Source: Cystobasidium ongulense (taxonomy: Eukaryota; Basidiomycota; Cystobasidiomycetes; Cystobasidiales; Cystobasidiaceae). From it: a stretch of DNA of 64,000 nucleotides. Under the pieces are notes generated by a model. The model saw nothing but the letters and a program-made list of their open reading frames with translations, was not told the DNA's origin and searched no databases. Shown here one piece after another: positions 1 through 64,000 of the stretch (the first letter of the stretch is position 1; each line of letters begins with the position of its first letter). The stretch spans positions 62,001-126,000 of the forward strand of contig BQUP01000012.1 in the NCBI GenBank assembly GCA_022835595.1, read 5' to 3'. The position numbers and the translations under genes were made by a program.

Positions 1-1684
1 CCATGTCTACGCCTTTCAAAGGGAAATTGACGATTGTTGGGTTCTTCTCCTCGACGAAGTTATTCGATGTGAACCGCTTGATATGCATTATGATGAAGGG
101 AGGTAGCTTGGTAAGCTTGTACTGCCGCAGCCTTCCTGCGCTCTCCTGTGTCGTTTGCCCGTTGAATTTGGCCAGGACTTCGGATATGGGAACTTGAGGA
201 ATAATGTTATTGCTTTCTGTAGATTCTTGGAAGACTCGAATAGGAGGTAGGTCAATAGCCAAGAAGAGGAAAGGTGATTGTGCGGTCTTGATTTCAGCAT
301 TAAGATTGAATGAAGTTTTTTCTTCCCCATTCTCTAGATCTGTCTTGACTTGGATCTGTTGGTCTTGCATCTTCAATTCCCCTTGGAAGATAGAATAAAT
401 AATACTAGAATTAGGTTTTCTAGTACCACCTAAATCCCGGTGCAATGCATTCAATAACCAGGATAAGAAATCTGCAGGATCTCCTTGGTCTGTAATCTTG
501 AATTTCTTGTTACTTGCTGCTGTAACTTCTTGTAGAAACTCGTGTGGTGATACTTGACTTTTGAAGTTCTTTGGATTCCACAGCTTTCTAGCTAGCATTC
601 CAAATCGTTTCACCAATTCAGAGCGATTATCATGATCGAAATCACCTGTTGTGTTTATCGATGGTGCTGTTGCTGTTGCTGAGGTTGGCTTCTGTTTTGT
701 TGGATGTGGTTGTGAGTGGAAGATGAAATAGTCGCGAAGAGGTTGGACGTGTAACAAGGCTTGAATGACAACGTTCATGTACGAGTTGGCTTTGATGTTG
801 TTTAAACCGACGAAACCTGGCTTGTAAGGCTGCTTGTTAAGTGTATATGCCGTCACCGCTCCGGTGTCCAGCTCGCGAAGGAGCTTGGGTGTGAATGTAG
901 GTGAGAGAAGATAACGAATGTCTTGTAATGAAGGATCGTTGACTTCGTAAAGGTCAGGAAGGACGTAGACCTAAAGCGCATAGAATGCAGCAGTTAGCAA
1001 GCTGCACCTAACGCAGACACAAAGCACAGCAATGGCAGAGCAGGCGGATCACGACCTGCGACTAGCCATGCTCCAAGCCAAGTACGCAAAAGCAAAGCTC
1101 ACCTTCAGCGTCTGTAGGTTGATGAAGACGTGATGGTCATCATGTATCGAGTGAGCGTACGCGTGCGAGCTCTTGCCTCTCCCTTGAAAGTACTTGCCGC
1201 AAACGAGGCAAGCATAAATATTTATATTTGACAGAGAGACTGAGCAGAGGCGTTCGAAATCGAAGTCCAGGACGGTACGATTGATCTGTGTGATATGAAA
1301 GATTATAGACGTGTCCATCAGCTGTTTCTCTTCTCAGTTGAATATGCCTGGTCATTAGCTACTTACGGTATCAAGGTATAGATCACCAGATGGAGGGACC
1401 GCTTCAGCAGTGGAAGCATAATCTTCATACAAGCCATAGTCATCGTCGTATTGCTTGTCTTCCTCTTTCTTCACTGCACTAGTGCTTGTAGAAGCGCCAT
1501 TCGTAGCTGCACTCGTTGATGTCGCTGGCTCTTGCTTCAAGCTGGTTGTTGCTGCTGCACTGCTTGTTGATGCGACTGCTACAGCGTCATTGTCGTCCAC
1601 TTTGACCCTCTTGGCCGCTCTCTCTTCGCTTCCATTCATGCTTCTAACTATCACCAAGCTCTGCTTATGCCTGTTGATCTTCAC
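1..1684 (-). CDS. SAD1: USP39/Sad1-like tri-snRNP protein (3' part outside window)
   Basis: Homologue of USP39/Sad1, a catalytically dead ubiquitin-protease-fold protein that stabilises the U4/U6.U5 tri-snRNP for pre-mRNA splicing in the nucleus. Three exons are visible: 1367-1684, 1103-1285 and 1-970, the last running off the left edge. The N-terminus is acidic, Ser/Thr/Ala-rich with a basic AAKRVKV patch. Exon 2 carries the zinc-finger UBP domain (YACLVCGKYFQGRG and the His-rich SSHAYAHSIHDDHHVF). Exon 3 begins the USP fold (PGFVGLNNIKANSYMN), continues with KLWNPKNF and DFLSWLLNALH, and reaches KRFTSNNF near the edge. Where active USPs have the catalytic Cys this protein has Ser (NSYMN), as expected of the inactive USP39 family. 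The start could be at 1684 or at the Met at 1639. Family assignment is very secure. Confidence 0.93.
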
Positions 1685-1871
1685 TGAGTCTTTAATCAGA
1701 TATCCTGGAAGAAAGGCAAGCAGCAGGATCCGAAATCAATGGGCTGTCTCTCTCCTTTCGACCATATGACAAACAACGATAACAATAATCCAGCAACAAT
1801 GGGCGATTATACTCGCAGTAAAGCAGCGCAATCTATCTACGAGCAAACTCATGTTCATACTCCAAATCCTA

Positions 1872-2054
1872 GAGTTCCGGCTTGAACCTGTGCCCCCGGT
1901 GGACTCACGACTCAATTTCCCGAATACATATTCAGGCAGGCAGACTGCCATGAATGTACTGCGATTGGCATCAGAACATGCTCAAGTACCTATTCATGGT
2001 GGCTCCATTCCTTCTCCAGGAAAGCTAGCCATCATGTCAATGCCGGCATAATGG
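1872..2054 (+). repeat. dispersed repeat family A, copy 1 (diverged)
   Basis: Shares with copy 3 the central block around AATTTCCCGAAT followed by a GGCAGACTG-type segment, and the terminal block ending in ATGCCGGCAT. Its left block, GAGTTCCGGCTTGAACC, is more diverged than in the other two copies. Probably a decayed non-autonomous element of unknown family. Confidence 0.5.
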
Positions 2055-2200
2055 AGACAAGACTACAGGCAAGCGGCAACGCAAGGTACGAAAGACCGCT
2101 ACACCTGATTCACGAGACGTCAGTGTGCTCTATTACGACTCTTACATGCTAGAAAAAAACGTTTGGTGATATTGGATCTAGCTGCCCAAATTACCATGCA

Positions 2201-2305
2201 AAAGGCTTGGATAGAGATGCCGAAAGTTTCCCAATGAACAAACACGAACATAACGATTTGGCTAGCTGCAATCAGCACATCATCTGAATCTCTATATCCG
2301 TTCAC
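2201..2305 (+). repeat. dispersed repeat family B, copy 1
   Basis: Shares GAGATGCCGAAAGTTTCCCA and about 90 bases of gapped similarity with the copy at 3311-3402, including CGAACA and AGCTGCAA blocks. A third, weak match lies near 2834-2870 (GGATGGAGACGACAAAAG then TTTCCC). Confidence 0.55.
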
Positions 2306-2501
2306 TTAGGCGCCATCGTTTACTTGTCGCCTTATCGAGAAAGCTGTCCAAGAGCAAGCATGAAGCAGTCAGAAGATTCAGATACGCTATCCGCCAAGGA
2401 AACAGCTCCCTCTTACACACGCACCGAACATACCTCACACATCATTTCGACGCAAGCGTGCGGCTTACGGCTCACTGCAGAGTGCCTCGCCAACCATACA
2501 T

Positions 2502-2594
2502 GAGTTCGAACCGGGGACCCATGTTCGTATCACCCGCAAATTTCCCGAATGCAACCTTAGACGGGCAGACTGTCGTAATCTGCTCCTACTGATG
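2502..2594 (+). repeat. dispersed repeat family A, copy 2
   Basis: Aligned by eye with copy 3 over about 95 bases: GAGTTCGAAYCGGGGACCC, then TGTTCG, TCACCC, TTTCCCGAATGCAA, GCAGACTGTC-like and CTCCTA blocks in the same order. The GTTCGAAYC core resembles a pol III B box, but no T-stem partner or A box is apparent, so a tRNA-derived SINE origin is only a possibility. Confidence 0.6.
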
Positions 2595-3310
2595 TTGAAA
2601 CCTCTACGAACACTTTCTCATCCTCCCTCGAGGTCTTGCTCCGGGCGAAGCTAGCCTTCGCGCCACCGGCGGCAAGAAGCAGCTAGACTGGACCGGAGAA
2701 CAGCAGCACTGGATGCATTCATACAGCATTGCTGGTCTTGTGATGTATGAGTTTAATGCTTCGCAGTCCTCTAGCTTCCTATACTACACTTCGAGCCGTT
2801 CAGGTCAACATGGCCCAGCGTTCAAAGCAAATTTTCTGGATGGAGACGACAAAAGTTTCCCGGTGCACAGATACCGATGTAAAGATGTCCTCAATCGCAT
2901 TTGGAACACTATGGCAGTCAAAAAGGATTCGTCTCAAGCTTATTACAGGTCCTTCCCCCTCTTTCTCACCTCATTTACAGTCAGCTCTACAAACCATGCC
3001 AACGCAAAGCGACTAGAAGGGTTAGGCGGATATATCGGTCAACACACCCATCTTCTTATCGACATGAGGACGCCTTGGTCCGCATGATTCACCACCTTCA
3101 CATCCTGCCGCTTCCTGCTTCACGTGAATCTATCGCCATTGTACATGCCCAGCATGAAGCAACAGCACTGAATGGGAAGGCAGCACCGCGACCTGCAGGT
3201 GATCTATTTTATGATACTGAGAGACATTGGCATGTTAACTTGAGGATCTTCAACCTCGAGCTTCGCACTTCATGTGTGATCAGGGTTGTTCAGGCCTGCT
3301 GGACCCATGT

Positions 3311-3402
3311 AGAAGGCTGGCATGGAGATGCCGAAAGTTTCCCAATGGACAAAGTCGAACACAATGAGTTGTTCAGCTGCAACAAGTACTCTATACGAAC
3401 CG
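3311..3402 (+). repeat. dispersed repeat family B, copy 2
   Basis: Same orientation as copy 1 with the same block order (GGCTGG, GAGATGCCGAAAGTTTCCCA, CGAACA, CAGCTGCAA, CTCTATA). It is interleaved with family A; A and B may be parts of one larger decayed unit. Confidence 0.55.
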
Positions 3403-3631
3403 CTATGCAAGCCCATTGAGGGTCTATCGCATACTCAGCGTCTCCTCGTCTTACCTGAATCCAGCCTGAGAAAGCCGTACAGCAGCCGTCGGAAGCTTAA
3501 GGCATGCTACCCAAGAAGAGATCTCCTTCATAATTCAGGAACGCATCTAAGTATACCTCAACCCTCATAATGACACATGCCTATCCCTTGTGGCTCTTCA
3601 AGAGTGGTGCATTTCCTTACCGCCTGTCCTT

Positions 3632-3810
3632 GAGTTCGAATCGGGGACCCGTGTTCGACTCACCCAAGGAATTTCCCGAATGCAAGTTTAGGCGAGTAGA
3701 CTGTCTTAGATCTACTCCTATCGACGCACAAATATCTATGAAGACTTCCTCTATCTGCCCTGCATTCCTCTTCGAGCCGACTACACCTGTCGTACTCATG
3801 CCGGCATGAG
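3632..3810 (+). repeat. dispersed repeat family A, copy 3
   Basis: Best-preserved left part (GAGTTCGAATCGGGGACCC) plus the ATGCCGGCAT right block shared with copy 1, suggesting an element of roughly 180 bases. All three copies have the same orientation within 2 kb. Confidence 0.6.
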
Positions 3811-4590
3811 CAATCAGACCGGGTTTGGACGCGCACAACAGAAGGATACATCTCTGCTGCTTCCCTAGTTCAGAGATTACCTATTCTGCTGGATTGAGGC
3901 TATGCCAAGTGCGAAAACGATACTTTGAATCACCGGAAGTTACAAGGTCTAGCGTTCAATCATACTGTGACGGGGTCTGAATTGCCAGATTTCCTAACGA
4001 GCACATATGAACCCAGAACCTCTATCAGTCTTCTCCAGTGCAAAAGTCGAGTAATACGTATACTCTATTCCATCCCTCCACCCCATCCTGATCGCCAGAT
4101 CATCTCCCTCACCGTATGCGCAATTTAGCCCTACAAGCCGCACGAGTACAAAGCAGTAAGAGGGACTTGGGAAGTCATTGCTTCTAGCAATGGCCTCCTT
4201 GAACCTTTCACCACGAGAAAAGACGCATTCCGTACTTCTCATGGCTCATCACTTTGTATGATATCTCGTCGGCTTCGCCTCTTTAAAGTGGCAATCTCGT
4301 TACAGGGAAGTGTGACCCAAAAAGTCCGCTTTCGATGTATAGAGGGCAATATCAATCTGGTCAAGCTCGAGGACAGTTCTTCCCTTGTTCGTCCCTCTCC
4401 GCGAAGGCTCGAAAGAGTCGTAAAGTGAAGAGGGCGGCAGGCGCCCATTACAGGACACGAGAACGTTTTATTACTATTACAAAGGTCCAGCCGTTCTCAG
4501 TGTAGTATATTGGGTGTACATTTTCCTCTTTTCCACCACTTTGACTCTCATCTTTTCCCTGCGCAAAGTGTAACGTGTTTCACAAACAAA

Positions 4591-6019
4591 TCATCGCGAT
4601 CCCTCTTCGTTGACTAGCTTCGACAACTCTGCAATGTATGCCGGGGAAGCTTTACAACAACCGCCCAGTATAATGCTATCCCACGCTTTTCCCTTGCTTC
4701 CGCTTTTCGACGCATCTTGAGCTATTTGCATCAGTTGAGAAGCCCAGATCTGGGCTGGATCTCCCCCTTCGTACGAAGCTTCACCTGAAACTGCACTTCC
4801 ATCTTGATGCCATGTTTTAGTGTTTGGATCATAGACTAGACCTCCGTCAGGATATAATACCAACACTCTATCTTGGCCTTGTTCTAAAGGTAAATCTTGT
4901 AATGCTGAGGTATATTCTTTTACTATCTTAGGTAGATATCTCATTTTAGTACAATTTATACCTAGTCCGTTTGGTGTTTCGAGGAGTACTTCTTCCTGAT
5001 TGGTATCGCTTAGACCTAATAGTAATTTATCCTCTTTGAATATAGTCATTGCTATATTACGCGGTGTGATATCACCCGATTCTAAACTTGCGGTGGAAGA
5101 AGGTAATTCACCATTTGGGAAAACAAAAGATATCCACCATTCAGGTAGTCGGATCTGTTCTTTTTTATTTCTACCGCCTTTTGATTCGTTTAGATATCTC
5201 TTCAAGCGAGTCATTGCTTTTCTGATAGCTCTGCCCTCATATAAAACAGGCAAAGTCTCAAAAGCTATATATTTGATTTTACTCCAAATTTCAGAATTTG
5301 AAGCAAATGCTTTCAAACGATTCAAATGCCATTCTTCTAAGTTGTCTTCTGCTTCTCCTATCCAAAGTTCCTCATCAATGGACGATGCAGAAGCCTGAGA
5401 AGAACGACCGTAAGGAGGTGGATAATGGCCGCTGTATTCTTGACCGGGACTGAGTATAGCTCCATAACATGATAGAGCAAGTACTACACTTGCTCTTTCT
5501 TTCGGCTTTCCTTCATGAGACGCTATTGATGAAGTGGATGCATGAGATGATATAGCTTCGTGTGCTAATGAAACTGCTTTATGCATTAAATTGATGCCTT
5601 TTGATTCTGAATAGCCTTGTTTCTTGAAGCCTTCGAAAGAACATTGGTATCTATATACATTCGAGAAAGGGTGATGTAGTCAGAATGGGAGTGAGAGGTT
5701 CTCAGAACATGGATTTAGACCACCATACGTGCACGATTGTATCAACTGAGCACCAGCCTCCAAAAAATAAGAATGCAAAGCTTTCAAGGTATCATGACCT
5801 TTATTTTCATCTTGTAGTAGCGAAGAAGACCATAGAGCAGATGAAATATCCGCATTGAATTCATCTTCTAATGTCGTTCCCTAGTATTTCCAGAAGTGTC
5901 GGAAAATGAGCTTTTACAAGAGACTTGCTTGTTAAAATTGGATGCTATGTAGGTGAGCAACTCACCATTCCACCATCATATATGAGTATCCGAGCATCTC
6001 CTTGTGATGCATTAGCCAT
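4591..6019 (-). CDS. homocysteine S-methyltransferase
   Basis: Cytosolic enzyme of the Hcy-binding family (yeast Mht1/Sam4 type) that transfers a methyl group, usually from S-methylmethionine or S-adenosylmethionine, to homocysteine to give methionine. Exons 5966-6019, 5729-5880 and 4591-5650 join to 421 residues in frame. The N-terminus has DGGMGTTLE, the exon 2/3 joint gives QSCTYQCSFEGF, and the zinc-site cysteines appear in GINCT and the C-terminal GGCCKASPAYI. FETLPVLYE is also family-typical. Around residue 90 and again near residue 215 the chain carries Ser-rich or charged insertions. The start is the ATG directly before the DGGM exon. It is divergent from the GATA-factor gene, separated by about 1.06 kb. 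Confidence 0.9.
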
Positions 6020-6160
6020 ACTTGAAGTCTTGTGTAGATCGACAGATAGGAAGCAAGCTGTCACGAAAATGTCGTCTCTGCCAACGGAGACCTCGATCAA
6101 AGTCTACAATCAGCCCACCCTCAAGTGCAGACGAGATTTTCGAAAAAACCAAAAAACTCT

Positions 6161-6199
6161 GCGGGCCTCCGGATTTGTTTCCGGAGTTTGGCCCAGCGC
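6161..6199. other. GC-rich hairpin upstream of methyltransferase gene
   Basis: CTCCGGA and TCCGGAG form a perfect 7-bp stem around a six-base loop; after a three-base bulge the stem continues with GGGCC/GGCCC and outer GCG/CGC bases. It lies about 145 bases upstream of the methyltransferase ATG. It could be a 5' UTR structure or paired factor sites. Confidence 0.4.
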
Positions 6200-6623
6200 A
6201 AAAAGGGAACAAAGCCGAGGCTTGGATATGCGAGGTGATAAGGATGAGTGGCCACTATCAGAAGGGTTATCATGAAGGTTGGCTTTGAATGCTGACATGC
6301 ATGTAGTCATTGTACAGGATGGTAGATAGTAAACCGTGTATGCAGGAAACGTCGGATTAGCTATAGTTCGAGCAGGGCTCCGCTTTTTGTTGGTTTGGGC
6401 TTCTCTTCTGGCTTGCTGGAGCAGCCGACAGAAGGACCAATATGGACCGCGATAAGTGTAGAGACATGGTTGATTCCTCTTCTTAGACATGTCTGATGAT
6501 GGCAGTGGCTTGAATGCGCTTCCGCTTGCAGCAAAGGCGTGCCGAAGCCAGCGATGCACACGGTGCGGTATAGGCAGTGATTAAGGTTGAATTCGAATCG
6601 TGGGAAGTGCGATGGCCAGATGC

Positions 6624-6973
6624 CTATCACCGAATGCTTGAGACAAGCTGTACTCTATGTAGACTCTTGCTATCCTACCTCACTGTGCAGCAATTGCTAG
6701 TCTTGCTCGAGCCTCACCTCTCCCTCTTTGGATTATTCCCAAACGTTGCTGCTGTATTCTGGCTTATCGCGTGGATCAGTGCGTGCCGTGGACCTCGTGT
6801 GAAGGACGGCAAGTGGACAAGAAGGGCAAGCTGGACAGCATCAACGCAAGGCTGTCCTTGTTCCATTCTGCATCCTCTATTATTACCACGACTGCGCCCC
6901 ATCGGTCATCCTTCCACCTCGTCCATTCTCACTCGACGGCCCTCCAAAGCCGTGCGCGGGCAAACTTCGATAA
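6624..6973. promoter_or_regulatory. cluster of HGATAR motifs upstream of a GATA-factor gene
   Basis: CTATCA at 6624-6629 (TGATAG on the other strand), CTTATCG at 6763-6769 (CGATAAG) and CGATAA at 6968-6973 fit the HGATAR consensus bound by fungal GATA factors. Two further TATC cores lie in intron 1 near 7337 and 7348. Auto-regulation is an inference. Confidence 0.4.
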
Positions 6974-7081
6974 TCGCATCGCATCGCATTCAAGCAAGCA
7001 CGACGTCTCTCTTCGCTTCCACACACACGCATACAGCAGCAAGAGAGCAGGAAGGACCGCGAAATACGGGCGTGCACCACC

Positions 7082-10000
7082 ATGCAGCTCGAGCCGAAGG
7101 AGGAGGAGGAAGTCGACGAGCTCCAGCAGCAGGCGCCAGAGACCACGCAGGCTGCTGCTGCTGTCGACGACGGCATGGACGAGGACACCGAGGGAAAGGC
7201 GGCTGCAGCTGCGGCGACCTTGATGCAGGCTTCCAGCTCTGTCATGGTGCATACTGATGCAGCGTGAGTGGTTGTCATCTTCTCTGCCTTGCTTGTTTGG
7301 CCTGCCAGCCTGCTGCCATGCAGTCGCGCTGGCCATTATCGCTTCGCTATCGGTCGGTCGACGCCGGCAGCTCACAAGCAGCAGCAGCACAAGTGGTGGA
7401 TGGCATGGGAAGCAGCAAGGCAGGCATACTCGCATCCTACATGACACACTGACATTACCGCATCCACTCAGCAGCCAGCAATCACCCTCCACCAGCGCTC
7501 CATCGTCCAATACGCCAAATCCAGCACCATACGCCGCTGCAAGGACCGCCGAGACTTCTCCCCAAGAAGCAGCTGCTCAGCATGCAGGTCCGATATGTGC
7601 AAATTGCTCTACTCAGGTGCGCTAGGACGCATTTACTCCTCGTAACAGCCCTCACTGACATCCTATCTTTACCTCTGCCCTTCACTATCCTCCCACCTCG
7701 CTTAATGCAATTTTACCTACCCAATTTGCAACTTTTCGATTGCCTTTTGAATGCATTGCATTATCTTTCCGTGATTACCAAACTTGCATCTGGTTATTCG
7801 CTATCCAAATCTACAATAATACTGCATCAAATGGCGTTATCTTCCGACACACTTCCTACTCTCCACCCCAAACCGCTTTATCGATGACTCCGAACCACCT
7901 TCCAGACTACATCTCTGTGGCGTCGCTCACCCGAAGGTCAAACGCTATGCAACGCATGTTCGTTATATCAAAAAATGAAAGGAACACCACGTCCAGTCAG
8001 TTTGAAGACAGACGTCATCAAGCACCGAAATCGGTCTAAAGGTGATAGAAAGAGTGCAAAAGAGAGGGAAGCTATGAACAATGCATCTGGAAGTTCTACA
8101 CCTACTACTTCTACCGCTGGCGGCAGTAAATCAAAGAAGAGCAGCGCTGGAAATGGTAATAAAGCCAGTAGACAGGGCAGCGTGGCTCCCTCTACCGCTT
8201 CCTCTGTTATAAGAGAAGAAGAAATGGAAGGAGATGATGCAGAGGACGCTTCGTTCTTAGCTGGGAACAAGTCTATAGCCGCCTCGACAGATGGTGGTGA
8301 TTCTACTATGCTGTCTTCGACGACGAACGAAGCAGAGCATGCGCAAAAGAAAGCTAGAACCTCTCTAGATCACCTACATAATCGGCCCTCTGCATATTCA
8401 ACTCCCCTCACACCCGCTCAACTGCAAGCGCAACAAGCAGCTTATAACGCAGCTGCTTCACGTCGTCCGGCGAATGCTACTCATCCGCACCATCCTTATA
8501 ACTTTTATCCTGCTCCTCATTCACACCACAATTCACCCTACGGTAGTAGCGACAAAGAAGCAGCAAGATCAGGAAGAGCGAGAGAATTAGCTGCTGCTTT
8601 TGCACTGGCTAATGCCAGTGGTGCCGGTAATAATGCAGCAGCAGGGGCGAGGAGAACAGTAAGTGTAGATGGAAGATCTACACCTACTAGTACGCAAGGT
8701 CATTCACAGCCTATACCTTGGAATATAGCTAGTTATTTTAACGGAATGGCAGAAAGAGAACGTCAAAATAAAGCAGGACATCCTTCGAATTTATCTCCTG
8801 CTCAGCATTCGAATCTAAGTTCTGTAGATACTAGTAGAGCTAATACTGCTAGTCAACCTAATTCTGCTCCCTCTTCTGCTACTGTCTCTCCCACTGGTAC
8901 TTCAATGCATGATCCTCCTACATCACAATCTCAGTCTCAACAACAGGCGGCGAAAGCGGCAGCGCAAGCTCAATTACAAGCGAATATAAATCCACCATTA
9001 CCTCCATATCAACCACATCCCCATACAAACTTCTTAGCTGCTTACAGAGCAAGACAAATGCAAGCGTCTTCAACGTCCACGTCTCCATATACGAATATAA
9101 GTGAAGAATATCAAAAAGCTAAAGCTGAACGTGAAAAGCTTGATAAGGAGAAATTGGATAGAGAAAAGGAAATAGCAAAGAGTAAAGAATCCAACAGTTC
9201 GACGAGTGGCTCTGCTACTGCTGCTACCATGAACGGGCCGCATAAGGAATGGTCACCGCTTGTAGTGTCGAGAACAGATCCTAGATTGGCAAATTTGAAT
9301 GCTGGATCTACATATGGATCAGCTCAGAGTGAAGCTGCGAAAATGGCACATTTAGCAGGTTGGAGACCACCTTCGTCATCGACGCATAGAGAGTCAGCGA
9401 CCTCTTCATCTAGTAGACACGCTTCTCCTGCTAATACACCAACTGGCAAGAACGGCCCTACTGGCGATACGAGATCTGCTTCTACTTCTCGTGCGGGATC
9501 AAGGCATAATTCACCACCCTATTCTTCGACTTCTACCAATAACAGTCTTCTTCCTACCATGCATCCACATCCTCCTATCGGTGTAACGAGACTGTTGTTT
9601 GGACTTCCAACCGTTCATCCTCGTGCTGCTTCCTCAGATCGATATAATACAACTAGAAGTAATGCTGCTCCTGGTAGTTCTGCTTCAGGAGTGGGATATC
9701 CAGGTGCAATCAGAAACTTTGATAATATGACTGAAGAAGATAGAGAGAAACAAAAAGCTAGATTAGATCAATTGTTTGCTGCTGCTGGGCAAAGATTATC
9801 TGCTGCTCAACATCAGCAATCTCAACAATCTGCTAAGAATGTGAACGGAACGATGGATTCGGCATCATCTACACTTTCTGCTACTTCTACTCCTACAATC
9901 AAAGATCTCACTTCTGCTTCTGCTGAATCGGCCGCTGGTAGATCTCCTGCAAACGCCCATCATAATGCTTATAGGCCTTATGATCTGAATCATAGATCAA

Positions 10001-11397
10001 GCTCTAGAGCTGCCTCTGTCAATGCTCATTCAAGCGCCCCTAATTCTGCTATACTCGGTCCCAGACTTTCTCCCAATCACCTCACATCTTCTCTGAATCT
10101 TGGCAAGAACGCGTCAGACAAGAGACTTGGTTCTCCTAGTTCCCACTCTTCCCTTGAAGATCGCGATGATTCAAATAACGCTGGCAGTACTGTCGCAAGT
10201 TGGCAAAGGTACTGGGGCGCCAATGGGAAGAACGTAACAGATCCGGAACTGGAAAATGCAGTACCTTTTTCGAAATCTAGGAAAATTAGAGAAGACGGAA
10301 TGGCGATTGATGAAGTTGATGAGGATGATTACATGGCTTTAGAAGATCAAGAAGGTTTAGATGATTTACCTAGTCTAAGGAATACAACTTCAGTCTTAGG
10401 TCTCAGAGATCCTGCTTCTGAATCTCCTCCTTTTGGAGCTACTTTTGGTAATCCTTCTTCTGCGAGTGAGAGAAGGGGCAGATCTACAACCAGGAAAATG
10501 AGAGATGGAGCACTAGGAGAAGAAGATGCTCTCGCTCATCAAGTTGGTGATCATGTCGCTCATGAACTCGGTGCGTTGAGAATGAGAGATTCGTCAAGAT
10601 CTTCTTCTCAAATACGCTCGCATTCTCGTTCTCCAGATCGAAATTCAAAACTATCCTCCACCAATAACACTTTCTCTGAACTTCCTCGTTTCTCGCATCT
10701 TTCTCAAATGGCTCAAGCTCAAGCTGTGGGCGGTTATCCTCGTTCTTCAATACATACCTCAGATCTCGATGATGGAATCGTTAAGAACGCTCTCACGCAC
10801 AGACCTATTTCTGACTTGAGAGCCTCCGCTTCTCCTCATCCTACATTACCATCTTTAAGTGAAGCACTTTCAAGTTCTACATCCTCGAGATCTCTTTCTG
10901 CAAGTCATACTGGATCAAGTAGACATTCTTCGGCTGCTAGAACTGCAATGTCTCATCGCGGCATGATGGATGAAGCTACTGTAGCTGCAAGTGGGGCAAT
11001 ACTTCCTCCACCAAACTTTGGATTCGATGAAGCAGCTAGGCTTCGTACTCGTGTCCAAGAATTGGAATTCATAAATGGTTTAATGGAAGCTAGAGTCGCT
11101 GAATTAGAGAACACGATCACTGGCAATCCTGAAAAAGCGGGTGTTGCTATCTTGGCTCCACATGGTCCAAATTGTTCTTGTAGATGTTCGGAAATAGATT
11201 CCGAATCTCTTAAGGCAGCTGAGCATCTAAAGAAGGAATTGCTTATTCATGGAGTTGGTGGAATTGGTGAACAGGCTAGTAGGGATCTCTTGGATCTGCT
11301 TGCGCATAGATTAGGATACAAAGGTGGCGCAACTGCAAGCTCCGCCTCGGCCAAGTCTCAATCACCATCAGGGTCGGGCTCGTACCCCATAACATGA
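7082..11397 (+). CDS. GATA-type zinc-finger transcription factor, long, C-terminal coiled coil
   Basis: Nuclear DNA-binding regulator, probably of nitrogen metabolism. Exons 7082-7263, 7472-7616 and 7906-11397 join in frame to about 1272 residues. Intron 2 splits the single finger: CANCSTQ ends exon 2 and [18 protein letters not shown] opens exon 3, giving an exact C-x2-C-x17-C-x2-C near residues 103-127, followed by the basic tail [15 protein letters not shown]. The rest is low complexity, rich in Ser, Ala, Asn and His, with a charged Lys/Glu helix near residue 490. A short coiled coil ([20 protein letters not shown]) lies near residues 1153-1180, followed by NCSCRCSE and a conserved-looking C-terminal helix. 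One N-terminal finger plus a C-terminal coiled coil resembles AreB/NreB/Dal80-type repressors, but the length is much greater, so the functional class is uncertain. Confidence 0.9.
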
Positions 11398-11742
11398 GGC
11401 CTCAAATAGCAAGATTTGTAATATATACCTTGAACCCAGTTTAGACGAAGGACACTCGTAATATAGAATAATATGGCATAGAATATAATCGCTTTGGCTG
11501 CTCTTACGTCCTTATTGAGATTTCAGCATACCAAGTACACCGATGTAGTCTATGCTCAAATAAGCTTCTGAAAACATAGGATATCGTCCATAGAGCAATA
11601 TAGCATGATTAATCACAACTTCAATTGAAGTCCGGACATCTTCGCGTTGACGACATACTAGCGCCCGAACATTGACCACAATCATCCAGATTTGAGATCC
11701 GAGGTGGTAACTTGACTATGGGCTTCAACCAATTGAGACTGC
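11398..11742. other. convergent 3' intergenic region
   Basis: AT-rich 3' flanks of the GATA-factor gene and the minus-strand F-box-like gene. No further feature seen. Confidence 0.6.
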
Positions 11743-13054
11743 CTACTGTTCCTCACTTGAAGCGAGGTTCCCTACTACTGGCTCTAACGCGTACATCCAT
11801 AGCGTCTTCTCCACTTTTTTGGGATCGATTGAGATGCCTCTTGCTCGTAAACCGTTCAAGCCGAGCAGGAGTCGGTGTTTCTCCTCTGCGGTCAAGTCAA
11901 TTCCGTAGATACGTCCTTCATATTGTAGGTACTCTTCTGATGGAAGCATAATCTCGGGAAGACTAGCCATCGCTGGGCAAAACAGTGGGTCTTCGAAGCT
12001 GGCGCATATGGTGAGCATTGATTGAATGGAGGTTGGGCAGTGTATGCCTTGTGCATAGAAGTGTTGAAGAGCAAGCATTTCGTGACCAGGGAGGTTGAAA
12101 AGGTTCACTTCCGAGGGGCATCTCTCTTTCGATCTCTGGTTTGCGAATGAGTCGGAGAGACCTAAGCTTTGGACTAAGCATGAGATCGCTTTTCATGATT
12201 CGAGATGGCACGTCAAGTTCGAAAGGGTCTGACGACGGATCCCTAGTCCACCCTGATCTAGCTTCAAATTCTAGTAGATTGGCCGAGGTGCCTTTTAGGG
12301 TCAGCCAGCTGAAGCTACTGGTGCGAGGGTCGAGATCTTCAATCGAAAGGTGGCGGAGTCGAGGGAAAAGGACGTCCCATTGAATGCTCGGAACACGGTA
12401 TTTGTAAGCACATCGTCCTTTGATGCTAAGACTTGTGCAAATCAAGGAGGCATTTCGCGAATCGGTGTCGAAGACGACATCTAGGTCAACTAGCGACAAG
12501 TGCTTCAGACTGGATCTGCAGTGGAAGAAGGTAATTATGCTCCAGTCAAAGTAATCGAAATCATAGCCGATATTGTTCGGTCCCGATACTGTAACGGAAG
12601 GGGTGCGTGAAACAACTTTTTTGAGACAATCGATGTCAATGACTCTTGAGGCGAGCCACTGCCAGGGTACTGACAAGGAGAGCAGGTGCATTTCGGGGTC
12701 CAGTAATCGCGGGAGCTGATGTACCAATATGTCATTAGAGAAAAGGCTATCATTGTTCCTCAGGTATTCATCGGGCTGATAGCATGCTCGAAAGTGAAGG
12801 TGCTTGAGATTGTAGATGAAACCCTGCTCAACACATTTGACCAGCACCTGGAGGTCTGCCTCTGTTGCGATGTAGATGGTTGTGTCTTGCTTTCTCATAA
12901 GGCCGTACCAGTCCTTGCACACTAAAGCAGCATTGTAGACAAACGTCTTGGAGATCTTGTAGTTGTCGCCTCCAAGCGAACTCGCTGGTCCTCCATGCTC
13001 TTCTTCAACGATCTTGAAAATGCGAGCTATCAGCTCGATAGGTAGCTTGGTCAT
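11743..13054 (-). pseudogene. F-box-like LRR protein with a frame discontinuity
   Basis: The N-terminus MTKLPIELIARIFKIVEEEH followed by NAALVCKDWYGLM is the F-box-like pattern (LPxEL-IF...AxLVCKxW) of proteins that recruit SCF ubiquitin ligases. Leu-rich stretches follow (SLKHLSLVDLDV, FPRLRHLSIEDLDP, SPKLRSLRLI). This frame leads into an unrelated-looking end, while the continuation similar to the divergent neighbour (GIDLTAEEKHRLLLGLNGLRARGI to the stop at 11743) lies in another frame. The switch falls at about 12,100-12,135, with no plausible GT-AG intron of normal length there. It may be a recent pseudogene, an unusual intron or an assembly error. Substrate unknown. Confidence 0.6.
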
Positions 13055-13240
13055 ACCTAGTGTCCTTCAGCAGACTGTGGTGTCATGTATATCCTCTGAT
13101 GTCTTCCATGGGTTGGAAGGAAGCGAGATGTATTGTGGCCCAACGCACGCATTGAACTCGCAGGCACGACTCTGTCGGACACGCGTACAAGCGCATGCTC
13201 TTGCCTTCATACTTCTTCGTTCACTCTTACAAGCTGCAGC

Positions 13241-14565
13241 ATGTCTTGCGTCAATCCTGCTGCGGTCTGCGACAAGCTGCACAACGAACCCATGCTCGGA
13301 GAGTCTCTCGCCAATGCCTGCAAGCGACCGCCGATGCCAGCACTTCCAGACGAGACCATAGTCCAGATCTTCCAACACGTTGCGAGTGATATTCGTCGAG
13401 GTATTCCGGTTCATGAATGGTGGAACCTTCCACCCGAGTATACTGCATTCTTCAACTCGGCTTCACTCGTTTGTCGAAAGTGGATTCGACTCGCACAAGG
13501 CTTCAAGACGACATTGTGCCTGCCGGCGAGCGAGCTCTACCTGATCCCAGACGATGCCGTGTGGAGATTAACCGTTCCCGAAGAATACTGGCTATGGAGA
13601 GAAAGGCGTGTTGATCATCTAGAGTCTCTTCCCGATTGCCTTCGAGAAAGCAAGCCAAACGTGGCTCACATCACCTCGCTTTCCGTCGATTTCGACTACT
13701 GGGATTCCCCAGATCTGCAACCGTTCTTCAAGAGTCTCTCTCTTAATCGCGTTCGACTCTACGGAGGAATACAGAACAAAACTTTGTACTGGCCCGATGC
13801 GACGTATCTTCACTCGAATTTCATCTGAAAGAGCTCTCACTTGGCGCCCTCTTCATCGAGCTCACTAACACCTTTGTCGATATACCGTGCCCATGCCCGA
13901 AGGTGGTTCTGAAAGATGTCATCTCCAATTTCCCAGCGAACATTGTCAGCCTCTTTCCCAACTTGAACCACCTAATTTTCGGGCATGTGGTTAGTATATA
14001 TAGCATCCACTCAACCGATTTGGTATCGCGGCCCAGTGCTAAGCTTGAGCATCTCGACATTCAATGTACGCCCGAGTACTGGGATCAATCTAGTGGTCTC
14101 AAAGAGAAGTCCAGCATCTTGAGCAGTCCAAATCTCCGAACTCTCAAGGTACATATACTTGGGTCGACAAATGCTTTTACACGGCCAGCAACCATTCCGG
14201 ATGGTCTGCATCGACATATACCAGGCTATGAAATGCGCAACCTCTCCAACCTAGAGGTCATTGTAGACGGCGATGAATCTTGGGCATTTTACCTTGTACT
14301 GCTTTGCGAACGTCTCAAGAAGCCCGACTTCTGCCCTAAGCTCAAGCGGCTGCCGAACCTACGCGTTGAACCGGAACAGCAGGAACTCAATAAGGAAATG
14401 AAACAATCAATGCCCAACTATATCACCAGAACCAAAAACGGCGACATGCTGGACCGCTTCAAAGCGCGTGGCATACAAGTCCGGCCGGAAGAGGTAGAGG
14501 GAACGATATGGCAATATGCTCAAATTGCACAGAACTTGGCGCAAACCAGTAGCAACACAATCTGA
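13241..14565 (+). pseudogene. F-box-like protein, divergent paralogue, with a frame discontinuity
   Basis: Head-to-head paralogue of the 11743-13054 gene, 186 bases away. It has an F-box-like start (MPALPDETIVQIFQHV, then SASLVCRKWIRLAQG), Leu-rich repeats and the shared C-terminal pattern of a helix followed by RFKARGIQVRPEEVEGTIW, matching GLRARGISIDPKKVEKTLW in the neighbour. The first frame stops at 13828; the rest of the homology (LKELSLGALFIEL onward to 14565) is one frame away, switching at about 13,780-13,820. No intron of normal size fits. The ATG at 13241 is chosen as the nearest upstream of the F-box; 13133 is an in-frame alternative. Function beyond a likely SCF adaptor is not determinable. 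Confidence 0.6.
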
Positions 14566-14912
14566 AGTTGTGATTTCGACTTATGAGTCGTCAATCAGTG
14601 AAGCCGATCGATTCAAATACCTGCAAAACAGCAATGGATATCCATTAATGGATGGCTATGAGAAATTTAGGTGTCCGTTGCCACATGAAATTACGAAAAA
14701 ATGAAAGCTCCTAAGCAAGATAGATAATTATGAAAAAGTAGTCTAGAATAATAGAGAGGATAATGGATTAGAAAAGTTCGAAAGTATATCAAGTTGTTGA
14801 AGCTATCTGCATTCCCCTTCCCTTCCAATGATGCCATCTATCGACCGAATTGTCCGTAAACAAAGCACAGAAATTGCGATATCCGTCTAACCTAGTGTAA
14901 CCTGTCTCTGAC
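14566..14912. other. convergent 3' intergenic region
   Basis: AT-rich stretch between convergent genes. Nothing further recognised. Confidence 0.6.
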
Positions 14913-17086
14913 CTAGCATATTATGATACATGCGATCATCATCAAAGTTGCGATTGCGACACCTGTTGATCTGGTTCTACCAGCAGCGCTCGTATTCGGT
15001 TTTGTAGTAACAGCAGCGTTGTTCGCTCCAACCGCGCCTGAAGGTACTCTAGTGGTGCTGTGTCTCGTCATAGTACTCGTACTACTTGATCTTGATGAAC
15101 TCGAGGTAGTACTGGACATTGACGTAGAAGAGGAGATGTTTGTGCTAATAGATGAGCTGTTGCTCATTTTAGTATTGCCGTTCAACCATTGTGAAAAGGT
15201 TGGGAAGGTATAGCTCTGCTCAATGTACGGGTGTGAAATATTCTGACATGTAGTGACCGGTACGACATGTTTGAAGTTTGCAGCTATTTGCGGGACTGAA
15301 GCAGCGACGAGTTCATGTCAGAATCTTGTTCATCCGACACGGCGGGGGCGTGAATGGCGGATGGACTTACGTTGCGACATGGCAAGGTCCCTGTATAAAA
15401 GTATAATACGACAACGTCAGCTGACATACCATTGCCTCTCGCAAGCAAACCACGCACATTGTAGCACCATTAATCTCATGCGTCAAGACAACAGCACCAT
15501 GAGTAGCGAATTGACCTTGTTGAGCTTGAGTGAAGATCTGATCATAATTGGCCAAGACCGAGGCAGTAGGCAAACCATTTGGATTTCCAGCATTCTCAAT
15601 TTGCCAGTCGAATGTATCCTAGAGTAACGAGAGCATCAGGATACAAGGAGGGGGCGCATGCTGAGAAAGGAAAAAATTGAAACCTACATGATCCCAGAGT
15701 ACAGTAGTCAAACCTAATGAATGAGCGATGAAGCGAATTCTATCATCGACATCTCCGTAGGGTGCTCGCCTGTAAGGACAACAAATTGTCAGCTCACCTA
15801 CAAGTAATATCACTCATAGCAGACTTCGGACTTACCAAGTAGTGGGAGTGATACCAATGACATCCTTTATGATCTTCCGTGTATACCACAATTCGGCGAA
15901 GAACTGTTCATTTGTGAGAGCAGTAGAATATCGATGTGACCAAGTATGGACGCCGATCTATTTAAGAATGGCACACCGATAGAGTCAGTAAGTCGTACAT
16001 AGCTGGACAGACCAGCTTGCAAGGCATACCTCGTGACCATCGGCGAGACCTCTTTGTGCTTGAAAAGGCCAATCTATAACGTTTGAACCGATGAAATACA
16101 TGGTAGCTGTGTAATCATTTTCTCGCAGGTAATCGTACAGGGCCTGTGTATTCACAATTCAAGGGAGTCAGCACGTCCTCGGGCTATGTACAGATATAAG
16201 CCATTGTCTACTCACGTTATGGGTGCCTGTTTATCGGTGAGATGAGTAATTTGAAAAGAAAAAAAAAGGGAAGTTTGTTGTCAATAAAGCTGACCAAGGA
16301 TGAGTTGCGAGTCAAAGGAATCTACTCACAGTTCGGTCCGTCATCTAACGATAGACCCCATGTACTAGGTTCCGGGCAGGTATTTACGTCAGGTGGTAAG
16401 TCTGCATGTTTCGGAGTATCGCATCTCGACCAAGACCACCAACAATCTGGATCTGCAGCAGTATAATTAACGACGGAGAAGTCACCTTCTGGGGTTCCCT
16501 TTGGTGGGAAATTAGGAAAATTGGGATCATTGATGATTGCATTGTATGCATTTGTAGCTTCTTGGTCGCCTGCTACTATTGAGGCTATTTGCCATACTGG
16601 TGGATAGCTTGCTACGAGGTTGTTGACGAGGGCTGACGAGTAATGAGTGCATTCTTGGACGGGATCTGCACGCGTTCAAGCGTATATTGTTTGTATCAGA
16701 ATTTAACGCGTGTCCAAAAGAGAGTGTCGATGCAAATAGCCGAAAAGAGACCGAAGCGTCAGAAGTCGATAAATATGGCCGCACGACGACCACAGCCCTC
16801 GGACGCAAAGCGAACCGTGACCGAACCGTGAGAAGGACGAAGGATAGAACAACATACCCAAAATACCACGCTGCTGTGACAAGTCAATTGGAGGAGGTGA
16901 TTGCCTCTTCTCCAGCGGCATGCTCTCCCTCATTGCGACGATGCGATTGTGTTGTTCGAGTCCGCGCTGGGCGATATCGTGCGAGCATTTTGCAGAGACT
17001 GCTGGGAGGAGGGTGCAGCTTGACAGGAGTGACAGAGCAGTAAAAGCTGCTACTGCACGTGCTGTGCGTGTATTGCTGCTGACCAT
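14913..17086 (-). CDS. chitin deacetylase, secreted and probably GPI-anchored
   Basis: NodB-fold metal-dependent deacetylase that converts chitin to chitosan in the cell wall. Nine exons (16858-17086, 16330-16665, 16216-16226, 16030-16143, 15836-15957, 15688-15769, 15458-15618, 15371-15390, 14913-15295) join to 485 residues in perfect phase. A signal peptide (AAFTALSLLSS core) opens the protein. NodB motifs in order: LSLDDGPN, HEIGVHTWSHR with the zinc His pair, RAPYGDVDDR, DTFDWQ and VVLTHE. The C-terminus is a Ser/Thr stretch ending in a hydrophobic tail (VAIATLMMIACIIIC), typical of GPI attachment. It resembles basidiomycete Cda/MP98-type enzymes. Exons 3 and 8 are only 11 and 20 nt long. 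It is divergent from IMP4 across about 1 kb. Confidence 0.93.
16216..16226 (-). other. 11-nt microexon of the chitin deacetylase gene
   Basis: Bounded by ACAG upstream and GTGAG downstream on the minus strand. It supplies the end of a Cys codon plus Thr-His-Asn, joining DDGPN to ALYDYLREND in frame. Skipping it would shift the frame just after the catalytic DDG motif. Confidence 0.8.
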
Positions 17087-18114
17087 GTTTGATGCCTGTG
17101 CTGTTTCTTGCGGTACCCTCGATTAGACTTTCCACCTTGTTCGTTTGATGAGCAGAGCGGCCTGATTTGCGTGACCAGGCTATTTGGCAGTTGATTTATG
17201 AAAGAGCGTGTTTGAATGAATGTGTTTTCCTGCTCTTTCCTTCTATGTTATAATTGTACCTATCTAATCCTATTTATTGTTGCTGAGGCAACTTCCAACT
17301 GACCGAAACCAGTTGATGGGCCGGCAGACAATCGAGGATTTCCGCTGGAGCTGTAGATTTTGTTTGGAACAGAGACGATGAAGTAGCCAGGTGTAGAGAG
17401 AGTGTGTGTATGTGCTAGGCTGTCGACCAGTAAGACGGTGATTGCTGACTATCCTATCTGCTTCTTCTATTCACGTGCGCGTGATATATGCAGTGGCGGT
17501 GACGACGAGCAAGAAGCGTGCAAGCAGGAAGCTGAGGAAGAGAGAGAGAGGCTTCATTTGACCACCCTGTGTACACCATTCATCTCTGTGTGTGCAATTT
17601 GCCAAGCTTTCCAGCTTCCCACCTGTTCCCGCTGCACCTTCCCACCTTCACATCATTCGCACATCCAAGGCATGCAATTTACCACATCGCCCTCATGAGC
17701 AATACACGCGTGTATCATGCTGTATTGCCCTTGTACCACTCATTGACGCGTGTGTTTTGGTTTATATGTTGCCTGCTCTGCTGCTTCGATGGTCTATCAT
17801 GACTCTTCGCATTCTCGCTGCTGTTCTGCGACGGTGAATAGCTTGGGAAGAATACAGTGTCGCCACGAGAGCACACGGCATGCAACGCAGACGGGCAGCA
17901 AAGACGTAGCATATGCACGAATAGCAGAGTGTATGCAATGGAGTAGTTTTGGAGCAGCCGAGCAGGCAGCTGAAGGACCGAGTGGTGTTGGACAATCCTG
18001 CAGCGACCTCGATTGATCACCTTTGCACAAAATCCAGCTTGCAAGGTCGACGTAGAGCTTCGATTGAGACCACACCACGACAGCATCCAGTTGCACGCCT
18101 GATAGTCATTCATC
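17087..18114. other. divergent intergenic region, chitin deacetylase / IMP4
   Basis: About 1 kb of upstream sequence for two divergent genes. It holds a short GA-rich tract near 17532-17551. Overlapping short open frames at 17.4-18.2 kb have no family features. Confidence 0.6.
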
Positions 18115-18117
18115 ATG
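18115..18117 (+). other. ATG-only first coding exon of IMP4
   Basis: The ATG is followed directly by the donor GTGAGT; the acceptor at 18180-18181 opens the frame with CTACGCCGT, giving M-LRR exactly as in IMP4 orthologues. No other upstream ATG gives this N-terminus. Confidence 0.8.
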
Positions 18118-19366
18118 GTGAGTATAATTACTCGTCCCAAGGCAACAACCCAGTCCCTAGCTGAATTGACGGACACTGCAGCTACGCCGTCAAAATCGAT
18201 TAAGACGAGAATACCTGTACAAGAAGGAGCAGTCGGCAAGAGATGCAGCTACAGTAGATCGCAAACAAGCGACAAGAGAAGCTAAAGATGCTATTGTGAG
18301 AGCCTCAAAGGGCAAACAGCGTGAAGTCGTAGCTGCCGGTGAGCATTTCGACAATCTACCTTGATCAAGAATTTCCATGCTGAACGCTGTACATCCCCAG
18401 GCGATGAAGTAGACATGGACGATGAATACGCTAGCGCTGGTGTTAAAGATCCTAAGATCCTACTCACAACTGCAAGAGATCCATCTTCGAGATTGGCTCA
18501 GTTCGCAAAGGTTGGTCTTTCTTTGCTAGTGCCACTGACTGCTCTTGCAGCTGTTCAAGCATCGACCGCAGAGGTAGAAGATAGAGCTCTTACTGATCTT
18601 GAAACTCATATACCGTTTCGTTCTACGCAGGAAATGCGCCTCGTCTTCCCGAACGCTACAAGGATAAATCGTGGTAGTACCGTCATGCGCGAAATGTCGG
18701 AAGCTTGTCGTACGAATGACTATACGGATTTGATAGTGTTGCATGAGCATAGAGGTCAGCCAGGTAAGCTAATTCTCTGTCGCCATGTATTCCGTATCAG
18801 AAGATTGACGCTGCATGTTTTTGTTTGGACATTAACAGACGCAATGGTCGTTTCGCACTTTCCACACGGACCAACAACAATGTTTACATTACACAACGTA
18901 GTACTACGACACGATATTACTTCACATACTACAAGCACGGTATCAGAACAATATCCACATTTAATATTCGAAGGATTTTCTTCAAATTTAGGTGCAAGAA
19001 TTCAAAATATACTCAAATACTTGTTTCCTGTACCGAGGGAAGAAAGTAAGAGAGTCATGACATTCCAAAATGATAATGATTTTATTAGCTTTAGACATCA
19101 TGTTTTCGTTAAGAATTCTCATAAAGAAGTTGAATTGGCTGAAGTTGGTCCTAGATTTCAGATGAGACGTGAGTCAATCCCCAAATTCTAAGCTTTCTCT
19201 CCAACCTCCTGGGTTGTCTGATCATATGCTGACCTTGCTTCCCTTTTTTTCTCTGTCAATTACAGCATACGAGATCAAACAAGGCACACTCGAACAGACC
19301 GAGGCCGACATCGAATGGGTGTTACGACCTTATCAACGAACATCCAAGAAGCGCAGCCAGCTATGA
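18115..19366 (+). CDS. IMP4: U3 snoRNP protein IMP4 (Brix domain)
   Basis: Nucleolar subunit of the small-subunit processome; with Imp3 and Mpp10 it helps pair U3 snoRNA with the 18S precursor. Exons 18115-18117, 18182-18338, 18401-18510, 18631-18763, 18839-19168 and 19266-19366 join to 277 residues, close to the usual 280-290. The N-terminus after splicing is MLRRQNRLRREYLYKKEQ, as in other IMP4 proteins. The Brix domain starts at DPKILLTTARDPSSRL and includes VFPNATRINRG, LIVLHEHRGQP, HNVVLRHDI, KYLFPVPREESKRV, FISFRHHVF and VELAEVGPRFQMRPY. The first coding exon consists only of the ATG. Convergent with TRM44, 143 bases apart. Confidence 0.95.
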
Positions 19367-19509
19367 TGATCTTCATCTCGCGAATACCAAACCACGGTTA
19401 TTTTCAGACTACGCTTCTACAATTTGAATGCTACTTCAGTTGATCTTATTTGAGATATAATGTAACACATGCCCAGCCTGTTGTTGTTGCTATATGACAA
19501 ACGATTCAA

Positions 19510-21317
19510 TCAATGATCTTTCCCTTCACCGCAGCGCGGTTTCCAGTCTTTCAGTTTCCTACTCGCTATATCCCGAATCCAATCCTTAGTTTCACTTTCT
19601 TGCTCCTTCTCTTTATCGGAATTTCCAGACCAGATTCGGTTTCGACCTACAAACGCCCAATTTTTCGTGCTTGGAACCCTCAACGCTTCTCTCTCCAATC
19701 TCCAACCGGCTTTCAAAGTTATTTCAGCGATATAATTCAAATAAGCTGCATAACGACCTTTGTTATCACCTGATAATCTTCGATATTCGTCTAAATCGTC
19801 TTTGATCAAGGGAGGTAACCAGGCCATCAATTCTTCATCGATAGTGTATTCTCCTCGAGTGAATCGTTCCGTGAGGGTATGCAAGCAGCACGGCATGTTA
19901 AAGAATGCTGCTTCGGGAATTAAGGCAGCAAGTAATGGAATCCAGGGTGTCAATTCATCGGCGTGGTTTCCGATTAGAAAGGAGCCATGTGGAAATGGAG
20001 GGTTTGATGGATCTGACTGCAGACACATTTCGGGAGGTGAAAGTGTCGTCGTCCGGAGTGGCGTTTCTTTACCCCATAATGACCAGGATTTACGGGCTCG
20101 AAGATCGATACCGTATCCTGCGAATCCCTGTTATGGCGAGGAGGGGTTAGCAATAACTTCGAGATTATGTTAAACTTATCCGGTGACATACCTCCTTGTA
20201 TAGTATGTATACCCTGTACGGCAAACCACTCCATTAACATGGTCATTGCAAATTCTGGCAAATTATTTTGACACTTACAGTAAACCGTTTCCGCACCCCA
20301 TATCGACGAAGCCACCGGGCGGATAGCCCCCATTCTCAGTGTACATCACTTTCCACAAGCATATGAGAAAGGTAGCGATAGCCACGTCCTGCAAGTATGA
20401 AGCATTGTAATCAGCGACCTCTTTCCGTGTTAACAATGCGTCAATGTTTGAAAACGATTTACCTCGAAAACATGCTTCGCTGGATCTGTGACTTCTTTCC
20501 ACTCTTTCAATATCCAAACATACTTCTCCTTTAATACAGAGTATAGATCCTGAAACATTACTTTCGGTACTATTCTATCATGATGGACCCTTTTTACGTA
20601 GCTCGTCTCGACGAGCCTGGATTTTCCATGCCGTGCTATAAGGGAAAGGAGCTGTAGTGCGGTCCTATATGTACGGGAATCTTCTGGCCAGTATGCTTGT
20701 CCTGGTGGGATGAACCTTATGTCTGGCGCTTCTAATGCAAGATGATCTAGCTGTAACAGACCAGGCCCGAGTTCGTGATCATCTTGGGATCTCGCTTGGT
20801 CAAAGTATCGGAAGGCAAGACCAGCAACTTGGGGATGGTAGAAAGGGACAGCTTCTTCCGCTCGTGATGAAAGCTGTGGCAGCATTATAAGTAATGCATC
20901 GTTCAAGTCGAAAGATTCGTAAAAGTAACAATCTTGTAATAAAGTGCCATCAGACGGCTTCCGAGGCATTAATTTTCGACGTATAGATCTTGTGCATTGA
21001 TAACCTTCAAATATAGGTACGATATCTTCTGGATCTGGTAGATCTTCTAGTATGTCGCATCGCATAATGGAAGAACTAGTCAAAAGAGCACCGTGTAAGT
21101 CGCTTGATCCTCATTCATTGAAAAGAATATCGCACCTGTTCCATTCAGGATGCAGGACCATGGCTTCGCATACTTGCCAGAAGATTTCTAGTGGAAATGG
21201 TACGGATGCTGATACTACAGGTGTCCAGGGCGTAAGGTGATCGACCAGACATGAAAGTTTCGACGTTCCAGAGTAGTCAGCGGGCAGAGCTTGTGCATCA
21301 ATTGTCTTCTTCTTCAT
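19510..21317 (-). CDS. TRM44: tRNA (uracil-2'-O)-methyltransferase TRM44
   Basis: SAM-dependent enzyme that 2'-O-methylates U44 in the variable loop of tRNA-Ser. About five exons on the minus strand; small ones include the VYILYKE segment near 20210. The N-terminal part has LTPWTPVVSASVPF and FWQVCEAMV; the methyltransferase core has GGFVDMGCGNGLLVYILYKEG (SAM motif I region), GIDLRARKSW, and the motif IV region SFLIGNHADELTPWIPL followed by FFNMPCC, all hallmark Trm44 elements. The C-terminus ends in a charged helix. Start chosen at 21317; the first junction joins PEWN to SSIMRCDILEDL across a ~60-nt intron. Divergent from the PIP30-like gene with only 173 bases between start codons. Confidence 0.93.
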
Positions 21318-21490
21318 GTTTGTAAATGTTTCGGATGCTCAGCTAGCAGCTTGCTGCTGTTGTCGCGGCGATAGATGGTATGGTTCTCCGTGCGAGCTTC
21401 GATTGACTTGTGCACCCAGGCTTCGTGTCAATGCAGCTTACTCTTTCTCCACGCCAGCGTAAAAGGTCGCAGAAGTTCTTCAAGGGAAGC

Positions 21491-22602
21491 ATGGAAGGTG
21501 GCAGCAATCGTTTCGTCTCAGAGACCTCTTTACAGGAAGCGCAGGAACGTCGGAAAGAAGGCAAGCTGCTGCAACGTGTTGGCCGCACTCTATCCCAGCG
21601 AAGGCTAACATGACTGAATGTTTGAACAACTTGCTGGACGCATTGGTCGTACACAGAATGGCAGAAGGCATACGCAAGGTTGGGACAGGTGCGCTCTAGT
21701 ATCTCGGCCACGACCTATACGAACATGCCTTTCCTGATTATGCTAATGTCACGCTTTCCAGGAAGCACCACCTCTAGAAGTACCAGCCGAGAAGTATGAT
21801 CCACGGACTCTATACGAGAAACTAAAAGAGCAGAAAGACGCAAAACAAGCTGAGTTCGAAGAGAAGCATTCAATCCGTAAGCTAGCTACCGAAATCCAGT
21901 GTCTTGCAGCCTGTAGCTACACTCAAAGTGTGACCCGGCCAGGCCAGCGGCACTTTTCTTACTCTCGAAGCCTAGCTGACCTTTCTAAGGTAATCAATGG
22001 AGGCATACCCTCGAGGACGATGAGGCTCATTTCATAGCTTCGGTGCTAAATGACAAGCGATCAGCCGAAGCACAAAGGCAGGCTGAGATTGACAAGGAGC
22101 TTGCGCAGTTTCGGGAGTATGTCCTGTGTTCATGTTGTTTTCAACTCACTCAATATACTGATATTACCGCTACAGAGCCGTCAGTACCAAATCAGCCTTA
22201 CCGGTCAATCCTACCGCAGCATTATCCCCTCCTCTAGCTTCAACTTCAGGCTCAGTACCGGCTACAGCGACCCCGTCAAGTACGACTCCATCAGCAAGTA
22301 AAGCCTTACCGCCGCCGAAGAAGAAATCAAGCCAAAAAGGTCTGCTCGCAGGCGCAATCAAGCGTAAAAGCTCTGGCGGCGATGAAAAAACTGGCAAGCG
22401 AAAGCTTTCAAGTAGCATTCCGGCAGGCGAAAGCAAAGCCGCTGTTTCCACTGCCTCTACAGCTAGTCAAGCCGAAGGCCCGAAGTCTGAAAAGACTAAT
22501 GCTAAAGAGAGCGCAGCGGTGTCCGAAGAGACCAAGACGGATATCCCATCAGAAACAGGCGCAGACTCGTTAGCAAAGAAGCGGAAAGTAGAAGCATCAT
22601 AA
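21491..22602 (+). CDS. PIP30/NIP30 (FAM192A) family nuclear protein
   Basis: Homologue of human PSME3IP1 (FAM192A/NIP30), a nuclear partner of the PA28-gamma proteasome activator; the fungal role is unknown. Exons 21491-21560, 21657-21688, 21762-21876, 21990-22116 and 22176-22602 join to 256 residues in frame. Conserved N-terminal domain: NRFVSETSLQEAQERRKEEW, then YDPRTLYEKLKEQKDAKQAE, and LEDDEAHFIASVL. The second conserved element is KGLLAGAIKRKSS. The tail is low complexity with a basic AKKRKVEAS end resembling a nuclear localisation signal. Intron 1 needs a GC donor (GCAAGC at 21561) to keep the frame. Confidence 0.88.
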
Positions 22603-22774
22603 TATTCACGTAGTATGGTTCAAGATGGTGACTCGCATCTATTGTTGTATTACGATTGTCTGGCATTATTGGCAATGTCTTGCTGGAGATCTAATGGAAG
22701 TGCAGCGGAAAGATACATCTGACTAGACTGAGCATGGATGAGAATCTGAACACTACGACCCATCTTCAAAACAC

Positions 22775-24664
<1,890 letters not shown>

Positions 24665-25220
24665 GTTAATTGCTGTACTGCGGAGTGTGTTGTTGTAAGG
24701 ACAAGAGCGTCAGACACGAAGATAAGAAATCTGAACCCGTGACTTTTTTCTGACTCCAGCATTCTGCAACTTCAAGGTTTTCCAAGGACGCAATCGGCCG
24801 GGAAATGATGGACCAATATTTGGCAGGTCAGCCGACTCGCGATACATTCATTACCTTAGTGCTATAGCTTGTACTCTTCAGTGCTACCTTACCCAAGTCT
24901 TTTTAAATGGTAGCGACATACATGTACGAGAAGTCAGCATTCGCCACAAAGGCGCTCGGTCATAACCTCTCGAGAATATTGAAGCTGGTTAAAGAATGTT
25001 GCTTCATTGACTTAGTGCAGAAGAGTTCCACAAGTCACTAGAGAGTACATCGAAGTTATCATTGGACTGAAGTTCAGTCACATGATTACATCAACTGCTC
25101 TCGTGACTTGAGCATTTTCCTTCTGCATTTCCTTCGCTCAAGTATCGCTTTCATCAACGACATGCTATAGGTATGCTTGCACTATAATATACATTGGGAC
25201 TATTCTAAACTTTCATTGAT
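24665..25220. other. intergenic region upstream of LYS1, 3' of the DHA1 transporter
   Basis: LYS1 upstream sequence and the transporter's 3' flank. No feature recognised. Confidence 0.6.
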
Positions 25221-27315
25221 CTATGTTTTATCTCTAAACACTCGTTCCTGTCGCCAGCGCATACCATACCGCCGCAATGATATCAATACAACCACGCTGA
25301 ATACACCAGCGAAGCCTGAAAGCAATGTGAATGCTGGACCTGGAGAAATGTATATAACATATTCAGTGCCATAAGATGTACCGTACCGAGACGAGCACTC
25401 ACCTGCACTGATAGCTGAGATGAGAGGTTGAATGAAACCAGTTAACGCGGCGCCTGCACAGCATCTGACTAGATTATTGCTCGCAGTGACCGATGCAGCC
25501 TTGTCTGGGAAACAGTCACTGTGGGAAACATACATCAGCACAGAATAGAACAGCTCAAATAGAGTCCATCACCACCTACACTATAAGTGTGCTGACGCAG
25601 TTGATGACGATGAAGCCCGAGAAACCGACTAAGAAAGACATGACGAGCGGTACTGCCAAATGAACGTGGTACTCCAAGCACCAGCCATAAACAAATGCTG
25701 ACCCGACTAGTAGAGCGGAAGTCACGGCTGCAGAAGGAAGGTCTGGTTAGACGCGCCTCCTTATAATATGTTGAGCGTTCTTACGAGCAGAACGAAGACG
25801 GGCTTTCTCAATGGGGAAGTATGTAAGGTCTCTTATTTCTGCACGATTGCGAGGGATCTACCGAGACCAAAGGCGATAGTCAGTGCCGGTAAGCTGTCAG
25901 AACGATAAGGCTGAGTGAGTATCGACTTACAGTACGTTCGGCATCGTCATGAACTATCTTTGCCGCTTTTTCAGCAACCAGAGCAAAATCTCTGTCCATG
26001 AGAAGTCTTGCTATGAATGACGATGATACAGCCCCAAAGCCGTATGCCATGTAGCACAGACCATCTTGAAAGGTCGTCAGGCCATACGTGTCCTTGAAGT
26101 CCGAAGCGAGAGTGACTATGACTCCGAAAGTAAGACTGTAACTATATCAACATGCAAAGCCGGTATTAGTAGCGCCCTCTCAAGGCAAGAATAGGAAAGA
26201 GTGGTTGGACTTACAGTATTGCACCATAAAGGAGGATAAGAGCAATATCCTTTTCCGAAAATATCATCCTAACGGGAGCGAGCCAGTCTATATCCTTCCA
26301 ACCCCGCTTGGGTGGTTTATCTATCCCATGTGTACGCCCAGGATACACCTTGTGCGTTAAGACATTGTAGAAAGGCTTATTGATGCCTTTTGGTTCTATC
26401 GAGCCATCTCCTACGATACTGCGCAAGGTTTCAGGCAGGAAGAAGAATAATATGATCCACATAATCGCTCCTGTGATGGTCAAGAACCAAAATATGGAAT
26501 GCCAACCGAGATACTGACCCTGCATATAAAAAACCTCAGACTTGAACTCGCTAATCGGAAAGATCGTTTGACATTGCTCACCAGCAAGCTGCCAATGACA
26601 GGTCCAATAGCAGGCGCAATCATGGCACCCAGATTCGCGATAGACACCATCCCACCTCTTTCGCTGGGACTTGCTATATCAGCCACTGTTCCTTGTGATA
26701 GCGCGATCATACTGGCAGATCCGGTGGCTTGTACGCATCGTAGTACTAGAAAGAGCCAATACACTTCGGTCACAGCTAGTCCTATGTTCGCGCAGACATA
26801 GATGGCGAAAGTGAAGAGGTAGAGGGGCCGACGACCTAAAACATCTGCCATGCTGTGGGCAATGGAGTCAGACTTGTCGAATAGGTCAATCGGTAACAAG
26901 GATCAGGTGCCTGAACTCACGCTCCCCATACACTAGGACTCAACCCTTGAAATATCATATATACGGTGACAGTGATATTGATAGCATTTATAGAAACGTC
27001 AAGATCGTTTGCGATATCCGTTAAAGCGGGTAGGAACGCAGTGGCCGAAATAGGTGAAAAGAAGGCAGCTGAGGAAACCATAACAACGATAGACCATCGT
27101 TGCGACTTGGTGAAGGCAGAGTAAGGTAGTAAGGTAGGAGTTCCCGGTGGAGATGTTGTGCTATTTGTGTCGTCGGCTGCCGGCATTGATTCTTCGACAT
27201 TTTGCATAGAAAGGTTGGATGTTTCATGACTATGTTCGTTTGTAGCTTGGAGAGCTGTCTTTTCCCTGGTTTCTTTTGATTCTTCGACAGCTATCGCATC
27301 GGCAACAGTTGCCAT
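25221..27315 (-). CDS. MFS drug:H+ antiporter, DHA1 (Qdr-like) family
   Basis: Plasma-membrane multidrug or polyamine-type exporter with 12 predicted membrane segments. Several exons separated by short introns. After a cytosolic N-terminus with charged repeats comes TM1 (IVVMVSSAAFFSPISATAFL) and DLDVSINAINITVTVYMIFQ. The exon joint gives PSVWGAMADVLGRRPLY, the classical G-x3-D-x2-GRR loop 2/3 motif. GSASMIALSQGTVADIASPSERG and the following NLGAMIAPAIGPVIGSLLGQY match the DHA1 antiporter motif C region. Further conserved elements are WHSIFWFLTITG, LFFFLPETLR and DIALILLYGAILYSLTFG; the C-terminal half ends in RRYGMRWRQER. Start at 27315 gives MATVADAIAVEES; a 23-residue in-frame extension is possible. 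Substrate cannot be inferred. Confidence 0.88.
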
Positions 27316-28000
27316 CGTGAACTTGGGTGTGTTTTGCCACTGCCGAATCTGAAGCTTCAAGCTTTTGCGGGCAGATGCTATCAAGAGCGTTTATGCGAAG
27401 TTGCTGTATTGGGGTATAGACTGCAGCTATATCAGATATAAGTTGTCCCGCTATTCGTCTGCAAAGCTCTCGCTTGACTTGATGCTCACTCACCAGCTGC
27501 GGCGATACGGTCCTGCAGTGGTCGATGATCCCAGTTTTTAGGAGCGGTCTTGACACTTGTGAGGCGTCACGCCAATGGCGGCATCTTCAAGCAAGATGCC
27601 AGAGTGTCGAGTATACGATAGAAGCGCAAGACAGGTCACTGCTTAGATGTAGATGGATGTGAGCGAGAGCAAAGGCTGACTGCCCTCGGCACGCCGACAT
27701 AACTGCGGTCAGATTTCTCGATCATCGAGCAGCGTTCGGCAAAAGATCTGCTATACTTGGCGACACAGTCGAATCAGCTCTCTTCACCTCCTGTAACATG
27801 GCACATAGTGTTGGTCTGGTCAAGGAGGACAAGGCAACAGTAGATTATAGGAGATTCCAGAGCGGTCTAAAGTGTCGCAGAGCGGGCCTATACTGGATTA
27901 TGGTAGTCAACCTGCCTCTGTAGCTTGCTACACTGGTCTTAAGATATACTCGCTTATCTGGTGGCACATCTCTATGCTCCACGAATACCTCATTCTTTCT
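27316..28000. other. intergenic region
   Basis: Transporter upstream sequence and the 3' flank of the epimerase gene. No gene or repeat recognised. Confidence 0.6.
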
Positions 28001-29574
28001 CTACTCGGTTTCAGTATGCTTCCATCCAAGAATCTTCTCCGTCTTATCGGTAGTCCAAAAGCCTTGATTACCGCTAAGTCCCTTAATTTTAGCATTAGGG
28101 AAGTGCTTCCTTGCTAATTCTTCACTTGGGGTGCTTTGGGTTGTCGTAGGTGCGACTATGTTGAAGACTGTATCATTAAAGCCATGATGTTAGGAGAATC
28201 AGCCTACATTTCCTGTCTGTACCCTAACCAAAAACTGAGAAGAAGACGCACTTTCGTGACCTTTGACCTTGTCGCCTTCAACAGAAGCTAAACATGCTCT
28301 AGCAACAGCCGCCGGACTGACCCAACCCCACAAATTTCTAGCTGCCCCTTCAGGATCTTCCCTGTGTTCATCTTGGACTTGCTTTAGAGGTGCTACTTCA
28401 TGAATGCGCATAGAAGCAATGCTCATGAATGGGAACCAGCGGACTATCGCTTCAGCTTGAAGTTCAGCTTCGGTCTTCGACAGGGCGTAGGCATCGGTGG
28501 GCTTGGGAGGGTAGTCCTGTGCCAGGAAACCCCTCGTCAGATAATGTTGCAGGATATATTGAACAAAATGTTGGCCGCTCACCTCGTCGATACTTCAGAT
28601 ATCACGAAAGACGAAAGGGCAATAGAGTAAGCATGTTTCCGGTTCCAGCCCTGTCAAAACAGGACCCCGCAGGCAACTCACGGAAAGTACTCGAAATCCA
28701 GTGACTGATTCGAGTAGACTAAACCTATAGCATTGACCGAGCTAGCATAGCAGAATTTCTTGATCTTGAGTTCAGCAGCTGCTCTGAAGGCATTGAAAGC
28801 TGAAGTGACGTTGTTACTACGGCGCAAAAGAAACGAGAATGGAGCATTAGTATTTGCAAAACAACGAGACCAAAAAGGTAGGAAGCCCACTTGTGTACTT
28901 TCCAATCGTCTTTATCAACTGGATTGGGAATAGCCGCTAGGTGAATAACAGCATCTGCACCTCGGAAAGCTTTGACAGTGGCATCATAATCATTTGCGAT
29001 ATCGGCTGTTCTGTTTTCAGTGTTTGGTGTTCCATCGGTCTCTGCGTCTGTTCTATCGATCTGGAAAGTACTGAACAGCGGGATGGTAATCAGCTAGTTG
29101 CCTCGTACGAGTTTACCGCAGTATCACAACACATCTCTTCACTCACTGATGCCCTTCATCCGCGCAAAGCTTTACGACTGCTCGTCCAACGGTGCCTGCG
29201 AGGAAATGTCAGATAGGGATTAACAATAGTTGGAACCTGGATGTCCCAGGATAGCTCATTCACCTCTTGCACCTAGAAAGTGGGAATTAGAGAAAAGCAA
29301 GACAGCATCAGTATTAGCGTCATAGCTGGATCACGTGCAGAACGTGGGGCGATGAGGAGGAGAAAGTATATATTGCATAGTAATGCAGGAGCGAGTCGTG
29401 AAGCGGGTGACAGAGACTACTAGGGTTTTGCTTGGTTATTCTGCATTGGCTGGTGGAATAGAGAAGCTCCTCGCCGTCGGGATGATCTGCAGTCGTCTTC
29501 AAAAGGCCAAGGCACGATGGAAGAACAAGAGAAAGAGACGAAAAGAGGTACGCACCAGTAATTGCGATCTTCAT
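28001..29574 (-). CDS. NAD-dependent epimerase/dehydratase (extended SDR)
   Basis: Cytosolic oxidoreductase of the extended short-chain dehydrogenase superfamily acting on a sugar nucleotide or other alcohol; the exact substrate is unknown. Eight exons (29556-29574, 29264-29272, 29147-29195, 28891-29070, 28682-28816, 28583-28592, 28252-28516, 28001-28167) join to 277 residues in phase. The Rossmann motif is assembled from the first three exons: MKIAIT-GARG-TVGRAVV. Further motifs: ADAVIHLAAIPNP, NNVTSAFNAFRAA, FCYASSVNAIG with the catalytic Ser, and DAYALSKTEAE with the Tyr-x3-Lys pair. The C-terminus GHEIFNIVAPTTTQ...EKILGWKH is typical of this subfamily. Exons 2 and 6 are 9 and 10 nt long. 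Confidence 0.88.
28583..28592 (-). other. 10-nt microexon of the epimerase gene
   Basis: TATCGACGAG, flanked by AAG upstream and GTGAGC downstream, joins EYFP to DYPPKPTDAY as FPIDEDYP; the FP-x-DE-x pattern is typical here in related epimerases. Phase is kept only if it is included. Confidence 0.75.
29264..29272 (-). other. 9-nt microexon of the epimerase gene
   Basis: GTGCAAGAG between TTTCTAG and GTGAAT supplies the Gly-Ala-Arg-Gly turn of the NAD-binding loop. Skipping keeps the frame but removes three residues of the GxxGxxG motif. Confidence 0.75.
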
Positions 29575-30323
29575 GTTGCGTGCGAGAGAGACGTGCATGC
29601 GATGATATGGAGTGGGAGGAAGAGTGGAGGAAAGAGCATACTCACTTTATTTCGGCGGGCGTCGTCGTCCATGGGAGATCTTCCTCGAGTGACGCTCGCC
29701 AGGTCATGCAGAGGGCAGACTATCATCGGCAGAGAAGAAGGCAGAGAACGGAGCTCCTCCTATACCTTGTCGCACTGCTGTAACAGTGTGGACCATCGTG
29801 TACAATCCTGAATGCTCCCTGCCAATGCGACATCCTCATCACCTTCATGCTGTGGCCAGGACTGTGCCAATTCTGGCTGCTTCTCTCTCTCTCTCTTTCT
29901 CTTTCTCTCCCACGAGCAGCAGCCACCAAGACCGGAGCAGTAGCAGACAGAGACGACCTAAGCACGCGCACAAGCAGAGCAACAGTACACAGTACTCTTG
30001 GTCTGCGTGCCTTGTACAGTTTCTGTTCCTCAAGCAGCTACGAGAAGAGTAGATAGCTTCCAACACACTCCGCGGCACTGCTCGTCCTTCAATTTGGTGC
30101 GTCCGACCTCAGGCCACTCGGTTCTCTACACCTCTACAGAGGGCTCGTTCAATGAACTATGCTTATACTCTGCTTGCTTGCGTCTGCTTTGCGTCTGCCT
30201 TGTCGCTCTCTCTTCTCTCCCTCTGACCGCCGCTGCGCTTGACGGGCTTTTTACAGAGAGCAGCAACGACGCCAGCTAGCAGCAATCCGGAAGAGCGAGC
30301 AAGCAAGCTAAAAGATTTACAGC
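29575..30323. other. divergent intergenic region with a pyrimidine tract
   Basis: Shared upstream region of the epimerase gene and ARS2. A CT-rich tract of about 30 bases lies at 29881-29911, a common feature of fungal core promoters. Short open frames crossing it are low-complexity shadows. Confidence 0.6.
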
Positions 30324-33300
30324 ATGTCCGCATACGACGCTGTCTCGCCGCCTAGGAGCGCAACGGGCGGCAACAACGACGACAGCGGATGGAGGAGAGA
30401 ACCCTACGCCCGTGTACCTTCGCCGAGGCATGATGATTACCCACCTGCAGGAGGAGCAGACGAGCCAGCATACGGTCATTCAAGGCGTGGAAGATCGCCA
30501 GACGAGGGTGTGTGCACCACTCCTAAACTTGTCCTCCCTTCTGAGAGCAAACGCTGATGCTCTCGCTTCTGCGCTGGACATGCAGGCGATCGAAGAGGTA
30601 AACGGAGACGGTCGCCTTCTCCAGTAGGAAGAGGTGGTGATAGCTATATCCCAAGCTACAACAGAGAGAGATCGCCCCCTTCGTACAGAGACAGAAGAGA
30701 TCCCGGCTCGTTCGGTGGTTCTGGTGAGTTTGGTCTCTGGCTGCAATGGCGAGCTCTCACTCGAGTAATCAAATATGCGCTGACTTGCACACTCTGTCTG
30801 CTCGCATTGATCCCTCTGTAGACCGATATGGTGGCCGAGACGATTTTTCCATGGGCGCCTCAGGCTACGACCGTCGAGGCCCCCCTCTGCCGTAAGTCGA
30901 CTAGCCATCTCGGTAAGAAGAAACGGCACATGTACTGATATGCTTGTCGCTCCCACATACCATCCTTCCTTCAAACAGACGCTCACAACTGAGACCACCG
31001 CAGGAACTTCCCTACCTTGCGCCTTTTGCCTACTACCGAGATTACATGAGAGAAGAAGACCAACGTTTATTCGACGATAAGGACAAATTAGAAGAATCAT
31101 ACAAGAAATACAAATCAAGTTTCTACCACAAATCAAATCGTCTCTTCTTTGATGATGTTAAGACTATGAGCTGGTGTAAGGAGAAGTATGGCATTTCGGA
31201 AGAAGAAGTTAATGAACGCAAAAGATTGAAAAATAAAGGTAGAGAAGGAAAGGTTGAACATTTCTTGAGCGCTCTAGAAGGTGGTGAATATGATGAGATT
31301 TCATTCGACGGAAAAGGTGAGTTCTGCTCTCTGCGAATTATGACCTTGCTCTTCCGCACAGACGGTACTTACGCGAGCTTTATACTGCATCCTTTTCGTT
31401 CAGTCTTTGTGCCACGCTCACCTAGCAAGAATGATATCAAATTACCCGAGACCGGTGAAGATGCGAAAGATGCCACCATGAAGGAGGATGGCCCTGAAGA
31501 TGCCAAGCCGGACGTCAAAACAGAAAATGATGACGGAACTATCGCCAAGACCGAAGACAGCAAACCATCAGATAATGATACAGCTATGCAAGAGTCAAAC
31601 CCCGAGGGTGAAGATGTCAAACCCGCAAAGACTGAAGAAACTGATAATGCTACCAATGAAAGCTCTAAAATTCCAGATTCACAAGAAGAAACGAATGGTA
31701 AAGCTGGAACTGAAGATAATGAAGCTAAAAAGGGTGAAGAAGATAGTATTATGATTCCTGGAAGCCCGAATACTTTGCTCATCAAATCTTTGTCGCCTGA
31801 AATATCAAGGGCTGATCTTGAAGCTGTAAGCCTTCTCAAAGGCCCACGCCTCAGCTACATTTCCTGCTTGTACACTGCTGACGTTTACCACCCTTTGTAC
31901 AACAGCACTGCCGACAAGTCGAAGGCTTCGATTATATCGCACTTGGTGAACCCAACGTTACGAAGAAATTCCATCGTATCGGATGGGTCGTGTTCAAGGA
32001 TGGCTCGGATATGGAGTCTGCTGTCGAGAAGCTGTGCGAATCAAAGGTGGGCTCGTCTCCTCTGAGTATCATGTAATACCTTGCTGATGTTGTGAAGCGT
32101 CTCACAGATCAACGACTTTACTCTGCATATGAGCTTGGCTGACAAGCCAACATACCAGCGTCTTCGCCAAACGCCCTCTACAATGGCTTCTGCTGACCGT
32201 ATTCGCGACTCACTAAACCACGTCAAGAGGATCGTAGCTCGTATGGAAGCTGAAGCTGATGACGACAAGCGTGGAAGCGAAGCTATCGAGAAACGTCTCG
32301 CAGATTTGAGTGCTGCCGTCAAGGAAGAGCCCAAGACTGAAGGAGACGACGCTGAACCAAAACAATCAGAAGAGATCGAAATCGAAAAGAAGGAACAATT
32401 TGAAAGAAGATCATTAGATCTTTACATTCAATATTTAAGATCTGTCTTCCATACTTGCTATTATTGCATTACAACAAATGATTTTGAAGAAGAATTACTT
32501 AGAAAATGCGTTAAACATGTTAGAAGAAATTTGAACGCTCCTAGTATTGGTAAAAATAGAAAGGAAAATGATGTTGCTTGGGTCAAGACCTTTGATGAGA
32601 AGATCTTACTTCTTACGGATCGTGAAAATGTGGATCCTTTAGATTATGGTGGTGAAAACTCACAAGAGTAAGCGTACATTTTCTGGAGAAAGACTCACTT
32701 AGAAGTGACTGACGTTGACCCCCCTCGCCCCTCGTAGGGAATTGAGCAATATTACGAAACCTCATATAACCATCGAGGACGAAGGCAAATTCAGGTGCAA
32801 AGAGTGCAAGAAACTCTTCAAGGCAGCTCCTTTTGTCGAAAAGCATATCCTGAATAAGCATCCAGAAATCGTTGGAGATAAGCTTGAAGAGGTGAGTGCA
32901 TCAAGCTAATTTTTTTCAGCCATTCCTTTCTTGCGACCAGAGTACCTATACCGATTGCTGTTTCGCTTGCCAGGTTAAATACTTCAACAATTTTGTATTA
33001 GACCCGGCGCATCCGATGCCACCTCTAAATGATTCACCTCAATACCCGAACAATCCTAATCATCCTGCCAATGCCGGTTTCTACGGTAATGCAGGCATGG
33101 CGAGCACGTTTGGCGCTTTCAACCAAATGTTCAATCCAACCTTTAATGCAGGCTACGGTATGATGGCACCATATGGCAATTTCGGTGGTTACAACCCCAT
33201 GTTCCAACCCATGGGAGCAGGATTCAATGCATTTGCAGGACCTGGTGGAGGTGGGATGTACGGTGCACCTCTATCTGGCAATGCGAGAGCATTGGGTGAT

Positions 33301-33519
33301 AGAATCGGGGACCGACAAGGCGGGTACGGAATGGATGGTGGCAGAGGCAAAAGACCACGCAGGGACTATGGTGGCGGGCCAGTACCAGGTGGACCACCAC
33401 CACCGCCGCCTAAAGGAGCTAAGATTGATCCTAGAGCAGGTAGGCTACACGCTTACACGGACTTGGACGGCCCCCCAGCTGGAGGTGGTGGCGAGGATCT
33501 GGACATGCTCGACTACTGA
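30324..33519 (+). CDS. ARS2: ARS2/SERRATE RNA-processing protein
   Basis: Nuclear effector that links the cap-binding complex to RNA processing, export or decay. About eight exons. The N-terminus is Arg/Ser/Tyr-rich and disordered (RRGKRRRSPSPVGRGG, RSPPSYRDRRDP). The SERRATE/Ars2 N-terminal domain begins at LPYLAPFAYYRDYMREEDQ and continues through NRLFFDDVKTMSWCKEKYG and LEGGEYDEISFDGK. An acidic, Lys/Asp/Glu-rich linker follows (31,430-31,750), then DLYIQYLRSVFHTCYYC, and a C2H2 finger (FRCKECKKLFKAAPFVEKHI then LNKH). The C-terminus has a Gly/Asn/Phe/Met region and ends DPRAGRLHAYTDLDGP...EDLDMLDY, matching the cap-binding-complex-interacting tail of ARS2. Start chosen at the ATG opening MSAYDAVSPPRS. 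Confidence 0.92.
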
Positions 33520-33923
33520 GTCTGTGATATATGCAAAACTTGGCAACATGACTGGTCTACAAGAGGCGCAATTATCACCAGAGCGTGTTGTGATGCATTT
33601 AGAATATATGACACTTAGCTTTGTAAATTTAGGTGTACAAAGACAAGTAAAACAAAATGAGTGTAGTTGATTTTATGATGCTATGTGTCGCATTCCTACT
33701 TGCGATTTGCAATGGCAACGATACAAGAGGATACGAGAGTGTATCGACAAATGTATGAAATACCGAGCATAATTCTCGATCGAGCTCGGCTGGAAAGGCT
33801 GCAGCTCTGTAGGTGACTTGTCGAGTATCCCTTCCAACTGATTACACACTACACAACTACTTCTTGGACTTGCCGTCTATTCTGCCTGAAGAGAACGCTC
33901 CATAGAATACTTCACGAGTTAGT
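33520..33923. other. intergenic region
   Basis: ARS2 3' flank and NDUFAF7 upstream sequence in tandem. No feature recognised. Confidence 0.6.
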
Positions 33924-35695
33924 ATGGCCTGCACGATGAAGCCGATCACGAGCTTTTCGACCTTCTCAAGATCTGTGCAAAGACCTGGCTATTGTAATAA
34001 TGCTAGCTTGCGAGTTCCGCCCTCATCCTCATCATCAATACGCTATGCTTCCAACCTGTCAGGCGCCCCGCGCAAGGACGTCAAGAAAGCAGAGATGCCG
34101 AACGAGCTGATGCGAATAATTGTGAATCATATCAAGGTAGGTTACAAGACCAGTCAATTGACAGGCCAGCTTTCAATACTGATTCTGATCTGCTGTTTCA
34201 AGACCCATGGTCCTATGCCACTCCCTAGATATATCGGCCTGTGTCTTGGGCATCCCACTCTAGGCTATTATACACGTTCGGCTGAGCGATCCTCAGCTCA
34301 AGAAGGAGATACTGCAGTCATAGGCAAGAAAGGCGATTTCATCACAAGTCCTGAAATCAGTCAAGTCTTTGGAGAAGTGAGCTCCATCACCTTCGAAGCA
34401 ATTTATGTGGGCACTAATTGAGCTATCCCTTCCAGCTCCTGGCAGTTTGGTATGTCACGCAATGGCAAGCTCAAGGTATGCCAGCCAGTTCCCGTATAGT
34501 GGAACTTGGACCAGGAAGAGGTACTCTGATGGATGACATGCTTAGAGTTAGTGGTGCTGTACCAAAAGTCTCGTGCACCTGCTGAAACTGGTTCTTGCAG
34601 ACATTCAAGAGTATCGGCGCCTTCGGCAAGACGTTAACAGATGTACACCTCGTCGAGAACAGTCCATACATGAAGAAATTGCAAGAAGAAAAGCTGTCTG
34701 TCTGGATCAAGCAAGGTTTACGCATACATTGGCACGATCGTATAGAGAATGTTCCAGTGACCGATGAAAAGACCTTCACTATGCTTGCAGCGCACGAGTT
34801 TTTCGATGCTCTCCCCATCCACATGTTCGAGAAGCGCGCCGAAGGGTGGAGGGAGGTCTTTGTAGATATCGACAAAGCTCAGACAGCGCAAGAGGCTACT
34901 TCGAAGATCTTAATACCAGGACAATCCTCAATGGCAGGAACCAAAGGCAACGCGCCCGACCCCACACCAAAATTACGCTTTGTCGTCTCGCCTTCGGCTA
35001 CCCTCGCGGCGAATCTCCTTGTTCGAGAAGAAGATACACGATTCAAGGGTCTCAGTCAAGGAACGAGAGTAGAAGTATGCCCTGACTTGTACGGTCTCGG
35101 AGCATCCGCTGCGAACCTTGTCAAGCCTTGTGGCGCTGGACTGGTCATCGATTATGGGGATGACAGGTTCTTCAACCACAGTTTCCGAGTATGTCAAGGA
35201 CTCTATATGCAAGAAGGGAATGTTATTATTGCTGACCTACGAAACATTTACCAGGCTTTCAAGAATCACAAGCTAGTCGATCCCCTAGATGAGCCTGGTT
35301 CCGCAGATCTAACCAGCAACGTCGATTTCAGCGCACTTCGCGATTCTCTCACATCAGGTTATACAGGCCCAGGACACAAAGGAGAGCAGATCTCCGACGC
35401 TCTCACATCACCTTCGCCACCGTCCGACAAATCGGACATTTTCGTTCCACCTCTTCTATCGCAGCGATCTTTCCTATTGTCGCTCGGTTTGCAACTTCGC
35501 GTTGAGAAGCTGGTCCAGAATGCATCGGATGATGGGAGAAGGAAAGACATCATAACGGCTGCTCAAAGATTGGTCGATAAGAATGTCAAAATCCATGGAA
35601 TGGGCAAGGTTTTCAAGGTTCTTGGGTTCGTGCCGACGCAGAAGAGTGCATCGCCTCAGCAGGAAGTCTTCCCGTTCGGTAGCGAGCTCGATTGA
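33924..35695 (+). CDS. NDUFAF7: NDUFAF7/MidA-family mitochondrial methyltransferase
   Basis: Homologue of human NDUFAF7, a mitochondrial SAM-dependent methyltransferase that symmetrically dimethylates an arginine of complex I subunit NDUFS2. The Ser/Arg-rich N-terminus (SFSTFSRSVQRPGY...IRYASNL) looks like a mitochondrial presequence. Conserved elements: PMPLPRYIGLCLGHPTLGYY, KKGDFITSPEISQVFGE, then after an intron RIVELGPGRGTLMDDML (SAM motif I), VHLVENSPYMKKLQ, AHEFFDALPIHMFEK and VEVCPDLYG...GLVIDYGDD. Introns fall after IK, after FGE and near the RIVEL segment. It ends 86 bases from the convergent FRA10AC1-ASCH gene. Confidence 0.92.
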
Positions 35696-35781
35696 TGAGA
35701 CATCACGTTGGAGAACGCAAAGCTGTCCACGCAGAGAAGACCGAGACATGTCCGGTCACAAGAATATATTGCTCACACGAC

Positions 35782-36996
35782 CTAGTGTCGCGAAGGCCTG
35801 TCTCCTCTATCGATAACACGTATCCGAAATGCAGTAGCACCATGCTCTTTCGCTTGTTCTCGGTACCCGGGTATGTTCTCATACACCTGAACACCCTCTC
35901 GCAGCGTCTCAACGCCCGGCAAGAAGTCCTGAACTCGACCTTCAAGCATGTCTTGGAAATTGTCAAATTTCTGTACATCTAGAATCAGTGCTGTGAAAGC
36001 GGGCTTGGAAGCGTCTTCTGCATGATGAAAAATGAATTCGTCGTCAGGACGTAAGGTCGCGTAGCGCGGGGTGTTCGTGCGGCCTTCCCATGTCTTGCTG
36101 CCATCGAGTACCGCTTCGTAGTATTTGCCCATTAATGAAGTGATGACCGTTCGGATTCGAGGCTTGGGTACAGAGGCGCCTTGGGTATTCCTGCTCCTCC
36201 TCGAATTGCTTTCCTCCTTCCTGCTTGCCCGCTCTTTCCGAGATTCTACCTCTTCCTTCGAGTGCGACCCTCTGTCTCTTTGCGGGCTTCGACTTCGACT
36301 TCGACTTCTTGTTGCAGGCGCAGGTATAATGTCTTCTGCACGATCTCCCTTCCTATCTAGCCTTTCTATATCTATGTCATCTGTGCTCCTGCCTTTTCCT
36401 TTGTCAACTTCACCTCGAGCCAACTTTTCTTGATCCCTTTTCCATGTGAGTTTTGTTGCACATTTCGAGCAAAGCACCACCTTTACCAGCGCTTGCTTTG
36501 TTTTGCCTTGTTCTTGGTATTGAAAGTTGAGTTGGTAGGGGGTGAGCTGGCGAGGGACTAGAGGGCGGGTATCGTCCTCGTCGCGGTCTTCCGGCGACTC
36601 GACTGGCTCGTGATACTTGCAGTGAAGGTTGCCGCAGGTTAGCTGTTTAAGAGAATACGAGTCAGTCAGAGGAGGAGCGTGGCTTGGAGGCATTGGCGAG
36701 CTGACCTCCCCAGCTCGCTGCAGGACTTCTTCCTCAGTACGCCACCGCAAAGCAATTCCGCCCGTCTTGTACTGTGTCAAGTCACACACTGCATATTCAC
36801 GGAACAGCTTGTTGTACCAGGACAGGGATATTCTGTCTTCCCACGATAGCTTGCTCGCATCTATGCCGCTATCGTCGGCTTCGTCTCTGATGAATTGATG
36901 GTGCTTGAGCAGGATCGACAGTTCCGACAGATTCGTCGGACGATGGCTGGCAGCAGGCGCATCATAGCGGTGCAGATGCTTCTTGCTAGCAGACAT
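35782..36996 (-). CDS. FRA10AC1-domain protein fused to an ASCH domain
   Basis: The N-terminal half is the FRA10AC1 domain of a spliceosome-associated nuclear protein: WYNKLFREYAVCDLTQYKTG, ALRWRTEEEVLQ, then CGNLHCKYHEP and ALVKVVLCSKCATKL with paired CxxC-type metal ligands. The middle is Arg/Ser/Glu-rich (RSRSRSRSPQRDRG), typical of splicing proteins. The C-terminal ~110 residues form an ASCH domain, a PUA-like RNA-binding fold: YYEAVLDGSKTWEGRTNTPR with the G-x-K-x2-EGR signature, FHHAEDASKPAFTALILDVQ, and FLPGVETLREGVQVYENI. A probable 63-nt intron at 36643-36705 (GTCAGC...AACAG) joins RAGE to LTCGN; read-through is also in frame. Spliced length about 383 residues. The fusion is not one I know from animals. 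Confidence 0.87.
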   Translation of the reverse strand: MSASKKHLHRYDAPAASHRPTNLSELSILLKHHQFIRDEADDSGIDASKLSWEDRISLSWYNKLFREYAVCDLTQYKTGGIALRWRTEEEVLQRAGEVSSPMPPSHAPPLTDSYSLKQLTCGNLHCKYHEPVESPEDRDEDDTRPLVPRQLTPYQLNFQYQEQGKTKQALVKVVLCSKCATKLTWKRDQEKLARGEVDKGKGRSTDDIDIERLDRKGDRAEDIIPAPATRSRSRSRSPQRDRGSHSKEEVESRKERASRKEESNSRRSRNTQGASVPKPRIRTVITSLMGKYYEAVLDGSKTWEGRTNTPRYATLRPDDEFIFHHAEDASKPAFTALILDVQKFDNFQDMLEGRVQDFLPGVETLREGVQVYENIPGYREQAKEHGATAFRIRVIDRGDRPSRH

Positions 36997-37215
36997 GAGA
37001 TAATGTGATTATTGCGTAGCAGTTGGGGCGAGAATAGCAAGCAAGCTGTCATTCTTGCCGCGATCACCTCGCCTCTGGACGCGTGACAGTCTTTCAGGGC
37101 GACTCACCTTCATTGCATCCATCCGTCCATCATCATCACATCAAGCACAACTCTCAAGCTTGCTATTCGACAGGGAACGTGTCATATACCGTGCCTGGAG
37201 TGCCAGCCAGCCAGC

Positions 37216-40200
37216 ATGGACACGCTATCGCGCTCGCGGTCCCATCGCCGTCTGTATTCTGGAGGCATCAACAATACAACATCGCAGATGCGCGGCAGCA
37301 GTGCAATGGCAGGAAGGGCAGGCTATGGCAGCAGCAGCCATAGTCAGACGACGTCTATCACCGAAGAGGTCCATCCTGCGCTCATCCACAACTACCGCAA
37401 GGCCGGACAGAACCTCACAGACGCTGCAGCTCAGTCGGAATGGGCAAACAAGCGATGGGTCTGGGCGACGGATGCAACGCTGGGTTATGTAGCTGGCTGG
37501 ATCGTTAGCGAGGCAGACGACATGGTGCAAGTCGCCTGTGTGGACGACAAGGTGGGTGTTTCCTACTCCTGTCCATCTATCTAACTTGCTCACCATTCGC
37601 ACCCCCGTCGCTGCTGCCTTGTTGATGGTCATCCGCCTGGTCGCTATAATGCATCGCATCCTCGCTGGAACACCCACAGACACGCACTGTATCAGCCAAC
37701 GATGTCTCCAAGATGAATCCACCCAAGGTGCGTCCTTCGAGCTATCGCCTCAGCGGTTTCACTCACTGACCCTCACGTGCCTGGAGCAGTTTGACCGCGT
37801 CGAGGATATCGCCGACCTCACGAACCTCAATGAAGCCAGCGTGGTGCACAATCTGCGCGAGCGATACACGTCAGAGATGATATATGTGCGTTTCTGATGC
37901 TTCCCATGCCGCTGAAGCGATATTGTTTTCTGCTGTCATGTGCCATTCCTGCTCACGTGCTACAAATCCTCTGAAATTCGCAGACCTACTCAGGCCCGTT
38001 CCTTGTTGCCGTCAACCCATACCGCCCTCTCCCAATCTATGGGCACGGCGCAGTGGCCTGTAAGATCTTATCTGACATTAGGCATGCTTCTTGTCTCCTG
38101 ACTGACCAATATGCTTCACGTAGTGTACAAGGGAAGGCGGCGGGAAGAATGTCCACCGCACGTCTTTGCAGTCGCCGAGCGAGCATGGCAGAATATGGTT
38201 GGAGAGAGAGAAGGACAGTCTATCTTGATTACGTAAGTCAAATCGTCACACATATCGTCCCATTACTGCCTTACTGAAACTTCTGCCTGCACGTATGGCA
38301 TTCATTCTGTAGCGGTGAATCTGGAGCGGGAAAGACTGAAAACACCAAGAAGGTTATCCAATACCTTACCGCTATCGCAGCAGAAGCTAGCCATGCCCTA
38401 CCACCGTCTGGATCGACGGGATCTCTGAATGAGATTGATCAGGGCCTTCGAGCTTCTACATCCACTCAACACACCGGTCGTGAGCTAGAGAACCAAATCA
38501 TCCAGGCAAATCCAATCCTCGAAGCGTTCGGAAATGCACAAACTGTACGCAATAATAACTCTTCTCGATTTGGTAAATTTGTTCGCATCCAGTTTACGCC
38601 ACTTGGAGCAATTGCTGGAGCTACAATTGACTGGTATTTACTGGAGAAATCGCGAGTGACTGCAAGAAGCGAGAAGGAGAGATCGTTTCATGTGTTCTAT
38701 CAGCTCCTTAGAGGTGGTAGCAAAGACTTGAGAAGGGATTTGCTGCTTTCTGGAGAGCCAGAGGACTATCAATACCTAAAAAGCTCGAGGCTGAGCGTGG
38801 AAGGGGTCGACGATCATTCCGAATGGAGAGCTTTACAGGTATGCATCATTGCAATCACAGATATTTATCCATATCAAAAACTTACTGACGTCGCTATTCC
38901 ATAGCATGCGCTAAAGGTCGTCGGCTTTAGTGCCACAGAACAATTCGACTTGTTCAGAGTGCTCGCCGCCATCCTTCATATAGGCAACATCGTCGTAACC
39001 TCGGATAGAAGCGAGCAAGCATACATCCGCGACAATTCTGCCATAGAGAAAGTTTGTCACCTGCTTGGCTTGCCAGTAGCGGAATTCACCAAAGCTCTCC
39101 TCCGACCGCGCGTTAAAGCAGGCCGAGAATGGGTAATCCAAGCAAGGACGAAAAAGCAGGTCGAAGACGAAATGGGTGCGCTTTGCAAATCGATATATGA
39201 GAAGTCATTCGGAGCACTCGTCGAGCGTATCAACAAGGCATTGGATCGGCCGATATCGAAGAGCACTTTTATCGGAGTTCTCGATATTGCTGGATTCGAA
39301 ATCTTCGACACAAATGGCTTTGAACAGCTCTGCATCAACTACACGAATGAAAAACTGCAGCAATTCTTCAATCATCATATGTTTGTCCTGGAGCAAGAAG
39401 AATATGCGAGGGAGAATATAGATTGGCAATTCGTCAACTTTGGCTTAGATTTACAACCTACAATTGACCTTATAGAGTCTACATCTCCAATTGGTATCCT
39501 TTCCTGTCTTGACGAGGAGTGCATTATGCCGAAGGCATCCGATTCTACTTTTACCGACAAACTACACCAACTTCATGACAGGAAGAACAGACAGTCGGTC
39601 GCTTCGCCTCTGCTTGATGATGGATCTCCCGCTTCGCCAGTGTCCAAATATACAAAGTCGCGATTCGCTATGGGCTTCACCATTTCCCACTATGCTGGCA
39701 AAGTTGAATATCGTACAGATGGTTGGTTGGACAAGAATCGAGACCCACTCAACGCGAATATCACTTCTGTTCTGGCCGGCTCTACCGAAACTTACATCTC
39801 AACCCTCTTCGAGGAGTACAAAAGCGAAGAACCTGTCCTAGGGGGTGCAGCGGATGTAAGCGGAACTGCAAGAGCACCGAGGCGGACGAAGAAGGGTGCC
39901 TTCAGGACAGTGGCACAACGACACAAAGAACAGCTCAATACGCTCATGGCACAACTACGTGACACGCAACCTCACTTCGTGCGATGTATCGTACCGAACG
40001 AGAACAAGAAACCAGGTCAAGTCAGTGTGCCACTGGTGCTAGACCAGCTGAGATGTAATGGTGTTTTAGAAGGTATTCGAATTGCAAGATTAGGTTACCC
40101 GAATAGACTGCCTTTTGTGGAGTTCAGGCAACGCTACGAAGTCCTTACGCCAGGCATCATTCCTAAAGGCTACATGGACGGCCGAGAAGCGTGTCAGAGA

Positions 40201-42807
40201 ATGACTGAAGCTCTCGACTTGGACAAGAGCTCCTACCGCATCGGCTTGAGCAAGATTTTCTTCAAAGCTGGCGTGCTTGCAGAACTCGAAGAGCAGCGGG
40301 ACGAGCTTTTATACGATATCTTCGCAAGACTTCAAGCATCTTGTCGGAAGTATGTATGCCAACGTCGTGCTCGAAAGCAACTGAACAGAGATACTGCTGT
40401 CCGAACTATTCAAAGAAATGCACGCATCTATCTGGAGCTCAAAGCATGGCCCTGGTGGATGTTGTATACTAAGGTACGACCGTTGCTGGCGGCTACCAGG
40501 ACAGACGAAGCCCTGAAGCGTAAGGAAGCCGAATTACTCCTGGCCAAGGAACGGTTGCAGAGAGATGTGCAGGAAAAGCAGAAACTAGAAGAGCTCAAAC
40601 TATCTCTCGAAAACGAAAGCCGTAAAGTACAAGAAGCATTAGAGAGTGAACGTGCTTTGAGCCTAGACAAGGATGCCCTCATTGCTCGATCCAAAGAGCG
40701 GGAACTCGAACTGGAAGAAGAGCTCAGCTCATTGCAGGAAGATCTTGATACACTGGATAGCCAGCTTGAAAGAGCGCTCGCTGCACAACAAGCCGGGGAA
40801 GACCGTTTCAACGAGCTTCAAACTGCTTTCCAGGACGCGAGCCAGCATGTCGCGTCTCTAGAGGCGGCACTCGATGTATTCAAGACGAACCAAGGCTCAG
40901 CATCCAAAGAGTTGGAAACGAAAGCAGCCGAGATTGAAGCTCTGCAGTCTAGAAAATCTGCTTTGACGGCAAAAGTCAATGATCTTAGTCGAACCTTGGC
41001 TGAAAAGGATGAAGATCATGAAAGGGCAAAGAAGCGCTTGCAAGATGCGCACGCGGAACTCCAAGAGAGGTTAGCTCTGGTCACCAAAGAACGAGACGAT
41101 CGCACCAACCGTACTGCAACCTTGGAAAGCGAACGTCGACAAGCTGAGGGCCAGCTTGCGGATCTCAACCGCAAAATGGCTGATCTCCGGGTTGCTCATC
41201 AGCGGAAGGAGGACCAGTCCAGATCCCTACAAGAACAGGTCTCGACATTGCAGGCTTCTCAAACCAAGCTAACTGCCGAGTTGTCCGAGGTCAAGCTATA
41301 CTCCAGCACACTCGAAAAGGATCTAAGGGACGCTACTGCCAATGTACAACGACAATCTTCCAGTCGTGCCAAATTAGAGGAAGAGCTCGATAAGCTGCGT
41401 GCCGTAATGGAAGCCAAGTCCACCGAAGACGTGAAACAGAAGGAGTTGGCAGCCCTACGAGACCGAGAGATTGTAGACCTAAGAGCACAAGTTGCATCGC
41501 TTAGCACTGAATTGACGGATACCGCAAGGCGAAGCGCAAAGCAAACGGAAGGTCTGGTACTGGAGGTACGTGCTTCCTGTTCATTTTTATGATGAGGTTC
41601 GCAACGCCTGATACTGCTTCTTCATTACAGCTGGACAACGTCAAAACAAAGTTGGCCCGCTGTGAAGAAGCTTACACGGCCTCGGAATCAGGTTTAAAAG
41701 CCCAAGCCCGGCGATTGGCAGATGCAGAAAGTGCTCTAGTCAGCGCCCGCCAGCTGCGCGATACCAGCCAGGGCGAGCTCGAGTCGATACAGACTAAGCA
41801 CAAAGAAATCGAGACGCGGCTTCGCTCTGTACAATTTGAACGGGATGCTCTTGATCGACAGGCGTCGAGTGCTCAGACGAAATTACAAAGTCTGGAGGAC
41901 CAGCTTCTGCAAGCAGAGCGACAGCACGCCGCTCTTCAACGAGAAGTGGACACGCTGGGTGATCGTCTGGAGAGTGAAATGACCAAACGGATGCAACTCG
42001 AAAAGAGTGAACGAGTTCTGAGAGACGAAGCTGAGAGCCTGGAAGGAAAACTTGTCGAGCATGAACAGTATACTCGAGGTTTGCGCAAGGAGCTGCAGCA
42101 AAAGGAGGCAGAGTTGCAAAAGTCTCTATCCATGCAAGACAAGACTATTGTTGAGCACGTCCACGTACTCGAGGAAGCTAAGAGGTACACTGACAAGCAA
42201 TTAGCAGAGTGAGTCTGTTTCATTGTTGTTGTTGAACATGACTGAGACATTGATTCTTCATTGAAACTTCAGGACGCAAGCCCGACTCGTCTCGATGACG
42301 CAATACAGCAGAACTTTGGAGAAGACCAAGACACGTCTGCAAGCCGAACTTGAAGATTTAGCCTTACAGAATGACCGCGAAAGACTTGACGAGCGTTCCG
42401 TCGAGAAGACCATCCGAAAACTTGAGGATCAGGCAGACAGAGCTCAAAAGCGGCTGCAACAGGAGGAGAGGATGCGTCAGGTCGCGGAGCAAGATGTCGC
42501 GAAGCTCACGGCGGAAGTGCAGCGTCTCCGTTCACAGCCCCTGCCTCCTTTGGGCACGAGTGCCATGCAAAGGAGCAAGAGCACCTTCGAAAACGTGCCT
42601 CCACCGGATGTGAATAACGTGGCGACTGTCAACGGCGTGGTCACGAAGAAAGGCCTTATCGCTGAACTAGAGAAGGGAGCTATCTTCACGAAGGACGGCA
42701 AGCAGAACGATGCATTGCGGGGCCACATCTTGCGCGAATTGACGCAGACACATCGGGACCTTGCAGCCAGTATGGACGCGACGCTGTCACGAAGCATGAG
42801 GCATTGA
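37216..42807 (+). CDS. conventional myosin II heavy chain
   Basis: Actin-based motor of the cytokinetic ring. The N-terminal SH3-like region has [17 protein letters not shown]. Motor motifs are assembled across small exons: P-loop [13 protein letters not shown], switch [11 protein letters not shown], switch [18 protein letters not shown], and the SH1 helix [18 protein letters not shown]. One IQ-like neck segment ([20 protein letters not shown]) precedes the WPWW[10 protein letters not shown] junction, which is diagnostic for class II. From there to the end (about 40,480-42,800) the protein is long heptad coiled coil with a short non-helical tail. Exons 37216-37551 through 42273-42807 are at least nine in number. 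Start [10 protein letters not shown] follows the 219-base divergent gap from the FRA10AC1 gene. Confidence 0.93.
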
Positions 42808-43321
42808 AAGCAAGCACGGACATTTCTTCAGTTTGACTAGTGTAAAGCAGTATTATACGCAGGGTTATGGTACTATAGTCTGCTAGGAGAACGCGGGCCC
42901 TGTAGCTTAGCGAGATACTGCGTACTTGTCGACATCTCGATATCACAGCAACTTATGTAAGCCTTCTACTCGCAAGAGTTGCTTCCATTCAAGACTTACC
43001 CCGAGTGCCTCTGTCCTGGAGTATTGATAGTGGCAACAGATTCACTAGCTGCACCGGTAAACATACCCAAAGGAAGCATGTATAATTCTGTCAACTACAG
43101 GCAACTTTCAAGCAACACCGAAGAGCAAATGTCAAGCTGTGGGGAGGGTTCTGTGCTGCCCCATTCACTCATACCTTCCTTTAGAAGGCCTCCTCTTTTG
43201 ACAAACGCCGGGAGAAGGCCGAACACAGCGGGATGAGGAGAGAGATGGAGCACCACTTGTTCCTCCCCACACTCCAGCCAACCCTCAGTCACAGTAACTG
43301 GATAACACATTCACTTGTACA
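42808..43321. other. intergenic region
   Basis: Myosin 3' flank and upstream sequence of the first short-chain dehydrogenase gene. It marks the left border of the metabolic run that follows. No feature recognised. Confidence 0.6.
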
Positions 43322-44391
43322 ATGGACTTCTCAGGTGTCAAGTCAGTCCTCCGGCTTGTATGCGTGGGTGATATCACAAGAATGGGCACGTGCTAATATA
43401 TATATCCATGCTTTTCATTCTCTGAAGCTCGGGTGTAGCCTTGATCACAGGCAAGCGCGAAGACGATGCGGTGTGTGCACAGAGATGCAGGCTGATTGAA
43501 ACTGTTTACAGGCGGCGGATCAGGTATCGGACAGGCAACAGCTTTAGCCTTCTGCAAGAATGGAGTCTCCAAGTTCGCCTTACTGGACATGAATCACGGG
43601 GGTCTGGAAGAGACCGCGAAGCAATTGCAAGCAATCAACAGCAACGTCGATGTGAAGGTCTACCTGACAGACGTCTCGCAGGAGGAGGAAGTGATTCTGG
43701 CAATAGAAGGTGCTTATAGGCATTTCCATCAACTCGACTACGTTGTTCAGTCCGCCGGTTTAAACCAAAGGCCGCGAGCTCTCCTTCACGAGACAGAAAT
43801 GGTCAACTTCGACAGAGTATTCAGCGTTAATACCAGAGGTCTGTACATCGTACAGCGCGAAGCGGTCAAGCGAATGCGAGGACAAAGCGCCTCCCAAACC
43901 GGCCAGAAAGGCTCTATCGTGAACATTGCTAGTATTTCGGGTATTCAGCCAACCCCGAATCTAGTACCAGTGAGCTCAGTTCAAAGGGCTTGGTTGGTCG
44001 TAACTCATGTGACACTATCTTTCACAGTACGCCGCTTCAAAGGCCGCTGTCATAGCCTTGACCAAGGGTGATTCGCAGGCATATGCTGCAGAGGGTATAA
44101 GGGTCAGTCTACTTTCGCTTGCTGCAACTCTTTATCGCCTAATGTTGTATTTTCATTCTCTCTCTCCACCTGCAGATCAATTGCATCTGCCCTGGAGTCG
44201 TACTGACGCCAATGAACAAGTCGAGCATAGCTGCAGGAGAAGACTTCTCTGTGATGTTAAGCGGAACGCCAGCAAACAGAGCAGCTCAGCCTGAAGAAAT
44301 CGCCTGGTCGGCTTTGTTCTTGTCGCATCCTAACAGCAGCTACATTATCGGACATGCGCTCGTAGTGGATGGAGGCACGACTCTGACGTAG
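43322..44391 (+). CDS. short-chain dehydrogenase/reductase (classical SDR), cluster gene 1
   Basis: NAD(P)-dependent alcohol/ketone oxidoreductase. Motifs: ITGGGSGIGQATA cofactor loop, DYVVQSAGLNQRP in place of NNAG, NIASISGIQ with the catalytic Ser, and YAASKAAVIAL with Tyr-x3-Lys joined across an intron. The C-terminus is INCICPGVVLTPMN then YIIGHALVVDGG. My exon path for the N-terminus is 43322-43341, 43428-43450, 43512 onward, giving MDFSGVNSGVALITGGGSG; intron 2 then has a GC donor (GCAAGC at 43451). The first two short exons are less certain than the rest. It is the first of nine metabolic genes running to 63.2 kb. Confidence 0.85.
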
Positions 44392-44467
44392 ATGCAATGC
44401 AACTCAAAATTTCTCGAAACGTCACACTCTTATCGAGCTGAAACAGCTTCCAATAGTACTTTTACAT

Positions 44468-45918
44468 TCACATAATAGCCATGACGTTGGCTGTTGCAAC
44501 AAGAAAGTCAGCCGAGGTTCAGCAGGCTCGTAATTTAGCACGACTTACGAGGAGAGCCGACGCCGCCAGGTACATGTAAAGGAGAACTCGTCAGGAAGAA
44601 GGACCATCGCTTTTGTTCCTCGCAGAGCCTGGACAGCTCCTCTAGGTTCCACATCTCGCCAATTGGCATGCCCCATTGCGAAAGGAACCACTCGTGCACT
44701 AGATGGGCCAATCTCAGTACTAGTCTCGCAAAGTGTATTATTCGAGAGACTACTCACAGCATCTCTCGCCCTTTTTGGGCGGCCATGCCTCAAAAGCTAC
44801 TGTGTCGCCACCAACTGCAGCAAAGTGTTTGTTCCAGAACCATTCGACCGCTGCCGGTGAAGATTTAACACCAATAAATAGCGCCTGCTCAAAAGTCCCT
44901 CTCCGACGTTCCGCTTCGCTTGCTTGATTATGCCAGGCTACGAAACCAAGTCTTATGAGCAGAATATCGGCAGGTCGTAGCTCTACCCCTTGGTATGCAG
45001 CGACCTTTTCAAGATCCTCGTGTGGTACTTCGTGCCTCTCGATAGGATTCAAATCTGGTGCATTCGGATTGGTTTCTCGGCGCCATCGAAGCCAGTCGAG
45101 TAAGACACCTCTTCCAGCTATTCCACCAGCCTTGCACCAATGGTCGATACCGTTGTTTTCTTTGCTGCCAGAAGTGATTTCTTCATGTGTTGAGCCATTG
45201 TAGTACAGACCGGAAATCTCTGTAAAGGACGTCTCTGATCAGTCTGCAGAACGTCGATCCATTGACTATGTTCTACTGACGGTGGGCCACATGTCTGAAG
45301 CCATCCCACTGACTTCCGCCCTGAGCTCATCAGAGCATCAGCTAAGTGGCAGGAGACTGATTAGGTCCGTATCTGTGCCCACCTGTGTATTGAGACTAAT
45401 CTAATAATACGTGTCAGCACTTGCTCAAGATTGTCTGAATGAACCGGCCAGCTTACTTCGTCATCACAACCTATCCACCCCGTTGCAGGATTCGCTTTAC
45501 TGATAACAGTCTGCTCGAACTTCTTTCTCTTGAAACCAGGGAACTGGACATTGTCTAACGACCAGTCTAATTGCACGCGCTGACCAGTCTTGATTTCTTC
45601 GGCTGCTGCTTGTTTGACTCTTTCCGATGTCAGGAGATTGAGGCCTGGAGTTACACCAGAGATGATGTGTGCAGGTGAGTCCAGCGCATCTCACAGAGAT
45701 AAAATGGTGATAATGGACTCACGCCCCAGCTGATCCCGCTTTGACTTGTCTTCTGTGTAATAGTTCCACGCGCATCCAGCTGGCTGTCCCTCCACAGCAG
45801 GCAATTCGTGAAAGTCGCACAGATGCATGGCCGTAATTTTCGTCCGAGTTGTGTTGTCGAGATGGGCTTCTAGCTGTCGAGCGCGTGCTTCTGCTGCGTT
45901 GATACTGCTGCTGGTCAT
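44468..45918 (-). CDS. PF04199 cyclase-type hydrolase, cluster gene 2
   Basis: Member of the cyclase/kynurenine-formamidase-like metal-dependent hydrolase family, whose members open lactams, formamides and cyclic carbonyl compounds; substrate unknown. Exon joints rebuild the family pattern: DQLGRLNLLTSERV, DDEISLNTQWDGFRHVAHQ with metal-binding His residues, ISGLYYNGSTHEEI, AGGIAGRGVLLDW, RPADILLIRLGF, and the end LHVPGGVGSPPNVMAIM. Exons 45723-45918, 45457-45644, 45383-45400 and 45281-45308 are phase-consistent; the last two are only 18 and 28 nt. The NALAI-like ending after SPP is usual in fungal members. Head-to-head with the second SDR gene, 208 bases between starts. Confidence 0.85.
45383..45400 (-). 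other. 18-nt microexon of the cyclase-type hydrolase gene
   Basis: Encodes Ile-Ser-Leu-Asn-Thr-Gln between ATTAG and GTGGGC, in phase 0 at both ends. The next exon (45281-45308, 28 nt) encodes WDGFRHVAH, so the metal-binding motif is spread over two tiny exons. Confidence 0.75.
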
Positions 45919-46126
45919 GGCAACTTGAAGTTGGCCGAAGATGCCGAAGTCGAATAGCCGTCCAACCGGCGAAGATGTGGGGGAAGATCAACGCTCGGCC
46001 TTTTCCCAGTGTGCAGCTTTACAAGCAACTCGTCAAGAGTCTTCTTGCTTGTCCATTTCATCAGTACAAGTGCAAAACGCATCCAGATACTTCACCCCTG
46101 CTTCTCTACTCGCTACACTCATCAAC

Positions 46127-47190
46127 ATGGGCAAACTCGACAACGAAGTCGCGATTATCACCGGGGTGAGTTCTCCAAATTCCGTCTTTTGCTTCGATCA
46201 ATCTTGCTGAGAGTACTCGAACAGGGTGCCAGCGGACTCGGTGCTGGAATAGTAACAAAGTTTGTCGCAGAAGGCGCCAAGGTACGGCACTCGTTCCGGT
46301 CTTTCGCCTGGCCTGGGTCCAGTCCCTCGAAGCTCTTTGCTAACTTCACGTGCAGGTCATCATTCTGGATTTCAACATCAAACCGTTAGAAGGCAAGACA
46401 CTTTCAGAAGCAATCAAGGTTGTTCAAGGCGATGTGTCTAATCCTGACAGCTGGAAGCAGGCTCTCAAAGTTGCCCTCGACACTTTCGGAAAGCTCACCA
46501 TTGTTTGTAACAATGCAGGCATTTGCACAGACTCGCTTGTAGGTCAAGAAGCAGCCTTACATCGGGTCACGGTCACTGACCATAATCACAAACAGCCTAT
46601 GCACGAGATGCCTATCTCTACCCTAGATGGACTGCTGTCGGTCAATCTGAAGGCAATCTTCGTGTCGGGCCAGGTCATCTTCCCATATTTTATGGAGAAC
46701 AACATCAAAGGAGCTATGGTCAACACTATCAGGTACGTTTTTCGTGTTGTTGAGAATTAGAGCCACGCTGAAGCATCTCCTATGGAATACAGTACAAGTG
46801 CGACGCGACCTCGACCAGGACTAGCCTTCTATGCGTAAGCCCTCTATCACAGTGGTACTGCTACTCAGCATTGACTCAAAGCACCGTGTTCTTTCCAGTG
46901 CCTCGAAAGCTGGTGCTGAAGGCGCAACAAAAGCTCTAGCCATTGAATACGCAAAATACGGCATCAGAGTATGCGGTGTCTCGCCTTCTATCGCGAATAC
47001 GCAAATGGCATTCAACCTTACCGGTGGTAAGAACAGCGAAGAAGCAGCTAAATCGCTGGGTAGCACTCTACCTTTAGGCGTTATTGGTGAACCTGAGGAT
47101 ATTGCAAACATGGTAGCGCAGCTAGCCTGCTCAGAGAGCCGTGTCGTTACCGGTATTATTGTTGCTGTTGACAGTGGTCGTTGCATCTAA
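46127..47190 (+). CDS. short-chain dehydrogenase/reductase, cluster gene 3
   Basis: Classical SDR. MGKLDNEVAIITG joins across an intron to GASGLGAGIVTKFVAEGAK (TGxxxGxG cofactor loop); later KLTIVCNNAGI (NNAG), NLKAIFVSGQV, the Ser region STSATRPRPGLAFYA and, after another intron, the YAASKAGAEGATKALA catalytic segment, then VCGVSPSIANTQMA. It ends VDSGRCI with no obvious peroxisomal signal. A short insertion (about residues 100-125) precedes the ISTLDGLLSVNLK segment. Only moderately similar to the SDR at 43.3 kb, so not a recent tandem duplicate. Confidence 0.88.
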
Positions 47191-47452
47191 GAAAGACCAG
47201 AATGAATATGTAGCAAGTAGTCATCAGCGCAAGCCTTCAGTTTCCGGACACCTAAAGTTCGAAGCAGTTCGAACCGTCATCTTTTAATCCTCGGTTATCT
47301 TCTGTACGGGGAAACTTGTGAATTATATTTTATTCAAGAATTCTAGAATCACACGATCTCTATAGACGAGAGCTAGCCCAGCCTTCTTCATGCCAGATAT
47401 GGCCTGACTGTGATACAAATGCACCTGAGTACTTGATTATCGATTTTGACCT
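47191..47452. other. convergent 3' intergenic region
   Basis: Short AT-rich region between the second SDR and acetoacetyl-CoA synthetase. Nothing else recognised. Confidence 0.5.
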
Positions 47453-50433
47453 TTAAAGCTTGGCCTGGCGTTCGACATTAGCCTTGTACCACTTAGCGTA
47501 GAATTCGAAGAGATCTGGATTTGCCACGCCTGTATTATTGATGCGGGCCAGTGGTGTGCCGTTGCTGTGTCAGTGCAGCAAAAATAAGTCAGTCTCATGC
47601 TGTAGCACAGTGCGATTACAGCTTCACTTACACAATCTTCTTCACGCTGCTTTCGAGTTTCTTTCCGCTCAGTGTCACCGGCACACCGGGAGAGGCTTCC
47701 ATGACGGCAGGAACGTGTCTTCTGCTCAGTCTCTGTGCGATGGTTGCTGATATGTTCTTGATGAGATCCTGCTTCAATGGTTTGCCGTCAGGAGTGACGA
47801 CGAAGAGCAGTACCCGTTCATCTCCATTCTTCAGCTTTTGTCCGACTGCCAATGAATCTATCACATCGTGCTTGAACTCTTTCTCCAAAATATAATATAG
47901 CTCTGCTGATCCGAATCGGACACCACTTGGATTCAAGACTCCATCGGACCTGCCTAGTAGCCAGCTATATAGACTTGTCAGCTGTTGCAGCCCTGACGAG
48001 GGGTTATTCAACTCACATCCCGCCATTTTTGCTACTTTGATACACATTATCATTCTAAGGAGGGCCGTATAAGTCAAGTCTAGAAGCACAGGCAGAGCAG
48101 CAGAAACGCACCATATTGAACACAGGATGGTCAAAATCGACGAAGTAAGTCTCTTGATATCGCTTGCCCTGAGGATCGTCTAGGAATGCTAGCGGCATGT
48201 TGGGGAATGCCGTACGGATTACCATTGTGCCTTCCTGATCTTTGACAGGTTTCCCTTTACGTGTGGCAGTGTTAGTTGAGACTCTTAAGTCGCGAGATCA
48301 GCGACGCGTACCTTGTTCGTTGTATACCACGAGGTCGACTCCCAGAGCTGGGACTTGTAACTGGCCTTTGTATGCGGGCAAGCAGTGTGTGCTGTGAAGG
48401 AGGGCTCCGCCAATTTCTGTTGTACGTATAGAAGCGTCAGGATGCATGGAGATGCCTGGTACTCGGTGAGGGGCGCTACTGACCTGTACCCCCAGCATTG
48501 TTTGACACGAACACCCCTCCAAACTGTAAAAGTTGGGGGTCTTAGTGGCGGGTTCTCACCTAAGAGCGCAGGTGTGGTCTCGGTACCTACCTTGTCAACC
48601 CAATCATAGACGTCGTTGGTTACGGGCGACCCAGTCAAGGACAGTTGCTTCAAGGAAGATAGGTCGTGATTCTTGCGTGGATCAAAGCCGCTCCTGGCCA
48701 GACTCTGAATATATCTAGGAGACACTCCCAGCTGGACAGCCCTGTGGTAACATCGTTTATGTTAGAAATTGAATATAGAAACATGCATCTCGGGTATGAC
48801 CTACTTGTACTTCTCTACTAGACGCCACATGACCTCAGGCGGATGAAAGGGTGAGCCGTCGTAGCATAGTACTGTACCGCCTGTAGCGAGGAAGTTGATG
48901 GAGAGATTGTATACGATCCATCCCATCTAAGTAAGGTGTCAGCTGGAGTCTGATAGATGACTAGATTTCTCCTACTCACGGTTGAGAATTGCAGCATGGT
49001 ATCTCGATGGTCCAGGCCAAAGTGGAATCTGTTGGTCATCTTGCGAGAGAGTATGAGACCTCCACCTGGACCGAGCTGCATAGATATCCCATTTGGTCAA
49101 TTGAGCGTCTGCTCATTCTGGGGACAATAGGCTCTCACAATTGACTTCGGCTTGCCAGTGGTACCAGAAGAGAACACGATCCAGATAGGGTGGTTGAAAT
49201 CACCTCGGTAGAAGGGTATCGTCGTTGGCTTAGCGTTGCCAATCTTCATAAAATTAGACCAGCTTTTGATTGCTGGTCCGGTCGCGTAGCCTGTAAGGGA
49301 GGCAGTAGATGGTTTTCTGTCTCTTGCTAGATGTCCTATCACAATGACATGCTCTAGTTTGCCTGCTTCGGTGAGTGCTTTGACAACGGTCTTGGCTCGT
49401 TCCGTCACGTCATGTGTTTTGCCGCCATACCGATACGAGTCGATGGTGAAGAGGATCTTGGGCTGAAGGAGGGAGTAGCGGTCGATGACTGCATGTGCAC
49501 CAAACTCCGCAGGTGTGGACGAGAAGAGTGCCCCGACTGTCATGGTGGCAAGATAAACAATGACCATCTCGCAATTGCTAGCACCGAAAGTGACGACGGA
49601 GTCATTTGGCTTGACACCTAGCTCTGTCATTGCATATGCTGCCCGACCGACTTCCTGGTAGAGCTCTTCCCATGTCAGGCGCCCGAGTTCGACAGGTTCA
49701 TTTGGGTTTGCCGACTCTCTGTCCGGTTCGACTGTACTAATGACAGCATGCCTTGTCTTGGATCGCGCATTGGGGTGCGATAAGAGCATGTTTTCTGCGG
49801 CACTGTGTGTAGAGAAGGGTTAAATACTTGCATGTTGCCGATCATGAAGCTGGACCCACTTGAACTTTGCGCCTGGAAACCAGTTTTGCGGCTTGTTGAT
49901 GGGTATGCTGCTGTCGTAGCATGGCTGTTGGCAGAGATAGTTCGTGTCAGTGCGCCCTTGTGGATATAATGCTTCACTCTTCGGCAGCGCGAAGACTGGG
50001 ATCAAGTCCACGGCCTGTTCTGCCCACGGCAAAGGGCCTATAGAAGAGCCCAACTCACAGCTTGTCCCTTCTCTCCGATTAACCCGCAGTAGTCCCAGAC
50101 CTACAATGAGTAAAGTCAGCTCCTTCTCAGCGCTGGCGGGCATTCGTTGCCATCCGCCTTCACCTACATCGCTCCAGAACTCTTCTGGCTTTTTGCACGA
50201 CCACTCGTGCAGATCCCAGTAGTTCTTGAAGTTGTAGCCGTGAGTCTTGTTGACAGCCTTCCTGAATGTATCAACAAAAGGCTCTTCGTCCTGAGAGTGC
50301 AGTACGGAAGCAAGCAAGGTGAGCAGTGCCACCTCTCGGACAACTGGAAGGAATTGTTGCAAGGCTCTGAACGCACCTCATGCGGACGGGGCCCGTTTGT
50401 TGGCCAGAAGTGCTCGAGCTGCGGGTTTGACAT
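47453..50433 (-). CDS. AACS: acetoacetyl-CoA synthetase, cluster gene 4
   Basis: ANL-superfamily acyl-CoA ligase that activates acetoacetate (or a similar 3-keto acid) with ATP and CoA. About ten exons. N-terminus MSNPQLEHFWPTNG, then FWSDVWDYCGLIGEKG assembled across introns, and FPGAKFNWAENMLL. The AMP-binding motif is IVFSSGTTGKPKSI; downstream are GVSPRYIQSL, SLKQLSLTGSPV, FGGVFVSNNAGGTEIGG, YSWLLGRSDGVLNPSGVRFG and, near the end, VTLSGKKLESSVKKIVNG with the conserved acylation-site Lys, then NPDLFEFYAKW, all AACS-specific. The annotated start is the ATG of the conserved N-terminus; an in-frame open extension reaches upstream to 50700. Head-to-head with the thiolase gene. Confidence 0.92.
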
Positions 50434-50702
50434 GATCTTGATGTTGGAAAAGGTCAAAGATTTACTTGTCGTCTGCTTCAGCTCTGTCGCAGGCAATATG
50501 ATGGTAGAAGCCGCCGGCAGGGCTATGTCCAGCTGGAAAACGCCGAATGTCAAAGCATGCACATTTCTCTCATTCACCAGCACGCCCGGGCCTTTCTTTC
50601 TCACGAGAAGCTCAAGAAGTGTCTGCAAGCGTCCAAGACGTGCCTCCAAATCTACGTACTCTGTCTCTATAGCCTCCTCTCCCTCTGGTGCATTCACCAA
50701 AT
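50434..50702. promoter_or_regulatory. bidirectional promoter between AACS and thiolase genes
   Basis: Only 269 bases separate the two start codons, so the two genes must share regulatory sequence. It holds a GC palindrome GCCCGGGC near 50584 and a GCCGCCGGC near 50513. The whole interval is also open on the minus strand in frame with AACS. Confidence 0.55.
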
Positions 50703-52309
50703 ATGAGATCTGTCAACCGGGTGAGGCAAGTAGCCGGACACCTCAAACCATCTGGAAAGCAAGCTTTGCTCGACAAGGCAGATGATGATGTCGTGATAGG
50801 TGAGGCCCCACAACTGTCTCTCATGCCTCTACATCTAGAGATGCAGAAGCTGGTCGACCTTCTTATGCTGCAAAGCTGACAACGCTTTCGTTTATGCTCT
50901 GTTCCTACAGTCGCGGCAAAAAGAACTCCTCTGACCAAGGCGAAAAAGGGCGGCCTCAAGGATGCTTTCTTCGAAGAACTGCTCTCAGCTGTCTTGAAAG
51001 GTGCCATTATGTCTTGCAATCTGAATCCAGAGCTCGTTGAAGATCTGCAAGTCGGTACTGTCCGAACACCTCGAGGTGGCGCTACGATTTCTCGTATGGC
51101 AGCATTGCATGCTGGCCTGCCTGAAAGTTGCAGTGTTTCGTCCGTTAATCGACAGTGCAGCAGCAGTCTTCAAGCTATATGGACTATCGCCAACCAAATT
51201 CGCAATGGAGATATCGACATTGGTATTGGCGCTGGTGTGGAATCCATGTCCAAGCATTACAACAACGCGGTAGTCGACCATGAACTTTCGAGCGAAATAC
51301 AGTCCAATGCATGTGGGTCGAGATCATCTTCGTACAATGCTATCTGATCAGCATTAGAGCCTAGTCAGTCGCTGATGCCTGAACGTTTGCAGCCGCTAAG
51401 GATTGCCTGCTTCCAATGGGCATCACTAACGAAAACGTAGTTGACCAGTCCGTACTATTTCTATCTAGCTGTACACATCGTAAGCTCGACTGACATTGGG
51501 TACAGATATCACATCTCTCGAGAGCGACAAGACGAATTCGCAGCTCGATCGCAAAATAAAGCCGAAGCCGCACAGAAGCAAGGGAAATTTGTCGACGAAA
51601 TTATTCCTGTCATCGTGAATGGCCAGACCGTTTCTCAAGATGACGGAATTCGAGCTGGAGCCACAGCTGCAAGCCTTGCAAAACTTAAGCCAGTGTTCAA
51701 GAGCGATGGAACTACACATGCTGGCAACGCAAGTCAGCTTACAGATGGAGCCGCTGCTGTCATTCTAGCTAGAAGATCAGTTGCCAAGTCACTAGGTCTT
51801 CCAATCTTGGGCAAGGTCGTCAGCGTTACCACCATCGGCGTGCCCCCAAGAGTACGTCATCTTTCGAGTTGCGCGTATACGTATAGCTAAGAGTGTTGAT
51901 AACGCTCATGTTGCAGATCATGGGCGTGGGACCAGCTTATGCCATTCCAAAAGTCCTTCAGAGAGCAGGGATAACGATCGACGACGTGGACCTCTTCGAA
52001 ATCAACGAAGCCTTTGCAGGTCAGGCGTTGATGTGCGTTGATAGTCTCAAGCTTGACGTCAAGAAGCTCAATCCGAATGGGGGAGCGATCGCACTCGGTC
52101 ATCCACTTGGTGCGCACGCATTGGCAGAGATCAATTAATAAATGTTTGTATGAAGCTAATGTCCCATCCCCCGGTTAGGAGCTACTGGAGCTAGACAAGT
52201 CGCGACGGCATTTAACGAAGCCAAGCGCACCGGTGCTAAAGTGATAGTGACCAGTATGTGTGCTGGCACAGGATTTGGAATTGCCGGCCTCTTCGTCAAC
52301 GAGCAATAG
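50703..52309 (+). CDS. peroxisomal 3-ketoacyl-CoA thiolase with PTS2, cluster gene 5
   Basis: Thiolase that cleaves 3-ketoacyl-CoA to acetyl-CoA and a shortened acyl-CoA in the last step of peroxisomal beta-oxidation. The N-terminus [18 protein letters not shown] contains RVRQVAGHL, a match to the PTS2 consensus R-[LVI]-x5-H-L. Then [19 protein letters not shown], the acyl-accepting Cys in [53 protein letters not shown] and, near the end, the general-base Cys in [13 protein letters not shown]. Six or so exons; the last joins HPLG to ATGARQ. It ends NEQ without an SKL. The start is fixed by PTS2 and by the upstream gene 269 bases away. Confidence 0.93.
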
Positions 52310-52939
52310 TGCTCGCTCAGCCCAATCCAATAAGATGGGATGTTGTTAAGGTATAAATTATATAGAGCGAGCATTCGAAAGAATGTAAGATACAATTGTC
52401 GTGACGACCGTATACCCTGTCTATAGAGCTTGATGACGACTTCATTGTGCGGGTCAACGCAGGGATTTGAACCTGCTGCACGCAAGTCAACGACAATCCT
52501 GCTGGATACCGACATCTCAGATTGAGGTGGTGATCATCAATACCAGTTGAATTGAGTGTGGGCAGTTAAATTTCTGTGCTCTTCTCCCACGTGACCGTTT
52601 CACTCCGGTCCAGACTATGGCAGGACTCGAAGGCTCGTCCGACGAAAATCGGCACTTTTCCTCAAAAGAGTCCTTATGTATTGCCCCTCTCGCAGTACAG
52701 TGGTCACAATTAGATATTTGCCTCCTGCATGCACCGGTCTCGCCAAGTAGGTAAAATTACGGTCAACTCGACCCGTTTTCTTTTTGCTTGGAAGATCGAA
52801 CGCCCCGGCGTCTTAACCGGACATGTTCACTTCTTCTTTCCACCCATACCGGCGTCCTGGAGAATGAAGTCTGGGGTCCCCAACTCTTCCTTCTTCTCTT
52901 CTTGCCTCTCATCCTCACAACAAAAAGCTGACCCGCAAG
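52310..52939. other. intergenic region, thiolase / symporter
   Basis: Thiolase 3' flank and symporter promoter. It contains a tRNA-like fragment (52450-52500, minus) and, upstream of the symporter, several CGG/CCG triplets including an inverted pair at 52806-52819. Confidence 0.6.
52806..52819. promoter_or_regulatory. candidate Zn2Cys6 site CGG-N8-CCG
   Basis: Inverted CGG and CCG triplets separated by eight bases, about 120 bases upstream of the symporter ATG. Zn2Cys6 dimers bind such pairs; a Zn2Cys6 gene lies 5 kb downstream. Spacing preference is unknown and chance occurrence is possible. Confidence 0.3.
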
Positions 52940-55057
52940 ATGGCTGCTGTACCCGAGCCTGTTCCCCAGCTTTCCAACCTTGAAGACAAGGACGCCAACC
53001 TATTCGTTGAAGGAAAAGCCGAATCCTCTCTGGCTAACGGACACACTCCTGAATATCAAGAATACTTAAGGCTCGAAAATGAAGTGTTCATTGGCAAGAC
53101 CAAATCAAAACTTCTTAGAAGAATGGATATTCGTGTAACTTTGCCTCTTGCCGTGAGCTGCTTCCGTCTACCCCGCCGAAGTGCAAAGCGGGTTGGCTGA
53201 TAATTCCGCCTCGTACTATGCCAGTTCATTTACCTTGTGGGCTACATTGACCGATCCAATAGTAAGTTGGGATGCGTTAATACCATCCAACTGATTGCAA
53301 GTCCTGAACCTGACCCTTGTTGCTCAACAGTTGGTAATGCCCGTCTGTTCGGTCTCGAAAAAGACTTGGGTATATCTGCCAGTCAATACAACATGGTCCT
53401 CACTTCTTTCTTCTTCACCTATGCCTTGTTCGAGATGTAGGTATATATCCTCTCGCTTGCTATAAACCCTTCTAACGACCAATTGACTTTCGTCCACAAG
53501 TCCTGCCCAAATCCTTAACAAAAGAATCGGACCCCGCATCTTCGTCTCTGGCATCATGACCATGTTCGGCCTGGTCACATTATGCACTGCCTTTTCCTTC
53601 AACTATGGTGGCATCATTACATGCCGGCTTATGCTCGGTGTCTTCGAAGCTGGCCTTTTCCCTGGAGTTATTTATGTTCTTTCCTACTGGTACTCCCGAT
53701 GGGAGTTGCAGACACGTATTGGTAAGTCAGGCATTTACGATTGGAGACACTCTCACCCGCATGGAGGCTTACGATCTCACTACTATAGCTATCTTCTACG
53801 GAGGTGCTTCGGCATCCGGCGCTTTCGCCGGTAGGTCTACAACACAAATGTTCAAGTAGTGGCTGGACTGACCAACTCTCGTTCTCAGGTCTGCTCGCTT
53901 ACGCAATTGCCAACTTGGATGGCAAGTTGGGTTACAGAGCGTGGCGGTAGGTCTCTTACCTCCTTGGTCTCTGTCGATTCTCCTCATTGATTGAATTCCT
54001 GACATGCCTCGTCTTCTCTACCCTTGCTTTCTCTCCCTTTGGCCTGTAACAATAGCTGGATCTTCGGTGAGTCTTACTGCAAGCTTTTCGTTCTCCGTCC
54101 CATCCCTAACCGGTCCCGTCCACTTCTCAGGTATCGAAGGTCTCGCCACTCTCCTCATTGGCATTTCCGCCTATTTCTACATATCCGAGACCCCCGTCAA
54201 GGCTAAATGGCTGAGTGAAGAAGAGAAATCATATCTCAGTCTCCGTCAAAGGTACGCAAGCGGACCTACACCATCAACAAGCCACTTCGAATGGAAGTAC
54301 GTTATTCAAGCCCTCCGGGACTGGAAGTCATACGTCGGCTGCCTCCTCTTCTTCGGTACCTCCATTCCTGTGTATGGCCTATCGTTCACCATGCCAACAA
54401 TCGTCAACAACCTCGGCTATAGCGCTGCACGTGCCCAAGGCATGACGGCGCCGCCTTACCTTTTCGGATGCTTGTCCTGCGTTGTCTTCGCACTTGTGGC
54501 CGATAGAATCAAGCAACGTGCTTACGTCATGGCAGCCGCTTTTGGTCTCGCTCTGATAGGATTTGCAATCGTCATGGGTACCGCTGGAAACCCAGGTCTT
54601 ACTGGAGTCACCCTTTTCGGCATCTTCCTCACGGCCGCCGGTCTCTACTCTGCAACTCCTCCTATGATGGCATGGGTCGCCAACATCTTTGAAGGTGAAG
54701 TCAAGAGAGGTATTGCCATTTCAATCGTTCCTACAATTGGTCAGTTTGGCGGTGTCGTCGGATCCAACATTTATCTCGTCAAAGAAAAGCCTTTCTACCA
54801 CACCGGGTTCGGTGTCTCTATCGCAGTTGTCTTATGCTGCGGTCTCTTTACCACTCTTGGTCTCCGATTCGCATTGGCTCGCATCAACCATAACCGAGAC
54901 CAGATCCCTATCGAGGAGATTAGAGCCAAGTATACTGAAGCAGAGCTCACGGAAATGGGCGACATGTCGCCTTTGTACAGGGTGAGTGACCTGTATTTTC
55001 CACGCATACGTGCCGCATCATACTAATACGTTTCGGCTTCGTCAGTATCCCCTATAA
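52940..55057 (+). CDS. MFS anion:cation symporter (allantoate/nicotinate permease type), cluster gene 6
   Basis: Plasma-membrane H+-coupled importer of small organic anions, Dal5/Tna1 family. About seven exons. After an acidic N-terminus come RRMDIRVTLPLA, YLVGYIDRSNIGNARLFGLE joined across an intron (the D-R-x-N-I-G-N-A-R family signature), YNMVLTSFFFTYALFEIPAQIL, MTMFGLVTLCTAFS, CRLMLGVFEAGLFPGVIYVL, IAIFYGGASASGAFAGLLAY, RAWRWIFGIEGLATL, ISETP and a C-terminal six-helix half. The most likely end is not the read-through frame but a last intron leading to YPL-stop at 55057, matching the usual short MSPLYRY-type tail. Its cluster position suggests import of the pathway substrate. Confidence 0.9.
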
Positions 55058-55284
55058 GTACTAGATCTTATTTTCCACTCGAATGGAAGTGTTCAAGCCA
55101 GACTCTTTGCTTGCTCACTGTTTGATTGTGGCACCGGTGGTAGGATAGCACATACACACAAGTATTGTTCTGTAAGATATGCTACAATATGGCTCAGGTC
55201 GCGATCATCGCAAGTGACGGCAGATCGTATGTAAACGCTGTTCATGTCTGGAATTAGACCCTTTGGGGTGTGGTATTGTCGCTT
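55058..55284. other. convergent 3' intergenic region
   Basis: 3' flanks of the symporter and the Zn2Cys6 regulator. No feature. Confidence 0.5.
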
Positions 55285-58200
55285 TTACAAGGAATTGCTA
55301 GTATTGTCAATAGCATTGCCGAAAATATTTGCAGTATCGAAAAAGTCATTGGACTCTAAAGGAAGCCAATAATCGCTCTTGAGCAATTCGGCCATCTCGT
55401 CCACAGACATATGCGCCACATCCAGGTTCGCGCCTGGGAAATCGCCATTGAAGAATGGGGAGAGTCCAGAGGATGGCTCATCCGCGAACATGTTCAACAC
55501 ATTTCCACCCAACGGCGGCATTGTCAGAGTCGGATCTGTGTTTTGCGCTTCCTTGGCGGCATTATCGGATGGCTCTGGTGTCGGATGTCGAGTAGGCAGA
55601 CGAGTTTGCAGCTGGTTGCGGAGAACGTGGCCCAGCTGTAAACCATAGATTCGAGACCTTCCCAGGCGGTGCGGGGGATAACTTCCTAGATCGCACAGTC
55701 GGCGCTCGACTTGAGACAGGAGGACATAAATAGAGGTTTCGACCGAGGACCCGACCTAACGACATTCCCAGGCGTAAGCAAGACAGCTGATTAACGCTCT
55801 CCAGCATTACATTGACTCACGTCGCTCCACTGTACCAATACCTTCAGGACGAAGGCAGCAGCGTATGCAACCATAACGAAAGTGTTGTTGACGAGATATG
55901 TCAAGACATTCTGGTCGGGGGCTACGAAAGCTTGTAAGGTTTGCAAAGCGGCTAATAGCGCCTGCTGCAGGACTGCTGTCTCCGTCGACTTTCCGACATG
56001 CTCTTTCAGCGTTGTGATCAGAATACTGAGAGTCGTATGGTTCCTGTAACAATGGTGGCTTAGCATACGGCTACTGCAAAATTCTGATGTTCAGCTCACC
56101 CAACGATTGAAAGGTATGCCGCATTTGTGGCCCTTGGAAGCCACAAAGATAGCCAGGAAGACCTATAGATACCAATATTGAGTTCTGAGAAGTCACGGTG
56201 CACATTATAACAAGCTACTCACAGAAATTCGCTGATGACCACCCTAACGATCTGAGGGCTGGGCTGAGCGGCGGATGAAGAATTGTGGCCTGTACCATGC
56301 CTGGTGACAGCAGAAAGAACGCCCGGCTACCAAGAGAGAAGGACAAATCAGATCTATGCTCATCTCTTGCGTACAGAACAGTTGCTCACGACATCCCGCC
56401 TTAGCGCGACCATTGCGCTCAAAGTCCAATCTTCGGGTATAGCTTCCGGGCTTGTCGCCCATTGCCAGACTGCCCCGACCAGGTCCTTCTTTTCCGCAAT
56501 AGAGAAACCAAGAGGTTCTCCCATGACAAGAGCCGAACCTCGATCATAGTTGAAGAGTGTAAGGTAGGTGCGTTCATATGAGCGCGCCATGAGACACTCG
56601 TGTGCAGTCGAACTACCGAAATCACTTGAGATGCGCTTGAACTTGTCGTAAGCCATCGATAGATAAGTACTGGTGGTGTCCAGCGCCACGTGCGTTCCGG
56701 GATCCTAGATGATCTGTCAGTATCGGTACAGCATGACGCATCAATTTGTGGCTGTTGAACTCACCAACCAAGGGCAGAGTGCGCAAAAGCCTTGCACTGT
56801 ATCTAGAGATACGTTTCCATCAAGGATAACTTTGGCTACGAGTTTCTTTGTGTGTTCATCCAGTCGTTGGGCTGCCGCAGCATAGCCAGGTACGAACCTG
56901 CAACGAGTAAGTCAGACAAAGTCCGTGTAATCTCGTCTTACCGTTTACTCACTTAGCCGCGGACGCCATCATGGCTGTGAAGAGAAAGGTGGATCTGCTT
57001 CGAACATGCGTGAAAGAGTGCAGCCGGGAGTCGAACAGAAGAACCTATAAGAATAGAAGATCAGTAACCTGTGCACTTCGACACCAGGTTTAAAGACTGG
57101 GCTGGGCGCACAAGTGGCTGCAGGTGCTTCCAGAAAACATCAAGTAAGCAGGTTGCTTCCTCTTCTGTCACTATACACCGCCATATTGGATCGTTCTCAT
57201 GATCGTAGTCGAGCAATTGTGCGGCATTGGCGCTGCTGAAGTAGTTCGTATGGGTGACAAGGTGTCCCACGAGCGAGCGTGGGCCCGGTCGCACAATATC
57301 CAGATGGCCCCGCATGTCCTGGAAAAAGGGTTCTAAGTAAGGCGGGAATTAGTTATCTTGCTTTCCTTGCAAGCACTTGAAGTATAGGGGTGACCTACGG
57401 TCGGCCGCTCCTGCTGCCGCCAGCAATGCTAGTGGGGACTGTTATAGCATGGCTCCTATTAGACACGCGCGCGTTCATATACATGAATCGAGCACCCTTA
57501 CCCTTGTGAACGATTGTGGCTGACCCTTACCCGCTCCATTTAGATGGAGAGCCACAGACCCGTCGTTGCTAGATAGCAAGTGGTGAATGGAAGCCGCCTG
57601 GGCTTGTGGATCGACCGGGTTACTAACACCGGAGGAGGTGAATACATTGCTTGTGTTGGTATCGAATGCAGACTGCTGCGGGAGGGACGCTGTCTCGTGG
57701 GAAGGTGAGGCAAGGAATGTACTGGGGAATGTGGGAATAGGGAAATACGGGGCTGCTGCATTTGGGACGCCTATTGAAGAACTTTGTGTCTGGTCACTGA
57801 ACGACTGATACGAATGCTGAGAAGTATACGAGGGCGACTCCTGTGCTCTACTGCTTTCATTCGCTGAAAGGGCCGGTATATTGATGTGGGAGGCCTGTTC
57901 AGGGTATCTCTGGACTGGTCCATTATGGCTGGTGGAAGCCCAAGGTATGGAATGAGCTTGAGCATGTTCGTCTGTTGGTTGTACATGTGTCAGGGGAGCT
58001 GCCCTTGCTAATTTGCTGTTCAAAGTGGAAGACATCTACAGTCAGCTGGGCGCTTCTTGCAATTGTAGTGCCACTCACCTCGAGCCAGGTTTTCTTCCTG
58101 ATCTACGCGCCTTGGTCTCGCACGGGATACCAGCAGCTATGCAACGCTTGCAGCTTTCCAGCTCACTGCTTCGTATGCATTTCATCTTGCCTGCAACGTT

Positions 58201-58568
58201 AGGCAAAGCGGTAGCATCAGCTCTCGGCGTCTTTGGATCATTGCATATCCGGCTGCTCACTCCCACGACCTGCGAACAAGCTGAAGTCAGCCGCGAGGTA
58301 TGAAACAGTAGAGACAGCCTTTGCACTTACAGTAGACACACGCTGTCTGGATTGTTGTGCTCTTTTCGCCCTTCTTCCTCTTAGGCGGCCCTTGTTGACC
58401 AGTCTGGCCACCACTGTTGCCTCGCGAAATGGAAGAAACATCCAGCGACAGGGACCCAGCTCCGGCGGCGCTGCCTTCTTGACTACGGCTGGTCGAGCCT
58501 GACGAGCTGCTTGCATCACTGTTCGGCGAGCGTGCGCCAAACATGAGTGCTCTCATGTTCTTGTCCAT
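55285..58568 (-). CDS. Zn2Cys6 transcription factor, cluster gene 7
   Basis: Binuclear-cluster regulator, nuclear, likely controlling nearby genes. The zinc cluster is assembled from three exons: 58331-58568 ends ACVYC, a 9-nt exon at 58261-58269 adds RG and part of Ser, and 58079-58190 continues KMKCIRSSELESCKRC then IPCETKARRSGRKPGS. The result, C-x2-C-x6-C followed by C-x2-C-x6-C, is the full six-Cys pattern. Then a Ser/Pro/Gln-rich linker, and a fungal-TF middle region with MRGHLDIVRPGPRSLVGHLV, EEEATCLLDVFWKHLQPLV, LLFDSRLHSFTHVRRSTFLF, SMAYDKFKRISS, SYERTYLTLFNYDRGSALVM. The acidic end, SVDEMAELLKSDYWLP, looks like an activation domain. At least eight exons. Confidence 0.88.
58261..58269 (-). 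other. 9-nt microexon inside the zinc cluster
   Basis: GTCGTGGGA lies between TTCGCAG and GTGAGC. Including it gives CVYCRGSKMKC with the canonical six residues between second and third cysteines; skipping it gives only three and would break the cluster without shifting the frame. Confidence 0.8.
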
Positions 58569-59246
58569 GCTTCCTCTTCCAGCTTCAAGCTATCGCGTCA
58601 AGTTTGCGGATTGAGAAGGCTGTGAGCAGGTCTTCCGTAGTTCTAGTTCACGAGGTAGGTTCTATCATGCCAGGGTGCAATAGCGAGGTGCTCAAGATAC
58701 AAGCATCAAACATGCTGCTTTGCATTTCGGTTCCATAGAGTCAACACCCAATCGATTAATTGCTGCCATTCAGAGCCGGACGCTACACATGTGCATCACA
58801 TTCTACAGACCAATTCCGAGTAGCTCACCAAGATCAGAGAATACGAGTTACTCGACGAGATTCCGTACAGCCGCCTTGACACTTCCTCTCGAGTTTTCGT
58901 CCTTACTTCCCCGCCACATACCGGCGCCATGCATCATACCGCCCGGGCAACCATTGCATGATCAAATACACAGGTAGAGACAAGACGACCGACAGTATAT
59001 CTGGACCAGTAGCTTTGGCTCTGCTTATACAGTGCCTTCAACATGGGTAGGTACATAGCTTCCACGCGCAAAGCCTCTATGGCTCTCAATCTGTTCTTCC
59101 AAGACCCGGTCTTTCGCTGAGTTGCTTCGGCTCTTTAATCGGCGTATCAAGAAGGAGGGGAGGTACTTACAACAGCTGGTTGATGAAGTAGCCGGACACT
59201 CTTCTTCAGCTCTTTACTCATCTATCCCCATCGCAATCTTCACACA
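58569..59246. other. divergent intergenic region, regulator / monooxygenase
   Basis: Shared upstream region of the Zn2Cys6 regulator and the Baeyer-Villiger monooxygenase. No clear repeat or RNA; short open frames lack family features. Confidence 0.6.
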
Positions 59247-61667
59247 ATGGTAACTGCCGTTCTTCCCATCCCTCAAGCCACTCTACTCAATGGGTCAAAA
59301 AGTACTTCGAGTGAATCTCCTCCTTCTCATGTTCCCTCCACCTCTAATGGAGTGAAATCGAACGGTATCTACAAGGCTCAAGCCAGTGGCGTCACCAAGC
59401 CTGAATACTATGTCAATGGCTACCATAAAGATATCCCGACCCCAAGTCAACGCGTCCAAGAACCTCGGAATAGCTGCGATGTGGTTTTCGGACCTAAAGA
59501 TAAGGAAGACAACTCATACAGGATGCTTAATCAGCCTTTGGGCCAAAAGCGGCCACTAAAGGTTATCTATCTTGGAGGGGGTGCATCTGGTAAGCTTGTC
59601 CGCTATAGATTCTCATTACTATCAGTCATCTTTGCTCACACCTCCATTCGATCGCGTACAGCCATCAACTTTGTATATCGTGCAAGATCTCACCTTCCTG
59701 ATATTGACCTCGTCTGCTATGAGAAGAACAGCGGTCTTACCGGAACATGTAGGTTATATCAGACTGCTCACTCGTGCAGGAGGTCGAGCTGACGACACGC
59801 CTCAAAAAGGGTTCGAAAACAAGTATCCAGGTTGTGCTTGTGATATTCCAAGTCACACTTACCAATTTACCTGGGCACTATACCCAGATTGGCCAAAATA
59901 GTAAGTGAACTTCTGAGCTACTGCAATCGCGCGTTCTGACAGTGTCGCAACAGCTACTCCAACTCTGATGAGATCCAAGCATACATGGAAAAGGTCGTTG
60001 ACGATCACAATCTTCGAGACGCCTTCAAGCTTCGCCATGAAGTGGTAGGCGCTCAGTGGAACCCCGAATCCTCCCACTGGATCATCACTATCCGTCGCAA
60101 TGGCGATGATGCCGATGTTTTCGAAGATTGGTGTGATGTCTTCGTAAACGGTTCAGGTGAGTTCCCAATTAGCATAAACGCCACTGTCTATGACCACCGG
60201 ATTAACCTTGATCTGTGGACTCAGGCTTGCTCAATGCATGGAAATGGCCTGCTATTCCTGGCCTTCAAAGCTTCAAGGGTCCTCTGCTGCACACTGCTGC
60301 TTGGGATCGCTCTGTGAACCTCGATGGAAAGCGCATTGCTCTCATTGGAGTAGGAAGTTCAGGTGTGCAGGTCCTCCCTGCGCTTCAACCCAATGCCGAG
60401 GTAAGCAAGGGGTATATGACTTCAAATCTATGTCATTTCGTTAATATCTTACACCGCAAAACAGCACATCTACCACTTCGTTCGGTCAAAGACTTGGATT
60501 ACCCCCTCCTTCGCAGCAAAATACGCTGGTCCAGAAGGTCGCAATTTTGAGTATACCCAAGAGCAGAAAGACGAATTCAGAAATGACCCCACTGCTCAGC
60601 GTGCATAGTAAATTGGAAGATGCAGCTGGAAATACAACGTTAGCTGACCCTCATAATTCTACATAGCACGAAAGCAATTGAATACGAACTCAACAAGCGT
60701 TGGAAGTTTGTCATCAAAGACTCCGAAGCACAGAAAGACATTTTTGCACTTTTCACTGAAGAAATGATGAAGGCTTTAGATGGCCGCCCTGATTTACAAA
60801 AGGCTTTGATCCCCGACTTTGCTGTAGGATGCCGTCGTCTGACTCCAGCGCCAGGCTTCCTCAAAGCTCTGTAGGTTCTATAATCGGCTGTCCAGTCGAT
60901 TTGACATCACTGACACTACCCATCCCACCAGGCAAGAGCCAAATGTAACAGCCGTCACCTCTGGAGTTATCAAAGTCGATGAGACAGGTGTCTTCGACAC
61001 CACCGGCAAGCATTACGAAGTTGATGCTGTCATTTGTGCCACTGGGTTCGATATCTCGTTCCGTCCTCGCTTCCCTGTCATCGGGCGAGACAATGTGGAC
61101 CTGCGCGACAAGTGGTCTCCCCGCGCACGCGCATACCACTCTCTTTTCGTTGATGGCTTCCCTAACTACATCCACCTTATGGGACCCGGTTCACCAAGTG
61201 CTCATGGCGCCCTGCTGGGATCCAGCGAGCACGTCGCCGACTATGCTATCCAAGTTCTGCGCCGTCTGCAGACGGAACCTATCAAGACAATCGAAGTCAA
61301 GCCCGAAGTAGTAGCGGAACTTGCAGAACACAGTGCTGAACAGCTTAAGACGACTGCTTGGGCATCAACTTGCTCATCTTGGTTTAAGAACGGCACAACC
61401 GATGGTCCCCTGGACTCGCTTCATCCAGGTGGCCGATTGCATTTCTTCTCCACGCTCATAAACCCGCGGTGGGAGGACTTCAACTATACTTACAGCAACA
61501 ATAGATTTGCGCATTACGGCAATGGCTTCACATTGAGGGAGATTGAAGAGAGGGACTTGGTGAGTCGGCTCGGTCGAGTGTCAGGAGGTATTCAGCTGAT
61601 TGACACGGTTCCTCCACAGACTTGGTATTGGTCGTCAGGCGAGCGTCTCCGTCTTTTCGATTACTAA
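59247..61667 (+). CDS. Baeyer-Villiger flavin monooxygenase, cluster gene 8
   Basis: FAD- and NADPH-dependent enzyme inserting oxygen next to a carbonyl, turning ketones into esters or lactones. Six or seven exons. The N-terminus is Ser/Asn-rich before the first dinucleotide motif KVIYLGGGASGINFVYRA. Exon joining gives GLTGTWFENKYPGCACDIPS and HTYQFTWALYPDW, the family GTW-x-N-x-YPG-x-x-CD block. The BVMO fingerprint F-x-G-x3-H-x3-W is present as FKGPLLHTAAWDRS, followed by the NADPH-site IALIGVGSSGVQVLPAL. Later VGCRRLTPAPGFLKAL, VICATGFDISFRPRFP and the C-terminal substrate region. Divergent from the Zn2Cys6 regulator; convergent with the reductase. Confidence 0.9.
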
Positions 61668-61806
61668 TTCAGTGGATGGAAGTTCCAATCAGGTTAGAGC
61701 ATGAGTACCCTGCATCATCGTTCGTGTTCACAATGGTCTAAAGGTTTCAATGTAGTGGTTTGCAGATCTGTAATCTATTCTGTATTTGGCGAGCAGTTGT
61801 CCCAAT

Positions 61807-63207
61807 TTACCATTTCTTGGCATGAAAATTCAAAAGATCGTCTATCGTGTCTATGAGTGTTGTTTTCCAATCTATGAAGCTTTCCATCCCCAGCTTTCTT
61901 CGAGCGGCAGTAGTATCCAACTTTGCGAGCTGCTCTATAGGTGTTGCATCGGGGTTCGGTCCTGGTAGCTTGTCCGCTAGATCAGGCCGCGCCTCCTTTA
62001 AGAATTGAGCTGCCTCTTGCCATGTGAAGCTGCCTCCGCAGAGAATAAAGCGGTGACCAATGCTCTCGGGGTTCCCCAAGGCCAACAAATGTGCTTTGGA
62101 CACATCGCGAGCATCGCAGAACAAGGGCAATCGATCCTCGGGCAGGATAGCTGTCTTGCCACTAATTAGATTCCAAATATTGCCAGTAGAAGTATTGACG
62201 GCCGCTTCAGTCGGGATCTTCTGCAAAGAAGGTCCGTAGATCATGGGTGGGCACACTATCAGATACAGAGATTAGTGATGCAGCTCTGAAAACGCTGCGC
62301 CAGCCAAAGGAACGCTTCACGCACTGGTTGTAATTTGCATCTCAGGGTGTTCCTTTGCAAAATCCCAGGCCGCCTTCTCTGCAAGCCTAGCATGTCAAAA
62401 TTTAGCACTTCTGTAGGGAGACACGCGCTGCGGGTGATGCTGCGACATCCTATTTGATCACGAAACTTACTTCTTTGAAGCTGAATAAGCATACGCGCCT
62501 TGTACATCTGGAGCAGCGGCTTCTTCATAAGTTGCCGGGTTCCAGTCCTCCTCTGTGTAGGTATAGTCTCGTCTAATGCCTCCAAGCTTGAAGTTGTTGA
62601 TAGCGGCGAATGATGAGGTGATAATTACCCTTTTCACGCCTACAGCTTGAGCTTGACGAAGGACGTTCAGAGTACCTTCGATTGCTGGGTCTAAGAGGTC
62701 TTTCTTAGGACTTTAGGATGCGAATGATCAGAATACACGTTTGCTGTATATAGACTATAGCCCACCTCCGCTTACTCGGTTATTTTGAAAGTGTAGGGCG
62801 AGGCCACGTGCAGGACGGCATCGACACCTTGGAGAGCCTTGGACAGATCTCCATGAATCAGATCCTTCACTTCGAAAAGTTCGATGTTGGCGTCTGGAAA
62901 TTGCTTGATGCTGTCTTGACCGCGTGAGACATCTCGGACGGTAGCTCTTATCTTGTACTTCTGTTTAACAAGATCATGCAAGATCTGAGCGCCAAGGAAA
63001 CCAGTCTGCAGTTGTGCATGTTAGTATCTCGTATCGATGTTCAGGTATCGGAGCATGTGTCTCTGTCGCCCGAGCAATTGCACCATTCCACTAATGATGT
63101 CTCCCCGCCGTCATGATACAGCGAAGTTCTGCAATGACCTGCGAGCGACACAGCTTGGTCAAGCTGGCATCACCTACTATGCTGGTTATAAGGACCGTTT
63201 TAGACAT
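61807..63207 (-). CDS. NAD(P)-dependent reductase, dihydroflavonol-reductase-like, cluster gene 9
   Basis: Extended-SDR reductase of the DFR/methylglyoxal-reductase (Gre2) type. Five or so exons. MSKTVLITSI joins to TGFLGAQILHDLVKQKY. Further motifs: IRATVRDVSRG, LSKALQGVDAVLHVASPYTF, EGTLNVLRQAQAVGVKRVII, TSSFAAI with catalytic Ser, AYAYSASKKLAEKAAWDF with Tyr-x3-Lys, PPMIYGPSLQ, LFCDARDVSKAHLLAL. The usual first Gly of the G-x2-G-x2-G loop is Ser here (LITSITGFLG). It ends DTIDDLLNFHAKKW. The 2-ketone or aldehyde substrate is unknown; it may be a pathway gene or the border of the run. Confidence 0.87.
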
Positions 63208-64000
63208 GTTGACGAGCTGGTATAATGAGATATGCAAGAGGAATGGGGGCTACCGGTCGGGTCATCACCTCGAGAGCGCGATCGAGGTGGAAGGTGCAAA
63301 CGAGCAGCAGCTGGGGGTTCTTTCTTTTCTTCCCGCAGAGGCCGTCAGGCGATAAGAGGCTGCCAGCGCGCACATGTCTATGCGCTGGAGAGGGCACCGG
63401 TTGAGCCTGCTCGACGGCAGCCTCGCCTAGCCTGGCAGTCGAGTTATAGAGCAACTGTCGAGTTATAGAAGCAACTAAAAGGCTGCTTTTCGCCCATACG
63501 AACCTAGGTGCCCACTTGGAGTGTTAGCACTTCCAGGTAACACGAGGAGCACTCCTTCGCTTCAAACAGCAGCTCTCCTTCATTTTAGCGCTGCTGCTGT
63601 GTCCGCGAGTCTCCTGAAGCGGTGCTCGCGATGTTCAGCATTTACTCCACGCTTGGAGAAACTCCGAAACCTAAGGTCTGCACTGAGCAGCAGGAATGAG
63701 GCAGTCAATGATTGTTCATCTTGAGCTTCTGACTACCTGCGCGTTGTTCAATTGACCGGCGCCAATCTCTGTCTTTGGACTCAATGAAGCTCATCAGGCC
63801 ATCAAAGTGAGTGTGCCGTTTTGTACAAGAAGGCTGCGGCATGTTGCGACTGAGAGCCTTGCAGACAACTACCCATTCATGATTTACCAATTCAATACCT
63901 TACACTATCGCAAACAGTACTCCAGCGGTGTCATTTCAAGAGCATCTCGTACATGAAGGGCACAGCGCAAGGGTTCGGATGCAAACCATTCGAGGTGTCC
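63208..64000. other. intergenic sequence at the right edge
   Basis: Upstream sequence of the reductase gene, then nothing recognisable to the end of the window. A 19/20-base imperfect tandem duplication (GTCGAGTTATAGAGCAACT / GTCGAGTTATAGAAGCAACT) lies at about 63438-63476. Confidence 0.55.

Follow-up and report, generated by a model that had tools for sequence, protein, structure and literature searches.

A nine-gene locus of Cystobasidium ongulense, a probable catabolic cluster combining a Baeyer-Villiger monooxygenase with a PF04199 hydrolase

Bacterial clusters for cyclohexanone degradation combine an alcohol dehydrogenase, a Baeyer-Villiger monooxygenase (BVMO) and ring hydrolysis; their lactonase is an alpha/beta hydrolase, and an aldehyde dehydrogenase also belongs to the set. 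Fungal BVMOs are numerous, and substrates are known for few of them. In Aspergillus, a catabolic cluster for 3-hydroxyanthranilate/salicylate is reported to contain a syntenic BVMO, a short-chain dehydrogenase (SDR) and an aryl-CoA ligase (PMC7842363), and the degradation of methyl ketones by yeast is described as the action of a BVMO followed by ester hydrolysis (PMC4192553).

The window analysed here is a stretch of 64,000 nucleotides from C. ongulense, in which positions 43322-63207 hold nine intact, intron-bearing genes. Each of the nine models runs from an ATG to a stop codon without an internal stop, and the start codons of the outermost genes fall exactly at 43322 and 63207 in these models. 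The genes were modelled with a codon/splice dynamic-programming finder, after which introns were corrected by hand (those of SDR1 and SDR2 among them). The final models are partly hand-spliced with the protein families as a guide, because the raw finder merged the region of the acetoacetate-CoA ligase homologue (AACS) and the thiolase in one setting, and split the thiolase, the carrier and the regulator in the other. A family match was obtained for 9 of the 9 proteins in a Pfam search, and the finder listed no extra gene among the nine in either setting, which bears out the first-pass annotation of nine consecutive genes of named families. Its remark that polyketide, peptide and terpene synthases are absent holds as well, the Pfam search of the nine finding no such core synthase as would be expected for a fungal biosynthetic gene cluster. 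On the left, the cluster is bounded by a myosin heavy chain gene lying outside it (motor part at 37288-42807, + strand; PF00063, 3.8e-217), while the right edge is softer, with a further SDR 2.5 kb outside. We consider that the nine genes probably constitute a fungal catabolic cluster, in which import, a BVMO, cleavage by a PF04199 protein and a peroxisomal ligase-thiolase end would be combined.

The BVMO gene (59247-61667, + strand; 640 aa, 9 exons; FMO-like Pfam match, 3.3e-15) codes for a probable type I enzyme. The fingerprint F-x-G-x3-H-x3-W-D is present (FKGPLLHTAAWD, residue 258) and agrees with the type I pattern F-x-G-x3-H-x3-W-[P/D]. Of the two Rossmann motifs, G-x-G-x2-G, that flank this fingerprint in type I enzymes, the second is GVGSSG here; the sequence at the first is GGGASA, which ends in Ala. 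Its nearest solved relatives are ketone monooxygenases, namely steroid monooxygenase (1.1e-58), cyclohexanone monooxygenase (1e-49) and phenylacetone monooxygenase (6.5e-44). BVMO detoxification of the zearalenone type (PMC7416605) was also weighed; nothing in the cluster points to that substrate. The last gene (61807-63207, - strand; 336 aa, 5 exons; Epimerase PF01370, 4.4e-18) encodes an extended SDR previously labelled a DFR-like reductase, for which Gre2-type NADPH carbonyl reductase is the better name: NADPH methylglyoxal reductases are its best solved relatives at 6.7e-50, and the best DFR reaches 1.2e-33. There are also two classical SDRs. SDR1 (43322-44391, + strand; 263 aa; PF13561, 1.7e-49) has 5 exons (43322-43341, 43428-43450, 43512-43969, 44028-44102 and 44176-44391), with a second intron of the GC-AG type (43451-43511), and its translation carries the motifs TGGGSGIG and YAASK; SDR2 (46127-47190, + strand) has 249 aa and 6 exons (PF13561, 3.9e-46).

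The PF04199 metal-dependent hydrolase, CYC (44468-45918, - strand; 358 aa, 7 exons; 2.3e-12), shares with SDR2 a divergent intergenic region of 208 bp in the gene models (45919-46126). It scores 47.8 bits, above the Pfam gathering cut-off of 23.1, and its sole solved relative is 5ibz (3.9e-27). The latter is MGS0169, reported to be a metal-stimulated carboxylesterase with a preference of about 1000-fold for pNP-acetate over isatin, whose Q-x3-Q-x-D-x3-H motif is reported there for trans-dienelactone hydrolase too (PMC5341072). The classical PF04199 amidohydrolases (KynB, isatin hydrolase) have the metal motif H-x-G-[T/A]-H-x-D-x-P-x-H (PMC6117287). This amidohydrolase-type motif, with its H-x3-H form, is not found in CYC, which has QGGSQWDGFRH at residue 134, that is Q134-x3-Q138-x-D140-x3-H144. 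CYC shares with MGS0169 the Pfam family and the Q-type motif. Of the MGS0169 ligand residues Arg87, His286 and Glu299, a hand count on the alignment pairs the last two with H303 and E316 of CYC, but Arg87 with F103, R105 being two residues further; the lack of an aligned Arg counts against the catabolic-route reading. MGS0169 also differs in being a bacterial metagenome enzyme. The motif of CYC matches an ester/lactone-cleaving subgroup of the family, and would fit the opening of an ester or lactone made by the BVMO.

AACS (47453-50433, - strand; 726 aa, 14 exons; AMP-binding, 1.3e-42) and the 3-ketoacyl-CoA thiolase, THL (50703-52309, + strand; 407 aa, 6 exons; thiolase Pfam matches of 4e-77 and 2.4e-45), have in common a divergent intergenic region of 269 bp in the gene models (50434-50702). 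The best solved relative of AACS is the acetoacetate-CoA ligase 4wd1 (3.7e-100); although this is its best family and solved relative, we class it only as a homologue because it lies below both NCBIfam acetoacetate-ligase cut-offs (575.4 against 639 bits for NF002937, and 504.2 against 520.9 bits for TIGR01217), a shortfall that counts against the catabolic-route reading. The thiolase reaches 413.4 bits with TIGR01930 (cut-off 240.55) and matches the peroxisomal thiolase 2iik at 1e-120. The C-terminus of AACS is -AKL (PTS1-like), and the translation of the thiolase has an N-terminal, PTS2-like R-V-x5-H-L, which we take to be a PTS2 from the consensus. We infer from these signals and the one divergent promoter that the pair would provide a peroxisomal end game for a beta-keto acid.

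The MFS carrier (52940-55057, + strand; 516 aa, 9 exons; MFS_1 PF07690, 1.2e-48) has the D-galactonate transporter DgoT (7.1e-13) and sialin (1.5e-7) as solved relatives, which fits its earlier assignment as an organic-anion symporter. The regulator, TF (55285-58568, - strand; 844 aa, 13 exons; Zn_clus PF00172, 2.8e-4, 21.4 bits against a Pfam cut-off of 21), shows the six-cysteine spacing C-x2-C-x6-C-x8-C-x2-C-x6-C and has a divergent intergenic region of 678 bp in common with the BVMO in the gene models (58569-59246). This divergently transcribed Zn2Cys6 protein is likely an inducer-responsive activator, under which the cluster would be co-regulated. A search for k-mers and gapped dyads covered six promoters of the cluster, with 53 background promoters for comparison. 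CGGN4TTC was the top dyad, with 8 sites spread over 5 of the 6 promoters. It looked strong against this background but was rejected as a common promoter motif, since 159 of 200 dinucleotide shuffles did at least as well, as did 121 of 200 random genomic sets. No common motif across the six promoters beats the controls, which counts against the catabolic-route reading.

The only other PF04199 gene detected in the genome is found on another contig (C1), beside a BVMO and two MFS carriers, and keeps the Q-x3-Q-x-D-x3-H motif (QSSSQWDSFRH); the locus also has, with the second MFS, an Abhydrolase_3 gene. It holds the best paralogue of the cluster regulator (C1:3102.5-3106.2 kb; reciprocal best, 35% over 536 aa), and its carrier matches that of the cluster at 30% over 502 aa. 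The BVMO-hydrolase-importer-regulator set thus occurs in two diverged copies, which argues for a functional module and is the strongest of the new evidence. The nearest paralogues of the cluster BVMO are not at C1 (copies on C5 and C4 score higher), which counts against the catabolic-route reading. BVMO genes elsewhere in the genome are repeatedly near regulators, SDRs or carriers, and at 4 of the 7 other BVMO loci a Zn2Cys6 exon is found no more than 11 kb away (P ~4e-5 for uniform placement). In the 40 kb examined at C1, no blastp match to AACS or the thiolase was obtained, so these two are tied to the set by position alone. This favours a reading in which two modules adjoin, a beta-keto-acid/ketone-body pair (AACS and thiolase, with an SDR) beside a BVMO-hydrolase-carrier-regulator module for detoxification or scavenging, as do the AACS-like genes at C7 and C9, which have other catabolic-looking surroundings without a BVMO. 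However, AACS and the thiolase are placed inside the block and not at its edge, with the hydrolase and the carrier on either side, and we regard two modules as rather unlikely.

On the reading we favour, of a single catabolic cluster, the anion carrier would import a carboxylated or otherwise acidic substrate, and the SDRs and the Gre2-type reductase would determine whether a carbon is present as alcohol or as ketone. That ketone would then be converted by the BVMO to an ester or lactone, which would be cleaved by the PF04199 metallo-hydrolase and not by an alpha/beta hydrolase. An SDR could oxidise the resulting beta-hydroxy acid, giving a beta-keto acid from which the AACS homologue would make a 3-ketoacyl-CoA in the peroxisome, to be split by the PTS2 thiolase into acetyl-CoA and a shorter acyl-CoA. 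The first-pass annotation had proposed a catabolic cluster of the cyclohexanone type. Of this we retain a compact metabolic cluster that has a BVMO-hydrolase core and brings an importer and a regulator of its own, with new support from the sister locus and the hydrolase motif; the cyclohexanone-type route is not retained. Such a classical route (cyclic alcohol, ketone, lactone, hydroxy acid, dicarboxylic acid, beta-oxidation) would account for the SDR, BVMO, hydrolase and thiolase and for the cyclohexanone monooxygenases among the nearest solved relatives of the BVMO. It fits less well because the Pfam search finds no aldehyde dehydrogenase or alpha/beta-hydrolase lactonase among the nine, nor an acyl-CoA dehydrogenase or hydratase; moreover, the BVMO scores higher with steroid monooxygenase than with cyclohexanone monooxygenase, and the ligase, as an acetoacetate-CoA ligase homologue, would activate a beta-keto acid and not an omega-hydroxy or dicarboxylic acid. 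We consider this route improbable. The locus might also serve to tailor, or protect the cell from, a natural product made by a core enzyme encoded elsewhere. This would be in line with the BVMO, SDRs, carrier and Zn2Cys6 regulator, which are common in fungal biosynthetic clusters, but is very unlikely considering that the core synthase is absent among the nine, that the carrier is similar to anion importers, and that the peroxisomal signals of AACS and the thiolase point to carbon recovery. A chance neighbourhood of common metabolic genes, which the abundance of SDR and MFS genes and the lack of a promoter motif would favour, is the least probable, in view of the second paralogous set on C1 (1.8e-5 by a rough post-hoc uniform-placement estimate) and of the company kept by the other BVMO genes.

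The two fungal hydrolases gave no relative in a first scan of bacterial genomes. In a second, the best 80 of 539 hydrolase relatives were kept, some of the loci being short contigs. Neighbours detected by blastp at 1e-10 around these best 80 of 539 were SDR1 (30), SDR2 (27), thiolase (4), BVMO (3), MFS (2) and AACS (1), with 0 for both TF and the Gre2-type reductase, and there is no conserved pairing of the hydrolase with the cluster families among them. The rarity of a BVMO near the bacterial hydrolase (3 of the best 80 of 539) counts against the catabolic-route reading. The Q-Q-D-H motif is present in 73 of the same best 80 of 539, which cannot be taken as a frequency, QWD having been part of the pattern used for the scan. 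Plasmids gave 133 records, and 10 mostly annotated neighbourhoods were read from the upper part of the matches listed (30); among these, an SDR was found in 8/10, an AMP-ligase of some kind in 6/10, a thiolase in 3/10 and a BVMO-like gene in 2/10 (one without the strict fingerprint).

The nine genes and their diverged sister locus propose a partner hydrolase, importer and regulator for two fungal BVMOs, and a substrate could therefore be found by inducing or deleting one regulator. They suggest that fungal PF04199 proteins with the Q-Q-D-H motif may act as ester or lactone openers, as judged from sequence, and that acetoacetate-CoA-ligase homologues may serve peroxisomal catabolism. More tentatively, and as a possibility we would still rate below even, the two loci might represent a family of fungal regulons under one Zn2Cys6 subfamily, pairing a BVMO with a Q-type PF04199 metallo-esterase as dedicated opener, of which the copy in the window would have gained a ligase for beta-keto acids and a thiolase, both peroxisomal, and with them an undescribed route from a cyclic or methyl ketone to acetyl-CoA.

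Compared with known systems, the cluster resembles that for bacterial cyclohexanone degradation in its logic of alcohol dehydrogenase, BVMO and ring hydrolysis, and differs in that the alpha/beta-hydrolase lactonase and aldehyde dehydrogenase of the latter are absent from the fungal nine. Three actinobacterial plasmid loci (L041, L042 and L049) likewise have PF04199 genes beside adenylate-forming enzymes and SDRs, with a thiolase in L041 and L049 and BVMO-like FAD enzymes in L042 and L049, although they have no gene order in common with the fungal cluster. In the literature found, whose coverage of subscription journals is thin, this gene combination is not named. The yeast methyl-ketone route follows the same sequence of ketone, ester, and alcohol plus acid, but is known from metabolites, the available text not mentioning a gene cluster (PMC4192553). 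The Aspergillus cluster, as far as its available description goes, also brings together a BVMO-motif gene, an SDR, an AMP-forming CoA ligase and a transporter in a fungal catabolic cluster, whereas it belongs to an ascomycete and includes 3-hydroxyanthranilate dioxygenase and its partners, with neither a PF04199 hydrolase nor an AACS-thiolase pair mentioned in that text (PMC7842363).

The window corresponds to C12:62001-126000. Gene finding and hand splicing gave nine complete gene models within window positions 43322-63207, and Pfam backs the families of all nine, in agreement with the first-pass annotation, which had placed genes of these families there: two short-chain dehydrogenases (SDR1 and SDR2), a PF04199 hydrolase, an acetoacetate-CoA ligase homologue (AACS), a thiolase, an MFS carrier, a Zn2Cys6 regulator, a Baeyer-Villiger monooxygenase (BVMO) and a Gre2-type reductase. 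The hydrolase/SDR2, AACS/thiolase and regulator/BVMO pairs are divergent, with 208, 269 and 678 bp between them, respectively, and no motif common to the cluster promoters was found beyond controls. The SDR1 intron at 43451-43511 is of the GC-AG type, and only with it is the TGxxxGxG motif restored. The left neighbour of the cluster is a myosin heavy chain gene (PF00063), with ARS2, a Methyltransf_28 and a Fra10Ac1/ASCH gene farther out. On the right, the first model past the window end is small and doubtful; an SDR outside the window at C12:127712-128881 (L016:1712-2881), 2.5 kb from the cluster's right end, could be a tenth member, and is followed in order by a protein without Pfam match, an F-box-like protein (below its cut-off) and a helicase. 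Immediately left of the window (C12:58449-60867, locus L015), a FAD_binding_4/FAD-oxidase_C protein, similar to vanillyl-alcohol-type oxidases, adjoins an MBOAT gene.

A PF04199 search of the genome (19.77 Mb, 19 contigs) gave two matches, in the window and at C1:3088023. The only other match to the window regulator at E 1e-3 lies at C1:3102.9-3104.4 kb, and in the reverse search with this paralogue the window regulator ranked first among the other matches, with three weak single-exon matches elsewhere (C1:1774, C7:685 and C2:2270 kb). One BVMO and two MFS genes stand between the C1 PF04199 gene, which an Abhydrolase_3 gene adjoins, and the regulator paralogue; this sister cluster (C1:3087506-3107392, L012-L014) further contains a SnoaL_2 protein and several small proteins without Pfam match. 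Pairwise comparison of the window and C1 copies gave 35% over 536 aa for the regulator, 43% over 324 aa for the hydrolase, 30% over 502 aa for the carrier and 39% over 525 aa for the BVMO, to which the copies on C5 (42%) and C4 (41%) score higher and are thus closer than the one on C1. If placement were uniform, the regulator paralogue would fall no more than 16 kb from the second PF04199 gene with P = 0.0016, and one of the seven other BVMO loci would fall there as well with P = 0.011, both estimates being post hoc and taking loci as independent.

The window BVMO is matched over several exons by eight other genes at seven loci, and weaker FMO-type matches are also present. At four of these seven loci, one of 28 listed Zn2Cys6 exons is no more than 11 kb away (P ~ 4e-5 under uniform placement); the list omits split exons, including those of the window and C1 regulators. 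The C5 BVMO neighbours two amidohydrolases and an SDR, with an MFS gene and a regulator by reading; the C10 copy, an SDR and an aldehyde dehydrogenase; the C7:929 kb copy, an SDR and a sugar-type transporter; and the C3 copy, an SDR with 36% identity to SDR1. No clear catabolic set was found around the C4 copy. BVMOs in this genome thus habitually cluster with SDRs, carriers or regulators, and of the BVMO clusters examined the one in the window is the most complete. At C7:316193-321203 (L133), a BVMO relative adjoins an AtuA gene of acyclic terpene utilisation (PF07287, 8.2e-166), with a regulator by reading; this is a possible terpenoid catabolism locus.

The closest solved relative of the window AACS is an acetoacetate-CoA ligase (4wd1, 3.7e-100), and the window protein scores 575 bits to NF002937, below the cut-off of 639. 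The acetyl-CoA synthetase of the genome best matches PDB 5ifi, a Cryptococcus entry, which suggests a basidiomycete. Four further AACS-like genes occur (C5, C6, C7 and C9), and among the five proteins all four with ends read terminate in AKL, a PTS1-like tail. The thiolase, whose best matches are peroxisomal thiolases, carries R-V-x5-H-L close to its N-terminus, a PTS2-like signal. AACS and thiolase are read as a putative peroxisomal pair, paired because an AACS product is a substrate for a thiolase and the genes have a common promoter region; since neither has a counterpart in the C1 set, they are tied to the BVMO part by position alone. The C9 gene (C9:27646-36414, L039) is flanked by an MFS gene (by reading) and by a VOC/glyoxalase-type protein and a FAD_binding_3 hydroxylase, another catabolic-looking set. 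The C7 gene (C7:677077-688798, L036-L037) has in its vicinity a metallo-beta-lactamase-fold protein and a protein distantly related to the window regulator (34% over 103 aa), and a thiolase 60% identical to that of the window is within 20 kb.

By sequence, the only solved relative of the hydrolase is 5ibz (3.9e-27), the metagenomic esterase MGS0169. According to its description (PMC5341072), this enzyme has a modified Gln-x3-Gln-x-Asp-x3-His motif, which is also borne by the Pseudomonas reinekei trans-dienelactone hydrolase; its esterase activity is stimulated by metal and exceeds that on isatin by about three orders of magnitude, and activity is lost on mutating Gln127, Gln131, Asp133, Arg87, His286 or Glu299. 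The window hydrolase has Q134, Q138, D140 and H144 in the motif, and on the 5ibz alignment H303 and E316 align with His286 and Glu299, while Arg87 is without match. The classical H-x-G-[T/A]-H-x-D-x-P-x-H motif (PMC6117287) is absent. The sequence thus speaks for an enzyme that cleaves esters or lactones rather than amides, and the predicted activity would fit a BVMO product, a fit that is not proof. Counting against a functional module, as does the negative promoter result, bacterial relatives of the hydrolase have no habit of adjoining BVMOs: a BVMO neighbour was found at 3 of 80 genome loci (the best 80 of 539 relatives) and a BVMO-like one in 2 of 10 chosen plasmid neighbourhoods. One plasmid locus (L046:13495-14367) encodes a PF04199 protein that bears the classical motif, as HTGTHIDALCH, and has a Q-type one about 4 kb away; both types can therefore sit side by side.

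What the cluster does is probably to import a substrate, which an SDR or the Gre2-type reductase would convert to a ketone; Baeyer-Villiger oxidation, metallo-hydrolysis, and activation of a beta-keto acid with subsequent thiolysis would follow, redox direction, step order and substrate being as we infer them. The cyclohexanone-type route proposed in the first-pass annotation is not upheld by this enzyme set, as a cyclohexanone/adipate pathway would need an aldehyde dehydrogenase as well as another kind of ligase.
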